Below, one piece after another: positions 1 to 64,000 of a stretch of DNA of 64,000 nucleotides (position 1 is the stretch's first letter; each line of letters opens with the position of its first letter). Below the pieces are notes generated by a model. The model made no database searches, was not told the origin of the DNA, and was given only the letters and a program-made list of their open reading frames with translations. The stretch is from Mastigocoleus sp. MO_188.B34 (GTDB taxonomy: Bacteria > Cyanobacteriota > Cyanobacteriia > Cyanobacteriales > Nostocaceae): NCBI RefSeq assembly GCF_030065675.1, contig NZ_JASJDK010000002.1:1-64000 (forward strand), written 5' to 3'. A program made the translations under genes and the position numbers.

Positions 1-1
1 T

Positions 2-124
2 AGGACTTACGCAACTGGCATATTTTTCCTGTAGGGTGTGTGACGCTGTAAAAATACCTGAACGTAAGAATCAGACTTATAGCGTCACGCACCAACCACC
101 AATTGTGACACTTGCGTAAGTCCT
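2..124. mobile_element. MITE-like palindromic element
   Basis: A 123-bp element is bounded by perfect 13-bp terminal inverted repeats, AGGACTTACGCAA at 2-14 and TTGCGTAAGTCCT at 112-124. A second, inner imperfect inverted repeat (GGTGTGTGACGCT against AGCGTCACGCACC) makes nearly the whole element fold as one hairpin. There is no coding capacity. Short palindromic elements with such ends are common in filamentous cyanobacteria and are usually moved by a transposase in trans. The left end coincides with the window edge, so flanking target duplications cannot be checked. Confidence 0.75.
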
Positions 125-944
125 GTAAATTTTACCCGCATTCTATTTCTTATAGTATCAGCACAGCTTGCGTTAAGTGCATGTTATTAGTGCAGCGTCT
201 TCTAAAGAGAGAAAGTAATCATAAAATTCTCGAGCTTGCAATTACCATCTCCCAAAGAAAGTGCTACGCGAATGTAATAACAAAATATGTTTTTCACAAT
301 TTGGGATTTCTTCAAAATAAAAGATATAGCAGTTCAAATTAGTTTATTGTTTCTGTTGTTATACCTGCATCATATTTGCAACAGAAGAGTTTTTCGTTGT
401 CATGATTTAATCACTAAAATTTTTATACGCAGAGTAAACTGTTATTGACACTTTAAATATTACTTAAATACTACAAATAAATGATTACAATAATTGTATG
501 AGATAAATCATTAAATAAAAATAATATTCGATTAAATAATATTTTGTTGATTTTATAAAATTATTATTTTTGCTTTTAACATTTTTTGCATACTAATTTA
601 TTTATATTTTATTGATATAAGATTGCATTAAGATAGGTTGTTTTTCAGAATTTAATCAAAAATATTAAGTGAAGTAAATATGCCATAAATTCCTGCTATA
701 TATGAGTTATATAGCGTGATAATCAAAACTTTTAATGACTTGAACAATTTGAAAACACTAGGTTATTTAATGAAAATTATCCTCACAAACTATGTATAAG
801 AAAATTATTTATATGTTTATAAAACAAGAATATTAAGATATTTTTTCATGCATTAATAATTATATTTTTATTGTGTAAATGATATTTTCATATGATTTAA
901 AAATATAATTAATTTTGTATAAAAGCAAAAACATTCAGTTACAA
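125..944. other. AT-rich intergenic region without a supported gene
   Basis: This stretch is very AT-rich and carries only short open frames with no recognisable protein features. A 76-codon frame starting inside the right arm of the MITE has no domain or composition support. I see no RNA gene. Confidence 0.6.
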
Positions 945-974
945 ATTAAATCGCTTTTAACCTAAATTTAATTG
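945..974 (+). promoter_or_regulatory. Candidate PHO box upstream of PhoX-like gene
   Basis: Three 8-bp units spaced 11 bp apart lie at 945, 956 and 967. The central one, TTTAACCT, matches the cyanobacterial PHO-box consensus (PyTTAAPyPyT) completely; TTTAATTG matches 7 of 8 and ATTAAATC 5 of 8. An AT-rich -10-like TATTAT begins at about 983, at a spacing suited to activation by a PhoB/SphR-type regulator. The gene start is about 240 bp downstream, so a long leader is implied. The consensus is established knowledge; the functional assignment is inference. Confidence 0.5.
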
Positions 975-1214
975 GGAAATGAAATATTATAAAATATGTC
1001 TCTCATGGTTTTATCTTGTGAGATTTGTTGATTTTGCCGTTATTTTATTTCCTCTTTGGCGTAAAGAATTACTCTATTGAAGAGAAACAAAGAATAGATT
1101 TTAGGAAATTGAAATACAGATAATTTCTTCATTGGTGGTGCTACAACTTAAGACGTTAGCCCCAATGAATTACTAACGCTAAATAGCAGACAATAGGAGA
1201 ACTAAATTTACTTC

Positions 1215-4200
1215 ATGGCTAACACACCATTTGATACACAAGAACAGGGTCAGTTAAAGGGTCTTAATGGTTATGAAGTTGACCCAATATTTACCGTTGG
1301 TGAAACCATTAATACTTACACCCCTCCAGGTATTCTTGATGGTTTGGGTGCTTACGAACTTTCTGATAATACCGTTCGGGTTTTGGCTAACCATGAGTTA
1401 ACTGCTGATGTTGGTTACGCTTATACCCTGAAAAATGGAACCTCCTTAACTGGTGCTCGTGTAAGTTACTTCGATATTGATAAGGAAAGTCGTGAGGTTG
1501 TTGGTGCAGGTTTAGCTTACGACACAATTATCAACCGCGCAGGGGAAGTTGTTGATGAAGCATCTGACCTAGAATTTAACGGTTTGAATCGTCTATGTTC
1601 TGCTCAGTATATTGAAGCTCATCAGTTTGGTGATGGTATTGGTTTAGAAGATGGTTTATTCTTTACCGGTGAAGAAACTGGTGGTGGTACTGAATTTGTT
1701 CTCGACCCTGCAACTAACACCCTGCATGCAGTACCTTGGATGGGTCGTGCTGCGTGGGAAAGTGTTACCGAATTAGATACTGGGGATACTGAGACAGTAG
1801 CGATTCTAATCGGTGATGACCGTGGTGCTGCTCCTCTATTAATGTACGTTGGTACTAAAGATAGAACTGAAGGTGCTGGTCTGCTAGAGCGTAACGGTTT
1901 AGCAAATGGTAAGCTCTATGTTTGGGTTGCAGATAGCGGTGAAACCACTCCTACTCAATTCAACGGTACTGGCGAAAACCGTGATGGTAGATTTGTTGAA
2001 ATCGATATTTACGATCCTGACCTTGCTGGTACAGAGGGTTATGATGCATTAGGTTTTGCGACTCAAGAGAAGCAAGACGAATTAGCAGCAACAGCAGGTG
2101 CATTTGAATTTTCTCGTCCTGAAGATTTAGCAACCAACCCCACAGATGGAACCCAAGCGGTACTAGCTTCCACCGGTCGTAGCAGCTTATTCCCAGAAGA
2201 TAGTTGGGGAACCACTTACATTATCGATGCAGATTTCAGCGATCTAGCAAATGGTAATATTACTGCTAACGTAAATGCCATTTATGATGGTGATGATGCA
2301 GGTGCTGGTCAGTTTGAAGGTCCTGACTATGGTTTGCGCAGCCCTGACAACTTAGAATGGGCTGATGATGGTACCATTTATCTCCAAGAAGACCGCAGCT
2401 TCAGCGAATTTGGTTTAACTTCTGGAGAAGAAGCTTCTATTTGGGCGTTAGATCCAGAATCTGGCGAACTCACCCGCGTCGCTCAAATGGATCGTGGTGC
2501 TGTCCCCGAAGGTCAAACAGATGGCGACCCCGATGATATTGGTGATTGGGAATCCTCCGGTATTATCGATGTTTCCACCTTGTTTGGCGAAGATCCTGGC
2601 GAACTGTTCATGTTTGACGTCCAAGCTCACAGCATTCGTGACGGCGCGATCGCAGATTCCAATCTCGTTCAAGGTGGTCAGCTTGCATTCTTAACTAATC
2701 CTCTTGAGACAGTTAATAAACTTTCTCCAGAGAACACCTTTGATACATCATCTCCGGCTCAAATGCAGGGTCTTGATGGTTATAGTGTAGATCCCCTATT
2801 CACCGTTGGTGAAAGTTTTGAGACAGAAGAAGGAGTTTATACTCCCCCTGGAATTTTAGATGGTCTAGGTGCTTTTGCTCTAGATAGCGATACCGTTCGC
2901 GTTTTAGCTAACCACGAACTACGTTCTAATCTTGGTTATGCTTATCAATTAGCTAATGGAACTTTCCTAACTGGTGCTCGCATAAGCTACTTTGATATCA
3001 ACAAACAAACCCGTCAGTTAGAAGATACTGGTTTAGCTTACGATAAGATTATTAACCGTCAAGGTGAAGTTGTAGACGAAGCTTCTGACCTGGAATTTGG
3101 CGGTCTCAATCGTCTATGTTCTGCTCAGTACATTCAAGCTCATCAGTTTGGTGAAGGTCGCGGTTTAGAAGATGGTATGTTCTTTACCGGTGAAGAAACC
3201 TCTGGTGGTACTGAATTTGTTGTAGATGTAGCCACTAACACCATGTACGCTGTACCCTGGATGGGTCGTGCTGGTTGGGAAAGTGTTACTGAGTTAGATA
3301 CTGGAAACACCGAAAATGTTGCAATTTTAATTGGTGATGACCGTCAAGGCGCTCCTCTATTAATGTACGTTGGTACTAAAGATAGAAGTGCAAATGCTAG
3401 TTTCTTAGAGCGTAACGGTCTAGTCAATGGTAAGCTCTATGCTTGGGCTGCTGATAGTGGCGAAACTTCACCTGAAGACTTCAAAGGAACCTTTGCAAGT
3501 CGTACTGGTAGCTGGGTAGAGATTGATATCTACGATCCTAGCCAAGCTGGTAGCGCCGTAGATTCAGATGATGATGGTAGCATCCAAGACGAACTTGGTT
3601 ACGATGCTGATGGTTTCGCGACCCAAGCTCAACAAGATGCATTAGCTGTAAATGCAGGTGCATTCACCTTCTCTCGTCCTGAAGACCTTGCTACTAGCCC
3701 CACAGATGGAACTGTAGCAGTTATGGCTTCCACTGGTCGTGGTAGTCTGTTCCCTTCAGATGACTGGGGTACCACTTATAAGATTGATGTTGATTTCAAC
3801 AATATCGCTACAGGTGATATCACTGCGAAACTTGACATCCTTTATGATGGGGATGATGCAGGTGCTGGTCAATTTGCCGGACCTGACTTTGGTTTACGTA
3901 GCCCTGATAACTTAGAATGGGCTAAAGATGGTTTTATTTACCTTCAAGAAGACCGCTCCACTAGGAATTTTGCTCAAACTTCTGGAGAAGAAGCTTCCAT
4001 CTGGCGTTTAGATCCTAACTCTGGTGAGTTGGTTCGGGTCGCTCAAATGGATCGTAGTGCTGTTCCTGAGGGTCAGACCGACGGTGACCCCACCGATATT
4101 GGTGACTGGGAATCCTCCGGTATCATTGACGTTTCCACCTTATTTGGTGAAGCACCTGGTGAACTATTCTTGTTTGACGTTCAAGCTCATAGCGTGCGCG

Positions 4201-4793
4201 ACGGTGTGATTGCTGATGCAGACTTAGTTCAAGGTGGTCAGTTAAGTTTCTTGAGTAGTGACGGTTCCACTGCTGGTGGAAGTTCATTCATCACTACTAA
4301 AGATGACAATGGTAACACCGTTGAAATGCTTGACATTCGCAATTTTGATGGTCAGGTAACAGTAGATTTCACCATTAGTAGAGAAGCAGACTTCAACAAC
4401 GAAGTTTACTTCTTAGCGGTTGATGATATTACTGGTAGCATTGGCGGTGTAACAGTTAGTGATGATGGTTATCTACAAGCTGCTTTAAGTAAAATCGTCT
4501 CTGCTAAATTTTCTACTACCGACGATAACCAAACAACTGGAAGCATTCAATTTGAAGGTGGTTCCTTAGTTGTTCCTATGATTATCGCTGATGGTGGTTT
4601 AGAACAGCTACAAGATGGAGATAGCAGTAATGACCCTGCTGTTTACTTCTCATTCCCTGGTGCTGTTGGTGGTGATGGTTTCGACCACATCCGCACTAGC
4701 GGTAATAATGTCTTTGAGTTTGAAGATCAAGCTAATGGTGGTGACCAAGACTTCAACGATATTGTCATCACAATCGATAAATTGGTTGGGTAA
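1215..4793 (+). CDS. Tandem PhoX-like (DUF839) protein with DUF4114 tail
   Basis: A 1192-aa protein with two highly similar PhoX/DUF839-type copies (about residues 1-500 and 510-1020). Each repeats signatures such as GLNRLCSAQYI, EDGLFFTGEETGGGTEF, GLRSPDNLEWA and GDWESSGIIDVSTLFGE. PhoX-family proteins are calcium/iron-dependent phosphatases, so phosphate release from organic esters is the likely role. The last ~150 residues resemble DUF4114, ending in acidic FEDQANGGDQDFNDIVITI, a putative calcium-binding module. No classical or Tat signal peptide is visible, so export by a C-terminal signal or surface attachment is inferred. A GGAG lies about 14 nt before the ATG. A PHO-box-like array lies upstream and a hairpin terminator follows. 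Whether both copies are active cannot be judged. I am sure of the family and less sure of the substrate. Confidence 0.85.
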   Translation: MANTPFDTQEQGQLKGLNGYEVDPIFTVGETINTYTPPGILDGLGAYELSDNTVRVLANHELTADVGYAYTLKNGTSLTGARVSYFDIDKESREVVGAGLAYDTIINRAGEVVDEASDLEFNGLNRLCSAQYIEAHQFGDGIGLEDGLFFTGEETGGGTEFVLDPATNTLHAVPWMGRAAWESVTELDTGDTETVAILIGDDRGAAPLLMYVGTKDRTEGAGLLERNGLANGKLYVWVADSGETTPTQFNGTGENRDGRFVEIDIYDPDLAGTEGYDALGFATQEKQDELAATAGAFEFSRPEDLATNPTDGTQAVLASTGRSSLFPEDSWGTTYIIDADFSDLANGNITANVNAIYDGDDAGAGQFEGPDYGLRSPDNLEWADDGTIYLQEDRSFSEFGLTSGEEASIWALDPESGELTRVAQMDRGAVPEGQTDGDPDDIGDWESSGIIDVSTLFGEDPGELFMFDVQAHSIRDGAIADSNLVQGGQLAFLTNPLETVNKLSPENTFDTSSPAQMQGLDGYSVDPLFTVGESFETEEGVYTPPGILDGLGAFALDSDTVRVLANHELRSNLGYAYQLANGTFLTGARISYFDINKQTRQLEDTGLAYDKIINRQGEVVDEASDLEFGGLNRLCSAQYIQAHQFGEGRGLEDGMFFTGEETSGGTEFVVDVATNTMYAVPWMGRAGWESVTELDTGNTENVAILIGDDRQGAPLLMYVGTKDRSANASFLERNGLVNGKLYAWAADSGETSPEDFKGTFASRTGSWVEIDIYDPSQAGSAVDSDDDGSIQDELGYDADGFATQAQQDALAVNAGAFTFSRPEDLATSPTDGTVAVMASTGRGSLFPSDDWGTTYKIDVDFNNIATGDITAKLDILYDGDDAGAGQFAGPDFGLRSPDNLEWAKDGFIYLQEDRSTRNFAQTSGEEASIWRLDPNSGELVRVAQMDRSAVPEGQTDGDPTDIGDWESSGIIDVSTLFGEAPGELFLFDVQAHSVRDGVIADADLVQGGQLSFLSSDGSTAGGSSFITTKDDNGNTVEMLDIRNFDGQVTVDFTISREADFNNEVYFLAVDDITGSIGGVTVSDDGYLQAALSKIVSAKFSTTDDNQTTGSIQFEGGSLVVPMIIADGGLEQLQDGDSSNDPAVYFSFPGAVGGDGFDHIRTSGNNVFEFEDQANGGDQDFNDIVITIDKLVG

Positions 4794-4866
4794 TTAGATT
4801 TTTGATTTTCCCGATCGCGAACTAAATTGTTGATTGCAAAATTGCTTGCGAAATAAAATTAAATCA

Positions 4867-4898
4867 AACCTGGAGCGATTAACTATTCCAGGTTTTTT
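4867..4898 (+). terminator. Rho-independent terminator
   Basis: The stem AACCTGGA / TCCAGGTT with a 12-nt loop runs into a T run, about 75 bp after the stop of the PhoX-like gene. This is a standard intrinsic terminator geometry. Confidence 0.8.
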
Positions 4899-5387
4899 CA
4901 TATTTACTTGTTAATTTATATATAAATTTTAGCGTTATTTAATTATAGAATTATTTCGACCTAACCTTTATACTTAATAAGTATAAATATAGTATTTATT
5001 AGAACTTAAATTTTCTCGGAAATTGGGAATTTTGGTGACTTTGCTGTAAGTATAAATGGGGAGCACGTCAATTTTTAGAATTTACCAAAATGTAGGTTGT
5101 CATTGCGACGCTAGATTAGTGCTTAGGGAAGCTTACTGTAGGTATTGTGTGTCCCCAAGGAAATAGCACTCAAACTTTTGGAAATAAATCCCTCGGGGAA
5201 TCGCTATGCTAAGGTAACGAATGCGTCAGTTATATATTCTACAAGAGTAGATTTTATGGCTACACTGACAGTAGGAATAGTATTTTTATTTATGTTTTTG
5301 AGTGACATAGTATAAATTACTTATTGGCTGTTTGCTGTATTAAAAAGTCAAAAATATCTTGAAGATATAGAGAAATAAAAAAATATT

Positions 5388-5417
5388 TTTAAACTATGTT
5401 TAATATATTTTTAATCA
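5388..5417 (+). promoter_or_regulatory. Candidate PHO box upstream of PhoA remnant
   Basis: Three units, TTTAAACT (5388), TTTAATAT (5399) and TTTAATCA (5410), are spaced exactly 11 bp apart and each matches the PyTTAAPyPyT consensus at 7 of 8 positions. The array lies about 140 bp before the alkaline-phosphatase remnant, and the larger esterase/GDPD gene follows in the same direction. Regularity in an AT-rich background could arise by chance, but the spacing and gene context favour a real site. Confidence 0.55.
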
Positions 5418-5559
5418 AGAAGATAAATAATGTTAATTATGCTGCTAAGTATTTTATGTCACAAATATTTAGTATTTTTTCAAACTAAAAATGCTGAATA
5501 ATTAGAGGATAGTTTTATTTTTCCAATCTGAAAATAATTAAGTAAGGGACATCTCTTCA

Positions 5560-5865
5560 ATGGCTAAGAACGTTATTATCACGATTGGCGACGGTGTGGG
5601 ATGGGAAATTACCCATGCTGCTGCGATTCCAAAACAGATTAACGAAGGTGCTACTGGTATAAACTTAGCTGATTTCTATGCAAAAGGAAGTGGTAATGGT
5701 TTAAGCTTCCAGAATTTAGAAGGTTATGCGATCGCAACTAGCGGTGGAACCTATATAGATGGTATTAAAAGTAATTCAGATTTGATTATTTTTGGCGATC
5801 GCACCTTAGCAATACTCAATGGTGTTACCGATCTGGATGTCAATAGCAGCATTGTGTTTGCTTAA
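5560..5865 (+). pseudogene. Alkaline phosphatase remnant fused to RTX-type C-terminal tail
   Basis: A 101-residue open frame begins like a PhoA-type alkaline phosphatase: KNVIITIGDGVGWE holds the metal-binding Asp, followed by an LSFQNLEGYAIATSGGTY segment. After about 72 residues it jumps to a tail, FGDRTLAILNGVTDLDVNSS, almost identical to the extreme C-termini of the large proteins at 6121-10314 and 16677-20663. The whole catalytic core is missing, so phosphatase activity is not expected. The simplest reading is an in-frame internal deletion of a once much longer secreted phosphatase. It keeps an ATG with purine-rich leader AAGTAAGGGACAT and a PHO-box-like array upstream, so it may still be expressed, and the tail could still direct export. 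Confidence 0.75.
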
Positions 5866-5940
5866 TACTGATTCTAGAAATCCCCTAAATTATCCTTGAA
5901 AAGGTGTTTTCAAGTTACTCATTTACAGTATTAGCTGATA

Positions 5941-6052
5941 GATTCCCCTAAATCCCCCGCTGTATTGGGAAACTTTGACCTGTTCTTCCCTTTTTTAGGG
6001 GGTTTAGGGGGGATATGGACGAAAACACGTTCTTGTTAAGAGGGTTAGGTGA
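5941..6052. repeat. C-rich/G-rich palindromic dispersed repeat
   Basis: An imperfect inverted repeat has a left arm with CCCCTAAATCCCCC and a right arm with GGGGGTTTAGGGGGGAT, followed by a GAAAACACGTTCTTGTTAAG segment. The same family occurs at 16505-16666, next to the other large RTX gene. It separates the phosphatase remnant from the next gene. Confidence 0.7.
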
Positions 6053-6120
6053 TCTCTACAAAATTTCGTAAATAAAAAAATTAAAATTTTTTGGGCAAAT
6101 TTCTAGGGAACTAAAAGATA

Positions 6121-9100
6121 ATGACAAAGGCTAGACTTAAGGGGTTTGCATCTCTACCTGCTGACACTTTTGCTGATGGACCTCAATCTGGTGCAGATAA
6201 TGGTAATGGTGAACCAATTTCTGCTAATGGACGAACTGGTCCCTTTGATGGTCAACCTGTTCAAGGTTTTAGTGGAGTACAGTTTGCTCCTGGTGTAGAT
6301 TGTTCTTACTGGTTTTTATCGGATAATGGTTTTGGCGCTCAAACTAATAGTGCTGATTATTTATTGCGTTTGTACCAAGTTAATCCTAATTTTGTTAGGG
6401 AAGAAATTGTTGGAACAGAAATTACCGGACAAGAAAATGGTGATGGTTCTATTGAGGTAGAAGGTTTTATTCAACTTTCCGACCCTGGCGGTTTAATTCC
6501 CTTTGATATTACGAATCAGGACAGTAGCGAAAGGTTATTAACCGGTGCTGATTTTGATATTGAATCTTTTGTGATCGATAAAAATGGTGATATTTGGATT
6601 GGAGATGAGTTTGGACCATACATACTACATTTTGACTCTACAGGCAAGCTCCTAGAGGCTCCAATTTCGACTCCTAATATTAATAATGTAGGAACTAAAA
6701 ATTTAGAAAATAATAATCTGAAAACTCTTAACGGTCAAGATCCCTTAGTAATTGCTCACCGTGGTGCGAGTGGTGATTTTCCCGAGCATACTTTAGAAGC
6801 ATATCGAGCTGCGATCGCAGCTGGTGCAGATTTTATTGAACCGGATTTGGTAACTACTAAGGATGGGGTGTTAATTGTGCGTCACGAACCCATGCTTGAT
6901 GATACTACTAACGTGGCTGAGGTTTTTGGTGAAGACCGCAAATCAACTAAAATGCTTGATGGTGAGGAAGTCACTGCTTATTTTGCAGAAGATTTTACCT
7001 TAGCTGAAATTAAGCAGTTGCGTGCGGTTCAATCTCGTGATTTTCGCGATCCTGCTTTTGATGGTTTATTTGAAATTCCCACTTTCAAGGAAGTTATTGA
7101 ACTGGTTCAGGAAGTCGAAGCGCAGACTGGTAAGCAGGTCGGGATTTATCCAGAAACTAAACATCCTACTTTCTTCGACGAACAAGGTCTTTCCTTAGAG
7201 GAACCTTTAGTTGCAACTTTACAGGAAACAGGTTTCACAGATCCAAATCGGATTTTTATTCAATCCTTTGAATTTGCAAATTTAATCGATTTACAAAATA
7301 ATTTGCTTCCTGCTGCTGCTTTAGAGAATTTACCTCTAGTTCAGCTTTATGGTGATGTGGAAGATGCTTTCATCAATGAAAATGGTGGTGGTTTCTCCGT
7401 TCCCTACGATATTGTTGCTAATTTCAGCAAAGAAGGTTTCGATGAAACTGCTGCGAGAGCAATTTATGGCGATTTAGTCGATATCGTCCCTGATTTTGGT
7501 ATTAACACTACTTATAAAGACTTAGCGACTAAGGAAGTTTTTGATTATATCGGTAATAACTACGGTGAAGGTATTGGTCCGTGGAAAAACAGTTTTGTTT
7601 TACGGGAACCCTTAGATACTCCCGTGGATGGAAATGGTGACGGTGTTGCTGAAATCACCTCTCAGTTAACCGGTGAAATTCGTCCTTATATAAATTGGGC
7701 TCATGATGCAGGAATGCAAGTTCATCCCTATACTTTAAGAGACGAAGAACGTTTTCTCACCCTCAATCCTGATGGTACTCCCCAAACTCCACAAGGTGAA
7801 GTCGAACAATTAATTAATTTGGGTGTTGATGGTTTCTTCACCGATTTTGCTCGCACCGCTGACCCGGTACGGGATGCGATCGCAGCATCTGAAGTACGTT
7901 CTCCCCAAAATCCCGACTTGAAAAACTTTAATAGTTTAAGTGGTGAAGCACCTTTAGTCATCGGTCACCGGGGTGCGAGTGGGGATTTCCCCGAACATAC
8001 TTTAGAAGCTTATCGTTTAGCAATTATTCAAGGTGCTGATTTTGTTGAACCAGATTTAGTAACTACTAAGGACGGGGTGTTAATTGCGCGTCACGAACCT
8101 TTACTTGATGATACGACTAACGTTGCAGAAGTATTTGGTAGCGATCGCAAATCAACTAAACTCCTTGATGGTGAGGAAATCACTGGTTATTTTGCAGAAG
8201 ATTTTACCTTAGCTGAAATTAAACAGTTAGGTGCGGTTCAATCTCGCGACTTTCGTAGCGATGAGTTTGATGGTAAGTTTGAAATTCCCACTTTCAAAGA
8301 AGTCATTGAACTGGTTCAGGAAATGGAGTCGGAGTATGGTTTCAAAGTTGGTATTTATCCAGAGACCAAACATCCTACTTTCTTCGACGAGCAGGGTCTT
8401 TCCTTAGAGGAACCTTTAATTGCAACTTTACAGGAAACAGGTTTTACCGATCCAAATCGAATTTTTATTCAATCCTTTGAATTTGCAAATTTAATCGATC
8501 TCCAAAACAATCTCCTTCCTGCTGCTGGTTTAGAGAATTTACCTCTAGTTCAGCTTTACGGTGATGTGGAAGATGCTTTCATCAATGAAGGTGGTGGTGG
8601 TTTCTCCGTTCCTTATGATATTGTTGCTAATTTTAGCAAAGAAGGTTTTGATGAAGCTGCTGCGAGAGCAATTTATGGCGATTTAGTTGATATCGTTCCC
8701 GATTTTGGAATCAATACTACTTACAAAGACCTAGCTACCAAGGAAGTTTTTGACTATATCGGTAATAACTACAGTGAAGGTATTGGTCCGTGGAAAAACA
8801 GTTTTGTTTTACGGGAACCCTTAGATACTCCCGTAGATGGAAATGGTGACGGTGTCGCTGAAATTACCTCTCAGTTAACCGGTGAAGTTCGTCCTTATAT
8901 AAATTGGGCTCATGATGCTCTAATGCAAGTTCATCCCTATACTTTAAGAGACGAAGAGCGTTTTCTCACCCTTAATCCCGATGGAACTCCCCAAACCACC
9001 GGTGAAGAATTCCTCCAGTTAACAGAATTAGGAGTAGATGGTTTCTTCACCGACTTCCCCGAAACTGGACGGATCGTAGTTGACGATTTAACCCAAGAAC

Positions 9101-10314
9101 CTAACTTACGTGGTTCCCGTGGTTTTGAGGGAATGGCTTTTAGTTCTGACCGCACCAAAGCTTATCCTTTATTAGAAGGAACAGTTGTCGGTGATCCAGA
9201 AAATTCCCTGAGAATCTACGAATTCGACCTACAATCAGGTGAATACACTGGTTTAGTCGGTTACTATCCCACCACAGATGGTAATCCCATTGGTGACTTT
9301 ACCCCCATCAATGACCATGAATTTTTAGTGATTGAACGGGATGGAGGACAAGGAGACGCAGCTGAATTCAAGAAAATTTTCAAAATTGACATTTCTAAAG
9401 TCGATGAAAACGGCTTTGTAGAAAAAGAAGAAATTGTTGATTTATTGAACATCGACGACCCCAACGACTTAAATGGTGATGGTGAAACAACCTTTAAATT
9501 TCCCTTTGTCACCATTGAAGATGTCCTAGTTGTGGACGAAAACACCATTTTGGTTGCAAACGATAATAACTATCCTTTCTCCGTTGGTCGCGGTCCCGAC
9601 ATCGATAATAATGAAGTCATCCTCCTAGAACTAGATCAACCCTTAGATTTAGATCCGCGCTTGGGTCAAAACCCAAAAAAAAATGAAGAATCTCAAACTA
9701 AAGAACCTGAACTAGTTGAGGGTACTGATGGTACAGACTTATTTGTTGTGGGAGATAACCTCAGCAATGAGAAGAACATTGTGTTTACTGGTGCTGGTGA
9801 CGATGAAGTCGATCTAACCGGTGGAAGTGAAAACCGGGTTAATACAGCTGAGGGTGACGATCTGATTTTTGTCAGTCTCAAAGATAGAGTATTTGGTGGT
9901 GAAGGGAATGACACCTTTGATGCTACCGATGGTATGGGTCAAAATCGCATGTCCGGTGGTGGAGGTGATGATATTTTCTTCCTAGGGAAAGAAGACCGCG
10001 CTTTTGGTGGTGGAGGTGATGATAAATTCTTCGTTCAATCCGGTGGGGATAACCTTATTTCTGGTGGTGAAGGTGCAGATCAATTCTGGGTTGTGAGTGG
10101 AGAAATTCCCGAATCTGCAAATACCGTTCTTGACTTTGAAGCAGATACCGATGTTATTGGTATTTTGGGTAGTGCAAGTTTGGGTATTGATGCATCGACT
10201 TTAGATGTGATTAATGATGATGTTAATACTGCGATCGCTTTTGGGGATGATACTTTAGCTGTGCTTAATGGTGTGACTAATTTTGATGTTAATACTAGTG
10301 TTGTTTTTGGGTAA
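6121..10314 (+). CDS. Phytase-like esterase split by two GDPD domains, with RTX tail
   Basis: A 1397-aa mosaic. Residues ~1-200 start an 'esterase-like activity of phytase' propeller (FSGVQF, DSYWFLSDNGFG-like, WIGDEFGPY). It breaks off and is followed by two glycerophosphodiester phosphodiesterase domains (~208-580 and ~610-985), each with the catalytic HRGASGDFPEHTLEAYR start, the E-x-D pair in EPDLVTTKDG and a later RHEP His. The propeller then resumes at ~990 (GFEGMAFSSD, LVIERDGG). Residues ~1200-1397 are RTX-like glycine/aspartate repeats with the shared C-terminal signal. Likely role: secreted hydrolysis of phosphodiesters and phosphomonoesters under phosphate starvation, probably through type I secretion because no N-terminal signal is seen. 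The two GDPD copies are near-identical, so the duplication is recent or homogenised. Domains are sure; enzyme specificity is inference. Confidence 0.85.
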   Translation: MTKARLKGFASLPADTFADGPQSGADNGNGEPISANGRTGPFDGQPVQGFSGVQFAPGVDCSYWFLSDNGFGAQTNSADYLLRLYQVNPNFVREEIVGTEITGQENGDGSIEVEGFIQLSDPGGLIPFDITNQDSSERLLTGADFDIESFVIDKNGDIWIGDEFGPYILHFDSTGKLLEAPISTPNINNVGTKNLENNNLKTLNGQDPLVIAHRGASGDFPEHTLEAYRAAIAAGADFIEPDLVTTKDGVLIVRHEPMLDDTTNVAEVFGEDRKSTKMLDGEEVTAYFAEDFTLAEIKQLRAVQSRDFRDPAFDGLFEIPTFKEVIELVQEVEAQTGKQVGIYPETKHPTFFDEQGLSLEEPLVATLQETGFTDPNRIFIQSFEFANLIDLQNNLLPAAALENLPLVQLYGDVEDAFINENGGGFSVPYDIVANFSKEGFDETAARAIYGDLVDIVPDFGINTTYKDLATKEVFDYIGNNYGEGIGPWKNSFVLREPLDTPVDGNGDGVAEITSQLTGEIRPYINWAHDAGMQVHPYTLRDEERFLTLNPDGTPQTPQGEVEQLINLGVDGFFTDFARTADPVRDAIAASEVRSPQNPDLKNFNSLSGEAPLVIGHRGASGDFPEHTLEAYRLAIIQGADFVEPDLVTTKDGVLIARHEPLLDDTTNVAEVFGSDRKSTKLLDGEEITGYFAEDFTLAEIKQLGAVQSRDFRSDEFDGKFEIPTFKEVIELVQEMESEYGFKVGIYPETKHPTFFDEQGLSLEEPLIATLQETGFTDPNRIFIQSFEFANLIDLQNNLLPAAGLENLPLVQLYGDVEDAFINEGGGGFSVPYDIVANFSKEGFDEAAARAIYGDLVDIVPDFGINTTYKDLATKEVFDYIGNNYSEGIGPWKNSFVLREPLDTPVDGNGDGVAEITSQLTGEVRPYINWAHDALMQVHPYTLRDEERFLTLNPDGTPQTTGEEFLQLTELGVDGFFTDFPETGRIVVDDLTQEPNLRGSRGFEGMAFSSDRTKAYPLLEGTVVGDPENSLRIYEFDLQSGEYTGLVGYYPTTDGNPIGDFTPINDHEFLVIERDGGQGDAAEFKKIFKIDISKVDENGFVEKEEIVDLLNIDDPNDLNGDGETTFKFPFVTIEDVLVVDENTILVANDNNYPFSVGRGPDIDNNEVILLELDQPLDLDPRLGQNPKKNEESQTKEPELVEGTDGTDLFVVGDNLSNEKNIVFTGAGDDEVDLTGGSENRVNTAEGDDLIFVSLKDRVFGGEGNDTFDATDGMGQNRMSGGGGDDIFFLGKEDRAFGGGGDDKFFVQSGGDNLISGGEGADQFWVVSGEIPESANTVLDFEADTDVIGILGSASLGIDASTLDVINDDVNTAIAFGDDTLAVLNGVTNFDVNTSVVFG

Positions 10315-10349
10315 TTCACCAATGATGTAAAGGCGTTACCAATAATGTA

Positions 10350-10371
10350 GAGACGTTGCATGCAACGTCTC
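10350..10371. repeat. Perfect 22-bp palindrome (GAGACGTTGCA type)
   Basis: GAGACGTTGCA is followed directly by its own reverse complement. This is a frequent cyanobacterial palindrome family (a related copy is at 22602-22623). It lies between two convergent genes but has no T run, so it is better called a repeat than a terminator. Confidence 0.7.
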
Positions 10372-10482
10372 CACTGACCGTATTATTAAATAAACAACCC
10401 AGCATCAACAATTTATTCTTTTTTTACCTATTAGCTAACCCTCTAAACCCTCTATGGGACTGATTTATAGCCAAATAATTCG

Positions 10483-13461
10483 CTATATGTTACACTTTAC
10501 AAGTCGCTGCATAAGAAAAGAAGAGTACCTCCCCTGAAAGGCGTGACCTGGGTGAATTCCCAAATCGACTCCAACAAAAGGTAGTCCCCCCATCACTTTT
10601 GGATTATTACTACCATCAGAATTGACTACTGTACTTATCAAATCATGCATAAACATCTCCCATGTACCAGGACCAGCCTCGCTTCCATTTATTCCACCCC
10701 ACCTAACCTCGCTTTCAAAACGTAAATAATTTTGCTCATCGTTTTTATTCCAATCTTCTCCTTTAATACCCAATCTATTTCCCGTCCTAACCCAAATTTT
10801 CTTTTGAACGCTAAAACCAAAGTATCCATTTGAATTCTTTACCCAAAGATTGTCCATTCTTCTTAGGTCAGCACAGGAAAATTGCTCAATATGTGGGACC
10901 TCTAGCCATCTCCGTCCTAGTTCGTTGTCCGGTATTTCTATTCTATTTGCAATAACAAGTATAAGTGCCCAAGTTGTTATATCAGCTTCTTGCCAATTCT
11001 TCCTTTTTAAGGAGTATTGAAGTTTAGAATAATAATGTTCTTTTAGAGAATCCCGAACTTCTTTCTTAGGTTGTAGCTTAAGTAATTCTTCATGGACTGA
11101 TTCAATATTTTCAGCAGTGATAATTTGATTGTCTGTAAAAGGATTTGTATCGTTTGGATGATTTTTTAGAACATCATATGCTTCTTGATAAGCTGTGATA
11201 GCTTTTGACTTATTTTTCTCTTTAATTAAATTTCCTTGCATCCCTTTAACAATAACTTTAATCTGCAAACCCTGGGCCGAGGTAATATTTCCTTTTTTAT
11301 TTAAATATTTCAGACTTTCATCAATTTTACTTTGAGCTTCATCTGGCTGCTTGAGTAATTGATATGGTTCCCCCATAGAAGCCAATAACATTGCTTGTTT
11401 GAGATGATGGTTATCAATCCTAAAGGATAAACCAGCTTGTCTTAAAGCTTTATCTGACCAATATATAAGCTCTTTATTACGTAGTTCTCCCGCTAGTTTG
11501 GATAATTTTTGAACATTTTCAACGTCTTTCTTTGCAAAAGTAAGTTTCTTTTGTAAGCTTTGTGCTTCTTGATTGGCACTATCGGCTATTTTTTTAGCAT
11601 TTTCAGCTTTAACTTGTTCAACTTTAGCTTTCTTTCTTGCTTCTGTAGCTTCCTGAGTCGCATTATCAGCATTTTTTTGTGCTTTTTGAGCTTGCTTTAT
11701 TGCTTCTTTAGCTTGTCGCTTAGCGTCTTCAGCGATTTTTTCTGCTTCTTGAGCTTTAAATTGTTCGACTTCAGCTTTGTTTGTTGCTTCTCGTGCTTTT
11801 TGCTGTAATACTATAACTTTTTCTCTTTCTTTTTCAGCTTGTGCGCTAGCATTTTCAAATTTTTGACTTGCTTCTATGGCTTTTTTGTTAGCACCTTGAG
11901 CTATTATTTGTGCTTTTTTAGCATTTTCTTGTGCTTGAAATGCTTTCTCCCCTTCTCTTGCAGCAAATACCCCTAAACTTAACGCTCCCAATAGAGCCAC
12001 AATTAAAACAACAGTCCCATACCTAATCCGCTTTTTAGCTTTCTTATTAGCCTTACTTAATAGCTGATTTCTTTTTTCTATTGCTTCCTTTTCCTGAATA
12101 GCAATTTTCTCTTGAATTTCCTTCTCACTACTAGCAGCTAAAAACTGCTTATCCTGATAACTTAAATTCTTATTTTTCGCCCATTCCTCAGCATCTGCTA
12201 AAGCCTTTCCTTGCAGAAGTCGAGATTCATCCTTACTTCCAGAAGCAACCCAAGCGCGAAAAGCTTCCGAATATGGGCGCAGATTTCTTAATTGGACTTT
12301 AACCCAACCCCGATCAAAAATCTGTTGATAAACTCGATTATAAACCCTTAACTTGCCTTGTCTTTTAACAACTAAACCAGATAACCTTAACTCGCCAGAT
12401 TCCACACTGTTATTTGCAATAACTTCTCCCTCTTCCTGAATCTGCTGATACAATTCCAACAAATACCCGGCTCGTTGGTCATTAGAAAGAATTCTATCCC
12501 TGATAGTTCGTAAATGCTCTGGATCGTCCTGAGATTCCCAATTTTCAATAATCCTTGCTTTTACAATCTCCTCCACTAAATTTTGTACAGACGTACCATG
12601 GTACGTCTCTACGACTTTTGAATTTTGTACAGACGTATCATGTGAATTTTGTACAGACGCACCATGTGAATTTTGTACCATAAATTTGCAGAGTTTTTGA
12701 CTGAGAAATGGTTGTCCACCCGTCCAATCGAGAATCGATCGCATTACCTCTTGAGGATTATTAACTTTTCCCCGTAATCCTGCAATTAACGGTTCAACTT
12801 CCCCAATTTGAAAACCATGTAATTCTATTGCTTCCCCAATATTAAAAGGAGTTTGGGTTTTATTCCTAATCAAATCACCAGGAGTTGCTACCCCTAACAA
12901 TGCAAATGTTAACCGTTTAAAAATAGGATTATCAACTCGTTGATTCTGGAAAAACCGAATTAAAGCGAAAAAATCATCTAAAGAAAAATCTTGACTCAGT
13001 ACCTTATCAATTTCATCTACAAAAATGACTATTGGTTCTGGAATATTTGCTAATAATACTTTTTCTATGAATAAACTCAAACATTGCACTGGTGAAAGAA
13101 TAGTTTGATGTTTCTCCCACCATTCTTGCCAATCAAAATCAAATTTATCTTCTAATTGACAGCTTTCTGACAAATTGTAAACTATTCCGCCATACCACTG
13201 TTGTTCAGTTACCTTACCAATTCCTGTTAGGTCAATTGCTGCACAAACTCTCCCTTCTTTTTGTAACCGTTGCATTGTCCGTACCCGCAAACTAGACTTA
13301 CCCATTTGTCGGGAATTGAGGACATAACAAAACTTACCATCAAGTAACTTTTGGTAAAACTCCTCATCAGCTTTTCGCTCCACATAACTAGGAGCATCAA
13401 CCGGGAGACTTGCACCTACTTGATAGAAATTGGAAGTGGAGGTGGAATTAGTTGCTGTCAT
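10483..13461 (-). CDS. AAA-like ATPase with membrane helix, coiled coil and GUN4 domain
   Basis: A 992-aa protein. Residues ~10-420 form an AAA-like NTPase of the cyanobacterial AAA_35 type: a Walker A-like SRQMGKSSL, a Walker B-like IVIFVDEIDKVL, and the family signature ARIIENWESQDDPEHLRTIRDR. One strongly hydrophobic helix (~493-515) is followed by a long Ala/Lys/Glu-rich coiled coil (~520-690), a helical-repeat-like segment, and a C-terminal GUN4 domain (~850-985; FSCADLRRMDNLWV, NGYFGFSVQKKIW). GUN4 domains bind porphyrins in chlorophyll synthesis and are reused as sensor modules in many cyanobacterial multidomain proteins; a regulatory or conflict role is inferred. It lies about 200 bp downstream of an EAD1-AAA gene on the same strand. 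Residues ~261-292 are an odd repeat-derived insertion. Confidence 0.8.
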   Translation of the reverse strand: MTATNSTSTSNFYQVGASLPVDAPSYVERKADEEFYQKLLDGKFCYVLNSRQMGKSSLRVRTMQRLQKEGRVCAAIDLTGIGKVTEQQWYGGIVYNLSESCQLEDKFDFDWQEWWEKHQTILSPVQCLSLFIEKVLLANIPEPIVIFVDEIDKVLSQDFSLDDFFALIRFFQNQRVDNPIFKRLTFALLGVATPGDLIRNKTQTPFNIGEAIELHGFQIGEVEPLIAGLRGKVNNPQEVMRSILDWTGGQPFLSQKLCKFMVQNSHGASVQNSHDTSVQNSKVVETYHGTSVQNLVEEIVKARIIENWESQDDPEHLRTIRDRILSNDQRAGYLLELYQQIQEEGEVIANNSVESGELRLSGLVVKRQGKLRVYNRVYQQIFDRGWVKVQLRNLRPYSEAFRAWVASGSKDESRLLQGKALADAEEWAKNKNLSYQDKQFLAASSEKEIQEKIAIQEKEAIEKRNQLLSKANKKAKKRIRYGTVVLIVALLGALSLGVFAAREGEKAFQAQENAKKAQIIAQGANKKAIEASQKFENASAQAEKEREKVIVLQQKAREATNKAEVEQFKAQEAEKIAEDAKRQAKEAIKQAQKAQKNADNATQEATEARKKAKVEQVKAENAKKIADSANQEAQSLQKKLTFAKKDVENVQKLSKLAGELRNKELIYWSDKALRQAGLSFRIDNHHLKQAMLLASMGEPYQLLKQPDEAQSKIDESLKYLNKKGNITSAQGLQIKVIVKGMQGNLIKEKNKSKAITAYQEAYDVLKNHPNDTNPFTDNQIITAENIESVHEELLKLQPKKEVRDSLKEHYYSKLQYSLKRKNWQEADITTWALILVIANRIEIPDNELGRRWLEVPHIEQFSCADLRRMDNLWVKNSNGYFGFSVQKKIWVRTGNRLGIKGEDWNKNDEQNYLRFESEVRWGGINGSEAGPGTWEMFMHDLISTVVNSDGSNNPKVMGGLPFVGVDLGIHPGHAFQGRYSSFLMQRLVKCNI
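12585..12680 (-). repeat. Short tandem/palindromic repeat inside the AAA-GUN4 coding frame
   Basis: Three to four degenerate copies of a unit containing GAATTTTGTACAGACG lie within the gene, one carrying the palindrome GTACCATGGTAC. They translate as near-repeats of VQNSHGTS without breaking the frame, sitting between the FLSQKLCKF and LVEEIVKARIIENW conserved segments. The GTACAGACG unit also occurs at 45115. Confidence 0.7.
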
Positions 13462-13663
13462 GATTAAAATTTCTCACAACTAGTACGCCTTGGATTAAAA
13501 TCCCAGGCTCATAGGGGAAGTGTGATAAATCATACTGAGTATAGCTTGTAGTGCGTTTTAACGTACTTTGTCTATGAGCCTTGTTCGCTAAAGCGGCGAC
13601 ACTTTTAGTGTTGAAATTTATTTCTGTGGATTTTGGACTTAATGACATGGTGCAAATTATCAG

Positions 13664-15001
13664 TTACAAAACACGGCGAAAATAATCGCGGTATAGTTGA
13701 CACCGGGGTGTGACATGATTGTTTTCTCGTTGTACCAGTCCCAAACTGTGTAATTTGTAGATTTGGAATGAATCTAATTCTACTCCTAGATTTGAGTTAA
13801 CAACCTGTTTAAAAGCTTTTCTTAAATCCTCACCCTGTGACAACTTATTTAGTAGATCGCGTAAATGATTAATATAAATTCCTTCTTCCGTTGCTGCCTT
13901 TTGTAACAAACCTTCTAAAGTTACTTTGTCAGTAATCATATGATACATCGCTAACCGAAGTAGGTAAGGGTGTCCTCCCAACATTCCGTTTAATTCTTCT
14001 AGTTGAGCATTGTTTAAATTGATTTCATGTCTTTGGGCTAAATCTACTACCTGCTGCTGATTTAACTCCTTGAGTTCTACGGGTACTCCAGCATTAAAAG
14101 GTGATTGATTGTAATCTAAGGGAACATAAACTTCGGTAGAATGGGCTAATACCAAGCGCATTTGCTTCCAAACATCAGAAATCTTCCCTTTTTCATGCCA
14201 AGAGCGTAACATCCCAAAGAAATCTTCGACTAATTCACCGTAAGGAAATAATCGGTCTACTTCGTCTAAGCATAGAACCAAAGGAGTATTTATTTGTTTT
14301 AATATATACTTTTTAAAGTAGGATGTGCAGTTATCATTACTACCTAAAATATTAGTATTCCAAGTATTATCTACATTGTTATCGAGTTCGAGTTCTAAGG
14401 ATACCTTGGTACATATCCAACGTAGAAACCCATCAAGATTGCTAAATACAGCTTTTTCTATGCTACGAAGATCCAAATAAACTGTTTGATAATTCTGCTC
14501 TTGACCATAAGCTAAAATTCGTCTGAGTAAAGATGTTTTTCCCATTAACTTCGGAGCTTTTATCCGAACTAGAGAACCGGGTTGTACTAGTGTTTGGAAA
14601 CAACAAGATTTAATATTATTCCGCTCGATGTAAAAAGGTGAGTTAAGAGGTACGCAACCATCAGGATATTCTAATTTATCCACATAAAGATTATTAATTT
14701 TTGTTCTATTTTCTTGTTTTTCTATATAGGAATTGAGTGATAATTCTTCAGCGATTGCTTTTAAACTAGAATTTCCAGGATTGGAATTACACGCAGCAGA
14801 AATTAAGTTATCAATCCAATGCTCAGCCTTTGATTTTTTAATTAAATTAAATACTATTTCTTGTAAACTTTTACCTAAGGCAATATTGTCTAGGCTTTTA
14901 TTCAACTCAAACAATAACATCTGCTCTAATGACACTTTATCGGGGAAAGCATCTATTAAAGCATCTGTCAATTTCTTATATTCTTGACCGGATATATTCA
15001 T
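13664..15001 (-). CDS. EAD1 domain fused to AAA-like ATPase
   Basis: A 445-aa protein. The first ~85 residues match the effector-associated domain EAD1 pattern: YKKLTDALIDAFPDKVSLEQML, then LNKSLDNIALG and a LISAACNSNPGNSSLK-type end. EAD domains are adaptor-like helical modules in bacterial conflict and signalling systems, pairing effectors with NTPases or proteases by like-like contacts. Residues ~110-440 are an AAA-like NTPase with Walker A in APKLMGKTSLLRRIL and Walker B in LVLCLDEVDRLF. No effector domain is fused. The gene runs toward the AAA-GUN4 gene with a ~200-bp gap, so a two-gene unit is plausible. The ATG lies in an AT-rich leader without a clear Shine-Dalgarno. Domain calls are good; a defence role is inference. 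Confidence 0.8.
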   Translation of the reverse strand: MNISGQEYKKLTDALIDAFPDKVSLEQMLLFELNKSLDNIALGKSLQEIVFNLIKKSKAEHWIDNLISAACNSNPGNSSLKAIAEELSLNSYIEKQENRTKINNLYVDKLEYPDGCVPLNSPFYIERNNIKSCCFQTLVQPGSLVRIKAPKLMGKTSLLRRILAYGQEQNYQTVYLDLRSIEKAVFSNLDGFLRWICTKVSLELELDNNVDNTWNTNILGSNDNCTSYFKKYILKQINTPLVLCLDEVDRLFPYGELVEDFFGMLRSWHEKGKISDVWKQMRLVLAHSTEVYVPLDYNQSPFNAGVPVELKELNQQQVVDLAQRHEINLNNAQLEELNGMLGGHPYLLRLAMYHMITDKVTLEGLLQKAATEEGIYINHLRDLLNKLSQGEDLRKAFKQVVNSNLGVELDSFQIYKLHSLGLVQRENNHVTPRCQLYRDYFRRVL

Positions 15002-15164
15002 TTTTTTATTATATTTTTTAGTTATATTTTTTAATCAGATTTTTTAATATATTTAAATTTAAAGGATGGAAATTTATTAACTTTTTATTATTTAAGTTTT
15101 GAGGATTTATGAATAAATTATATTATGCAAGTTCAGATAATAAACAATTTATATAAAAAATCGT

Positions 15165-15186
15165 AGGGCGCACCGACGTGCGCCCT
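15165..15186 (-). terminator. Strong hairpin, probable terminator for the FkbM gene
   Basis: A 9-bp perfect stem, AGGGCGCAC / GTGCGCCCT with a CGAC loop, is followed on the minus strand by ACGATTTTTTATAT. It lies about 105 bp after the methyltransferase stop and before the EAD1-AAA start. The hairpin also resembles a dispersed cyanobacterial repeat. Confidence 0.65.
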
Positions 15187-15290
15187 GAAATATCATTTTT
15201 CACTTCAAAAGAGTATTTGCTTTTTCAAACTCAGTATAAAGATTTTTCAGCCATCGCAAAATTATGTTTTGGAAGTGATTCAAATCATTT

Positions 15291-16235
15291 TTACCATTGT
15301 GGAATGTGTTCCAAAAGACCGTTGACATGTTCTTGGGGTACTACTAGTAAGTCATGATGGTTATTGCTAAGTGTTTCAAAGCTCTTTTTTTCTAACTTGA
15401 ACTTTCCCCTTTTATTTATAGGTTCAATTTGAAACAGTTCTACATCATCATATAAGATCGAACTTAAGGAGAGATTTGCTTCGGCTATAGTTTTGCGAGT
15501 CATTGCCGACATCTCCATAATAATGATAGGGCGATCTTTTCTTAGGGTCTGAGCTAACCCTTGAAGGACAAAGGGTTCAAAACCTTCAACATCTATTTTT
15601 ATCAGAGAAACAGGATTGATTCCATTCTCTGTCACAAACTTGTCTCCCTGACGTATTTGTAACAAAATGGGGGTTGTTTCGTTTCCCGTGCAATCGGATA
15701 CAAATGAGCCTGTACCTGAACCCCAAGCCCAGGAATCAGGCTTATAATATTCTAATTCATTGTCTTCTGCACCAAGACCAAATTGGTAAATGTGAAAAGA
15801 TGGATTTTTGTGCTGTTTACACTTCGCTTCTAGGGAACGAAAAATCTCGGGATAGGGTTCAAAACTATGTACAGAATCTGCGAAATCTAACATGAAATGA
15901 GAGTGTGAACCAACATTAGCACCGACATCTAAGAAATTAACTGCAATCTTTTGAGAGGAAAGATAGGTCGCTGCAAATTGCAGAACTTGGGTAATGTATT
16001 TTTCATAAAATTGAAAGAAGAAAATATGATGATCGATGCCGAATTTTAAATTTCCTGCATAGGGTTTTCCTAAATTATTAATCGTGAAATCATATTCAAA
16101 GAAACTTCCATTCGGAAATAGTGATTTTAATAAAACACCTCTACCACGATCTATTCCATATCGAAACATATATCCCAACAACTCAACCAGAGTTTTTTGG
16201 AAAAAATTTGGAGTCCTTATAGTTTGGTTAGCCAT
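15291..16235 (-). CDS. FkbM-family SAM-dependent methyltransferase
   Basis: A 314-aa protein with the SAM-binding motif FLDVGANVGSHSHFML and the FkbM-family signature SLIKIDVEGFEPFVLQGL. The family O-methylates sugars and small molecules, often in exopolysaccharide, lipopolysaccharide or secondary-metabolite pathways. Here no sugar or metabolite genes adjoin it, so the substrate is unknown. No signal peptide or membrane segment is seen; a cytoplasmic location is expected. The ATG is preceded by AAGGAGCAATGTAAA, a good ribosome-binding site that fixes the start. It appears to be its own transcription unit, with a hairpin downstream. Confidence 0.85.
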   Translation of the reverse strand: MANQTIRTPNFFQKTLVELLGYMFRYGIDRGRGVLLKSLFPNGSFFEYDFTINNLGKPYAGNLKFGIDHHIFFFQFYEKYITQVLQFAATYLSSQKIAVNFLDVGANVGSHSHFMLDFADSVHSFEPYPEIFRSLEAKCKQHKNPSFHIYQFGLGAEDNELEYYKPDSWAWGSGTGSFVSDCTGNETTPILLQIRQGDKFVTENGINPVSLIKIDVEGFEPFVLQGLAQTLRKDRPIIIMEMSAMTRKTIAEANLSLSSILYDDVELFQIEPINKRGKFKLEKKSFETLSNNHHDLLVVPQEHVNGLLEHIPQW

Positions 16236-16504
16236 TTTACATTGCTCCTTAAAATACAGATTAATGTTTCACTAGTATGAGGTTCAAAATCCTCGCTTTG
16301 CGTTTTATACCAACTTGTAATATCAAGCGTAAATCTCAAGAAAGTGTAACTTTCAAAATAATTTAACTTTCAAAATCTTGCTTTTTCGAGCAAAAAGCCG
16401 AATAATCTTGAAATTTACAATTTGGTAAATTGAATTAACTTTAAAATTACATCTATAAAATTACATTTATAAACGTAAGTCGGTATTTAATACGGTTCGG
16501 ATAA

Positions 16505-16666
16505 GATCCCCCTAAATCCCCCTTCGGAAGGGGGAATTTGACTGGTTCCCCCTTTTTAAGGGGGGTTAGGGGGGATCTAGACGCAAACACTTTTTAAGAA
16601 GGGTTAGGGGGGATCAGACGCAAACACTTTTTAAGAGGAGTTAGGGGAGATCAGACGCAAACACGT
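16505..16666. repeat. Palindromic C/G-rich repeat followed by 37-38-bp tandem repeats
   Basis: An arm with GATCCCCCTAAATCCCCC pairs imperfectly with GGGGGGTTAGGGGGGATC. The right end is then repeated in tandem: units beginning GATC(T)AGACGCAAACAC start at 16574, 16612 and 16649 (periods 38 and 37). The array ends a few bases from the stop of the RTX gene on the opposite strand. The same family is at 5941-6052. Confidence 0.8.
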
Positions 16667-16676
16667 CTTCAAACAA

Positions 16677-19600
16677 TTACCCAAAAACAACGCTGGTGTT
16701 AACATCAAAATCAGTCACACCATTGAGTACAGCTAACGTATCATCCCCAAAGGCAATGGTAGTATTAAAACCATCATCACTCACATCCAAGGTTGATGCA
16801 TCAATACCCAAATTTGCACTACCCAAAATACCAATAACATCGGTACCAGCTTTAAAATCAAGAACGGTATTTGCAGATTTAGGAATTTCTGCGCTCGCAA
16901 TCCAAAACTGATCTGCACCTTTACCACCAAAGATGACATTATCCCCACCGGATTGAACGAAGAATTTATCATCACCTTTACCACCCAAAGCGCGGTCATT
17001 CTTACCTAAGAAGAAAATATCATTACCTTTACCACCAGACATCCGATTACCACCCATACCATCGGTAGCATCAAATATGTCGCGACCAGCACCACCGAAT
17101 ACTCTATCTTTGCTACCGACAAAAATCAAATCGTCACCACTACCAGCGTTAACTCGATTTTTGCTTCCACCAGCTAAATCAATTTCGTCATTACCAGCAC
17201 CAGTAAACAGAATATTGTTTTCACCTTTGAAGTCTTTCCCAGCGACTAACAAATCATCACCATCAGTACCGGTAATTAATTTTTTGTCTTCAGGTGATGC
17301 TGGTTTTGGTGACTGAGGATTGCGGGGGTCATAGCTGTTAGGATCGATTTGTAGGGGATTATCGAATGCATTTGCAACTCCCTCCCAAGGAACGAATTTA
17401 AAGTTAGTGCTATTGTTTTCTAATTCTTCCTCATCTTGAACAACGTTTTGGGGGTCGTTTGCTCCATCTTGGACTACTAATAAACCATTGGGAAATTCTG
17501 GACCTAAAGGTACATTAATAACATCTAAACCATCGGTTTCATTAGCTTGGTCAATATCACCATTGTCACCAACAGCAAAACTACCCAAATATTCGTTATC
17601 ACCTTCGCGGTTAAATACTGCGTAGCTGCTATCACCTTGGGAAGAAGCGATTAAGTAACCGGTACCATCTTTGCCATAATATATTGATAAACCTTCTACA
17701 TCAGGGACTAAGGGAGAAGTACTAGTATCTGTAAATTGAGTTGTACCTTTCGGGAGGTCGTCAATTAAACCTTGAGCAACTAAATTGTAAGCAGTACCTG
17801 TAGGATGTACAGCATCCCACCAAAAATATTCATCGGGGTTAGGTACTACTGCTCCAGTAGTTGTATTTAAAGCGGGTTCATTAATATTAGTGAAACCAAA
17901 TTTGCTTGGATTAGCTTGAATTGTAGTGATTTCACCAGCAACATCTAATTCAGTAATGTTTATTCCCAGTTCATCTTCAAGTTCATCTAATTCAATATCT
18001 AACAAGGTGTTAAATTGAGCTGATAAGGCGTTGAGTTGATCACTAATTCCAGCAGCATTAGAGGAGGGAAGTGTACCCAAAGGTGCAAGGTTAGGAATTA
18101 TAAAGTTTTCGGCACCTGCATTCGCTAGGGTGGTAATATTATCAGTTAATCCTTCTAAGACACTTTCTGGTGTAGGTATATTTTCTGCCGTTGCTTCAGC
18201 ATTTGTATCGGGGAAAAAGTTATTAGAACCTGCAGAGATGAAGAAAACATCAGTTGCTTCTGGTGTGTCTGTAGCTAAATAGGAATTAATTTGTTCACCA
18301 ACATTTGGGAAACCTTCGTCGGAATTACCAGAACCAGCTTCAGCGCTTCCGAATGCATAATTGTTCCCACCTGCGAGGGAAGGTGTAGAAGCTGATAAAC
18401 CTAATTCTTTTGCAAGGATTTCGGGTACTAATTCACCGTTGGAAAAGCGTCCGTTAAAGTAAGGTGGAGATGGTGGTTCAGTCCCTTGTGTGATGAGGAA
18501 GACATTACCAACATCTGCTAAGCTATCACCAAAGGTAATAAAGTCACTAAATGGAACTTGTTGTAAATCTTCTTTGGATTGAGAACCTTGAACTACAGTA
18601 AAATCATTACTGCTTTGTGGTTCTGCTCCAAATTTCAAAATACCCGCACCATCTTCCATTGCGACGTAGAGAAAACCCAATTCTTTGTCTACAACTAAAC
18701 CTTCTGCTTGACCATCTTCTGCTGTTCCGTCTTCAGGAATTGGTAATTCTAAAGTACGGACAACTTTAGCTTCCATTAATGCTTCATCAGCAGGTCCCAA
18801 TTTAGAAGTAAGTTCGATTTGAGCAACTTTGTTTCCATCTGCTTGGGTAACAAAGACGTAGGATTTACCAGAGGTGGGACTGGTATAGGTTGCTAAACCG
18901 TAAGCTGTCGCTTCACCGTCATCGACACCAAAAATAGAAAAAGCTGGATCGTCTAATTCCGGTGTGGGTAATTTATTAAGTTCACCGTTTTCCGAAATCG
19001 TGAAAATTGCTAAACTATCATTTGCTCGATCAGATGCGATCGCTATATCAATTTTTGGTTCATAACCAGCGATCATTGATGCGAAAGGAAAATTATAGAT
19101 AATATCGACGTTGTTAAACCTTGCTTTGTAGGAATCGCTGGGTTTTTCAAGACCAAAGTTACCTGATGGACTTATTTCTCCTGGAATTGTCTGTTGAATT
19201 TCCCCTTTCAAGTTAAAGGTTGCTAAACCACCATCTTTAAGGGTTCCAATAACAATACTTTCTTCAGGATTATTGGGATTAACCCAAATTGCGGGGTCGT
19301 CGGAGTCTCCTTTTAAGACACCTTCTGATGTTTCATCATTAATAGTGTTGGGAGTTTCTACCGTAGGGAGAACTGTAGGGGTGGTATTTAAATCTAAACC
19401 TAGAGCAATAAACTGAGTTTTTTGAGTGTCATTAAAGTTATTATCGCTCGCAACAATTAGGGATTGACTACCATCGGGTAAGGTTGGACCTAAAGCTAAA
19501 CCTTCTAAATTATCGGGAGTAATTCCCAAGTCTTTAAAGTCTACCAATAACCGCTTTTCTACTGCTGGATCGATTTCAAAAGATTGATTCTCTGATTCAT

Positions 19601-20663
19601 TAAATAAACTATTTTCACTGCTTACGTCCAACGCTCCTTGGGTTTTTACTTCATAAAGCTTAACCGTGTTACCTTTTCCAACGGAAAAAGAACGTTCTAA
19701 AGCCAAAAGAGTACCATTATTATCAAGAGCAAGTAATTCGACTAAACCATTGACTTTGAAAGCATCAGGAAGTAGCGGTGCTTCAGCAACTGGATCTAAC
19801 TCATAAACAAATTCACCTACAGGTTCTTTAGTTTGTAAGTCATATTTAATAATCCTTACCAAAGCTCCCTGTTCTAAATCTGCTCTGGGACCATCTTGAA
19901 AAAGCGCATCTTCAACAGCTGTGTAGAGAAAATTTCCATCGGGAGAAATCGCTAAACTTTCGAAAGCAGCATTGTTGCGAATTCCACTGCTTTGATCTGC
20001 TGTGGGGAGAAATTTTTCTGGAACTGGTAATTCACTTAGTTGTTTACCTTGTAACGAAAACTCATTTACAAAAGGATTAATTAGTTGATTCGCATCACCC
20101 TCAGAAGAAATAAATAAATTACCATTCTTACTCAAAGCAATTCCTTCTGGATCCAGACTTGCTTCAGCAAAAGGATTACCATCTTCATCTAAAAGAGTAG
20201 TAACACCATCAAAGGTAATATCCCCATCATTTAAAGAACCATCACTTAAATCGATAGATAAATTGTAGAAACGAGCAGGGTTTCTTTGACTGCGATCGTC
20301 AGATAATCCGTAGTAAACACCCTTATCAGCATCGTAAGCTAAACCAGAAATTCCACCGAATTCTGTTCCATCGACCTCTAATCCAGTGGGGAAAGTTACC
20401 TCTCCGAGGAACTTGACACCCTTAACGTTTTTACGATCTTGATTATTAGTTGTTTGATTATTAGTTTGCATATCATTACTTGTACGAACATCAGCATAAA
20501 CTAGACGATGGTCGGAACTAGGAAAAGGAAAATCTCCAACCAAATCGAATTGGGGGTCATTGCTCTCTGGCCAAAACACCCCAGAATCGTTAATATCTAA
20601 GCTCTCAGAAGGTAACACATAATCAACTAGCAAGTTACCAGAACCATTATTAAAGATATTCAC
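16677..20663 (-). CDS. Phytase mosaic with inserted GDSL hydrolase and RTX tail
   Basis: A 1328-aa protein. Residues 1-65 (LLVDYVLPSESLDI, FPFPSSDHRLVYADV) look like the cut C-terminal end of an endonuclease/exonuclease/phosphatase domain. An esterase-like phytase domain follows (~75-430), then a beta-propeller 3-phytase (DDPAIWVNP). At ~705 a GDSL/SGNH hydrolase is inserted (FGDSLADVGN with the catalytic Ser; WWDAVHPTGTAY with the Asp/His pair), and the phytase resumes at ~985 (GLSIYYGKDGTGYLIASSQG). Residues ~1130-1328 are RTX-like repeats with the shared C-terminal signal. Likely a secreted multi-activity phosphatase/lipase. PHO-box-like half-sites lie just upstream. The N-terminal fragment suggests the gene was cut down from, or fused to, a longer ancestor. 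Domain order is clear; activities are inferred. Confidence 0.85.
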   Translation of the reverse strand: MNIFNNGSGNLLVDYVLPSESLDINDSGVFWPESNDPQFDLVGDFPFPSSDHRLVYADVRTSNDMQTNNQTTNNQDRKNVKGVKFLGEVTFPTGLEVDGTEFGGISGLAYDADKGVYYGLSDDRSQRNPARFYNLSIDLSDGSLNDGDITFDGVTTLLDEDGNPFAEASLDPEGIALSKNGNLFISSEGDANQLINPFVNEFSLQGKQLSELPVPEKFLPTADQSSGIRNNAAFESLAISPDGNFLYTAVEDALFQDGPRADLEQGALVRIIKYDLQTKEPVGEFVYELDPVAEAPLLPDAFKVNGLVELLALDNNGTLLALERSFSVGKGNTVKLYEVKTQGALDVSSENSLFNESENQSFEIDPAVEKRLLVDFKDLGITPDNLEGLALGPTLPDGSQSLIVASDNNFNDTQKTQFIALGLDLNTTPTVLPTVETPNTINDETSEGVLKGDSDDPAIWVNPNNPEESIVIGTLKDGGLATFNLKGEIQQTIPGEISPSGNFGLEKPSDSYKARFNNVDIIYNFPFASMIAGYEPKIDIAIASDRANDSLAIFTISENGELNKLPTPELDDPAFSIFGVDDGEATAYGLATYTSPTSGKSYVFVTQADGNKVAQIELTSKLGPADEALMEAKVVRTLELPIPEDGTAEDGQAEGLVVDKELGFLYVAMEDGAGILKFGAEPQSSNDFTVVQGSQSKEDLQQVPFSDFITFGDSLADVGNVFLITQGTEPPSPPYFNGRFSNGELVPEILAKELGLSASTPSLAGGNNYAFGSAEAGSGNSDEGFPNVGEQINSYLATDTPEATDVFFISAGSNNFFPDTNAEATAENIPTPESVLEGLTDNITTLANAGAENFIIPNLAPLGTLPSSNAAGISDQLNALSAQFNTLLDIELDELEDELGINITELDVAGEITTIQANPSKFGFTNINEPALNTTTGAVVPNPDEYFWWDAVHPTGTAYNLVAQGLIDDLPKGTTQFTDTSTSPLVPDVEGLSIYYGKDGTGYLIASSQGDSSYAVFNREGDNEYLGSFAVGDNGDIDQANETDGLDVINVPLGPEFPNGLLVVQDGANDPQNVVQDEEELENNSTNFKFVPWEGVANAFDNPLQIDPNSYDPRNPQSPKPASPEDKKLITGTDGDDLLVAGKDFKGENNILFTGAGNDEIDLAGGSKNRVNAGSGDDLIFVGSKDRVFGGAGRDIFDATDGMGGNRMSGGKGNDIFFLGKNDRALGGKGDDKFFVQSGGDNVIFGGKGADQFWIASAEIPKSANTVLDFKAGTDVIGILGSANLGIDASTLDVSDDGFNTTIAFGDDTLAVLNGVTDFDVNTSVVFG

Positions 20664-20681
20664 TTAAAATCTTTCATTTAG

Positions 20682-20711
20682 AGGTTAAGGAACAAGTATA
20701 TTGAGGTTAAA
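20682..20711 (-). promoter_or_regulatory. Candidate PHO box upstream of phytase/GDSL gene
   Basis: On the minus strand two perfect consensus units (CTTAACCT and TTTAACCT, read on the plus strand as AGGTTAAG at 20682 and AGGTTAAA at 20704) are spaced 22 bp apart, i.e. two 11-bp periods, with a weak unit between. The array is only 20-50 bp before the ATG, which is close for a PhoB-type activator unless the leader is very short or translation starts further in. Confidence 0.5.
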
Positions 20712-20767
20712 AGTTTTTAAACTGAATCCTGGGGCTTGAATAATGAATCAAATTTATTTTTTTCATC

Positions 20768-20800
20768 AATGAATTCAGGGTACAAGTCCCTGAATTCATT
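20768..20800. repeat. Long perfect hairpin in intergenic region
   Basis: A 13-bp perfect stem, AATGAATTCAGGG / CCCTGAATTCATT, with a 7-nt loop lies in the 465-bp gap between the phytase/GDSL gene and the antiporter (both minus strand). No T run follows directly. It may stop transcripts coming from the antiporter or be a dispersed repeat. The rest of the gap shows no gene. Confidence 0.55.
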
Positions 20801-21128
20801 AATTGATAATTAATTCGCAAATTACGAATTACGAATTAGTAATTATTTGGTCATAACCCCTAAAACTTATGCAGGATAATAAACACAGCCCCCAGTCATC
20901 TAAAAAGATGTTCACACAAATTTCCCGATACCTGAATCATATCTCTTTATAAAATTGTGTCATGGTTTAAAAGGGGGTTTTTACGTTTGCTACTGCGCGA
21001 AAACAAGCCTGGGAGCAACACCCGTTAAAAATTATTTTAGGCATAAACAGGCTTATAGAAGTTAACAAAATTGTTATTTCATATTTTCAAAAGAGCCGTA
21101 CCCATAGTCGAAATGCTAGTTGATATTT

Positions 21129-22526
21129 TTATTCTGACTCCTGAGTCTTTAATGTTGAATTCTCAGAAAAAACAATTCTTAGCAGAAGCGGTGCGACTAA
21201 AGTGGTTACAATTACCATGATAATAATTCCTGCATCCAAGGAATTTGATAATACCCCACTAGCTGCACCCAAACCAGCAAATACTAATCCTACTTCACCC
21301 CGAGGTATCATTCCAAAACCAATTGCTAATCGGTTTACAGGTTCTTTAGTAATAACAGCAAAACCAGCTAAAATCTTGCCGAAAATTGCGATCGCAATCA
21401 AACAAGCAGCAATAATCAAACCCTGACGGTTTTCGGGAATTGCAGGATTGAGAACACTTAAATCAATTTTTGCTCCGATAGTAACAAAAAATATTGTTGT
21501 GTAAACATATACGAAGGGTCGGAATAGCTGCTCCAATTTCTCTTGAAACTTAGTTTCCCCAAGGACTAAACCGGCAGCAAAAGCCCCTAAAATAGCCTCC
21601 AAACCAATTGCAGATGCACTCAACGCAAATGTATTGAGAAATACTAGAGCTAACAGCATCAGTGCAGCAGGATTAGATAGACGGTCAATAATACTGACAA
21701 AAAGAGAACCAAAAAGTCTATTGAGGACAACTGCAACTAACACAAAGGCGATCGCACTTGCAATAAGGTAAAAAATGTTAATTATTTCAACTTCACCGGT
21801 TTTTACTAGACTAAGTACTACTGCAAGTACGACAATTCCGAGAATATCGTCAAGAATTGCTGCACCAATAATAATTTGACCTTCGTCGGACTGTAATCTA
21901 CCAATATCTTTAAGAACTTTAGCAGTAATTCCAATGCTTGTAGCAGTTAAAGCAGCACCTGCAAATACAGCAGGGATAGTCGCAACTGCAAAAATTTTCA
22001 TCAATACTAAAGTTCCTAAAGCAAAAGGAAGAACAACTCCTGTTAAAGCTACTGTTGCAGCTTGGGAACCAACTCTAATTAAATCTCTTAAGTTAGATTC
22101 TAAACCTGTGGTAAATAACAGTGCTAAAAGTCCAACATTTGCACTTTCATCTATATATTCCTCCATTTGAAACTTGTATGCTTCCTGTGCAACTGTTGAG
22201 GAAGTACCGGTCGTAAATTCCAGAAATTGAATTAAAAGACTGTTAGCTTCTCCTCCAGATTGGGAAAATATCAATAATCCCAGTACGGAAGTACCAAGCA
22301 AAACTCCGGTAGTTAGATCTGCTAACACCGACGGTAAGCCAAAACGGGTACAAATTTCTCCCAAGACGATGCTGAAAATAAAAATAATTGCAGCAGTAAT
22401 AACTAAAGCTCCAACGATGGCTTTATCATATCCTTCTTCAGTATTTGCTGCTGCTAAAAGAGGAATGGGTTGTTGAGAAACTAGCTGTGCTCCCCATTCA
22501 TAAAAAATGGTATTGAATATCAACAC
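21129..22526 (-). CDS. CPA2-type cation/proton antiporter
   Basis: A 465-aa polytopic membrane protein with about a dozen hydrophobic helices, typical of the CPA2 sodium or potassium/proton exchangers (KefB/NapA-like). Family features include FGLPSVLADLTTGVLLG near the start, ALLFTTGLESNLRDL, SIGITAKVLKDIG, the GAAILDDILGIVVLAVV segment with the conserved Asp pair expected to bind the ion, and GMIPRGEVGLVFAGLGA near the end. It would exchange a monovalent cation for protons across the plasma or thylakoid membrane. It ends before the C-terminal TrkA-N domain that KefB-type proteins carry, so it is the short form. It lies 145 bp downstream of a sensor kinase on the same strand. Ion selectivity cannot be read. 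Confidence 0.85.
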   Translation of the reverse strand: MLIFNTIFYEWGAQLVSQQPIPLLAAANTEEGYDKAIVGALVITAAIIFIFSIVLGEICTRFGLPSVLADLTTGVLLGTSVLGLLIFSQSGGEANSLLIQFLEFTTGTSSTVAQEAYKFQMEEYIDESANVGLLALLFTTGLESNLRDLIRVGSQAATVALTGVVLPFALGTLVLMKIFAVATIPAVFAGAALTATSIGITAKVLKDIGRLQSDEGQIIIGAAILDDILGIVVLAVVLSLVKTGEVEIINIFYLIASAIAFVLVAVVLNRLFGSLFVSIIDRLSNPAALMLLALVFLNTFALSASAIGLEAILGAFAAGLVLGETKFQEKLEQLFRPFVYVYTTIFFVTIGAKIDLSVLNPAIPENRQGLIIAACLIAIAIFGKILAGFAVITKEPVNRLAIGFGMIPRGEVGLVFAGLGAASGVLSNSLDAGIIIMVIVTTLVAPLLLRIVFSENSTLKTQESE

Positions 22527-22601
22527 TTATTCTCCATTAAAGTAAAGCGAATGCTTCGATTTGAGAGCATTTTATCTTGCTTGGACTATCAAAAAGTGTA
22601 A

Positions 22602-22623
22602 AGACGTAGTCTCTGCTACGTCT
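22602..22623. repeat. Palindrome AGACGTAG...CTACGTCT
   Basis: An 8-bp stem with a 6-nt loop lies between the kinase stop and the antiporter start. It belongs to the same GTAGAGACG-type palindrome family seen at 10350. No T run follows. Confidence 0.6.
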
Positions 22624-22671
22624 CTGTTAGTGATAAACCAAAATAAACAAATACCAATTGTGTTATTTCAT

Positions 22672-24072
22672 CTATTCGGAAAGAGCTATGGGTAAGCAAA
22701 CTTTAAAACAGGTTTTTCCCGGCTCTGACTCTAGGTATATCGCTCCCTTATGACGATTTTCCACAATTCGCCTGACATTATCTAAACCCAATCCAGAACC
22801 TTTTCCAACAGGTTTTGTTGTGTAAAAAGGTTCAAATATTCGCGATTTAATTTCCGCAGGAATACCCGAACCAGAATCGATAATTTCCACGCTGACAAAA
22901 TCTTCAAAACGAGAAGTCTTTAATTTCAATTTCCCTTTACCATCCATGGCATCAATGGCATTATCAATTAAGTTGGTCCAAACTTGGTTGAGTTCGCTAC
23001 CATAAGCCATAATTTTTGGGAGGTCAGAAGCATAGCAACGATGAACCTCAACTCCGTACTTCAACTTATATGAGAATAGTCTCAGGGTGTCTTCAAGACC
23101 TTGATGAACATCAACCATTTGACTGACTCCACGGTCCAGATAAGAGTAAGATTTCATTGAACTGACTAAACCCGAAATCCGCTCAGCCCCACGCAAACCG
23201 CTTTGGATGATTGACATTACATCAAAAGACAACGCTAACCAACGCAGTCCCATATCCCTAAGTTCCGTAGGGTCGTCTTTCCAAGGTTCTATAAGTTGTT
23301 TAAGTGTATTAACTTTAACTCCACCAGTGGCTAATGGTTCGGCTAAATTCCAGGCATTTTCCACCCCATAATCTTCCAACCATTCTAAAATTTCTTCTTC
23401 GCGATCGCTCAAGGTAACTGGGTCTAAAGTATGATTAATAATTGCTTCGTAACCTTCATCCCTGATTTTGAGCCATTCTTGTGTATGAGCGTCATCCACG
23501 TTCCGTTGTCCATAAACAAGATTCATCCTTTGCAATTCTAAAATTGCTGGAGTGACGTCTTTAAGAGCGCGAACCACTGCTGCTGCTGGATTATTTAACT
23601 CGTGAGCCAAACCTGCGGATAAAGTACCAAGAGCTGCCATTTTCTCTCGGTTACGAATGAATGATTCTAAACCTCTGAGTCTTCTTCCTACAACTCGAAA
23701 TATCTCGCGCTCAAAATCTCTGCAATCATGGAGTAATTCGAGAAAATCTTCACCCTTAAGTTCGTAGGCGATACAGTTAGTCAGTGCTTGCAAAGTTACG
23801 GGTACTGCTTCATCAGTTAAAACTTGAATTTCTCCGAAGAAACCCGGTGCTTCATGTCGTCCCAAAGGCATTTCCACACCTTCAGTGAGGCGGGTTATTG
23901 CCATTCTTCCTTCCGTAAGAATAAAAAATCCTCTTCCTGGATCGCCTTCAGAGATTAATTTCTCCCCAACCGGTATCTGAATTTCTTGAGAGCGATCGCA
24001 TATCCATTCCAGTCTACTTTTAGGAAGTATTTTAAATAACTCCACACTTAAAAGTTCTTCTACACACAACAC
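22672..24072 (-). CDS. Cytoplasmic sensor histidine kinase with cyclic-nucleotide-binding domain
   Basis: A 466-aa protein. Residues ~1-130 form a CRP-like cNMP-binding fold (PVGEKLISEGDPGRGFFILTEG, ALTNCIAYELKGEDF). An atypical HisKA region holds the H-box ALGTLSAGLAHELNNPAAAV with the phospho-accepting His at ~157. The C-terminal HATPase has the N box NLIDNAIDAM, G1 DSGSGIP and G2 GKGSGLGL. No membrane helix is seen, so it senses a cytoplasmic signal, perhaps a cyclic nucleotide. No response regulator adjoins it, so its partner is elsewhere. Proximity to an antiporter suggests, but does not prove, ion or pH signalling. Confidence 0.85.
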   Translation of the reverse strand: MLCVEELLSVELFKILPKSRLEWICDRSQEIQIPVGEKLISEGDPGRGFFILTEGRMAITRLTEGVEMPLGRHEAPGFFGEIQVLTDEAVPVTLQALTNCIAYELKGEDFLELLHDCRDFEREIFRVVGRRLRGLESFIRNREKMAALGTLSAGLAHELNNPAAAVVRALKDVTPAILELQRMNLVYGQRNVDDAHTQEWLKIRDEGYEAIINHTLDPVTLSDREEEILEWLEDYGVENAWNLAEPLATGGVKVNTLKQLIEPWKDDPTELRDMGLRWLALSFDVMSIIQSGLRGAERISGLVSSMKSYSYLDRGVSQMVDVHQGLEDTLRLFSYKLKYGVEVHRCYASDLPKIMAYGSELNQVWTNLIDNAIDAMDGKGKLKLKTSRFEDFVSVEIIDSGSGIPAEIKSRIFEPFYTTKPVGKGSGLGLDNVRRIVENRHKGAIYLESEPGKTCFKVCLPIALSE

Positions 24073-25055
24073 AACAGGACATTCCCCTTATTACAAACCA
24101 ATTTACCCACCACTAATTGTTTATAGGCTACATTCACAGTAAGCTATTTTTGAGTTTCCAATTTTATCTTTACAGATTAATTCTTGTAACAAATAGCACT
24201 GATAACAAAAGTGCCTAAAGCTAATCTCAAAGGTGGGTTTTCAGACTCAGCAACTCTAATCATAACTGTTGTCTTCTCATTTAGTTGACCATATTTGCGA
24301 TCGCTAATTCAAAGCTTCTTTTTTTGGTATTTGGCGACGGGATGCAAGAATATTACCTTAGATTATCCCCATCGATATATTTCCATTACCATGCAACTTA
24401 ATGGCTGCTATCTAAAGTGTTCGATTATACTAGTAATATTCGTTGCATAATGTTAACTTACGCGATTCATCATCAAAACCCGACTAAAACCCGACTCTAA
24501 GTAATTGCGTTCGCGATCGCTTCGTCGATTGAGAATATCTGGATTTAAGATTTTAATTGCATTTTTTTACCTTTCCTATCTTCTGCTAAATAGGTAATTG
24601 CAATCCTTACCCTTCCTAACTCTTTTTATCTCATACTTATTCTTGTGCTGTTTCTGTCCAGAGATCCAATTCATTTGCTCACAAATGTGAAAACTCAATT
24701 CATTGCTAAAAGATAGAATAAATAATTATTATCCTGAGAAAATACCATTAATTAAATATTAAATATTAATAGAAAATCAATGAAAACTACTTCCAAGCAC
24801 TAATAATTACTTTGTTTTTGCTGCTTTAATTACAGTTTTTATTTTTCTAGAGAAAGTTGCCAAAATGGCAACCTCAACCAAAATTTGGAGGATATCTTAT
24901 ATAAAGATAAACGACTTCAAGGGTGTTGTTGTCAGGGTGTATCACACCATTTAAATGAATTGTTGATACATTTTCTACCTTTTTCAAAGATAAAAATTAG
25001 TCACAAAATCATCTAAATAATAAAATTTAGATAATTCTAAAACAATAATCAGGTT
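24073..25055. other. Long intergenic region, no gene seen
   Basis: About 1 kb of AT-rich DNA with only short frames. It holds HIP1-type GCGATCGC sites and two tight palindromes: TTGCCAAAATGGCAA at 24857-24871 and CCAAAATTTGG at 24878-24888, spaced like operator half-sites upstream of the structured element at 25056. I see no protein or tRNA gene. Confidence 0.5.
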
Positions 25056-25226
25056 TGACATTTGTCGCAATGAGAATATCAAATATATACGGATGCTGTT
25101 CTTGACCCACACGTTAGCCCCCAAAATAAAGTACAGCATGGTTTATATAGATTCTCTACGCTTCAGTGACAAATGTCAGGGTGGGAGTTTGAAAGCGATT
25201 GATATGCTTCCTCCCACCTTTTTTTT
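25056..25226 (+). ncRNA. Candidate structured small RNA with terminator
   Basis: TGACATTTGTC at 25056-25066 pairs perfectly with GACAAATGTCA at 25168-25178. Inside it GAGAAT pairs with ATTCTC, and ATGCTGT (25093) with ACAGCAT (25133), giving one long imperfect hairpin around a pyrimidine-rich loop. Directly after comes a rho-independent terminator: GGTGGGAG at 25180-25187, CTCCCACC at 25211-25218, then eight T. This fits a terminated non-coding transcript of about 170 nt. Alternatives are a relic end of an insertion sequence with hairpin ends, or a leader of a short ORF (ATG at 25138, about 39 codons). The family is not recognised. Confidence 0.5.
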
Positions 25227-25305
25227 ATTTATTAATAAAAATAAATGTTTATGGTTTTTATGAGAAATAATATTTGAAATAGATTCTATTCAATTAATAG
25301 TATTT

Positions 25306-25331
25306 AGACGTTATAAGGCAACGTCTTTTTT
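25306..25331 (+). terminator. Hairpin with T run
   Basis: The stem AGACGTT / AACGTCT with a 7-nt loop is followed by seven T on the plus strand. It lies just beyond the end of the convergent hydrolase gene and could stop plus-strand transcription coming from the candidate RNA region. The AGACGTT arm resembles the dispersed palindrome family. Confidence 0.5.
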
Positions 25332-25363
25332 TAGTAATCTTATTTAAATCAATTTAAATAAAA

Positions 25364-26299
25364 TTAAATAAAATTAGTTGTCATTAAGAATTCAATAATT
25401 TCTTCATTAACCACTTCAGAAGCACCTGATGAAGCATCATGACGACAATTTCTTAAAACTTTTAACTGGGAGTTAGGTAAACATTGATTTAATTTATAAC
25501 CATGAGCAAGAGGAAACCAACTATCTTGCTCTCCCCACAATATTAATGTGGGACAATCTACAGAGTTTAGGTTATTTTGTATCTTGCTTAATAAACCAGT
25601 TTGATTGAACTTACAATTTTTGATTTCTCGATCTGCTATTTTTAGTTCTTCAGCTGCTTTGGTTAAAGTCCCGGGAAATTCAATAAACGGATAAGTGATC
25701 CAGTAAACATCCTCAGGAGTTAATATTGATGGATCAAACAGCACCTCACGTCGTTCCATCGCCATAACTTCTCTAATTAAAGGTGCGAATAAATACGTCA
25801 AACGCAAGCGATCTATTATTTCCACTACTTCTAATGGTGTGTGGGAAAATAATCTCATACCCCAATGAGGTAAAGCTTCTGTAAAAATTGGAACATTTAC
25901 CACCACCAATCGCCCAATAATGTGAGGATGTTCTTGAGCAAGTGCTAAAGCAATCAAAGCTCCTAAAGATTCTGCAACCACCGTCGCTGGTTCTTCACAT
26001 AGTTCCTTAATAATGCGTTCAAATTCAATCGCTTGGTGACCTTCAACCTCTCGACGATGTTGGGGTTTCTCTGAAAACCCAAAACCTTTAGCATCAAAGC
26101 AAATTACCCGAAAATGTTGGGATAATGGCTCAATACTTTTACGCCAGTTGTAGCTCCAACTACCAATACCATGTAATAAAATTAGTGGCTTCCCTACCCC
26201 TTTTTCTCCGTAAGCTACTCGCATGGGATAGCCACTAGCATCAGTAATCGTTAAGTATTGTCTACCTTTGGGAAAGGTTTTTTGCCACCAATCTTGCAT
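25364..26299 (-). CDS. Alpha/beta-fold hydrolase
   Basis: A 311-aa alpha/beta hydrolase. The oxyanion region is LILLHGIGSWSYNW and the strand-4 segment is VICFDAKGFGFSEKP. The nucleophile elbow is VVAESLGALIAL, with the catalytic Ser in A-E-S-L-G rather than a full G-x-S-x-G. The acid is in LILWGEQDSWFP and the His in NCRHDASSGA. Proteins of this shape include esterases, C-C hydrolases and haloalkane dehalogenase-like enzymes; the substrate is unknown. No signal peptide is visible. It follows the DUF4112 gene on the same strand with only 31 bp between them, so the two probably form an operon. Confidence 0.8.
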   Translation of the reverse strand: MQDWWQKTFPKGRQYLTITDASGYPMRVAYGEKGVGKPLILLHGIGSWSYNWRKSIEPLSQHFRVICFDAKGFGFSEKPQHRREVEGHQAIEFERIIKELCEEPATVVAESLGALIALALAQEHPHIIGRLVVVNVPIFTEALPHWGMRLFSHTPLEVVEIIDRLRLTYLFAPLIREVMAMERREVLFDPSILTPEDVYWITYPFIEFPGTLTKAAEELKIADREIKNCKFNQTGLLSKIQNNLNSVDCPTLILWGEQDSWFPLAHGYKLNQCLPNSQLKVLRNCRHDASSGASEVVNEEIIEFLMTTNFI

Positions 26300-26330
26300 T
26301 GATTTTGAATAGTAACTTGTTGTGTACGCT

Positions 26331-26837
26331 TTATTTACCTGTAAATAATCCTACCAAAAAGCTAGTTATCATTACTGCTAAGGAAACTAAACCAATGGCA
26401 AGGAGTAACAAGCCGGCTATCAATATTACAATAAACCATACGTTATGACTCCTTTTGTGACCGGGAAACTGTAAATGTTCTTCAACTAGCTTGAGATTGT
26501 AGTCGTTAGCTCTCCAGGTAAAATCAAATAGATCCCCTAAAACTGGTACTGCTCCGATTAGGGCATCTAAAATGATATTTAGAACCATCTTAGCTAGCAT
26601 TCCAGCAGGTGCACCCAAACGTGCAGCTTCCACAACAATATAAGAAGAAAGTAAAATCCCTAAGAAATCACCACCAACAGGTAGCAATCCTATAATCGGA
26701 TCCAAACCAAGACCAATACCTGTTCCCGGAATTAAGATCGCACTATCTAAAATACGACTCAGAGTACGTAAACGTTTGAGAGCACCTGCTTTACTATTCG
26801 GATCTATGGTGGAAAATTTAGATGAAGGTAAGGACAT
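26331..26837 (-). CDS. DUF4112 membrane protein
   Basis: A 168-aa protein with the DUF4112 signature: LRTLSRILDSAILIPGTGIG, LDPIIGLLPVGGDFLG, then LGAPAGMLAKMVLNIILDALIGAVPVLGDLFD and WRANDYNLKLVEEHL. Three or four hydrophobic segments, with a final strong helix near the C-terminus, put it in a membrane. The function of the family is unknown. It is the first gene of a likely two-gene unit with the hydrolase downstream. Confidence 0.85.
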   Translation of the reverse strand: MSLPSSKFSTIDPNSKAGALKRLRTLSRILDSAILIPGTGIGLGLDPIIGLLPVGGDFLGILLSSYIVVEAARLGAPAGMLAKMVLNIILDALIGAVPVLGDLFDFTWRANDYNLKLVEEHLQFPGHKRSHNVWFIVILIAGLLLLAIGLVSLAVMITSFLVGLFTGK

Positions 26838-27378
26838 AATAGGATTAGCTGAGTGTATCCCCCACAGCTTACATCATGCTAAATCGCTAAACTCGATTCC
26901 CAAGTGTTACTCCCAAATATCACACAAATACATAGCAAAAAGCTGTATCAATCATTGCTAATCATCAATGATAAAAACATCAGAGCGATTATAAGCAGGT
27001 TGATTTGGTTTATGCATAGCCACAGCTAGCTGATCAATTTTAAAACTAAGAGAAAGTATACAGTGAGGGTTGACAGCTTATAAAAGAGACTTCACGGGAA
27101 AAGTCAGCATCCAAAAATTGTTATTTTCTAAATTATTTAATCGATTTATATTTATCCTAGAAAAAAATAAACAGTTTTCAGTTTTTCGACTGAGTGACTT
27201 GGTAGTAAATAACAAGAGCTGGATTAAATTTTAAGTCATTTCACAGCACGGATGAACCGTTATAGTCTGTAATATTTTTTTTAAAATGTACTGACGTTTT
27301 GTGAAAGGAAAGAATTAAGAAAATATACCGGCGTTGTAATTTATTAAACATTATTATTTAAATCAAATATAAATTAAC

Positions 27379-28035
27379 ATGGAAAACTTAACCTCAGAAT
27401 ATATAAACTTAGCGATCGCAGAATCAGTTCAGGAAAAACCGGACTTAGCCCGAATGCTCGCCGTAATTTCCGGTCAAAACGGTTTTGCTGAACCACAGGT
27501 GATAGAAGATAAATTAGAAAAAGATCTCACCGGATACTACAAATTAGGAGTAAATTTAAATAGTGCAGGTGGGATAGAAAATCCTGCATTATCTGCTTTA
27601 AAGTCGCAACATGAAGCGAATAAAGTTCTTAATCAAGAATCCATCGAGCGATTGGAAAATGCTAAAACATGGAGTGAAAAGAATAGATTCATTTCAATAA
27701 TTGCTATTGCATCTGGGATAGCTGCATCAATTATGACTGTTACTTCCATTCATCGGACAAGCTTAGCAGAGCAAGCTATTCAAGGTGTGGAAGCTCGGAA
27801 TGCAAAATTAGTAAAGCTGACTAATGAAAACGAAAGATTAACAAAACTGGCTAAAGATTATCAGCAAAAGAATGAAGAATTAACGGGATCTAAGCTTGCG
27901 AAACAACTGAAAAATTGGCGTCTTCTGTACTATCAAGCTAATAAAGAAAAGGAAAAACTAAGCGCTAATTTAACCGAAGTTTGTAGTAAACCACGTAATT
28001 TTTTTGGAACTCCAGAGTGTCGTGGATATAGGTAA
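27379..28035 (+). CDS. Hypothetical protein with one membrane helix and a coiled coil
   Basis: A 218-aa protein that I do not recognise. Residues ~1-95 are soluble and mixed in character. A hydrophobic helix (FISIIAIASGIAASIMTVTS, ~107-126) follows a charged lead-in, and ~140-200 is a Lys/Glu/Leu-rich coiled coil (ARNAKLVKLTNENERLTKLA). The end has two Cys in SKPRNFFGTPEC. The layout suggests a membrane-anchored scaffold, but there is no functional evidence. It has a normal ATG in an AT-rich leader. The next thing downstream is an IS1 fragment only 15 bp away, so the region has been disturbed, though this frame seems whole. Confidence 0.6.
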   Translation: MENLTSEYINLAIAESVQEKPDLARMLAVISGQNGFAEPQVIEDKLEKDLTGYYKLGVNLNSAGGIENPALSALKSQHEANKVLNQESIERLENAKTWSEKNRFISIIAIASGIAASIMTVTSIHRTSLAEQAIQGVEARNAKLVKLTNENERLTKLAKDYQQKNEELTGSKLAKQLKNWRLLYYQANKEKEKLSANLTEVCSKPRNFFGTPECRGYR

Positions 28036-28049
28036 AAGATTGGGTAGTA

Positions 28050-28225
28050 ATGCAACGACATCAAGCACTGGGTAAAGAAAATGGTAAGACAAGCTTTGAA
28101 AGGTTCAATAACACCTTAAAACAGGGAGTTGGACGACTAGTTCGTAAAACATTATCATTCTCCAAAATCCTGAACAACCATATTGGTGTTATCTGGCATT
28201 TTATTCATCACTATAATGGTAGTCT
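28050..28225 (+). pseudogene. IS1-family transposase C-terminal remnant
   Basis: About 58 codons match the C-terminal end of the IS1 transposase (InsB-type): HQALGKENGKTSFERFNNTL, then GRLVRKTLSFSKILNNHIG and WHFIHHYN. The catalytic core and both inverted ends are missing. The frame stays open to 28373, but the residues after HHYN have no IS1 likeness. It is a dead insertion-sequence scar. Confidence 0.85.
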
Positions 28226-28381
28226 GCATTACTACCAGTTATTTTTCTCTATTTTACTTTTTCCTGTTCCCCGTTCTACATTAATAAATAAAACCCGGTA
28301 CAACGATCGCCATACCGGATATGTCTCCATCCTCATTGATAAAAAACTATTGCTCGCGATTCAGAATTATTAAATAAATAC

Positions 28382-29644
28382 TTAACTCCTAACTTCTGTC
28401 TTCTGAGATTCTTCAAAAAGTCCATAGAGTTTTTCTTCTAACTTTTCCATACATGTAGACCAGTCAAATTCCAGTATTCCAAGACGAGCTTGACGAGACA
28501 TTTCTTGTTTTAGTTCGGGGTTTTCCAAGATTTGGATTATTTTATTAGCAAAATCTTGTGAGTTATTTGCTTCAGCGATCAAACCATTCTCACCATGTGT
28601 AATCTGCTCTGAACTAGAAGGTGCAGCTGCAGCAACTACCGGGGTTCCAGAAGCTAATGCTTCTGTATTTGTGGTACAGAAATTTTCCGTAACTGAAGGA
28701 TTAACAAATATATCTGCACGAGCATACCAACCTAATAATTCTTCTCCGTGAGACTCACCCCATACAGTCAAACCGGGGGCTAAACTTTTTCCACGTTCTT
28801 CTATTTCTTCAGATAAAGGACCGCTACCAATAATAACCATATGGACATTACTAATTTTGGCAGCAACTAATTTATATATATCAAAAAGCTGGGAAACATT
28901 TTTTTCTGCACAAATGCGTCCAACAAACAGTAGAGTTGGTCTATTATCCTCAGGAATCGGATTACAAGCAATATTTCCCGGATTGAATTTTTTGCAATTA
29001 ACTCCTTGATAGGGAAGATATTCACTGCGTTGAGATTTCATTTGCTGATATTTGAGCAATTGTCCTCTAGAAGGAAATAAATTTAAATCATAATTTTCGC
29101 TGAACTTTTTAATCAGACTTGGAAGTATGGGACGGATTAAACGAAAAATTGGATCACCTAGGTAATAGTTAATATAAGCGACTATGTCAGTATGAAATAG
29201 AGATACTGTCGGTGTACCGGTTAGTTTGGCATATTCTCGGGCTATCGGACGACCATAACCTTGTAAAAAGAGTGAATAAAAACCTCTGATTTGTGCAGCT
29301 TCTTCAACCATTATAATATCTGGCTGAAATTCTTGTAGGAGTTTAGTATCACTCCAATGTCGATAACTCAGAGGTTGGGGAAGAGATTTATAAAATATCA
29401 GAGGTTTGGTAGGAAATGCATAGGAAGAAAAGTTAGGGAAGAACTGTAATTTACTCAAACCAGCCATTGGACGATTTCCCACACTTTCGGGATACTGTTC
29501 GTTAATTTGTGGGTGAATCAAAAATACAAAATGACCCTGCTCTAATAACCAGTTTGCTCGCTGATGTACTGCAATAGATACTCCAGTTAAAAACGGAGCA
29601 TAGAGACTTGTAAAAAGAGCAATACGAAGAGGTTTTTTGTTCAT
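28382..29644 (-). CDS. hglT: Glycosyltransferase (GT4/GT-B), probable heterocyst glycolipid glycosyltransferase
   Basis: A 420-aa GT-B glycosyltransferase. The N-terminal lobe begins FTSLYAPFLTGVSIAVHQRANWL. The C-terminal lobe has RPTLLFVGRICAEKNVSQLF and the donor-binding E-x7-E region in NPSVTENFCTTNTEALASGTPVV. In Anabaena PCC 7120, hglT (all5341) adds the sugar head group to the heterocyst glycolipid aglycone and sits at the end of a minus-strand cluster with a second glycosyltransferase, an epimerase and HgdC/HgdB. This gene holds the same place, which supports the name. It likely acts at the inner face of the cytoplasmic membrane on the aglycone made by the hgl synthase. The symbol rests on context and family, not on a sequence comparison. 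Confidence 0.75.
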   Translation of the reverse strand: MNKKPLRIALFTSLYAPFLTGVSIAVHQRANWLLEQGHFVFLIHPQINEQYPESVGNRPMAGLSKLQFFPNFSSYAFPTKPLIFYKSLPQPLSYRHWSDTKLLQEFQPDIIMVEEAAQIRGFYSLFLQGYGRPIAREYAKLTGTPTVSLFHTDIVAYINYYLGDPIFRLIRPILPSLIKKFSENYDLNLFPSRGQLLKYQQMKSQRSEYLPYQGVNCKKFNPGNIACNPIPEDNRPTLLFVGRICAEKNVSQLFDIYKLVAAKISNVHMVIIGSGPLSEEIEERGKSLAPGLTVWGESHGEELLGWYARADIFVNPSVTENFCTTNTEALASGTPVVAAAAPSSSEQITHGENGLIAEANNSQDFANKIIQILENPELKQEMSRQARLGILEFDWSTCMEKLEEKLYGLFEESQKTEVRS

Positions 29645-29860
29645 TTGTTGTCCGTTTCTTATATCTGTTTAATAACTTTTATTGCTTAAAATTTAGCGAA
29701 CCCACCGATATCAGATAGTGCGTTAGACCCATTAAATTGATTTTTAAAAATGGGATATAGTAACAGGTCTAACAGATCCTAGAATGATGTCATTTTTTAT
29801 TGATAAATTCTTATCTCCTGACTCCTGATTCCTGTCTCCTGACTTCTTCTCTAATAACCC

Positions 29861-31126
29861 TCAAAGAGAAATTTTTGGATCTATTGGTTGATCCACCCAT
29901 TTATAAGGACGATATTCCATCATGCGAATTTTGAATGGTCCTTTAATCTGATAATTAATTCCACGCCAGTTGACAATTGGCATCCAATGACAGGAAACTA
30001 ATGCAATGAAATAAAACCATTGGGTAAATGGAGTTCCAACAAATATCTTCCAAATTTTACTTTTATTAAATCTTGGACTAACTTCACCACGCCTGCTAAT
30101 AACTTGACGCACACTTTTTTCCAGAGTCAGGATAAGTGCAAGTAAGCCGAATAAATAGCTACAGTAACCAATCAAAGCTAAAATAGCAGCTTGTCCTTGT
30201 CCGATAAAAAAGCTAATAAAAAAGAGTCCCAATACTAGGTTTGGTAATACTATAGTCAATATGGAATCCCCAACAACTGCTGGCCATAAAGGATGATATA
30301 GTCGGGAAATAAATAACTGTCTTCGAATCCAAGGAAGTAATCTTGGCAGGTTAGTTTCTTCTCGATTAACTATTAATAGTGAAGGTACAAATTTAACTTG
30401 ATAGCCGTGTTTTTGCATTACTCGACTAATCATTGTGTCATCAGTATAAGAGTGTTTCCATTTTTCCAACAATCCTGTTTTTCGTATGACTTCGGTTTTA
30501 ATAGCTAGAGTTCCACCCCAAGGTATACCGTACAAAAACATCTGTACGACTGCAGAAGTGTTCCATATGTAGCGCACCAAAGTTCCCCAATATTGACCCG
30601 TCGGTAGATACCACCTATTACCTGTTGTTGCTGCAACTTTAGGATCTGATAAAGGAGAAACTAATTCCCGCAACCAATTGGAATGAGCTACTGTATCAGC
30701 ATCTACTAAAGCAACTACTTTATATGTCTTATCTAAGGTAGAAAGAGCCTGCACCAAAGAGCTACATTTGAGAGTACAAGTTTTTCGTCGGTGTTTGAGA
30801 GCTTGAATTTCCACATTACTAGCTTTTTCTTCTGCAACAGTTTTTATCGCAACTTTCCAAGCTGGATCTTCTTCACTATCAACAATGAGCTTAATATCAT
30901 AATTTGGATAGTTTTGTTGAAAAAGCGATCGCAAACACTTGGAAAGATATGGGTCTGCTCCACGTAAGGATAAAATAACTGCTGTTTTCGGTAATTCTTT
31001 TACTTTTACCGGTAATGATTTGCTGTTATACGAACGCAGATATCTTAAGAAAAACAACATCAAAAGCGATTGGATGATAAACCAAATCAATAAACCCGTA
31101 CAAAATAGTGCAATTAACTGATTCAC
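29861..31126 (-). CDS. Membrane-bound family 2 glycosyltransferase
   Basis: A 421-aa GT-A glycosyltransferase. One N-terminal membrane helix (~4-28) is followed by a GT2 domain with AVILSLRGADPYLSKCL, VALVDADTVAHSNWL (the D-x-D-type metal site) and the later SYTDDTMISRVM and RRQLFISRLYHP segments, then three or four C-terminal membrane helices. This is the layout of processive or ceramide-glucosyltransferase-like enzymes. It lies between the epimerase and the probable hglT, on the same strand, so a role in heterocyst envelope glycolipid or polysaccharide is inferred. The substrate is not known. Confidence 0.8.
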   Translation of the reverse strand: MNQLIALFCTGLLIWFIIQSLLMLFFLRYLRSYNSKSLPVKVKELPKTAVILSLRGADPYLSKCLRSLFQQNYPNYDIKLIVDSEEDPAWKVAIKTVAEEKASNVEIQALKHRRKTCTLKCSSLVQALSTLDKTYKVVALVDADTVAHSNWLRELVSPLSDPKVAATTGNRWYLPTGQYWGTLVRYIWNTSAVVQMFLYGIPWGGTLAIKTEVIRKTGLLEKWKHSYTDDTMISRVMQKHGYQVKFVPSLLIVNREETNLPRLLPWIRRQLFISRLYHPLWPAVVGDSILTIVLPNLVLGLFFISFFIGQGQAAILALIGYCSYLFGLLALILTLEKSVRQVISRRGEVSPRFNKSKIWKIFVGTPFTQWFYFIALVSCHWMPIVNWRGINYQIKGPFKIRMMEYRPYKWVDQPIDPKISL

Positions 31127-31313
31127 CTTTGATTCCCCTAATAAATGCTAGTTTGAAAGAAATTCGTACTAAGTTCTTTTCAATGAATAAGTAGGTTAGT
31201 AAGAAAAATCATAACTTGTTTGTAATAAAGCTTTAGCGCTAAAGCGCTACTACGAGCATTTTATATTTATTTACATAGTTTACTTTTTTCTTGCCTACTT
31301 ACTTAAATAAATT

Positions 31314-32309
31314 CTATTTACCCATAAGCTGTTTGAGATTTGCAGTTTTCAACCATTGCTTTATCAACTGCATCCCATCTTTTAGATTAACTGCTGGTTC
31401 GTAAGTTAATTTTTCCCGTGCTTTCTGAATAGAATAACTATGGGGACGAGACATAAAATCTACAGCTTCCGGGAAAATATCTGGCTGTTGACGCAAAAGT
31501 TTTTGTCCTCCAGAACGGACTTTTAAAAATAACTTAAGTTCATCCTTTGGTAAGGAAAAAGGAGCTGGTAAATCCCCTGTTTCCGCTAGAAGTAAAAAAT
31601 ATTCTTTCCAAGAAGTCTTTTGTCCATCAGTGATATTAAATACTTCTCCGTAGGCTTCTTTTTCTATGCTCAGAAAAATAGCATCAATTAAATTATCAAT
31701 ATATACGTGATTGATAACTCCCTCTCCATCATTAACGTAAGCAAATAATTTTTGACCCATCAAATGTAAAGGTCTGACAATCCAAGGAATACAACCCGGA
31801 CCATAAACATCTCCAGCGCGGATAACGATCGTACCAAAATCAGGTGGAGAGTTCAATTCTAAAATAGCTTGTTCTGCTTCTATTTTAGTTTGGCAGTAGG
31901 GATTATTCTCATTAGTAAGTGGACCATCTTCTGTTATATCTTCAGGATAGTTAAAACCGTACACTATCGCACTAGAGAGATGAACAAAAGTTTTAACACC
32001 TACTTCTTTAGCTGCATAAGAGATATTTTTGGTACCATCAACATTGACTTTATGGAAATCTTTGAGGGAACCACCTTCTTGAGCTAATTGTTCGGTGTGT
32101 AATATTATATCAACTCCCTGACAAGCTTTTTTAAGATTTTCAGCTTTAACTACACTTCCAGGAATAACTTCTACACCTAGGTTTTTTGCTGTTGAAGACT
32201 TGTCTGTTTTAAGCTGCAGTCCGCGAACTTTCATTCCTTTAGCGATCGCAAGTTCAGCAGCACGTAAACCAACAAATCCAGAAACATCGGTAATGAGTAG
32301 TGTTTTCAT
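31314..32309 (-). CDS. NAD-dependent epimerase/dehydratase (extended SDR)
   Basis: A 331-aa extended short-chain dehydrogenase. The Rossmann start is LLITDVSGFVGLRAAELA (a variant of TGxxGxxG), VHLSSAIVYG carries the Ser, and NPYCQTKIEAEQA gives the Y-x3-K catalytic pair. HIRAGDVYGPG-like and YIDNLIDAI segments complete the family pattern (3-beta-HSD/UDP-sugar epimerase-like). It lies downstream of HgdC and before two glycosyltransferases, as in the Anabaena hgl island, so it may shape the sugar or oxidise/reduce the alkyl chain of heterocyst glycolipids. Which of these is not decidable from sequence. Confidence 0.8.
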   Translation of the reverse strand: MKTLLITDVSGFVGLRAAELAIAKGMKVRGLQLKTDKSSTAKNLGVEVIPGSVVKAENLKKACQGVDIILHTEQLAQEGGSLKDFHKVNVDGTKNISYAAKEVGVKTFVHLSSAIVYGFNYPEDITEDGPLTNENNPYCQTKIEAEQAILELNSPPDFGTIVIRAGDVYGPGCIPWIVRPLHLMGQKLFAYVNDGEGVINHVYIDNLIDAIFLSIEKEAYGEVFNITDGQKTSWKEYFLLLAETGDLPAPFSLPKDELKLFLKVRSGGQKLLRQQPDIFPEAVDFMSRPHSYSIQKAREKLTYEPAVNLKDGMQLIKQWLKTANLKQLMGK

Positions 32310-32540
32310 GTTGGGGATTGGGGATTGGGGATTGGGGATTGGCGATTAGGGATTTGGGATTGGCGTTAGCGTTAGCGCCTAGCGTAAGCGTACCGGATCG
32401 GATCCGCAGGTAGCGCAGCTAGAGCCTGCGGCGTCGGCGAAGCCTCTAGGTATTGCGTGACGCGACAGCGTCATATAGGGATTGAGGATTGGGGATTAGG
32501 GATTGGAGATTTGTGATACGGAGTTATGAATTTTCCTATT
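32309..32540. repeat. GGGATTG short tandem repeats and GC-rich palindromic element
   Basis: Runs of GGGGATTGGGGATT (STRR type) flank a GC-rich block at ~32360-32475 containing GCCTGCGGCGTCGGCGAAGC. The reverse complement of this block closely matches the DNA at 52045-52110, before the enoyl-reductase gene. The unit lies between the epimerase and hgdC-like genes. Confidence 0.75.
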
Positions 32541-32571
32541 TCCCTATCGCCAGTCCCCAGTCGCTAGTGTT

Positions 32572-33750
32572 CTAAAAAATATCTGCTGGATCTGTAGAGC
32601 GGAGTTGATTGACTGTTAATGCTCCAGATATAATGCACATTAAAATTGTTGAGAGTAAAACTATCGCTGTATTGTGCAAGTTCATCATAATTGGTAGTTT
32701 TGTTGCTTCCATGGCAAAATCATACAAACCTAGAGAAATTGCAAAGCCAGGTATGTAACCCAATACAGCTAGTATGAATGCTTGTTGAAATACGATATTT
32801 AATAAATATTTATTCTCATAACCTATAGCTTTTAACGTGGCATATGCGATTAATTGAGTTGAAATATTGCTATACAGTATTTGATAGACAATAACAATAC
32901 CAACAATAGAAGCCATTGTTAACATAAGATTGAGAATAAAACCAATAGGCGTTCTAGTAGCCCAATATTGTTTTTCAAAGTTAATGAAACCGGATTGAGT
33001 AAAAATTTTAATGTCATCCGGTAAATTATCCCGCAAATTTTTCAGAACTTTCTGAGGGTCAGCATCAGGTTTAAGAGCAACAACACCAACATCTATCATC
33101 TCTGCGGGACGAGTATTAGGAAATATCCGTAAAAAAGTAGAGTCGCTGACGATTAAGTTTCCATCAACACCAAAGGATGGACCTAAATTAAATAGACCTC
33201 CAACTCTAACTTTGTAACCCTTGAGAGAATCAAAAGGAAATATTTCAATTAATTGTTTGTTATTTTCTCGTTCAAATCTTTCTGCAACACGACCAAATTC
33301 CTGACGAGAGTTCCGGTCGAAAAGTACTACATCGGGAATTTTGATCCGATCTATATTTTGTTCGACTTCTGGAATATCGATTACGGGTTTTCCCGGTTCA
33401 AAGCCAATGATATAAATTGAATATTTTTGTCCTGTATCGGGATTCTTAAATTTAGCAAATCCTAAATATATAGGACAAACTGATTCTACACCTTCAAAAC
33501 CTAAAGCTTGATACAAACGAGTCCGAGAAAAACTCTGAGAGGCTGTTAAAGCCTTATACTGAGAACTAACTAAAAATAAATCTCCGCGTAAATGACGATG
33601 TACTTGGGTCGCGCTGGAATAAAGAGCATCTTGAAAACCAAGTTGCATAAACATCAAAATCACGAGAAAAGCGATACCAGCAACAGCGACGATCGCTCGA
33701 ATTTTGTTGCGGGCTAATTGTAGCCATGCTACAGGAATTTTAAAAGTCAT
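32572..33750 (-). CDS. hgdC: DevC-type ABC transporter permease, HgdC-like
   Basis: A 392-aa MacB/FtsX-type permease. One membrane helix near the start (~15-40: IRAIVAVAGIAFLVILMFMQLGF) precedes a large periplasmic domain, then three C-terminal helices. The opening LQLARNKIRAIVAVAGIAFLV and HRHLRGDLFLVSSQYKAL are typical of the cyanobacterial DevC family. With the HlyD-type gene just upstream it forms an efflux pair. In Anabaena, HgdB-HgdC at the same island position are needed for a correct heterocyst glycolipid layer and, like here, have no adjacent DevA ATPase. The ATPase must come from elsewhere. Confidence 0.8.
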   Translation of the reverse strand: MTFKIPVAWLQLARNKIRAIVAVAGIAFLVILMFMQLGFQDALYSSATQVHRHLRGDLFLVSSQYKALTASQSFSRTRLYQALGFEGVESVCPIYLGFAKFKNPDTGQKYSIYIIGFEPGKPVIDIPEVEQNIDRIKIPDVVLFDRNSRQEFGRVAERFERENNKQLIEIFPFDSLKGYKVRVGGLFNLGPSFGVDGNLIVSDSTFLRIFPNTRPAEMIDVGVVALKPDADPQKVLKNLRDNLPDDIKIFTQSGFINFEKQYWATRTPIGFILNLMLTMASIVGIVIVYQILYSNISTQLIAYATLKAIGYENKYLLNIVFQQAFILAVLGYIPGFAISLGLYDFAMEATKLPIMMNLHNTAIVLLSTILMCIISGALTVNQLRSTDPADIF

Positions 33751-33754
33751 GGTA

Positions 33755-33905
33755 AGCGATTGGCGACTGGGGATAGGGGACTGGAGACTAGGAATAAAAA
33801 TTCTTGACTCTTTACTTATTACTTCTTACTCCTTACTTATTACTCCTTACTCATTACTCCTTACTTATTACTCCTTACTCATTACTCCTTACTTATTACT
33901 TATTA
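33755..33905. repeat. ACTCCTTACTTATT short tandem repeats
   Basis: About 150 bp of heptamer-like repeats (TTACTCC, TTACTTA, ATTACTC) fill the gap between the hgdB-like and hgdC-like genes. The last codons of the hgdB-like frame lie inside the array, so the repeat now sets its C-terminus. Confidence 0.8.
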
Positions 33906-35112
33906 CCGGTTTTTGGCTAATCATAATGGCAACATCCACCTGTAAATTCGTTAAACCGGAAAGAGTTTCACTATCTTTTGGATCGTTAATGCGAACTTTT
34001 ACAGGAATGATTCTTCTATCTGTCTCTGTTTCTGGATTGACACTGAGAATATTTTGTCGATCGACTTGCAAACCAATTTCAGTAACCGTTCCCTCGATTT
34101 TTTTCGGAAATGCTGCACTAGTGATAATAGCTTGTTGTCCCTTATTGACTTGATTAATATCAGTTTGATAAACCTCTGCTTCTACATACATCTGCGATGT
34201 TTTACCTATTTCTACAACCCCTTTTTCACTATTTACCTCTCCTGTTTTGGCATGAACTTTTAAGATTCTTCCATCTATGGGAGAACTCAAATAAGTTAAA
34301 TCGTATTGTGCTTTCGCTTCTTGGACTGCAGTCTCAGCGCTCTTTAATTCTGCTTGCGCGAGTTGAACATCGACCGCACGTACTTTTTTTACACTATCTA
34401 ATCTTGCTCTTGCTTCTTCAATCTCGTCTCGTACAGTATTTTGAGTTCTTTTCAATTTTGCTTTCGCTTCTTGTAGTAGTTTTTGTGCTGTCTGTAGTTC
34501 CAAACGTTTACTATCAGCAACAGAAGCAGAAACTGCACCTGCTTTATATAAACTTTGGTATCGATTATTTTCTGTACGAGCATTTACTAATTCTGCTTCT
34601 AAGCGTGCTATCGTCGCTTGTTGAGAAGCAATATCTCCCTGTAACTGAGCTTGTAAACGAGTTACTGTAGCTCTTTGGGCGTTGATGTCACCTTGCTTTG
34701 CTCCGGCTTTCACTTGTGCTAGCTTGGCTTGTGCTATCCGTACTTTATCGAGCGTTTGTTGTAATGCAGCCCGGGAACGAGCATAATTCTCTAATAAAGC
34801 AATGATTTTTCCAGCTTTAACTTGATCGCCTTCTTTAACTAAGAGTTTTTCGACTCGTACGCCACTCAAGGAACTAGGAGTAGATAATTTGATCACCTCT
34901 CCTTCAGGCTCAACTCTCCCTAATGCAGTAACTGCAACTCTTTTTGGTGCTGTTTTTTCTGAATCTACTGGGGGAGAATTGACTTGAGAACTAAGCCGCC
35001 AGAACATTGATGAAAATACTAACCCAGCACCTAATGTAATTAAGGTTGCTAAAATTATGCGCCAACGATTTTTAGGTTGTGGAGATAGCTGGCTTTCTTT
35101 ATCTGCTGTCAT
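33889..35112 (-). CDS. hgdB: HlyD-type membrane fusion protein, HgdB/DevB-like
   Basis: A 407-aa periplasmic adaptor. It has an N-terminal anchor helix (~18-40: IILATLITLGAGLVFSSMFW), a lipoyl-like half (KLLVKEGDQVKAGKIIALLEN), a long coiled-coil hairpin (~100-260, rich in Ala/Gln/Lys/Glu), the second lipoyl half (YLSSPIDGRILKVHAKTGEV) and a beta-barrel end. It should link an inner-membrane ABC permease to a TolC-like outer-membrane channel. With the permease downstream it matches the HgdB-HgdC pair, which supports deposition of the heterocyst glycolipid layer. No ATPase gene follows. The end of the frame (PVISNK) is encoded by tandem-repeat DNA. Confidence 0.8.
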   Translation of the reverse strand: MTADKESQLSPQPKNRWRIILATLITLGAGLVFSSMFWRLSSQVNSPPVDSEKTAPKRVAVTALGRVEPEGEVIKLSTPSSLSGVRVEKLLVKEGDQVKAGKIIALLENYARSRAALQQTLDKVRIAQAKLAQVKAGAKQGDINAQRATVTRLQAQLQGDIASQQATIARLEAELVNARTENNRYQSLYKAGAVSASVADSKRLELQTAQKLLQEAKAKLKRTQNTVRDEIEEARARLDSVKKVRAVDVQLAQAELKSAETAVQEAKAQYDLTYLSSPIDGRILKVHAKTGEVNSEKGVVEIGKTSQMYVEAEVYQTDINQVNKGQQAIITSAAFPKKIEGTVTEIGLQVDRQNILSVNPETETDRRIIPVKVRINDPKDSETLSGLTNLQVDVAIMISQKPVISNK

Positions 35113-36014
35113 ATTCTGATTCCAGTTATTCTAATATTTTGACTTTTATATGTGGAGAACTATAACTATCTCGATCGATTGAAACAGTTTTCTGTGACAA
35201 CAAAACAAATAAACAAAAAGAATCAAAAAACTAAGAAATTTATATGGGTTTCTTTATGTCCTAATTCTGCCCTTAAATTTGCGAACATTTGGATGTTTTA
35301 GATACAAATTTTTCTCTTTAATTAAATCCCCTAAATTAAGATTTATTGAGTAATAATTTCTACCATTACTTCAGGAATTATAAATATAATCTGGGTAAGA
35401 TTTATCTGCTAATGCCAATGGGAAAATATCCTATTAAAACCTATCTTAGTTCAGATTATTGAAATAGCAAAAAACACAATACAAAAAAAGAAACGAAATA
35501 TACTATATTGCAAAAATTATTTTTAAATTTTTATTGAAAAATATGGAATTACATTATGGCAAATGAAAAAAATATTGTCAACAAAATATTAGTGGTTAGG
35601 TATATTTGTATTATTTTTAAGATGATAATAAGAAAATCATACTGTAATCACTATAAAAATCTATATCAAAATATCCGGATTAATCCATAGATCTATAGTC
35701 TAAAATCATATAAATTCTGATGGTGTCTTTACTCAAGGTTAGAGGTTATTTTCAGCTTTATTCATAGATATTCTATTGTTTGAAAAAAGTAACTCAGTTT
35801 ACAGAACTTTTGTTTTTAGTATTTTTTAAGTATTATCATTAGGTATTTTGATAGAGCATAAGAGAAAATAAGTTACAGGAATCAGGTAATAGGAAATATA
35901 CGTTAGTTTTTTGCTTGCAAGTGCAGGTAAAAAAAAAGAAATATCTACCAAAGATTTTATATTAGTGCCATGGTATCGCTTGTATCTTAATAAACGAAAA
36001 AATGGTATTCAACT
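35113..36014. other. Divergent promoter region, AT-rich
   Basis: About 900 bp between the divergent hgdB-like and ParB-like genes. It is very AT-rich with no supported frame. I looked for canonical NtcA sites (GTA-N8-TAC) and did not find a convincing one. Both promoters must lie here. Confidence 0.5.
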
Positions 36015-37361
36015 ATGACTAAGCTCGCTTCAGTACCGATAAACAAAATTCGTATTAATAACAATCGCCGTCCAATCAAACAAGAAAAAGTTGATGAGTT
36101 AATGGAATCCATTAGAGCCAATGGATTATTAAATCCTATTACTTTAGATGATAATTGGAATTTAGTCGCTGGACATCATCGCTTGAAAGCCTGCGAACAG
36201 TTAGGTTTAAAAGAAATCGAGTGTCATATTATTGTATATCAAGATTCAGATCGCGCCCGTTTAGCTGAAATTGATGAGAATTTGATTCGTAATGAACTCA
36301 GACCCCTAGAGAGAGGAAGACTATGGCTTGAGAGAGAAGAAATACTTTTGCGTTTGGGACTACTAGCAAAAGTTGGAGATAATCAATACACTCTGACAGG
36401 TAGGAATATCACAGGTAGTGAAATAATTTCACCACCAATCAAAACAGCTAAGGATTTAGCAAAAGAGAGTGGTTTAAGCGAACGAACTTATCAGTATGAC
36501 AAGCAAATAATCCGAAATATTCACCCAGATATTTTGCAAATCATTGAGAATACACCGATCGCTCAACGTCAAACAGCACTATTGAATATCGCCCGAGCAG
36601 GTAGCAAAGAGCGTATTCAAGCCGAACAAGCGGAAAAAGCACTGGCTTTAGCTAAAGCATCATCCAATCGAGAAAAACAACGACGACAAGCTGAAATAGT
36701 ATTGAATTACAGGACAAGACAAAAACAAGCACAGTTGTCAGTTCTCAAAAGTACTGAAGCTTTAATAGAAGCAAAATCTTCTCGTAGTAGAACCCAAAAT
36801 CAACAAAAAAAATTATATGGAAGGTTATCAAAACTAGAAGTTAATTTGGGCGACCGCTGGAAGTTGGGAGAAAATTTGGTTTATTGTGGCGATACTAGCA
36901 GCGATAACTTTCAAGATTTGCTACCGAAAGAGGCTGCATTAACGATAGCGACTTTATCCTCAACTTGGAAGCACGATTATTTAGTCGAAGAATCGCGTAT
37001 TGTGGCTGTTCTGAGAAAAGAAGGTTATATTTATGACTTTTGTCGCTCCAATAAAATGCCTTTTCAATATGAATTAGCGATCGGTAACATTTATATCGGC
37101 ATATTTTCCCGTCAAAATATATCTAAACCACCAATGCCGGTTAATGTTGAAAATGTTGAAGGAATAGTTAATTATTTACTGCATTTGTATAGTAGTCCGA
37201 ATGATTGTGCGATCGCACCATTTATGGGTGAAGGGGAAATCCTCGCTATTTGTCAGCGACTTAAGCGTATTTGTTTTATCGGTGACGATAATCCTCAAAG
37301 GGTTAGTCGAGGAATTATACGTTGGCAAAATATGACTGATAAACAGGCGCAAAAGATATAG
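36015..37361 (+). CDS. ParB-domain protein with degenerate DNA methyltransferase tail
   Basis: A 448-aa protein. Residues ~5-95 are a ParB/Srx-type domain (VPINKIRINNNRRPI, SIRANGLLNPITL, LVAGHHRLKACEQLGLKEI, ENLIRNELRPLERG). A helix-turn-helix-like segment (~145-165, KDLAKESGLSERTYQYDKQI) and a charged coiled coil (~205-280) follow. The last ~160 residues follow the layout of ParB-linked N4/N6 DNA methyltransferases (YCGDTSSDNFQDLLP, then APFMGEGEILAICQRLKRICF). The catalytic DPPY/DPPW box is absent: the expected place reads LTIATLSSTW. It is therefore probably a DNA-binding pseudoenzyme. It sits between the glycolipid export and synthase genes, so a role in local control is possible but unproven. 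Confidence 0.75.
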   Translation: MTKLASVPINKIRINNNRRPIKQEKVDELMESIRANGLLNPITLDDNWNLVAGHHRLKACEQLGLKEIECHIIVYQDSDRARLAEIDENLIRNELRPLERGRLWLEREEILLRLGLLAKVGDNQYTLTGRNITGSEIISPPIKTAKDLAKESGLSERTYQYDKQIIRNIHPDILQIIENTPIAQRQTALLNIARAGSKERIQAEQAEKALALAKASSNREKQRRQAEIVLNYRTRQKQAQLSVLKSTEALIEAKSSRSRTQNQQKKLYGRLSKLEVNLGDRWKLGENLVYCGDTSSDNFQDLLPKEAALTIATLSSTWKHDYLVEESRIVAVLRKEGYIYDFCRSNKMPFQYELAIGNIYIGIFSRQNISKPPMPVNVENVEGIVNYLLHLYSSPNDCAIAPFMGEGEILAICQRLKRICFIGDDNPQRVSRGIIRWQNMTDKQAQKI

Positions 37362-38344
37362 GGAACAGGGAATGGAAAAAAGTTTAAAAATAGTAATATA
37401 TTTTTGGTTTTAGTTTGTTACTTCCCAAACTCAGTTCGGGAATTAGAATCTTGAGATTTCACCTCTTGATAATTATAGTTTCTACAAGATTTCAGGAATG
37501 CAATATTTGAACATAGAAATGGTATGAGATTGTGCAGATAGTGATTTTTGTAGACCAATGACAAAAATAAAAAAATTAATCCATAATATTTAGGCTTATT
37601 CATAAAAGATTTAAAATATTTATTTTTGTATGTACTAATTAATCAATATTACCTTCTGTACCTACTATTACATTAATGAGTTTGAAATTCATCTGCAACG
37701 ATTAAAATTGCTAGCTGTCTTTAAAACTATTGGGAAATATCATGATTTAATCAAAATTTACTACTTAGTAAGTCGATGTATGTCTCGAACAGTCAAGTAA
37801 ATAATCACATGACAAATATTTGGGAAAAAATTGAGTAATAATAGTATATTTTAGGAAAATATCTCAATGTAGTTTTGTCTTTATAATTGGCACAGTAAAT
37901 GAAATACAAAAGCCCTAATATTAGCATTGGGGATGATATTTATTCAAAATAAAACCTATATATAGATAATAAATTACCAGGTTTTATAACGATACATACA
38001 GGCAAGTATTTATACAATAAATTATTTCCCATTATTGCCTGAATCTGCTCAAATAATATGGTTGAAAGCAAAAAATATAAAAATAATGAATCCAAATTAT
38101 TAGATGTGTGTTACTGTTGGAATTAATTCAAACATTTTAGGAAGAATGCATATGTAATTAGTAAATTACAATTACTAAGGGAAGAACTAGAAATAGATAA
38201 TTTCCTGTAATTTACTCATATTGCATTTACTTTGTTAATACTCGTTTAATTAGTGTAGGTAATAAGTGATTTTTTGTAACGGGTTTGTCAAATAATCTTT
38301 ATCGGATTCCATAGAATAGATTATCTTGGACGTCAAAACTGACT
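37362..38344. other. AT-rich intergenic region without a supported gene
   Basis: Nearly 1 kb with only short, low-complexity frames. No RNA gene, terminator or repeat stands out. The promoter of the small protein at 38345 should lie near the right end. Confidence 0.5.
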
Positions 38345-38623
38345 ATGGCATTGATTAAGATACAGAACGTTGTCATCAACACGAGTTACGTTGCAGCAGT
38401 TAGATTAGGGGAAGAAAATGAATCTGGCGAAAAAAGTGTTTCCGTCCTGATGATTACCCCCCAATCTTTACTGTTTCCTTGGGAATCTGCTTCTCAGAAT
38501 CTTTACCATTACGAATGGATTGAGTTTACCTCTCAAGCAGCGATCGCTCTGCAAGATTACTTCTCAAGTTGCAACAATGTGATTGATTTATTACCCCAGT
38601 ACGAGGAATCTAACATTGTTTAG
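38345..38623 (+). CDS. Small hypothetical protein
   Basis: A 92-aa soluble protein that I do not recognise as a named family. It starts ALIKIQNVVINTSYVAAVRLG, a strand-rich pattern like small PH/Sm-like barrels or the many 'MALIKIQNVVIN' cyanobacterial orphans, continues with SVSVLMITPQSLLFPWES, and ends in a helix (SQAAIALQDYFSSC). There is no signal peptide or membrane segment. Codon use is ordinary and a HIP1 site (GCGATCGC) lies inside. Its place upstream of the hgl synthase suggests, but does not show, a link to heterocyst differentiation. Confidence 0.6.
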   Translation: MALIKIQNVVINTSYVAAVRLGEENESGEKSVSVLMITPQSLLFPWESASQNLYHYEWIEFTSQAAIALQDYFSSCNNVIDLLPQYEESNIV

Positions 38624-38921
38624 GTCGTGTTTTTGGGATACCTATCGGTAGTTTAATTTTCTAGTACCAATTGCAAGTAACATTGTTCGCGATTCCCTTC
38701 CCAACAAAAGAATATCTATATAAGTTTTTGGTGTGTGGGAAGTTTTTGATGTAGAAGATATTTTGTGTGAAGTGAGAGACAGATAATCTTCTGTTAAGAG
38801 GGGAATTGTCACAGAGTGCGAACAGTATTATTGGAGTGAGGAATTGTAAGTCTTTTTTGTGGTGTCTGTGTATGGTACTCACAGATCAAAGGATTGTGTA
38901 TATTGGTGATTTACGCAATTT

Positions 38922-38957
38922 CCAGATAAATGTAGGTCTCCAGATAAATGTAGGTCT
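38922..38957. repeat. Two perfect 18-bp tandem repeats
   Basis: CCAGATAAATGTAGGTCT occurs twice in direct tandem, followed by a degenerate third copy (CCCCATAAATTC). It lies in the 840-bp leader region between the small protein gene and the first hgl synthase gene. Confidence 0.8.
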
Positions 38958-39092
38958 CCCCATAAATTCACCTTGCAATAAGATCACCTTCTAATAGACC
39001 ATGAAGGTCTTAGCATCTTTGGGGTGCACCTCTGTGGGCGTGACTGAATTTTAGATTGTGTATTAATTTAATTGTAACTAGTGTATATTGAT

Positions 39093-39162
39093 TAGACATC
39101 TCCAGAAATGAGATATCACCCCTGACTACACAAGGCTTTTATATTCTTTTTCGGAGATGTCT
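39093..39162. mobile_element. Small palindromic MITE-like element with AGACATCTCC ends
   Basis: AGACATCTCCAGAAA at the left and TTTTTCGGAGATGTCT at the right form inverted ends about 70 bp apart. Such ends are common in cyanobacterial insertion sequences and MITEs. A further half end (CATCTCCAGAAAAGAT) lies at about 39256. It sits in the promoter region of the hgl synthase genes. Confidence 0.6.
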
Positions 39163-39464
39163 ATTAGGCTACGCTAGTTATGACAATGGATCGATCTAAA
39201 TATTAGTGTAGTTTGGTTCTCAGTAACTTTTCGGAAACCGAGCATTCGTGCTGCTACCATCTCCAGAAAAGATTAATGGAGTCGGCTTTACTTGTACAAC
39301 TCTGCGACAAATGACGCAGAGACTCTAGAACTTAGGTTGCTGAAAGTTGCAAAATAACTTAGGTAAGCTTCAAGAACTAATACTTAAGGATTCATACTTT
39401 TATAAGTAGATACATACTACTTGCAATTGAACACTCAACAAAAATAAAGATTTGTCAATGTCCT

Positions 39465-42400
39465 ATGTCTGGTTACTCATTTAATGCGGCATTGGAAGAA
39501 TTAGCTGCGCAAATAAACAGTTGTGAGCAGGATTTAATTAGGTTTATAGAGGAGAAAAAAATGGTGTCGGATAAATCTATGCCAGTTGATAAGATGAACA
39601 GACATTTAAAAGATACACCTATAGCCATTATTGGTATGGCTTCTCTGTTTCCTCAGGCGAGGAACTTACATGAATATTGGCAAAATATTGTTAATAAAAT
39701 AGATTGTATTACGGATATTCCTGAGTCACATTGGAGTGTGGAAGATTATTACGATCCTACTCAGCGCAATCCAGAGGATAAGACTTATTGTAAGAGGGGT
39801 GGTTTTATTCCTCATGTTGATTTCAACCCGATGGAATTTGGTATACCTCCGAGTATTTTAGAGGTGACCGATGTATCGCAATTATTAAGTCTGGTAATTG
39901 CGAAGGAGGCGATGGAAAATGCTGGCTATGGAGAAAAAAGTCAGTTTAATCGCGAAAACACTGGCGTTGTCTTGGGTTCGGCTGCATTAAAGTTAGGGGT
40001 ACCCCTATCTTCGAGATTGCAATATCCGATTTGGAGAAAAGTACTTAAAAGTAGCGGTTTATCCGATGAAGATACCAAACGTATTATTGAGAAAATCCAG
40101 AGCGCTTATGTAAAGTGGGATGAAAATGCTTTTCCGGGAATGTTATCCAATGTAGTTTCTGGTAGAATTGCTAATCGCTTAAATTTAGGCGGACTCAATT
40201 GTACTGTTGATGCAGCTTGTGCTAGTTCTCTTGCAGCTTTGAAATTAGCAATTGGGGAATTAGTAGAACATCGCTGCGATATGATGCTCACGGGTGGCGT
40301 TGATACTGACAATTCAATCAACGCTTATATTAGTTTCAGTAAAACACCTGCTGTCTCCCCTGGTGACAAAGTCAAACCATTCGATAGTAAATCCGATGGA
40401 ATGATGTTGGGTGAAGGAATTGGCATTTTAGTGCTAAAACGTTTGGAAGATGCTGTCCGAGATGAAGATAATATCTATGCAGTTATTAAAGGCATAGGAA
40501 CTTCTAGTGATGGACGTTACAAGAGTATTTATGCTCCCCGTAAAGAGGGACAGGTCAAAGCTTTAGAACGGGCTTACAAAGATGCTGGCTTTGCTTCGGA
40601 AAGTGTCGGTTTAATTGAAGCCCATGGAACCGGGACTATGGCTGGAGACCCAACGGAATTTGGCTCTCTCCATCAATTTTTTAGCGAATCAGACAGCAAA
40701 AAACAGCATATAGCCCTCGGTAGTGTAAAATCCCAAATTGGACACACAAAAGCAGCTGCAGGTGCAGCAAGTTTAATTAAAACAGCTTTGGCACTACACC
40801 ATAAAGTATTACCACCGACAATTAATATTGACGAACCAAATCCCAAATTAGATATTAATAATTCATCTTTTTATCTCAATACCCAAACTAGACCTTGGAT
40901 CCGGGCTGAAGGTGAGGCTCCTAGAAGAGCAGGTGTGAGTTCTTTTGGATTTGGTGGTACTAATTATCACGTGGTGTTAGAAGAATATGAAGCCAAGCAA
41001 GAAAATGCTTATCGCTTGCATCAACCTGCTGGTGAAGTGATACTATTCGCCCAAACACCTGCAAAATTAGTAGCTATTTGCCAAGAGACTTTAGCAAAAT
41101 TACAGTCAGAGACTGGTAAAACAGACTATGCTCTACTTTTGGAAGAATGTAGAGAAACATCTATTCCTTTAGAAGTTGCAAGGGTAGGATTTGTTGCAAA
41201 TTCCTTAGTTGATGCTTGCAAGCTACTGAAAACAACTATTGATTTACTCAACAAGCAGCCTAAAGTTCCATCTTGGGAGCATCCCCAAGGAATTTTTTAT
41301 CGCTGCTCGGGTATTAAGCTAGATGGGAAAGTAGTAGCTTTATTTTCTGGTCAAGGTTCTCAGTACCTGGAAATGGGTCGAGAATTGGCGATGAATTTTC
41401 CCGAGTTAGGGCAATTATATGGTTACATGGATAACCTATTGCTCAAAGATAACTTGCAGTCAGTTTCCGAGATAGTTTTCCCTCGTCCAGTATTTGATGA
41501 GAAAGAAAAAAATGCTCAAAGTGCTGCTTTGCAAAGAACAGAGTATGCTCAACCAGCGATTGGAATGTTGAGTGCAGGGATGTACAAAATTTTCCAAAAA
41601 GCAGGTTTTAAATCAGACTTTGTTGCTGGACATAGTTTTGGGGAATTGACAGCATTATGGGCTGCAGGCGTCTTAAGTGAAGAAGATTACTGCTTCCTAG
41701 TCAAAGCTAGGGGTCAAGCAATGGCTGCACCCCAAGACCCGAATTACGATAGCGGAGCGATGTTAGCGGTAAAAGAGGAACTGAGTAAGGTAGAAACTGT
41801 ATTGAAACAGTTTCCTCGGGTTAAGATCGCAAATCTCAATTCACCTCGTCAAGTAGTTTTGGCTGGACCAACTCAAGAAATCAAGCGAGTACAGCAGACA
41901 TTGCAAAATGCAGGGTGTACTGCAATATTACTTCCAGTTTCTGCTGCATTCCATACCTCTTTAATTGCTTTTGCTCAAAAGTCTTTTGCAATTGCAACTA
42001 AGAGTGTGGAGTTTAAGACTCCTCAAATACCGGTTTACACAAATGTTACGGGTAAACAATATTCCCAGCAACCAGCAGATATCCAAAAAAATCTCGAAAA
42101 TCATCTGGCTAATTCAGTATTATTCAAACAGGAAATTGAAAATATTTACAAGCAAGGTGGATATTGCTTTGTAGAATTTGGTCCGAGAAAAATTCTGACC
42201 AATCTCGTTAAAGATATTCTGGGTGAAAATCCCCACGTTGCGATCGCTGTAAATCCCAGTCCGCGTAAAAGTAGCGATAAATGCTTGCGAGAAGCTTTTA
42301 TACAATTGCGAGTTGTGGGTTTACCTTTGAAAAATTTAGACCCTTACCAACTTCCAGAACCGATTCCTGCTCCTAAAAAGAATAAGCAGTTAACGGTATC

Positions 42401-45035
42401 TATCAATGGTTCTAACTATGTTTCTCCTAAAACGAAACAAAGATTTATTGAAGCTTTACAGGATGGACATAAAGTTCAATTAGAACCAAATCAAATAGAA
42501 GTCAATCAAAAATCAGAAATAACTGAAACAGTACCTCAGAAATCACCTCAGCAACTATCTCAAGTTCCTCTAAAGAAACTTACTTTAAGTACAACTGAGG
42601 AAGAAAAAGTTCAGGAAACAATATCTGAAGCGGTACATAAGACAGAGAAAAAGATTAACCGAGATGTAAAAGCATCTCATCCATCTCCAGCAAATCAACC
42701 GAAAGTACCGGAACATCCACCCACATCAGTTTCTCAAGCAGCAGTTTCCAAAACTAACATGGAAAAACCAACACTAAACAAACAAGTAAATTACCAACAG
42801 ATTTTAGAAAGTTTAGAATATGTTCTCGAACAATTCCAGCAGAATCAAACTGAGAATTTACAAGTTCATGGATACTATTTGAACCATCAAGTGGAATATG
42901 TGAAAACTTTCTTCCAACTGATGCAACAACATAATGATTTACTTGCACAAAATAATACCCCACAACAAATAGCTGAGCTAAAATCCCAGTTGATGGAAAG
43001 TTTAGAGCGGAGCATGATGCAGTTCCACTCACAACAGGGAGATACTCTGCGAGTTCATGAGGAATATCTCAATCATCAAACAGAATATACCAAAAACTTC
43101 TTCCAACTAATTCAACAAGAATACGCTCGACTAATCAGTGCTGAAACTTCAGGTGAAACAAGTAAACTTACAGAGGGTGAAAGTGTAGTTAAGTTAGACA
43201 ATATCACCTCTCGCAAAGATACTTCTTCTCCCAGCATCCATAAAATTTGGGAAATTTCTTCCCCAGCAGAACCAGAAGTAGATTCTTTATCTAATAAAAA
43301 AGTATCGGAACAACAAGGTATTCCTGCTCCTGCTCCTAACAATGGCTATCAAAGTCAGATCAAAGATGTAAGTAGTATTGAAAGTTTAGCTGATAATGCT
43401 ACATCTGTTTGTGAAGATAAAGATGAAGTGAAAGTCGAACCAAAAGTTGAACTTGAACCGAAAGTTAAATCTGTTTTCCAGACACTAGAAGTTCAGGTTG
43501 TACCAACTAATCCTGTAAATACAGCTACTGAAATCGGTCAAACTCTTCTCAATATCACCAGCGAAAAAACAGGTTACCCGGTAGAAATGCTGGAGTTAGA
43601 CATGGATATGGAGGCTGATTTAGGTATCGATTCCATCAAACGGGTAGAAATTCTCGGAGCAATGCAGGAAATGTATCCCGATCTACCCCAAGCAAATTTA
43701 GAAGAGTTGGGTGACAAGCGGACAATCGGTGAAATTGTAGAATTTCTTCAAGCCCAAATATCCGGTAATGTATCGGTAGAAATAGAATTATCAGAAGTTA
43801 AACATCCCAAATTACAAGACTCAGTAACTACAGCACCAGTTACTGAAATGAAAGCCAGCGAGACTGCAGATATACCCACAAAATTTGCTGATACAGTAAT
43901 TGAGAACGATCTAGAAACAACACAAACAGAAAGTGAATTTCAACCCGAGGTTGAAAATACAGGTGAGATTGTAAAATCAAATAGTTCGGATATCGAAATT
44001 GCTTCCTTAGCCCAAACTCTGCTAGAAATTACCAGCGAGAAAACCGGTTATCCGGTAGAAATGCTGGAATTAGAGATGGACATGGAAGCAGACTTAGGGA
44101 TTGATTCCATCAAACGGGTAGAAATTTTGGGAGCAATGCAAGATAAGTATCCCGATCTACCTCAGGGTAATGTCGAAGAAGTGGGAGAACTAAGGACCAT
44201 AGGTCAAATTGTTGAATACATGGAAGCCTCACTCGGAGGTCAAAAAAAAAAGTCCCAACACAGTCAGTCTCAAGAATTAACTGAAACTCAAACAACTAAA
44301 ACCCAAAACAATCCCCTTCGTCGTCAAGTCAAACTTAGAATTTTACCCAGACCAGATTTTTTAGACTTTCAATTACCAGAGGGACACATCGCTTTAATTA
44401 CCGATGATGGTTCCCTCACTACCTCCAAATTAGTCCAATCCTTAATAGATTTTGGCTGGAAAATAGTAGTTTTAAGTTTCCCCCAATCCTTAATTTCTCA
44501 ACAGTCACCCTTACCAACAGGGGTCACCCGCATTACCTTAGAAGACTTAAGCGAACAGCATTTGCAACAACAACTGAAAGCAATCGCCATCAACTTCGGT
44601 AAAATCGGTACATTTATTCATCTCCATCCCATATTAGAAGTCAATCAAAACGGAAGAGTGTCCTACCTAGAAGAAGAAAAAGCAATTATCAAGCAAGTAT
44701 TTTTAATCGCCAAACATCTGAAAAAATCCCTCAACCAAACAGCCGATCGCGGACGCAGTTGTTTTTGTACGGTTGCTCGTTTGGATGGAGCATTTGGACT
44801 CGAACAGCAAGTTAGTTTTGGTCCCATAGCAGCAGGACTTTTCGGTTTAACCAAGACTTTAAATTGGGAATGGGAAAGAGTATTTTGTCGAGCGATCGAT
44901 TTGGGTCCGGAAATTAATGCGGAAAGCTCAGCACAATATATTCGTTCAGAATTACACGATCCAAATCGTTATATCACTGAGGTTGCTTACGGTAGACGCG
45001 GTAGGGTTACTTTGATTAGTGCGATTGGGGATTAG
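39465..45035 (+). CDS. hglE: Heterocyst glycolipid synthase, PfaA-like PKS: KS-AT-ACP-ACP-KR(N)
   Basis: A 1856-aa PUFA-synthase-like polyketide synthase. Ketosynthase (~50-510): DAACASSLAAL with the active Cys near 250, EAHGTGT, and the GHTKAAAG His. Acyltransferase (~620-960): GHSFGEL with the active Ser near 721. A linker (~1090-1260) carries two copies of a ~60-residue helical unit ending EYLNHQTEYTKNFFQL. Two ACPs follow with LGIDSIKRVE (Ser near 1388 and 1546). Residues ~1620-1850 are only the N-terminal, structural half of a ketoreductase; the catalytic half is in the next gene. It would build the long alkyl chain of the heterocyst glycolipid aglycone from malonyl units, with ACPs charged by HetI. 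hglE is the matching gene of the Anabaena island; the name rests on domains and context. Confidence 0.85.
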   Translation: MSGYSFNAALEELAAQINSCEQDLIRFIEEKKMVSDKSMPVDKMNRHLKDTPIAIIGMASLFPQARNLHEYWQNIVNKIDCITDIPESHWSVEDYYDPTQRNPEDKTYCKRGGFIPHVDFNPMEFGIPPSILEVTDVSQLLSLVIAKEAMENAGYGEKSQFNRENTGVVLGSAALKLGVPLSSRLQYPIWRKVLKSSGLSDEDTKRIIEKIQSAYVKWDENAFPGMLSNVVSGRIANRLNLGGLNCTVDAACASSLAALKLAIGELVEHRCDMMLTGGVDTDNSINAYISFSKTPAVSPGDKVKPFDSKSDGMMLGEGIGILVLKRLEDAVRDEDNIYAVIKGIGTSSDGRYKSIYAPRKEGQVKALERAYKDAGFASESVGLIEAHGTGTMAGDPTEFGSLHQFFSESDSKKQHIALGSVKSQIGHTKAAAGAASLIKTALALHHKVLPPTINIDEPNPKLDINNSSFYLNTQTRPWIRAEGEAPRRAGVSSFGFGGTNYHVVLEEYEAKQENAYRLHQPAGEVILFAQTPAKLVAICQETLAKLQSETGKTDYALLLEECRETSIPLEVARVGFVANSLVDACKLLKTTIDLLNKQPKVPSWEHPQGIFYRCSGIKLDGKVVALFSGQGSQYLEMGRELAMNFPELGQLYGYMDNLLLKDNLQSVSEIVFPRPVFDEKEKNAQSAALQRTEYAQPAIGMLSAGMYKIFQKAGFKSDFVAGHSFGELTALWAAGVLSEEDYCFLVKARGQAMAAPQDPNYDSGAMLAVKEELSKVETVLKQFPRVKIANLNSPRQVVLAGPTQEIKRVQQTLQNAGCTAILLPVSAAFHTSLIAFAQKSFAIATKSVEFKTPQIPVYTNVTGKQYSQQPADIQKNLENHLANSVLFKQEIENIYKQGGYCFVEFGPRKILTNLVKDILGENPHVAIAVNPSPRKSSDKCLREAFIQLRVVGLPLKNLDPYQLPEPIPAPKKNKQLTVSINGSNYVSPKTKQRFIEALQDGHKVQLEPNQIEVNQKSEITETVPQKSPQQLSQVPLKKLTLSTTEEEKVQETISEAVHKTEKKINRDVKASHPSPANQPKVPEHPPTSVSQAAVSKTNMEKPTLNKQVNYQQILESLEYVLEQFQQNQTENLQVHGYYLNHQVEYVKTFFQLMQQHNDLLAQNNTPQQIAELKSQLMESLERSMMQFHSQQGDTLRVHEEYLNHQTEYTKNFFQLIQQEYARLISAETSGETSKLTEGESVVKLDNITSRKDTSSPSIHKIWEISSPAEPEVDSLSNKKVSEQQGIPAPAPNNGYQSQIKDVSSIESLADNATSVCEDKDEVKVEPKVELEPKVKSVFQTLEVQVVPTNPVNTATEIGQTLLNITSEKTGYPVEMLELDMDMEADLGIDSIKRVEILGAMQEMYPDLPQANLEELGDKRTIGEIVEFLQAQISGNVSVEIELSEVKHPKLQDSVTTAPVTEMKASETADIPTKFADTVIENDLETTQTESEFQPEVENTGEIVKSNSSDIEIASLAQTLLEITSEKTGYPVEMLELEMDMEADLGIDSIKRVEILGAMQDKYPDLPQGNVEEVGELRTIGQIVEYMEASLGGQKKKSQHSQSQELTETQTTKTQNNPLRRQVKLRILPRPDFLDFQLPEGHIALITDDGSLTTSKLVQSLIDFGWKIVVLSFPQSLISQQSPLPTGVTRITLEDLSEQHLQQQLKAIAINFGKIGTFIHLHPILEVNQNGRVSYLEEEKAIIKQVFLIAKHLKKSLNQTADRGRSCFCTVARLDGAFGLEQQVSFGPIAAGLFGLTKTLNWEWERVFCRAIDLGPEINAESSAQYIRSELHDPNRYITEVAYGRRGRVTLISAIGD

Positions 45036-45203
45036 GGATAAGCGATTAGGTAATTGGTAATAAAAAACTCTTTACTCCCAACTGCTGTACGGACGCGACA
45101 TACACCCGAATTCTGTACAGACGCGTTAGCGCAGTGTAACCGCTAGGTTAACATGTCGCGTCTCTACAAATCCTTATAAATCGATAGCGTAAAATCCGAA
45201 ATC
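45036..45203. repeat. Repeat DNA separating the two halves of a ketoreductase
   Basis: A GATTGGGGATTAGGG-type STRR runs over the end of the hglE-like frame. Next comes a palindromic element with 10-bp inverted repeats GACGCGACAT (45092) and ATGTCGCGTC (45153) and the CTGTACAGACGCG motif also seen at 12600. No promoter is obvious. Confidence 0.75.
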
Positions 45204-46949
45204 ATGATTGCAACAACAACTCAAATTCATTCCTCATCAGTTTTTCTCGTTAGTGGTGGAGCTAAAGGTATTACAGCGAAATGTGTCATAAAACTAGCCC
45301 AACACCATGATTGTAAGTTTATTCTTTTGGGGCGATCGCAACTTTTGGATACCGAACCTGATTTTGCAATTGACTGCTATGAAGAAGCGGTATTAAAAAA
45401 ACGCATTATGGAGTATTTCCTCTCCCTAGGAGAGAAACCGACTCCCATGAGTGTGCAAAAAGCGTATAAAGAAATTACTTCTAGTCGAGAAATTAAAACA
45501 ACTATAGCTACAATTACAGAAGCAGGAGGTGAAGCAGAATACCTCAGCGTTGATGTTACTGATGTTGATGCTTTAAAGACAAAAATTGCAACTATTAGCG
45601 AGCGCATCGGAGCAATTACAGGTATCATTCATGGAGCGGGAAACTTAGCTGACAAGTTAATTGAAAAGAAAACTCCAGAGGATTTCGAGAAGGTTTACAA
45701 TGCCAAGGTTAAAGGATTAGAAAATCTTCTCGCTTGTGTGGAAACAACTCAATTAGAGCATTTAGTTTTATTTTCCTCCGTGGCGGGATTTTACGGTAAT
45801 ATCGGTCAAACTGATTATGCGATCGCGAATGAAATCCTAAATAAATCAGCCCATCAAATTAAACAACGTTACCCATCATGTCATGTAGTTGCAATTAACT
45901 GGGGTGGTTGGGACAGTGGAATGGTAACCCCAGAGTTAAAGAAAGAGTTCGCTCGTCGGGGTGTGGAAATATTACCGGTTGAAGTTGGTACGCAAATGTT
46001 GGTTGAAGAGTTAGATCCTGTCAATCATCAAACAGCGCAGGTTGTGATTGGTAGTCCCATTACACCACCACCTATACCTTTAGATACGCAAACAAAAACC
46101 TATCGAATTCATCGTCAACTCCACCGTGTAGAAAACCCATTTGTGGAAGACCATATCGTGGGAGGTAAGCCAGTTTTACCGGCGACTTGTGCGGTATCGT
46201 GGATTATTAATGCTTGCGAACAATTATATCCTGGCTATAAGTTTTTTACCTACAAAGACTTCAAGGTTTTGAAGGGAATTTCTTTTAATGAAACTTTAGC
46301 GAATGAATATATCCTGGAAATAAAAGAACTTTCTAAAGTTGATAGCGAAGAGATTATTTTTCAAGCAAAAATCTTGAGTTACAATCAAATAGGAAAAATA
46401 AATTATAACTTTAGTATTTCCGAGATTCATTTAGTTAAACAACTTCCCGAACGTCCGACTTACGAGTCATTAAATCTTAATTCCGATAACATTATTACTA
46501 TTATAGGTGATGATTTTTATCAGCAAGGAAAGTCGGAAATTTTCCCCTTATTTCATGGACTTGCATTTCAAGGAATTACAAAAGTCTTAAATATTAGTCC
46601 GAAAAAAATTACTACTGAATGTGTTTGGAAAGGTATATCGGACGAACAAAAGGGTCAATTCCCTGTGATGAGGGTAAATCCCTATTCAATTGATTTAAGT
46701 ACCCATCCTTTATGGATTTGGATTCAGTATTACCATCAGGAAGTTTGTTTACCCGCAGGCTTGCAAACATATAAGCAATTCGCGCCAACACCAATAAATA
46801 AACCGTTTTACGTTTCTTGTGAAGTGAAAACTAAAACAGCAAGTAGCATTAGTGCTGATTATATAGTTCATGACGAACAAGGATTAGTATATTCATACCT
46901 TTTAAATACCAAAGGAACTATCATACCTACTGAATCAATTAATAAGTAA
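45204..46949 (+). CDS. Ketoreductase (catalytic half) plus dehydratase of the hgl synthase
   Basis: A 581-aa protein. Residues ~12-270 are the catalytic SDR half of a polyketide ketoreductase: FLVSGGAKGITAKC (NADPH loop), and LFSSVAGFYGNIGQTDYAIANEIL with the Ser and Tyr. Residues ~305-575 are a hot-dog dehydratase of the PUFA/PKS type (VENPFVEDHIVGGKPVLPATCAV, catalytic His in DHIVGGKPVLP). Together with the structural KR half at the end of hglE it would reduce and dehydrate the beta-keto chain. The gene follows hglE by 168 bp on the same strand, so co-transcription is likely. The Anabaena name for this part (hglF or hglD) is not certain to me, so no symbol is given. Confidence 0.85.
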   Translation: MIATTTQIHSSSVFLVSGGAKGITAKCVIKLAQHHDCKFILLGRSQLLDTEPDFAIDCYEEAVLKKRIMEYFLSLGEKPTPMSVQKAYKEITSSREIKTTIATITEAGGEAEYLSVDVTDVDALKTKIATISERIGAITGIIHGAGNLADKLIEKKTPEDFEKVYNAKVKGLENLLACVETTQLEHLVLFSSVAGFYGNIGQTDYAIANEILNKSAHQIKQRYPSCHVVAINWGGWDSGMVTPELKKEFARRGVEILPVEVGTQMLVEELDPVNHQTAQVVIGSPITPPPIPLDTQTKTYRIHRQLHRVENPFVEDHIVGGKPVLPATCAVSWIINACEQLYPGYKFFTYKDFKVLKGISFNETLANEYILEIKELSKVDSEEIIFQAKILSYNQIGKINYNFSISEIHLVKQLPERPTYESLNLNSDNIITIIGDDFYQQGKSEIFPLFHGLAFQGITKVLNISPKKITTECVWKGISDEQKGQFPVMRVNPYSIDLSTHPLWIWIQYYHQEVCLPAGLQTYKQFAPTPINKPFYVSCEVKTKTASSISADYIVHDEQGLVYSYLLNTKGTIIPTESINK

Positions 46950-47080
46950 TAAGTAATAAGTAATGAGTAATGAGTAATGAGTTAAAAAGAAGAAACAATA
47001 AGTAATGTTTTTCATTTTCATTCAATTACAAATTACGAATTACAAATTACCCATTACCAACTACCCATTACCCAATCCCC
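46945..47080. repeat. TAATAAG/TAATGAG short tandem repeats
   Basis: Heptamer repeats (AGTAATA, AGTAATG) begin at the stop codon of the KR-DH gene and pass into ACCCATTACC-type units. They fill most of the gap before the next synthase gene. Confidence 0.75.
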
Positions 47081-47089
47081 AAATTTATT

Positions 47090-50000
47090 ATGGAAAAAAT
47101 TGCAATAATTGGCTATTCATGTCTGTTCCCTGGTGCAAAAAATCCGGAAGAGTTTTGGCAAAATCTTATTAATAATCGAGATTCAACTTCATCTATTACT
47201 TCTGAGGAGATGGGGATAGATCCGAATATTTTTTATCATCCCAAAAAAGGTGAAGCCGATAAAATTTATTCTTTAAAAGGTGCATTTATTCGTAATTTTG
47301 AGTTTGACTCCAATGGGTATAGTTTACCGGGAGAGTTTTTAGAAAGCTTAGATGACACCTTTAAATGGTCGCTCCAAGTTGCAAAACAAGCTTTACAACA
47401 TAGTGGTTATTTAAATCAAACTTCTTTACTTGCTAAATGTGGGGTAATTTTAGGTACCCTTTCCTTACCAACAAAATCTTCTAATCAATTATTTGCTCCC
47501 ATCTATGAGCAGGTGCTTGGATCTGCACTCAAAGAACTTTTACAAGATGAAAACTTTAATTTAGCTTCCGTAGAAAAATTAAAAAGACCTGAAAGTTTAA
47601 ATTCAACTTCAAATTCAAATTCAAATTTAAATTCAAACTCAAACTACAATGCAATGGTTTCTGGTTTACCAGCAGCGATCGTTGCTCAAGCTTTGTCTCT
47701 TTCAGATATCCATTTTTCCCTTGATGCTGCTTGCTCTTCTCCATTGTATGCAACTAAATTAGCGTCCCATTATTTATGGACACATAAAGCCGATTTAATG
47801 ATTGCTGGGGGTATTAGCTGCGCAGATCCGCTATTCTTACGAATGCTGTTTTCGGGAATTCAAGGTTATCCGGAAAACGATTTTAGCCGTCCTTTAGATA
47901 AAAATTCCCGGGGTTTAGCTACCGCTGATGGTGTAGGAATGGTAGTTCTCAAACGTCATAGCGATGCAATTCGAGATGGCGATCGCATTTATGGAGTTAT
48001 CTGCGGTAATGGTCTTTCTAACGATGGTAAGGGTAAACATTTGCTCAGTCCCAATTCTAAAGGACAAGAATTGGCGTTTGAAAGAGCTTACCAAGAAGCA
48101 CAACTAGATCCAAAAAGTATTGATTATTTGGAATGTCATGCAACTGGTACTTTACTCGGAGATACCACTGAATGTAATTCCGTAGAAAACTTTTTCGGTA
48201 AACATCAAGCGAGTCCACTGATAGGTTCTGTCAAAAGCAATGTGGGTCATTTACTTACTGCTGCTGCTTCTGTCAGTTTGATTAAAGTTCTTTTGAGTAT
48301 GTCGAAGGGAGTGATCCCAGCGACTATCAATATTGATCAACCTATGGGTGAAGAGAATCAAGTAATTTCGCCCCAAAGTATTGTTACCAGTAATACTAAT
48401 TGGTCAGAGAGTAGAAGTGTGAAAAGGGCTGGTATTAGTGCTTTTGGTTTGGGTGGTACTAATGCTCATATGATTCTCGAGCAGGGAAATTCAGAGACGC
48501 TAGTTAATGGGGAAGAACCACTGAAGCTAGCGAAAATGGCGATCGTGGGAATGGATACCTTTTTTGGCGGTTGCGATGGTTTAGATGCTTTTGAACGCAG
48601 TATATATGAGGGAAAACAGCATTTTGTTCCCTTACCTCCAAAAAGATGGCATGGAGTTGAAAATCAAACTGAATTGCTGAAAAAGTATAATTTTCCCCAA
48701 GGGAAAGCGCCGATGGGTGCTTACATTGAAGACTTTGAAATTGATACTGTCTCCAGCAAAATTCCACCCAACGAACTAGACAAACTTAACCAACAACAAC
48801 TTTTATTACTCAAAGTTGCTCAACGCGCCTTAAAAGATGCAGATATCAATCCAGGTAGCAATGTTGCAGTTTTAATCGCTAGCGAAACAGAACTTTCGGT
48901 TCACCAATTACAACAAAGATGGAATTTAGCTTGGGAGATTAAGGAAGGCTTAATTGCTGGAGAAATTTCCTTAGATACCGATAAAATTAACCAATTAGAA
49001 ACGATTATTAAAGATGGTATTCATAATCCGGTAGATAGCAGCGAATACGTCAGTTATATTGCTAATATTATGGCGAGTCGGATTTCTGCTTTATGGGATT
49101 TTACCGCTCCGACATTTACTATTAGTGCTGGTGAAAATTCTACCTTTAAGGTTTTAGAAGTTGCACAACACCTGTTAACTACCGGAGAAGCTGACGCTGT
49201 CTTAGTCGGTGCAGTTGATTTAGCTGGTGGTTTAGAGAATGTTTTGCTTCGGAATCAACAAGCGAAGGTCAATGATAATGTTAACACTTGTTCTTTTGAT
49301 ACTAAAGCTACTGGTTGGATCGTAGGTGAAGGTGCGGGTGCTGTTGTTCTCAAACGTCATGAAATCGCCAAACAGGAGAATCAGCGGATCTATGCATTAA
49401 TTGATGCAATTAGTTTTGCACAGCAACACCCACAAGAAAATTTAGTAACTGATAAAAATCTATTAACTGACAAGAATCCAGAAACGGTTCAGCAAGTATG
49501 TGAAAAAGCTTGCAATCTTGCTGGAATTACACCATCCCAAGTTGAATATTTGGAAGTTTTTGCTAGCGGTATTCCCGAAGCAGATCAAGCAGAAATTACG
49601 GGTTTAATTGGAGCTTATCCCAAAGTTGGAAATGAATTAACTTGTGCAATTGGTACGGTTAAAGCTAATATCGGTCACACCTATGTAGCCTCGGGAATTG
49701 CTAGTTTAATTAAAACCGCTTTGTGCTTATATTATCGATATATTCCCGCAATTCCCAAATGGTCTGGTGTCAAAGAGGAAAAAATCTGGTCGGGTAGTCC
49801 GTTCTATGTCGCTTCAGAATCAAGACCTTGGTTCGTTGGTAAACAAGCAAGCAAAAGAATTGCAGCTATTAATAGTATGGGAAGCGATGGGAATTACGCC
49901 CATATAATTCTTTCCGAAGAACCTGAACAAACAAAACGCAGCAGTAATTATTTACAAAAAACACCCTTTTATCTCTTCCCGATCGCAGGTGAAAATCGCG

Positions 50001-51907
50001 AGCTATTAATAGCTAAGGTCGAAGAATTACAAAATACTATTGATAATGCAGATAATCTTGCTGCAGTTGCAAATCAAACTTTTCATAAATTTCAACAATA
50101 TTCCCACAAAAGCTACACTGTAGGGATTTTGGGACGGAATCACCAAGAATTAACCAGAGAGTTAAGAGCCGCAATTAAAGGAATTAACCTCGCATTTGAA
50201 AAGGGTGAAGATTGGCAAACACCTTTAGGTAGTTACTTTACAGCCCAACCCTTAGGAAAACAAGGAGAAATTGCTTTTGTTTATCCTGCTGCGGTTAATT
50301 CCTATATCGGTATCGGTCGCGATTTGTTCCGTTTATTTCCCAAAACCCATGATGACTTAGCAATAAAAAGTGCTGATAGTGTTGCTGCTGATGTTTCCAG
50401 TATGGTCTTTCCTCGCAGCTTAAATAAATTATCCATGAGACAGCTGGAAAAACTCGAACAGCAACTTTTAGAGGATTCCTCAGCCATCTTTGAAACTGAT
50501 ATCACATTTGCTAAATTAATTACTAGGATTATCCGTGAAGACTTCCAAATAAAACCCCGATTTGCCTTCGGTTATAGTCTAGGCGAAACCAGTATGATGT
50601 CTGCGATTGGCGTCTGGAATGACTTCAATCAAGCCATCAAATCCTTCCATTCCTCTCCACTATTTAGTAATAGATTATCCGGTGCTAAAAACGCCGTACG
50701 GGAATACTGGGGATTACCACCTCAAAAGCAATCTTTAAATCGAGAGCAAAACCTTTGGGGTAACTATGTTTTAATGACAACTCCAGAACAACTGAGAAAA
50801 TTCCTCCAATACGAAAAGTACGCCTATTTAACTCAAATTAATACCCCAGAAGAAGTCATTATTGCAGGAGATCCTAAAGCTTGCGAACGAGTTATTAAAA
50901 CCTTAGGTTGTAACGCCTTTCGCGCTCCCTTCGACCACGTAATCCACTGCGAAGCGATGCATTCTGAATATGGCGAAATCACCAGGGTTCATAGATTACC
51001 AGTTGCAGAAAATATATCTGATATTACCCTGTATTCTTCTGCTAAATACGCCCCAATAGCCATTGAAAGCAACACAATAGCCGAGAGTATCGCTCAAGGT
51101 TTATCGCAACAAATAGATTTTCCCAAACTCGTCAATCGTATTTATAAAGACGGAGCCAAAATATTTATCGAAACCGGTGCAGGTAACGTTTGTTCGCGAT
51201 GGATTGACAAAATTCTCAATAACCAACCACACGTTTGTGTCTCCCTTAACCGCAGGGGTTTAGACGACCGTACAGGATTAATTAAAGCACTAGCAAAACT
51301 CTTAAGTCATCAAATATCTATGGATTTATCGCCACTTTACAGTCAAACAGAAGAAACCAGCAAAAAATCAAAATTGACACTACGAAAAGTTACCTTGGGA
51401 GGGGAGAGTTTTACTGAGAAGATTTTAACAGCAGAAAACAGAAAACTCTTTCAGAATATCCTTAAAAAACAAACCGTTAAAAAACAAGCAAAATCAAAAA
51501 TCACTCAAGAGACGATAAACACAAGCACCATTCCCGCAAACAAAAAAACTCAACCCACTCCATCATTGAGCAAAAAACAATCTGCATCTCCAACCAAGCT
51601 TGAGAAATCGCCAATGAATAATCTTTCCAGTGCAAATACCTCCAGTAAAAACGTCTCCAGCACAATAGTCAAAGCGATCGCCAAAAAATCCGAAATTCCA
51701 TCTCGTCCAATCGAGCAGAAACTAGCCCATACAGTCAAGCTCTCTAACTCAAATAAATCTCAATATCAACAATTAACTACCAACAACTCATTAGCGAAAA
51801 AAACCCATAGATCTTTCCTTAAATCTCGACATGAATTCAGCCAACAAATTGGTGACATTATTCAATTGCAACTAATTTGTGCAGAACATCTATTGAGTAA
51901 GGAGTAA
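47090..51907 (+). CDS. hglC: Hgl synthase subunit, PfaC-like: KS-CLF-AT
   Basis: A 1605-aa protein. The first ketosynthase (~1-470) has the active Cys in DAACSSPLYATKLA (near 213), ECHATGT and SNVGHLLTAAA. The second (~495-960) lacks the Cys: the site reads ISAGENSTFKVL, so it is a chain-length-factor-like partner. An acyltransferase-like domain (~1080-1480) has GYSLGETSMMS with the Ser near 1161. The last ~125 residues are Lys/Ser/Thr-rich and disordered. It would extend and set the chain length of the glycolipid alcohol together with HglE. In Anabaena I recall these domains as more than one gene (hglD and hglC), so this may be a fused form; the symbol is tentative. A hexanucleotide repeat inside KS1 adds an Asn/Ser run at ~173-187. 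Confidence 0.8.
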   Translation: MEKIAIIGYSCLFPGAKNPEEFWQNLINNRDSTSSITSEEMGIDPNIFYHPKKGEADKIYSLKGAFIRNFEFDSNGYSLPGEFLESLDDTFKWSLQVAKQALQHSGYLNQTSLLAKCGVILGTLSLPTKSSNQLFAPIYEQVLGSALKELLQDENFNLASVEKLKRPESLNSTSNSNSNLNSNSNYNAMVSGLPAAIVAQALSLSDIHFSLDAACSSPLYATKLASHYLWTHKADLMIAGGISCADPLFLRMLFSGIQGYPENDFSRPLDKNSRGLATADGVGMVVLKRHSDAIRDGDRIYGVICGNGLSNDGKGKHLLSPNSKGQELAFERAYQEAQLDPKSIDYLECHATGTLLGDTTECNSVENFFGKHQASPLIGSVKSNVGHLLTAAASVSLIKVLLSMSKGVIPATINIDQPMGEENQVISPQSIVTSNTNWSESRSVKRAGISAFGLGGTNAHMILEQGNSETLVNGEEPLKLAKMAIVGMDTFFGGCDGLDAFERSIYEGKQHFVPLPPKRWHGVENQTELLKKYNFPQGKAPMGAYIEDFEIDTVSSKIPPNELDKLNQQQLLLLKVAQRALKDADINPGSNVAVLIASETELSVHQLQQRWNLAWEIKEGLIAGEISLDTDKINQLETIIKDGIHNPVDSSEYVSYIANIMASRISALWDFTAPTFTISAGENSTFKVLEVAQHLLTTGEADAVLVGAVDLAGGLENVLLRNQQAKVNDNVNTCSFDTKATGWIVGEGAGAVVLKRHEIAKQENQRIYALIDAISFAQQHPQENLVTDKNLLTDKNPETVQQVCEKACNLAGITPSQVEYLEVFASGIPEADQAEITGLIGAYPKVGNELTCAIGTVKANIGHTYVASGIASLIKTALCLYYRYIPAIPKWSGVKEEKIWSGSPFYVASESRPWFVGKQASKRIAAINSMGSDGNYAHIILSEEPEQTKRSSNYLQKTPFYLFPIAGENRELLIAKVEELQNTIDNADNLAAVANQTFHKFQQYSHKSYTVGILGRNHQELTRELRAAIKGINLAFEKGEDWQTPLGSYFTAQPLGKQGEIAFVYPAAVNSYIGIGRDLFRLFPKTHDDLAIKSADSVAADVSSMVFPRSLNKLSMRQLEKLEQQLLEDSSAIFETDITFAKLITRIIREDFQIKPRFAFGYSLGETSMMSAIGVWNDFNQAIKSFHSSPLFSNRLSGAKNAVREYWGLPPQKQSLNREQNLWGNYVLMTTPEQLRKFLQYEKYAYLTQINTPEEVIIAGDPKACERVIKTLGCNAFRAPFDHVIHCEAMHSEYGEITRVHRLPVAENISDITLYSSAKYAPIAIESNTIAESIAQGLSQQIDFPKLVNRIYKDGAKIFIETGAGNVCSRWIDKILNNQPHVCVSLNRRGLDDRTGLIKALAKLLSHQISMDLSPLYSQTEETSKKSKLTLRKVTLGGESFTEKILTAENRKLFQNILKKQTVKKQAKSKITQETINTSTIPANKKTQPTPSLSKKQSASPTKLEKSPMNNLSSANTSSKNVSSTIVKAIAKKSEIPSRPIEQKLAHTVKLSNSNKSQYQQLTTNNSLAKKTHRSFLKSRHEFSQQIGDIIQLQLICAEHLLSKE
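47596..47650 (+). repeat. Hexanucleotide microsatellite inside the KS coding frame
   Basis: About eight degenerate copies of TCAAAT/TCAAAC encode NSTSNSNSNLNSNSN, just before the MVSGLPAAIVAQ segment that leads into the active-site strand. The frame is kept because the unit is 6 bp. Confidence 0.8.
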
Positions 51908-52018
51908 TGAGTAAGGAGTAATGAGTAAGGAGTAAGGAGTAATGAGTAAGGAGTAAGGAGTAATGAGTAGTAAGTAAGTAAATAAGTAAGTAAATAAGTA
52001 AGTAAATAAGTAAGAAGT
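51900..52018. repeat. AGTAAGG/AGTAATG tandem repeats with TAAGTAAGTAAA array
   Basis: Heptamer repeats (GAGTAAG, GAGTAAT) start within the last codons of the KS-CLF-AT gene and change at ~51970 into four 12-bp units of TAAGTAAGTAAA. Open frames across it on the other strand (Leu/Ile/Tyr-rich) are artefacts. Confidence 0.85.
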
Positions 52019-52164
52019 AACCTAACCCCAATATGGCTAAAGCCACGCCCTTAGGCTCCGCCGACGCCGCAGGTTCTAGCTGTGCTACCTCCGGATCCAT
52101 TAACGCTAATCCCAATATGCCGCAAGGCGGTATGCAGTGCTATCCCCAGTCGCAAATCCCCAAC

Positions 52165-53838
52165 ATGAACATCACAAACCTCCCATTAAACAAACAAAAT
52201 AATGGTCTTGGCTATTACACTTCCTCATCCAATCAACATCGAGGTTGGAAAGGTTCATTAGCTTGTGTATCCTTCGATCCTACAGATATTAGAGATAAAC
52301 TCCAAACATTAAATAAACCATGTTACATCGTCAAAGTCGAAGACCAAATTGGTGTAACTAATGACGGTTATTGTCCCCTTGATAATGGTAAAAAGGCACA
52401 GATAGAAGTTTTATTTGACCTTCCTCCCCTATCTATCAAACAATTAGGCGACCCCAATTTCCTCTCCTTTCATAATGTTAAATACGCCTACACAACCGGA
52501 GCAATGGCTGGTGGTATCGCCTCAGAGGAAATGATTATCGCCCTAGGGAAAGCAAAAATCCTTGGTTCTTTCGGTGCAGGTGGTTTAACTCCAGAACGAT
52601 TAGAAGCCGCAATTAACCGCATTCAACAAGCTTTACCCAACGGACCTTACGCATTTAATTTAATTCATAGTCCCAACGATCTTGCAATTGAACGTAAAGC
52701 TGTAGATTTGTACCTCAAACATAGGGTAAGAACAGTTGAAGCATCAGCATTTTTAGATTTAACACCCAATATTGTTTATTATCGCGCTGCAGGGCTAAGT
52801 GTAAACTCCGCCTCAGAAATAGAAATTAAAAATAAAGTCATTGCTAAAATTTCTCGTCGCGAAGTTGCAAGTAAATTCATGCAACCAGCACCACTTAAAA
52901 TCCTCAAGCAACTCCTGGAGCAAGGATTAATTACCGAATCACAAGCAACCCTAGCTGCAAAAGTCCCGATCGCCGATGACATTACAGCCGAAGCAGACTC
53001 CGGTGGTCATACAGACAATCGACCTTTAGTTTGTCTTTTACCTTCAATAATTGCCTTAAGAGACGAAATTCAGGCAAAATATAACTACAAAAAACCCATT
53101 CGAGTCGGAGTCGCGGGAGGAATTGCAACCCCCCAATCCGCCCTTGCAGCATTTATGATGGGTGCAGCCTATGTAGTTACTGGTTCAATTAATCAGTCTT
53201 GCATTGAAGCCGGAACCTCTCCGCATACTAAAAAATTATTAGCCCAAGCTGCTATGGCTGATGTGATGATGGCTCCAGCAGCAGATATGTTTGAAATGGG
53301 GGTCAAACTCCAAGTACTCAAACGGGGAACAATGTTTCCCATGCGAGCGCAAAAACTATATGAAATATATCGGAATTACAACTCAATTGAAGATATCCCC
53401 ACAGTCGAAAGAGAGAAATTAGAAAAACAAGTTTTCCGTCAAACTATTGACGAAGCATGGAAAGCAACCGTTGATTATTTATCCCAAAAAAATCCCCAAA
53501 AACTCCAAAAAGCAAATAGCAATCCAAAAATGAAAATGGCGTTGATTTTCCGTCGCTATTTGGGACTATCCTCACGGTGGTCTAACTCAGGAGAAAAAGG
53601 TCGGGAAGTCGATTATCAAATTTGGTGTGGCCCGGCGATGGGAAGCTTTAATGACTGGGTAAGAAATTCATATTTAGCCGAACCAAATAATCGCCGAGTG
53701 GTTGATGTTGCGAATCACATCATGAAAGGAACCGCTTACTTATACAGAATTCAAAATCTCAAAATTCAAGGATTACAACTATCCGATTACTACACTCAAT
53801 ACGTTCCTAATTTTTCAACATTGGAACTTCAACACTAG
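52165..53838 (+). CDS. hglA: PfaD-type enoyl reductase of the hgl synthase
   Basis: A 557-aa FMN-dependent TIM-barrel protein of the PfaD family (PUFA/polyketide trans-acting enoyl reductase, 2-nitropropane-dioxygenase fold). Motifs: AYTTGAMAGGIASEEMIIAL, GSFGAGGLTPERLEAAINRI, DITAEADSGGHTDNRP and GAAYVVTGSINQSCIEAGTS. It would saturate the growing chain made by the KS/KR/DH proteins. The frame stays open to an ATG at 52033, but those 44 codons fall in GC-rich dispersed repeat DNA also present at ~32360-32475, so I place the start at 52165 (MNITNLPLNK), giving the usual family length. The symbol hglA follows the Anabaena order and is tentative. It ends inside a 14-bp repeat directly before hglB. 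Confidence 0.85.
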   Translation: MNITNLPLNKQNNGLGYYTSSSNQHRGWKGSLACVSFDPTDIRDKLQTLNKPCYIVKVEDQIGVTNDGYCPLDNGKKAQIEVLFDLPPLSIKQLGDPNFLSFHNVKYAYTTGAMAGGIASEEMIIALGKAKILGSFGAGGLTPERLEAAINRIQQALPNGPYAFNLIHSPNDLAIERKAVDLYLKHRVRTVEASAFLDLTPNIVYYRAAGLSVNSASEIEIKNKVIAKISRREVASKFMQPAPLKILKQLLEQGLITESQATLAAKVPIADDITAEADSGGHTDNRPLVCLLPSIIALRDEIQAKYNYKKPIRVGVAGGIATPQSALAAFMMGAAYVVTGSINQSCIEAGTSPHTKKLLAQAAMADVMMAPAADMFEMGVKLQVLKRGTMFPMRAQKLYEIYRNYNSIEDIPTVEREKLEKQVFRQTIDEAWKATVDYLSQKNPQKLQKANSNPKMKMALIFRRYLGLSSRWSNSGEKGREVDYQIWCGPAMGSFNDWVRNSYLAEPNNRRVVDVANHIMKGTAYLYRIQNLKIQGLQLSDYYTQYVPNFSTLELQH

Positions 53839-53868
53839 AATTCCAACACTAGAATTCCAACACTAGAG
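53828..53868 (+). repeat. Three tandem 14-bp repeats at the hglA/hglB junction
   Basis: Copies of TTCCAACACTAGAA start at 53828 (one base short), 53841 and 53855. The first supplies the last codons and TAG stop of the reductase gene; the last runs into the GAGGTG ribosome-binding site of hglB. Confidence 0.85.
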
Positions 53869-53877
53869 GTGTGATTA

Positions 53878-55413
53878 ATGATGACTTCAGACATTTCACA
53901 AACATTAAATACAGCCGAAGAAATCCAAGACTGGATGACATCAAAGTTAGCAGAAATTATTAAAGTTAGCCCCGAAGAAATAGATATTCAACAATCATTA
54001 GAAGATTATGGTTTAGACTCGGCAAATGCCATGGTTTTAGTCACCCAAACTGAAAAAAAATTGGGATTAAAACTATCACCAACATTATTATGGCATTACC
54101 CAAATATTGAAGCACTTTCCCAACGTTTAGCCGAAGAAATTGAAGTATCGGGTAAAGATAATAGCCAAACAGTTGAAAATAATCATACTTCACCCTTTGC
54201 AAATAGTAAATCTGTACCGAATTTAGCAGCAGAAGCAGTCCTTGACGAAACTATCTATCCTGCATCCAAATCTTTTCACTTTACAGCTAATCCAGAAAAT
54301 GTTTTCTTAACAGGAGGAACTGGCTTTTTAGGCGCATTCTTAATTTACCAATTACTCCAGGAAACAGATGCAGACATTTATTGCTTAGTCCGGGCTGCTA
54401 ACTTAGAAGAAGCTAGAAATAAACTCAAAAATAAACTTAAACAATATGCTATTTGGCATGAAGAATATAGTCCCAGAGTTATCCCTGTTTTAGGCGACTT
54501 ATCCCAACCATTACTAGGTATCAGTAAAGAAGCTTTTGAAATGTTAGCTGCAAACATGGATGCAGTTTATCATAGTGGGGCACAATTAAATTATGTTTAT
54601 CCTTACTCAGCACTCAAAGCAGCCAATGTTCTAGGAACCCAAGAAGTTTTACGCTTGGGATGTTTAATTAAAGTTAAACCCGTACATTATGTTTCCAGCG
54701 TTGCAATCTTTGAGTCCCCTGCTTATGCTGGTCAAGTTGTCAAAGAAAACGATGAATTCAAACATTGGGAAGGAATTTTCCTCGGTTACTCCCAAACCAA
54801 ATGGGTAGCAGAAAAACTCGTGACAATAGCAGGTGAAAGAGGACTTCCCGTAACCATCCACAGACCACCATTAATTTCTGGAGATAGTCGCACCGGAGTT
54901 TGCAATCCAGATGATTTTATTAACTTAGCTCTCAAAGGTTGTATCCAAATGGGAGTTTTCCCCGACGTAGATTATATGTTGGATGCATCCCCAGTCGATT
55001 ATGTCAGTAAAGCGATCGTTCACCTATCGCGACAGAAAGAATCCCTCGGTCAAGCCTTCCACCTACAGCATCCAGAACCAGTTCCCTTCACCACCTTGAT
55101 TGATTGGTTGAAATCCTTAGGGTTTTCCATCGCTGTCATTCCTTACGAAAGGTGGCAAAATATGCTAGTGGAAAATTTATCCTCTCCAGATAACCCTCTG
55201 TATACTCTACGACCTTTCCTTTTAGAACCTTGGACAGAAGAGGGACTAACCATACCAGATTTATACTTGCAAGCAAACAGACCTATTGTTAGCACTGAAG
55301 CGACCGTAGACGCACTTGCTCCCGGTAATGTTGTTTGTCCACCAATAGACTCTCAGTTATTTATGGCTTACTCTACTTACTTAATTCAAAATGGTTTTTT
55401 GGAATTAGGTTAG
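53878..55413 (+). CDS. hglB: ACP-thioester reductase (HglB/HetM)
   Basis: A 511-aa protein. An N-terminal ACP (~12-95) has [17 protein letters not shown] with the phosphopantetheine Ser. A C-terminal NAD(P)-binding thioester reductase (~135-500) has [20 protein letters not shown], then [13 protein letters not shown] and [13 protein letters not shown] (Y-x3-K). The family reductively releases an acyl-ACP as aldehyde or alcohol, matching the role of HglB (HetM) in freeing the glycolipid aglycone. The length agrees with the Anabaena protein (about 506). GAGGTG lies 7 nt before the ATG. The gene follows the enoyl reductase by 39 bp, so it is very likely in one operon. In Anabaena hetN follows; here it does not. 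Confidence 0.9.
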
Positions 55414-55716
55414 TTTTTTAGATTTGACTTTTTTAGGTTTAACGTCCATCAGTTCCATATTGTCAAGTAGATAATTACTTGGGAGTATGGGACTTTTCTT
55501 GTTGAGAATCAATCATATCATTTCTATGTGAAGCTGCGCTAAACACCAAAAGTGAATAGGTTTGTATTGCTTGACTTAGAAAAATAATTTTGCGCATCTG
55601 GTCTACTGAAATTATCTCAATAGTCAGCTTACCATCTGATATTTTTGCAAAAGTGAGATGCTCCCAATTGAATGAGGTAGCCAGACTCAGTGAAAAGTAA
55701 GAAATAGAATCAACGT

Positions 55717-55756
55717 GAAAACCGCTTTTAGTGCTTGCTTCCAGGAGCGGTTTTTT
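55717..55756. terminator. Bidirectional terminator between hglB and the membrane protein gene
   Basis: The stem AAAACCGCT / AGCGGTTTT with a 20-nt loop is followed by six T on the plus strand and four T on the minus strand. It overlaps the stop of the convergent gene, so it can serve both. It lies about 300 bp after the hglB stop. Confidence 0.75.
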
Positions 55757-56852
55757 AATCTTGCAAACACTCAGAAATATCTATTTTTTTAACTTCACTG
55801 CTCGAGAAGATCTTTGCTTGGTTTTGGTCCTCAGCCTTAATATTAGCATCTCTAAAAGAACAGAATGGACCAATAGAAGCTGAAAAACAGCCCTTAATAA
55901 AAGCTTGTTTGTCTTCTCCTGTTGCCAGAATATGCAGGTAATTCCCATCAGGTCCGCCTAGCCCATCCATAATCGTATAATTATCACCCTCGAATATAGC
56001 TATACTTTTAATTTCGCCTATCTCATTTTTTATCAAATCACAATTTTTAACATCCTTGAGGGCATTTTGGTATTCGTATTCAGTAATAAAATAACTTGAA
56101 TTGCCAGCGTAGAAAGTTCTTATCTCGGGGGGAATAATTAATCCTGGAAGAGGATAATTATCTACAACTGCAACAAAAGAAATAGTTACCAATACTATTA
56201 ACGGAACTCCTAGGACTAATCTTTTAGCTATTGGTACTGGATTTATACGTGATGAAGAGATTCTTTCTGCAACTATGCAAGCTATTAAAGGGTTAATTAT
56301 TGTTGGAAGAAAACCTACACTAGCAGTTAAACTAACCAATATTATTTTTTCTTTTAAAGTATTTAGATTTAGTTTTTTGTTTAAAATAAAAAATAGTAAG
56401 AAAGAAATGGCTATTAAGGCGAATACAGGCACATCGTATCCACCGCCCTCCTTTAATGTATAAGAAACACCTATTAAATCTAATATATTATTAGCAAGTG
56501 AGATTAAAAAAATATTCACCATATATAAGATAAATACTGTAATCGGCACAAGTAATTTGAATAGCCATGATAGCAGAACAATTAAATTAAATACTGAGCC
56601 TAAAAATATAAAAAACAGAATGAATATTAATCTCTTAGTATTTTGTATGTTACCCAGCATCCAGTTTAATATCGCAGAAAATGAAAAAACTACCCAAAAT
56701 AAAATTGTGTAGCTTAAGGGGTATTCTGAGGGATGTAAAATCCAATTACCTAGGAATTGGTCGCTATGAACATAACTTAGCAGTCCAAATAAAAGGAAGG
56801 TAGGTATAGCCCAACCAAATATTAGAAAACTTGTTTTTAATTTGGTTATCAT
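55755..56852 (-). CDS. Hypothetical multispanning membrane protein
   Basis: A 365-aa protein that I do not recognise. At least seven hydrophobic segments cover the first ~230 residues (FGWAIPTFLLFGLLSYVHSD, FSAILNWMLGN, LIFILFFIFLG, LLVPITVFILYMV). A soluble C-terminal part (~235-365) has several Cys and charged residues (NCDLIKNEIGEIKSIAIFEG, FCSFRDANIK). The last helix leads into FAGNSSYF-like polar residues, so the tail may face the periplasm. No transporter or enzyme motif stands out. It faces hglB across a shared terminator and lies downstream of the Gly/Glu-repeat gene on the same strand. Base composition is AT-rich, as in nearby acquired DNA. Confidence 0.6.
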   Translation of the reverse strand: MITKLKTSFLIFGWAIPTFLLFGLLSYVHSDQFLGNWILHPSEYPLSYTILFWVVFSFSAILNWMLGNIQNTKRLIFILFFIFLGSVFNLIVLLSWLFKLLVPITVFILYMVNIFLISLANNILDLIGVSYTLKEGGGYDVPVFALIAISFLLFFILNKKLNLNTLKEKIILVSLTASVGFLPTIINPLIACIVAERISSSRINPVPIAKRLVLGVPLIVLVTISFVAVVDNYPLPGLIIPPEIRTFYAGNSSYFITEYEYQNALKDVKNCDLIKNEIGEIKSIAIFEGDNYTIMDGLGGPDGNYLHILATGEDKQAFIKGCFSASIGPFCSFRDANIKAEDQNQAKIFSSSEVKKIDISECLQD

Positions 56853-56893
56853 AATGAAATTTGCAATTGTAACGAGTGAGCTTACTCCTAAAG

Positions 56894-57130
56894 TTAATGT
56901 ATAACGCTTTTAGAATCCTGAAGGAAAAACTCGCTGTTTGCCTCAAAATCTACTGAGGGTGGGAAAAAAATAGGAGGTCTGCCGCCTTCACCATCACCGC
57001 CATCGCCGCCTCCACCCTCGCCGCCTTCACCCTCGCCGCCTTCACCCTCGCCGCCTTCGCCGCCATCACCGTCACTTTCATCTGCGTCTCTTAGGCTTAA
57101 TACAGAACTTGGGGCTAATTCCTTTTAGTG
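56894..57130 (-). other. Gly/Glu-repeat reading frame reached by a -1 shift from the 57115-57438 gene
   Basis: In the -1 frame relative to the upstream small gene, an open stretch of about 77 codons reads KELAPSSVLSLRDADESDGD, then GGEGGEGEGG-type repeats from tandem 15-bp units (GGCGGCGAGGGTGAA), then GGRPPIFFPPSVDFEANSE and a TAA stop at 56894. It has no start codon of its own. The GC-rich repeat stands out from its AT-rich surroundings. Confidence 0.6.
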
Positions 57131-57438
57131 AGCGAGTCTTTAGCATCACTTAATAAAGATTCTTGAGAATTTGTTATCCCTGTCAACAAATCTTTTTCTG
57201 CAGAAGAATCCGTTGTCAAGGTAGAAGTGCTTGGGTTTACTAAGTTGCTAGACTCAATTACATCTGAGTCGAATGGCGTCATTTCAATTGAGCTATCAAG
57301 AACAGGAATACTGAAACTTCCTGAACTATTGATTAGATCGCTATATTCTAAAGGATTGTAACCATCCAAAGGATTTTTTGTTTCTAAAATTCCGTTACTT
57401 GGGCTAAAAGCTTCTTGAGATAATTCTTTATAACTCAT
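57115..57438 (-). CDS. Small Ser/Asp-rich protein, probably truncated by a frameshift
   Basis: A 107-aa acidic, Ser/Thr/Asn-rich protein with no hydrophobic segment (SYKELSQEAFSPSNGILETK, PVLDSSIEMTPFDSDV). I do not recognise it. The ATG has a good GGTAGGGAA leader. It ends LTKRN-stop at an ACTAAAAGG run; a -1 shift at these As would continue into a 77-codon Gly/Glu-repeat tail with an FFPPSVDFEANSE end. The joined product of about 180 residues resembles a peptide or surface-protein precursor, but that is inference. A sequencing indel, a real mutation and programmed shifting are all possible. Confidence 0.5.
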   Translation of the reverse strand: MSYKELSQEAFSPSNGILETKNPLDGYNPLEYSDLINSSGSFSIPVLDSSIEMTPFDSDVIESSNLVNPSTSTLTTDSSAEKDLLTGITNSQESLLSDAKDSLTKRN

Positions 57439-57832
57439 TTCCCTACCTTTATTAGCTTCTTTTAGGTGATTGGCTTTTTTATTATCACCCTACAGCTGGG
57501 TATAGTAGATGGTTATCAAGTAGTTAGCAAGCGTAATTAAAAAGCTCAAATTTGTTTTTATTACACATTTTACAAGCATATTTAGCCAAAATAGTTCAAT
57601 ATTCGCCGTTAGGGTTTATACATCTCTCGTTTATTAGTTTTTCTGTTTATTTACAGTCAAAAAAAGTAATAAGCTGTGCTTTCTTTGACAAGCAATCTCA
57701 CACCCTGACTCTACATCTTCACTATGTAGGAATTGCAGGTATTTGAACTGGAATACAAAAAGCAATTAGCTAATTATTTCCTAATACCAGTTCTTTATAA
57801 AGATGCGCTAAATAAAGCTTCGAGAATGTGGT

Positions 57833-58024
57833 CATAAGAGGTGAGAGAAATAATCACGCTCCCACTGATTTTTTCCAACAGGTTTTACACCAGGAGCGGT
57901 AATTAAACGTCCCCCGAATAGTCTTTAACCCAAGACGAGTTTCGTCTTGACACATATATCTGAGTCGTTTACCTTCTCCGAATTCTTCTTGCAAGAATTT
58001 GAGGGCTAAAGGAAGTTTTTTTTA
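57833..58024 (-). pseudogene. IS630-family transposase remnant
   Basis: On the minus strand the frame reads PLALKFLQEEFGEGKRLRYM, then CQDETRLGLKTIRG with the DDE-type Asp. A frameshift follows, after which the second frame gives LITAPGVKPVGKNQWERDYF. This is the middle of an IS630-family transposase. The N- and C-terminal parts and the inverted ends are missing. Confidence 0.8.
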
Positions 58025-58100
58025 AAGTGAGATTGGCTTTGTGGATGCTGTCCACTCCTGTTTGGCACAGGTCAGTACGCCCCTACGGTCAACAAGCATT

Positions 58101-58188
58101 AGCTCCAATATATAAAAGCTTTTCCCTAGAACGATATCCAATAAACATAGACATGGAAACTCACGGACCATCTTGACAAGGACGAACT
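58101..58188 (-). pseudogene. Duplicated 3' fragment of the neighbouring 2OG oxygenase gene
   Basis: About 88 bp here repeat, with roughly a dozen mismatches, the last codons of the oxygenase gene at 58569-58660, covering the GPRVSMSMFIGYRSRE-like end. The copies share GATATCCAATAAACATAGAC and flanks. Nothing upstream of the fragment belongs to the gene. It is a partial duplication or the scar of a deleted tandem copy. Confidence 0.85.
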
Positions 58189-58295
58189 AAAAATGCCGTA
58201 ATTTGGGAGCACGGAAACTGTAAAGTAACCCGCACTCATGAGATGAGAATCTGCAAAACATAGGTAAAGTGAGACGTCAGAAATGAATAGCTCAC

Positions 58296-58324
58296 ATAAA
58301 AAGACCCAAGACCCAAGTCTTGGG
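58296..58324 (-). terminator. Probable terminator downstream of the oxygenase gene
   Basis: On the minus strand the stem CCCAAGA / TCTTGGG with a 6-nt loop is followed by TCTTTTTAT. It lies about 245 bp after the oxygenase stop, between it and the duplicated fragment. The stretch 58325-58568 shows nothing else. Confidence 0.6.
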
Positions 58325-58568
58325 AAGATAATTTATTATTTAACACACACACACTAGCACGTTGCTCTCCGTGCCAAAGTCATTAGGAGTACTCATTAAC
58401 TCACATGAATATTACTTAAAGGCCTTAGTGTGAGTTTAATAACCTTTTATCAGAGTACTACTAACACTCTGTTACTAGTGTGATATCGATCTTGTTTTTA
58501 TTGCGACCAAAGTTTGTTAATTTAATCGCTGCAGTCACATAACCCGTGCCATAATTCTGCTATAAATA

Positions 58569-59690
58569 CTAGCTCCAATATGTCAAAGGCTTTTTCCTAG
58601 AACGATATCCAATAAACATAGACATAGAAACTCGTGGACCATCTTGACAAGGGCGAACACTATGAATTCTTCCAGAATCAAATAGAATCAATTCTCCAAC
58701 TTTTGGTTTAATTTTTAATGTCGCACTTGGTAAACTGTTGCGATCAATGATCCCTTCATATTTGTATTCTCGATCCCTTTGTGGAACGGCTCCCAGGCGT
58801 TTATCGCGAATTGCTTTTCCTGTCGAGATAGATGGCTTCAGTTCCCAAACCTCTAACTCACCTCCAGATTTAGGAGTTTGTAGATAAATGTTTGCAGATA
58901 ACTGAGTAATAAAATTGTCAAAGGGATGAGCCGGAGGAATACCAACATCCAAGATATCCCGCGCAAAGATATCTTGGTGGGGTGGTAATTCAAAATTATC
59001 CTCGAATACACGACAAATTCCAGCCAACATCGTTTGATTGTGGACATTTTCAATGTGAGCACCCGGTACCCAGATTTCTTGTAATTCAAGTCTGAGTTTA
59101 TCGAGGGGTGACAAATGAGGAAAACAGGTTTGTCGAAGACTTTGGATCGAAACTTGAGCTTGCTCGTAATAACATTTGAGCATTTCTAAAGAGCAACTAG
59201 TTTCAAAAAAAGTAATCCCAGTTCTTTGTACTCCTACATCTGGTACTCTTTTATAACGCTCTAAAGTTCTTTCTTTGATGAGTTCTTGACTAATTTTCTT
59301 TGCTTCTCGAGCGGGGTAATAATTAGGAATACGTAGTACAAGATATTTACCATTTAATAGATCGATTAAGTCATTTGATTTTAGTTTCTGGGATATTTTT
59401 ATTAATACTTTTTGGACTTCTTTATCCCGCAAGCGCAACCCGTATATTCCATATTTTTCATATGATGTTTTCCAAAATTGCAGGGAACTAGGGGATACAC
59501 CTAAAATTGTCTGTATTTCTTCATAAAAGTAGCCTTGATAAACAAGCTTAACTGCTAATGCTTTTCTTACTTCATTAGCTTCTGGGTGGAGAGCGATAAA
59601 TTCTTGCAATTGGGCTACACATCGAGAAATTTTTGTGTAGTCTATCATCTCTTCCGCCTTTTCTATAGCCTGTAGATGCAGATTCACCAT
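58569..59690 (-). CDS. 2OG-Fe(II) oxygenase with N-terminal transposase-like HTH
   Basis: A 373-aa protein. The first ~95 residues (LQEFIALHPEANEVRKALAV, YEEIQTILGVSPSSLQFWKT, YGIYGLRLRDKE) have the pattern of the N-terminal helix-turn-helix of IS630-type transposases. The rest is an Fe(II)/2-oxoglutarate oxygenase-like fold: HQD in LPPHQDIFARD (~238), the distal His in FDSGRIHSVRP (~342) and a 2OG-binding Arg in GPRVSMSMF. All metal ligands are present, so it should be active. The substrate is unknown; family members hydroxylate proteins, small molecules or nucleic acids. The HTH could give DNA targeting. The ATG is in an unremarkable leader. An IS630 remnant and a partial copy of its own 3' end lie downstream, consistent with transposition history. 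Confidence 0.75.
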   Translation of the reverse strand: MVNLHLQAIEKAEEMIDYTKISRCVAQLQEFIALHPEANEVRKALAVKLVYQGYFYEEIQTILGVSPSSLQFWKTSYEKYGIYGLRLRDKEVQKVLIKISQKLKSNDLIDLLNGKYLVLRIPNYYPAREAKKISQELIKERTLERYKRVPDVGVQRTGITFFETSCSLEMLKCYYEQAQVSIQSLRQTCFPHLSPLDKLRLELQEIWVPGAHIENVHNQTMLAGICRVFEDNFELPPHQDIFARDILDVGIPPAHPFDNFITQLSANIYLQTPKSGGELEVWELKPSISTGKAIRDKRLGAVPQRDREYKYEGIIDRNSLPSATLKIKPKVGELILFDSGRIHSVRPCQDGPRVSMSMFIGYRSRKKPLTYWS

Positions 59691-61307
59691 GGTCTTTTGC
59701 TAGAGTGGCACAGCCATAAGTATTTTCGCTTACTGCTTTAAAAAAATCAAATTGAAACCTTGTTTTAATATTCTGTTTTTATGTGTGTATAATTTGTATT
59801 TTTGCGAACGCATGAAAACACTGAGAACAATATAAAAAATGACTTAAAATATTATGTACAAATACTTCTAGGAATTTAAAATTAGACAATACTCGATATA
59901 TAGCTATACTTTATTTATTAGTTGATAATCTTATTTTAGAATTCGCTCGAACTGAAATTTATAAATTCTTAGTGACAATCAAAAGTTATTATAAATATAT
60001 TTAAATATAGGTATTCTCTGCAGATTTTCAAACGAATAGATTCCTTATAGATGCGATACATTACCTATTTACAATATTATTTTGATGAATGACAGTACTT
60101 ACGCAAACACGACGATAAATTAGATTTTCGCGATTGCTTTTTTACGTCGCCCGTGCGTAAATCATAAATTATTTAGGATTGCTATAGCTTATGAATAATA
60201 ATGAATAAAAATAAATAATGTTAGTAGTTAACTTTTTAAGGATTTATACAATATTTTAATTAATAAAAATAGACTTATAAACTACTAGTAATAAATGCGT
60301 AGTAAGAATGATTATATAACAAAAAAATTAAGTCAGAAGATTTATTTCAACGATATATTCAAGATAAGTGTAACAAAATATTTAAATATAATTGCGGATA
60401 AAAATCAAGCAACAATATATGCACACTTATCGTTAATTATGGACTTTTTAGATATTTATATTTCATGTTTAATAATCATTAACAAACAAAGTTATGATGA
60501 AAAACTGTACAAGCTATATAATGGCAGGAAGGTCAAAAAACAACATTAATTTTGACAATTATCTCTTGATTAGCAATGAAAATAGTGGAATAAACTTCGT
60601 TAAGTTGATGATTGTGGGAATCTATCGTTAAATGCTTAATTGCTAACTTAAGAGTAAGCTTATCTGGTTGAATGCCAGATATTTTGAGAGGTGTGTAGGA
60701 AGAGTTCAATCATTCTATTTGTTGATGTCAATTTCCTAGAAAATTGCAATCAATTTGACTGACTATCATCTTTTTCGTTTTCCCCAGTAAATTTTTGGAT
60801 AAATAGTGGAAGACACCATATCGAATGCAAAGACATCATCTAGTATATGGCTGCAAAAAATCAAGTTATCACTAACTCCGCAGTTTTGAATTATATTCTA
60901 GATAAAAATTCTAAAAATGAGGGAAAACATTTCAAGCTGTATGGATTATAAGTTTCACATTTGTATTGATTACCTCAGGTTCAACCTTCGTTTTTGCAGA
61001 CTAAATGTTTGATATTTCATTCGTATAAGCCTGACCAAAACAGGTTGGATTAATCTATGCAAGAAAATTTCCACAGAGAATACCTTATTTATTGAATACT
61101 GTTTGGTGTAAGCATTCATTTAAGTTGGGAAGTCTTTGCAAATTAAACCTCATTCCCATCCATATCTATAATTTGTAATTGGGTCAACGCTCAAGTTTTC
61201 AAATTGGATGTGGTTGATTAAAAAAATTAAAATCCGCATTTGGGTGAATTTAAACTCAGTCGGATTGAACAATTCTCCTTTCAAATTTGGGCATTGGTTA
61301 ATTATTA
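59691..61307. other. Long AT-rich gap where Anabaena carries hetN
   Basis: About 1.6 kb without a convincing gene. An 84-codon frame at 60295-60549 is Lys/Ile/Tyr-rich and has no recognisable family; it is not called. I searched for an SDR-type hetN (TGxxxGIG, Y-x3-K) in this gap and saw none. A MITE-like palindrome is at 60097-60162. The hetI promoter must lie near the right end. Confidence 0.55.
60097..60162. mobile_element. Degenerate MITE-like palindrome with ACTTACGCA ends
   Basis: ACTTACGCA at the left and TGCGTAAAT at the right are near-perfect inverted ends of a 66-bp palindrome (inner CGACG against CGTCG). The ends match the element at 2-124 (AGGACTTACGCAA), so it is a diverged or related member. 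Confidence 0.6.
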
Positions 61308-62039
61308 ATGAGTAAATCGACTGTTATGAATGATACCTGGCGACCTGTGCCAGCAAATTTAACTCTGTTGCAAGATGAGATCCACGTTTGGCGAATCAAT
61401 CTTGATATACCAGAAGAAAGGGTACAACAGCTATTAGAAACATTATCAACAGATGAGGTCGCTCGTGCTGACCGATTTTATAAAGAGCAACATCGCCAAA
61501 GGTTCATCGCCGGTCGTGCTACGCTGCGCAGTATTTTGGGTCGTTATTTGGATATAGAACCACAAAAATTAGAGTTTTGTTATGAGCCTTTAGGTAAACC
61601 TGTTTTAGCGGAGACTTGTGGAGGAAATCAACTGCACTTTAATTTATCTCATTCTCAGGATTTAGCATTATGTGCAGTTAATCGCGATCGCCCAATTGGG
61701 ATAGACCTAGAGTATATTTCGCCAATTTCTGATGTTCTCAACCTTGCAAAACAGTTTTTTTCTCCTAAGGAATATTCAATAATGCGATCGCTTCCACCGC
61801 ACCAAAAACAACAAACCTTTTTTCGCTATTGGACTTGTAAGGAAGCTTATTTGAAAGCAACGGGTGCAGGGTTAGCACAGTTACAAGAAATTGAAATAAA
61901 TCTCTCCCCTGGAGAAAGCGCCAAATTGAAAACAGATTCTAACTGGAGTTTACTAGAACTAGTTCCCCAAAGAAATGCTGTTGCTGCAGTTGCAATTAAG
62001 GGTTCTGGGTTTAGTTTAAAGTGCTGGCAATATTCATAA
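61308..62039 (+). CDS. hetI: Sfp-type phosphopantetheinyl transferase HetI
   Basis: A 243-aa 4'-phosphopantetheinyl transferase. Signatures: GRATLRSILGRYL, PLGKPVL, HFNLSHSQDLALCAV, IGIDLEYI (metal-binding Asp and Glu) and FFRYWTCKEAYLKATGAGL. It transfers phosphopantetheine from CoA to the Ser of ACPs, here very probably the two ACPs in HglE and the one in HglB, and likely also the primary fatty-acid ACP. HetI is the enzyme of this type next to hetN and hglB in Anabaena. Here it is separated from hglB by about 5.9 kb of inserted DNA, so it is transcribed apart. The start at MSKSTVMND is typical; an internal Met lies six codons on. Confidence 0.9.
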   Translation: MSKSTVMNDTWRPVPANLTLLQDEIHVWRINLDIPEERVQQLLETLSTDEVARADRFYKEQHRQRFIAGRATLRSILGRYLDIEPQKLEFCYEPLGKPVLAETCGGNQLHFNLSHSQDLALCAVNRDRPIGIDLEYISPISDVLNLAKQFFSPKEYSIMRSLPPHQKQQTFFRYWTCKEAYLKATGAGLAQLQEIEINLSPGESAKLKTDSNWSLLELVPQRNAVAAVAIKGSGFSLKCWQYS

Positions 62040-62230
62040 AATTGAGGGGTGGGGAATTGGGAAGTGTATTTAGCAAAGGAATAGAGGAAACTAAGGGAGT
62101 GAGGGAGAAAAATACTCGATCTTATACCCACAATTCCAATTGCGAACACTAAGCAATACTTACTTTACCTAATTCCTAATCCCCAATCGCCATTCGCCGC
62201 TCGCGGCGCGCGGGCTCACCCAATCCTCCA

Positions 62231-63283
62231 TCACTGCATCTCTACCCATTCGATAATACGGTTCCATACCCACCAGGGGTCTGGGTCATTGGCTTGTTGC
62301 TGACCTTTTTTGCTATTTATATAACCAATATGACCGCCATATTTGGTTAATAGTAAATCAATTGCTGGGTTCCCACTACAAGCAGTTTTTAAGTCATCAA
62401 CAATATCTGGGAGAAAAAATGGATCGTCTTCGGCATAAATAATCAAAGTTGGTTTTAAAATGTTTGGCAGTAACTGCAAAGCACTGCTGGCATCATAGTA
62501 AGATTCCACACTGGGAAAACCCAATCGATCAATTACTAACTCGTGATCGAAGCCCCAAATACTCCGAGCACGTTTGATCGCATCCGGGTCTAAGCTTCCA
62601 GGGTGAGCCTCATGGATCTTCCAAGCAAGTTGTTTCAAATTTTTGGCAATTCTGGATTCAACGAATTTGCCAAAAGGATAGGAAACTAAGTAAGCTAAGG
62701 ATCGCTTAGAGTCCAAGTTAGGGCAAACTGCTGCAACTCCACCAATATCATCAGATTGAATTCCAATATCGGTAGTTTGTTTTTTGAGTTCTGTTGCTGC
62801 TTTATTACCCCATAAAGCTAATTGTCCTCCCAAGGAATAACCAACGAACCAATACTTTGCTGGACAACCAATTGCTGCAGCACCTGCTGCTATGCGAACA
62901 AAATCATCCCCCTCAAATAAACCATCACTAGTTAAAGTGGGGGATAGTTCCGCTGATTTACCATGGGCGCGCCAATCAAATAAAATCACTGCATAGCCGC
63001 GATTATATGCTTTACGTGCCAAAATCCTGAGTGACCACTCACTTTCAAGGTCGCCCGTAATGCCGTAGGTGGCGATAATGGTACCGCGAGGATTTTCGGG
63101 GATCGCAACCAAGCCGTATAAGGGTACATCTTGGAATCCGCGAAAAATATGTTCTTTATAAGGCAAATCGGGACTATTTGAGGTTTTTTCCCAGTATTTT
63201 TTGCCCCACAAAGCAGAATATATAGTCATTCGCACACCATTTTGTAAAAACCGAGACGGTTTATAGGCGGCATTACACAACAT
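62231..63283 (-). CDS. YheT-like alpha/beta hydrolase
   Basis: A 350-aa alpha/beta hydrolase of the YheT/AB-hydrolase-1 type. [20 protein letters not shown] is the oxyanion region, [15 protein letters not shown] the strand-4 segment, [13 protein letters not shown] the nucleophile elbow (Ser), [14 protein letters not shown] the acid and [12 protein letters not shown] the His. The family holds esterases of unknown natural substrate. The first ~18 residues ([18 protein letters not shown]) may belong to the protein or be an over-extension, with [13 protein letters not shown] as the alternative start. It faces hetI and has rpaA diverging from its start. Confidence 0.8.
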
Positions 63284-63430
63284 ATTAGTAAAGTTCTATC
63301 TAATGACTCACAATCCTTTTATCTTAATATTTATGTTATATTTAAATTCTTTTTTATAATCAAGACAGCAGTCTTTGTAATTCCCAAAGATTCTTATTTA
63401 TCCTTAATAAGTAGTAATGATTTTTTAATA

Positions 63431-64000
63431 ATGCCAAGAATTCTTGTCATAGATGATGACCCGGCGATTTCAGAATTAGTTGCTGTCAACTTAGAAATGG
63501 CTGGTTATGATGTCAGCCAAGCGGAAGACGGTATTAAAGGTCAAGCATTGGCACTCCAATTGCAGCCAGACCTGATCATGTTAGATTTAATGTTACCTAG
63601 AGTCGATGGATTTACGGTTTGTCAAAGATTGCGTCGAGACGATCGCACTTCGGAAATCCCGGTGTTGATGCTGACAGCTTTGAGTCAAACTCAAGATAAG
63701 GTAGAAGGTTTTAACGCTGGGGCAGATGATTATCTCACTAAGCCCTTTGAAGTGGAAGAAATGCTGGCTAGGGTACGGGCATTATTGCGACGTACTGATC
63801 GCATACCACAGGCTGCGAAGCATAGCGAAATTCTTAACTACGGACCTTTAACCTTGGTTCCAGAAAGGTTTGAGGCGATATGGTTTAATCAGACTATTAA
63901 GTTAACACACCTGGAGTTTGAACTGCTACATTGTTTGTTACAACGTCACGGACAAACAGTTTCTCCCAGTGAAATACTCAGGGAAGTTTGGGGTTACGAT
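63431..64000 (+). CDS. rpaA: OmpR-type response regulator RpaA (3' end cut by window edge)
   Basis: The first 190 codons of a response regulator. A receiver domain ([79 protein letters not shown]) is followed by the start of a winged-helix DNA-binding domain ([29 protein letters not shown]). The phospho-accepting Asp and the Lys are present. From memory this is almost the textbook RpaA sequence, the output regulator of the circadian clock (with SasA) and of energy-related genes in cyanobacteria. The ATG at 63431 is supported by the conserved start [10 protein letters not shown]. The gene runs past the right edge. Confidence 0.85.

Follow-up and report, generated by a model that had tools for sequence, protein, structure and literature searches.

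Sequence-based analysis of an IS630-type transposase helix-turn-helix joined to a WelO5-like oxygenase in Mastigocoleus

Introduction

How does a 2OG-Fe(II) oxygenase gene come to begin with the helix-turn-helix (HTH) of a transposase, and what might such a domain do at the front of the enzyme? The question is raised by a gene in the window, by which we mean the whole 64,000-nucleotide stretch of DNA analysed here (positions 1 to 64,000 of contig NZ_JASJDK010000002.1 from Mastigocoleus sp. MO_188.B34). By comparison of this sequence with its counterpart in Mastigocoleus testarum and with more distant relatives, we could establish the anatomy of the gene, the insertion sequence (IS) origin of its front end, its vertical descent and the constraint on it.

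Anatomy of the fused gene and its oxygenase part

The features of the locus are given in Table 1. IS630 transposases align with the fused protein to about residue 87-90 and unfused oxygenases from about residue 89-97. By reading of the sequence, TTG codons inside the frame, near L85 and L87, could also start an HTH-less protein.

Table 1. Features of the fused gene and of the DNA adjoining it in the window.
Feature	Coordinates	Strand	Basis
Fused gene, 373 aa, ATG to stop	58569..59690	-	ORF call; counterpart in M. testarum
Transposase-derived part, residues 1-90: IS630 N-terminus and first HTH	59421..59690	-	HTH_23 above cut-off; IS630 identity
Fusion junction, approximate, residues 88-92	59415..59429	-	Inferred from where both sets of relatives stop aligning
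2OG-Fe(II) oxygenase part, WelO5-like, residues 93-373	58572..59414	-	Pfam; full-length alignment to unfused relatives
Span with H238, D240, H343 and R353, putative iron and 2OG ligands	58632..58979	-	Invariant in 6-row and 9-row alignments
IS630-derived leader, directly 5' of the ATG	59691..59768	-	Alignment to 15 IS630 leaders
Remnant of IS630 left terminal repeat, ATTTGATTT core kept	59737..59762	-	IS copies and leader alignment
Partial copy of oxygenase 3' end with internal stop, outside the fusion	58100..58187	-	Repeat and M. testarum alignment
Decayed IS630 DDE of another subgroup, internally deleted, outside the fusion	57781..58051	-	IS relatives

The C-terminal half of the fused protein matched the Pfam families 2OG-FeII_Oxy_3 (38 bits) and WelO5 (35.8 bits; cut-off 27), and the WelO5-type profile PF22814 was above its cut-off for 9/9 aligned members. 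The 9-row profile retrieved PDB entry 3w20 (E 1.4e-9) and the WelO5 chains (E 1.7e-8), and by profile and PDB match alike the fusion resembles the WelO5-type oxygenases (PF22814). The metal-site residues H238-x-D240, H343 and R353, whose ligand roles are assigned from the superfamily, were invariant in 6/6 and 9/9 alignment rows. The window copy alone carries a 10-residue insertion after residue 297, which is absent in the five other rows. An AlphaFold2 model of the full-length protein from six rows had a mean pLDDT of 41. With an H-x-D...H motif, a downstream arginine and a profile match, the oxygenase part is, as judged from its sequence, a complete member of the 2OG-Fe(II) superfamily.

The halogenase WelO5 has an H-x-G site, and WelO5-type halogenases in general are marked by an H-x-G/A halide site. 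The fusion differs from it in carrying H-x-D for H-x-G and an added N-terminal HTH, and a WelO5-type halogenase was ruled out on the H-x-D site, in which D240 is invariant in 9/9 rows; H-x-D in place of H-x-G points to a hydroxylase-type site. No DNA-modifying 2OG dioxygenase family (TET/JBP, AlkB) appeared among eight Pfam matches up to E 10. The oxygenase appears nearest to small-molecule enzymes, and nothing in these comparisons would favour DNA as its substrate.

The fusion is flanked by polyketide-type genes (KR, PfaD-like and a carrier protein with reductase) and a phosphopantetheinyl transferase gene (39465-55413 and 61308-62039), which we take to resemble the heterocyst glycolipid genes (hgl, hetI). 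In relatives, the gene adjoining the phosphopantetheinyl transferase was too variable to give the ancestral layout of the locus. A 365-aa ORF (55755-56852, minus strand) that looks membrane-like by eye lies where M. testarum gave no alignment and had no Pfam match at E 0.01. Step repeats of 9 and 15 bases at 56980-57080 (minus strand), which would code for a glycine-rich GGDGGEGG-like sequence, adjoin a 107-aa ORF without a Pfam match.

Origin of the N-terminal domain and of the leader

HTH_23 was detected by Pfam at residues 38-86 of the fused protein with 26.3 bits against a cut-off of 24.6. The best NCBIfam HTH match was transpos_IS630 (E 6e-4, residues 43-90), followed by transpos_IS3 (E 0.08), both below NCBI's own cut-offs. 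Against transposase N-termini, tblastn gave E values down to 9e-29, which are not expected by chance, and all 19 IS630 loci searched had an HTH match at 54-72% identity, several of them from residue 1. The donor group consists of IS630-family transposases of Nostoc-type cyanobacteria (VRKALAVKLVYQGY group). The fusion is like this group in its N-terminus, first HTH, leader and left terminal repeat, and unlike it in being without the second HTH, the DDE and the right end; in Pfam searches up to E 10, the second HTH (HTH_33) and DDE_3 were absent from the fused protein and both present in an IS copy. The HTH tree placed the fused pair on the donor side of a 100/100 split from the group of the downstream DDE remnant, on a long branch (1.26) along which the nearest relative was not resolved. 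Apart from the fusion itself, no donor-group copy was found in the window genome, and M. testarum gave two good and one weak donor-group matches. An HTH scan of viral contigs found no relative.

In both fused genes, homology to the IS group of the HTH continues for about 75 bp upstream of the ATG, in sequence that matches the left end of these elements; the ATTTGATTT core, the AATAC and CTA blocks and the start region are shared with the IS leader and terminal repeat. Against 15 IS630 leaders, the window leader had a mean score of 35.7 and the M. testarum leader one of 31.5, compared to maxima of 28.7 and 28.6, respectively, in 500 shuffles (z 8.1 and 4.8) and to 15.1-19.4 for 80-nt control stretches upstream of seven unfused genes. 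The leaders were taken from 15 of the 19 IS loci, with L022, L023, L026 and L028 left out for a misplaced start or an incompletely seen leader, a choice that favours the leader match. Among 25 control windows further up the window sequence, five scored 33.8-35.9 and the other 20 scored 16.9-24.4; the five high values mark a second left-end-like remnant near 60010-60053 rather than background. This remnant (minus strand, inside 60004-60187) looks like a second decayed left end of a donor-type IS630, and 60004-60187 is missing from the M. testarum alignment.

Terminal repeats were present in five of the six IS copies examined. An exact 8-mer scan of positions 56000-60500 of the window and 1-3100 of the M. 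testarum locus L033 recovered the left remnant and no right IS end; a further 8-mer at 59374 lies inside oxygenase code and is without an M. testarum counterpart. Upstream of the gene, the two species are most alike (identity 0.88-0.92) within the IS-derived leader, from about -64 to -29. A promoter scan detected no promoter-like site on the gene's strand inside the leader, and the 11 promoter-like sites in the whole region were no excess over shuffles (8.8, sd 3.3).

An earlier note on this DNA had proposed that an HTH of the IS630 transposase type was possibly captured by the oxygenase. Profile, percent identity and the upstream IS match agree on the type of the HTH, and the IS630 homology, the leader match and the HTH tree bear out the in-frame union; in the searches made, the HTH did not group with ordinary regulators, an outcome that the note had named as speaking against its proposal. 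On these comparisons, the descent of residues 1 to ~90 from an IS630-family transposase can be regarded as confirmed, and the capture by the oxygenase holds up.

Distribution and descent of the fusion

Rather than being widespread without relation to IS630, which had been named as a second outcome counting against capture, the fusion was found as a full-length match (residues 1-373) in at least 2/217 family genomes, which belong to a single genus: the window genome (G000) and G094, which we took to be M. testarum BC008. G094 has a listed contamination of 38%, and its contig is syntenic with the window. The M. testarum fusion (L033:1320-2411, 363 aa) is 91% identical to the window protein, and synteny between the two extends to both sides of the gene. 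In a sample of 388 genomes of the order, a full-length match was seen in the window genome only, among the matches listed; M. testarum is absent from these matches and seems not to have been drawn. Two genomes of that sample (G233 and G330) matched from query residue 68 on, past most of the HTH, at 48-49%. Since few candidates were scored per genome (3 in the DDE DNA search, up to 9 in the 217 genomes and up to 5 seen in the 388 genomes), these counts are lower bounds.

Both Mastigocoleus genomes also carry an unfused paralog without the HTH (74% identity from residue 90 and 72% from residue 88, respectively). In other genera, the match to relatives begins at residue 89-97, and among the relatives' ORFs that were read the HTH occurred in none but the fused ones. 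In an oxygenase tree of 16 rows, from which L001, L004, L007, L034 and L037 were omitted because they duplicate rows already present, the fused pair (99/99), the unfused pair (100/100) and all four sequences together (94/97) formed groups, which places the duplication in the stem of the genus. The fused gene and the paralog are separated by a dS of 0.86-0.96 and the two species by about 0.25, and dS is equal for the fused gene (0.251) and its neighbour (0.246). An animal haem peroxidase gene was found by Pfam just upstream of the unfused oxygenase at L002, L034 and L036, a possible conserved pair; L037 has such a neighbour by sequence likeness, and L035 has none among the ORFs listed for it. 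The fused copy is without a haem peroxidase neighbour, and the unfused copy is therefore taken to hold the old place.

We consider it probable that the gene originated by capture of an IS630 front end by a duplicated oxygenase and that its product is a hydroxylase of a small molecule in which the HTH has been kept for a function of its own. In the order of steps that we infer, a WelO5-like 2OG-Fe(II) oxygenase gene would have been duplicated in the stem of the genus, one copy staying in the old place without an HTH. An IS630 element would have inserted upstream of the other copy in the same orientation, and deletion of the remainder of the element may have brought the first ~90 transposase codons, preceded by the left end and the leader, into one frame with the oxygenase, so that the HTH would replace a short variable N-terminal tail at no cost to any conserved oxygenase part. 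The fused gene would then have been inherited vertically under purifying selection on both halves. Its product, encoded behind a leader of IS origin, would most likely be an intact non-haem iron enzyme that hydroxylates a small molecule, with the N-terminal three-helix domain retained for its own function. The enzyme might also sit on DNA, possibly on its own control region, and could there report iron, oxygen or 2-oxoglutarate.

Changes in the HTH and selection on the two halves

Of the residues invariant among 19 IS630 rows, the fusion kept 18/18 at 41-63 (helices 1-2), 4/4 at 79-86, 5/7 at 24-40 and 6/10 at 64-78, around the recognition helix. The changed positions are 35, 39, 64, 68, 70 and 71, with R35 and R39 of the IS rows being H and N in the fusion. 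Differences from the IS consensus numbered 1/23 at 41-63 versus 8/15 at 64-78 (Fisher p 0.0009, for ranges chosen after seeing the data), and variation among the IS copies is itself higher at 64-78 (0.155) than at 41-63 (0.057). A model of the HTH only, built from two rows, had a pLDDT of 69.8 and predicted helices at 39-51, 56-63 and from 67 onward. Foldseek with this model returned 210 weak PDB matches, none of them at E <=0.001 (best E 0.62). Residues 64-82 are identical in both species, which together with the changes in the recognition region suggests that this region was re-made early and then held. The HTH fold appears to have been kept, with its DNA contact changed or lost.

Comparison of the two species gave dS 0.251, dN 0.043 and w 0.171 (bootstrap upper bound 0.264) for the whole fused gene. 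The oxygenase part had a w of 0.160, the unfused paralog 0.096 and the neighbouring gene 0.052, and the fused gene is less constrained than the paralog or the neighbour. For the HTH, w was 0.190 over residues 1-90 (bootstrap range 0.050-0.547) and 0.034 over the core, residues 38-86 (0-0.169; 7.0 synonymous and 1.0 nonsynonymous changes). In neutral simulations of the core with eight substitutions, one or no nonsynonymous codon occurred in 0.06% of runs; for residues 1-90, with 6.5 nonsynonymous changes observed, the simulations yielded six or fewer in 1.1% and seven or fewer in 4.0% of runs. In simulations with neither selection nor indels, about 8% of runs leave the frame open over the 90 HTH codons. 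As the fusion was found in two genomes, the selection test rests on two sequences. For this one pair, the captured HTH appears to be under purifying selection, strong in the core and weaker for residues 1-90, and the fused protein seems to be kept by selection.

A passenger HTH is the alternative that survives best, and we give it somewhat less than an even chance. The insertion would have given the oxygenase no more than a promoter or start, and the HTH would be retained as the N-terminus of an enzyme the cell needs, serving folding, solubility or pairing without binding DNA. With residues 35, 39, 64, 68, 70 and 71 changed, DNA binding could indeed have been lost: several transposase-invariant positions around the recognition helix and two arginines were altered with the scaffold untouched, and the second HTH of the transposase, HTH_33, is missing. 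However, constraint is stronger on the HTH core than on the oxygenase (w 0.034 versus 0.160), and the identity of residues 64-82 in both species is not expected for a passenger surface, which should drift. On balance, DNA binding with a changed target seems more likely than a purely structural use of the domain on the small-molecule hydroxylase that we favour. More tentatively, the captured HTH with its re-made recognition helix could make the product a DNA-bound hydroxylase-regulator that senses iron, oxygen or 2-oxoglutarate and may control the IS-derived leader; we regard this as less likely than not.

The gene is improbable as a non-functional readthrough product or a decaying pseudogene left by the IS insertion. 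IS remnants and a decayed 3' copy surround it, its w exceeds that of the paralog and the window copy has acquired a 10-residue insertion, yet the frame is open and full-length in two species at a dS of 0.25, where in the absence of selection about 8% of simulated HTH frames would still be open. The whole-gene w of 0.171, bounded at 0.264, and the intact metal-site residues also speak against decay, which the codon counts already disfavour.

The downstream transposase remnant

A decayed IS630 DDE starts 518 bp past the stop of the fused gene, and a duplicate of the oxygenase 3' end lies between them; alignment recovered both elements, as the earlier note had described. Relatives match the DDE in two separate alignments, 58051-57848 and about 57856-57781, which indicate an internal deletion and carry the remnant some 50 bp beyond 57833, where it had been taken to start. 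Its match to IS copies in other genomes (E 9e-69) is not due to chance, and the DNA search found kin in at least 31/211 family genomes, with none in G094 among the matches listed. The 3'-end repeat comprises 74 nt at 92%. At 58187-58100, the copy has 93% identity to the gene of M. testarum and 91-92% to that of the window, and it is not recent, since it keeps bases common to M. testarum that are changed in the window gene. Past the stop of the fused gene, 58296-58561 is 81% identical to M. testarum G094:C169, which is not the syntenic locus.

It had also been suggested that this DDE was the other half of the captured transposase and that the duplicated 3' end was tied to the recombination. Intact DDE relatives carry an HTH of another subgroup, split from the donor group at 100/100, and the HTH and the DDE as halves of one transposase were ruled out on this ground. 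At the syntenic M. testarum locus, where the fusion stands, about 600 bp of other sequence lie between the fused gene and the same downstream neighbour, with neither the DDE nor the duplicated 3' end present. Their absence there suggests later or unrelated events and rules out the duplicate as a scar of the fusion. The version in which the DDE is the missing half, the duplicate is the scar and the product hydroxylates DNA is therefore very unlikely: the chromosomal order and strand (HTH, oxygenase, oxygenase end, DDE) would fit a broken transposase, but the HTH groups differ, both pieces are missing at the M. testarum locus and the nearest matches of the oxygenase are WelO5 and small-molecule enzymes. 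Hardly credible at all is an HTH from an ordinary regulator family with a mere resemblance to IS630, for which one might cite that HTH_23 is a broad Pfam family and that the fold search gave mainly sigma-factor and LuxR-type HTHs, none significant, but which is already contradicted by the 54-72% identity to transposases and by the matching leader and terminal repeat, which lie outside the coding sequence. Capture of an IS630 front end by a duplicated oxygenase remains our preferred reading.

Discussion

With one part of transposase descent, a host part that also occurs alone and a single open frame in two syntenic species, the gene would class as a host-transposase fusion. We found no published bacterial fusion of an IS630 HTH with an oxygenase in the open-access literature searched. 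The Tc1/mariner elements of eukaryotes belong to the wider IS630-Tc1-mariner group. In the A2 F-box genes of Caenorhabditis, according to the available account, a Tc1/mariner HTH was captured at the N-terminus in a single origin and is under purifying selection (PMC12062965). The A2 F-box genes and the fusion thus have in common a transposase N-terminal HTH at the N-terminus of a host gene. They differ in that the former form an expanded eukaryotic family with an F-box as the host part (PMC12062965), whereas the fusion is bacterial, present as one gene per genome, has an oxygenase as its host part and still shows IS leader DNA.

The same account names SETMAR and KRABINER as host-transposase fusions, which like the present gene combine a part derived from the DNA-binding region of a transposase with a host domain, and SETMAR too contains an enzyme (PMC12062965). 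In primate SETMAR, as far as it is described there, a SET enzyme is joined to a mariner transposase, whereas in the fusion, known from sequence, the first HTH only stands ahead of the enzyme. Fungal DNA transposons are described as carrying a whole gene for a TET/JBP DNA-modifying dioxygenase (PMC12730594), and both cases link a 2OG-Fe(II) dioxygenase with DNA transposons. The direction differs: the Mastigocoleus oxygenase is a host gene that acquired a transposase fragment and is not part of an element any more. By analogy with these systems, the Mastigocoleus fusion may be viewed as a bacterial counterpart of the eukaryotic host-transposase fusions.

Capture of transposase DNA-binding domains by host genes is known mainly from eukaryotes. 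The bacterial case is unusually complete, with a donor group, a leader and terminal repeat, an unfused parent, a sister species and an estimate of selection for each half. The fusion directly raises the question of whether a metabolic enzyme can acquire a DNA address from an insertion sequence.
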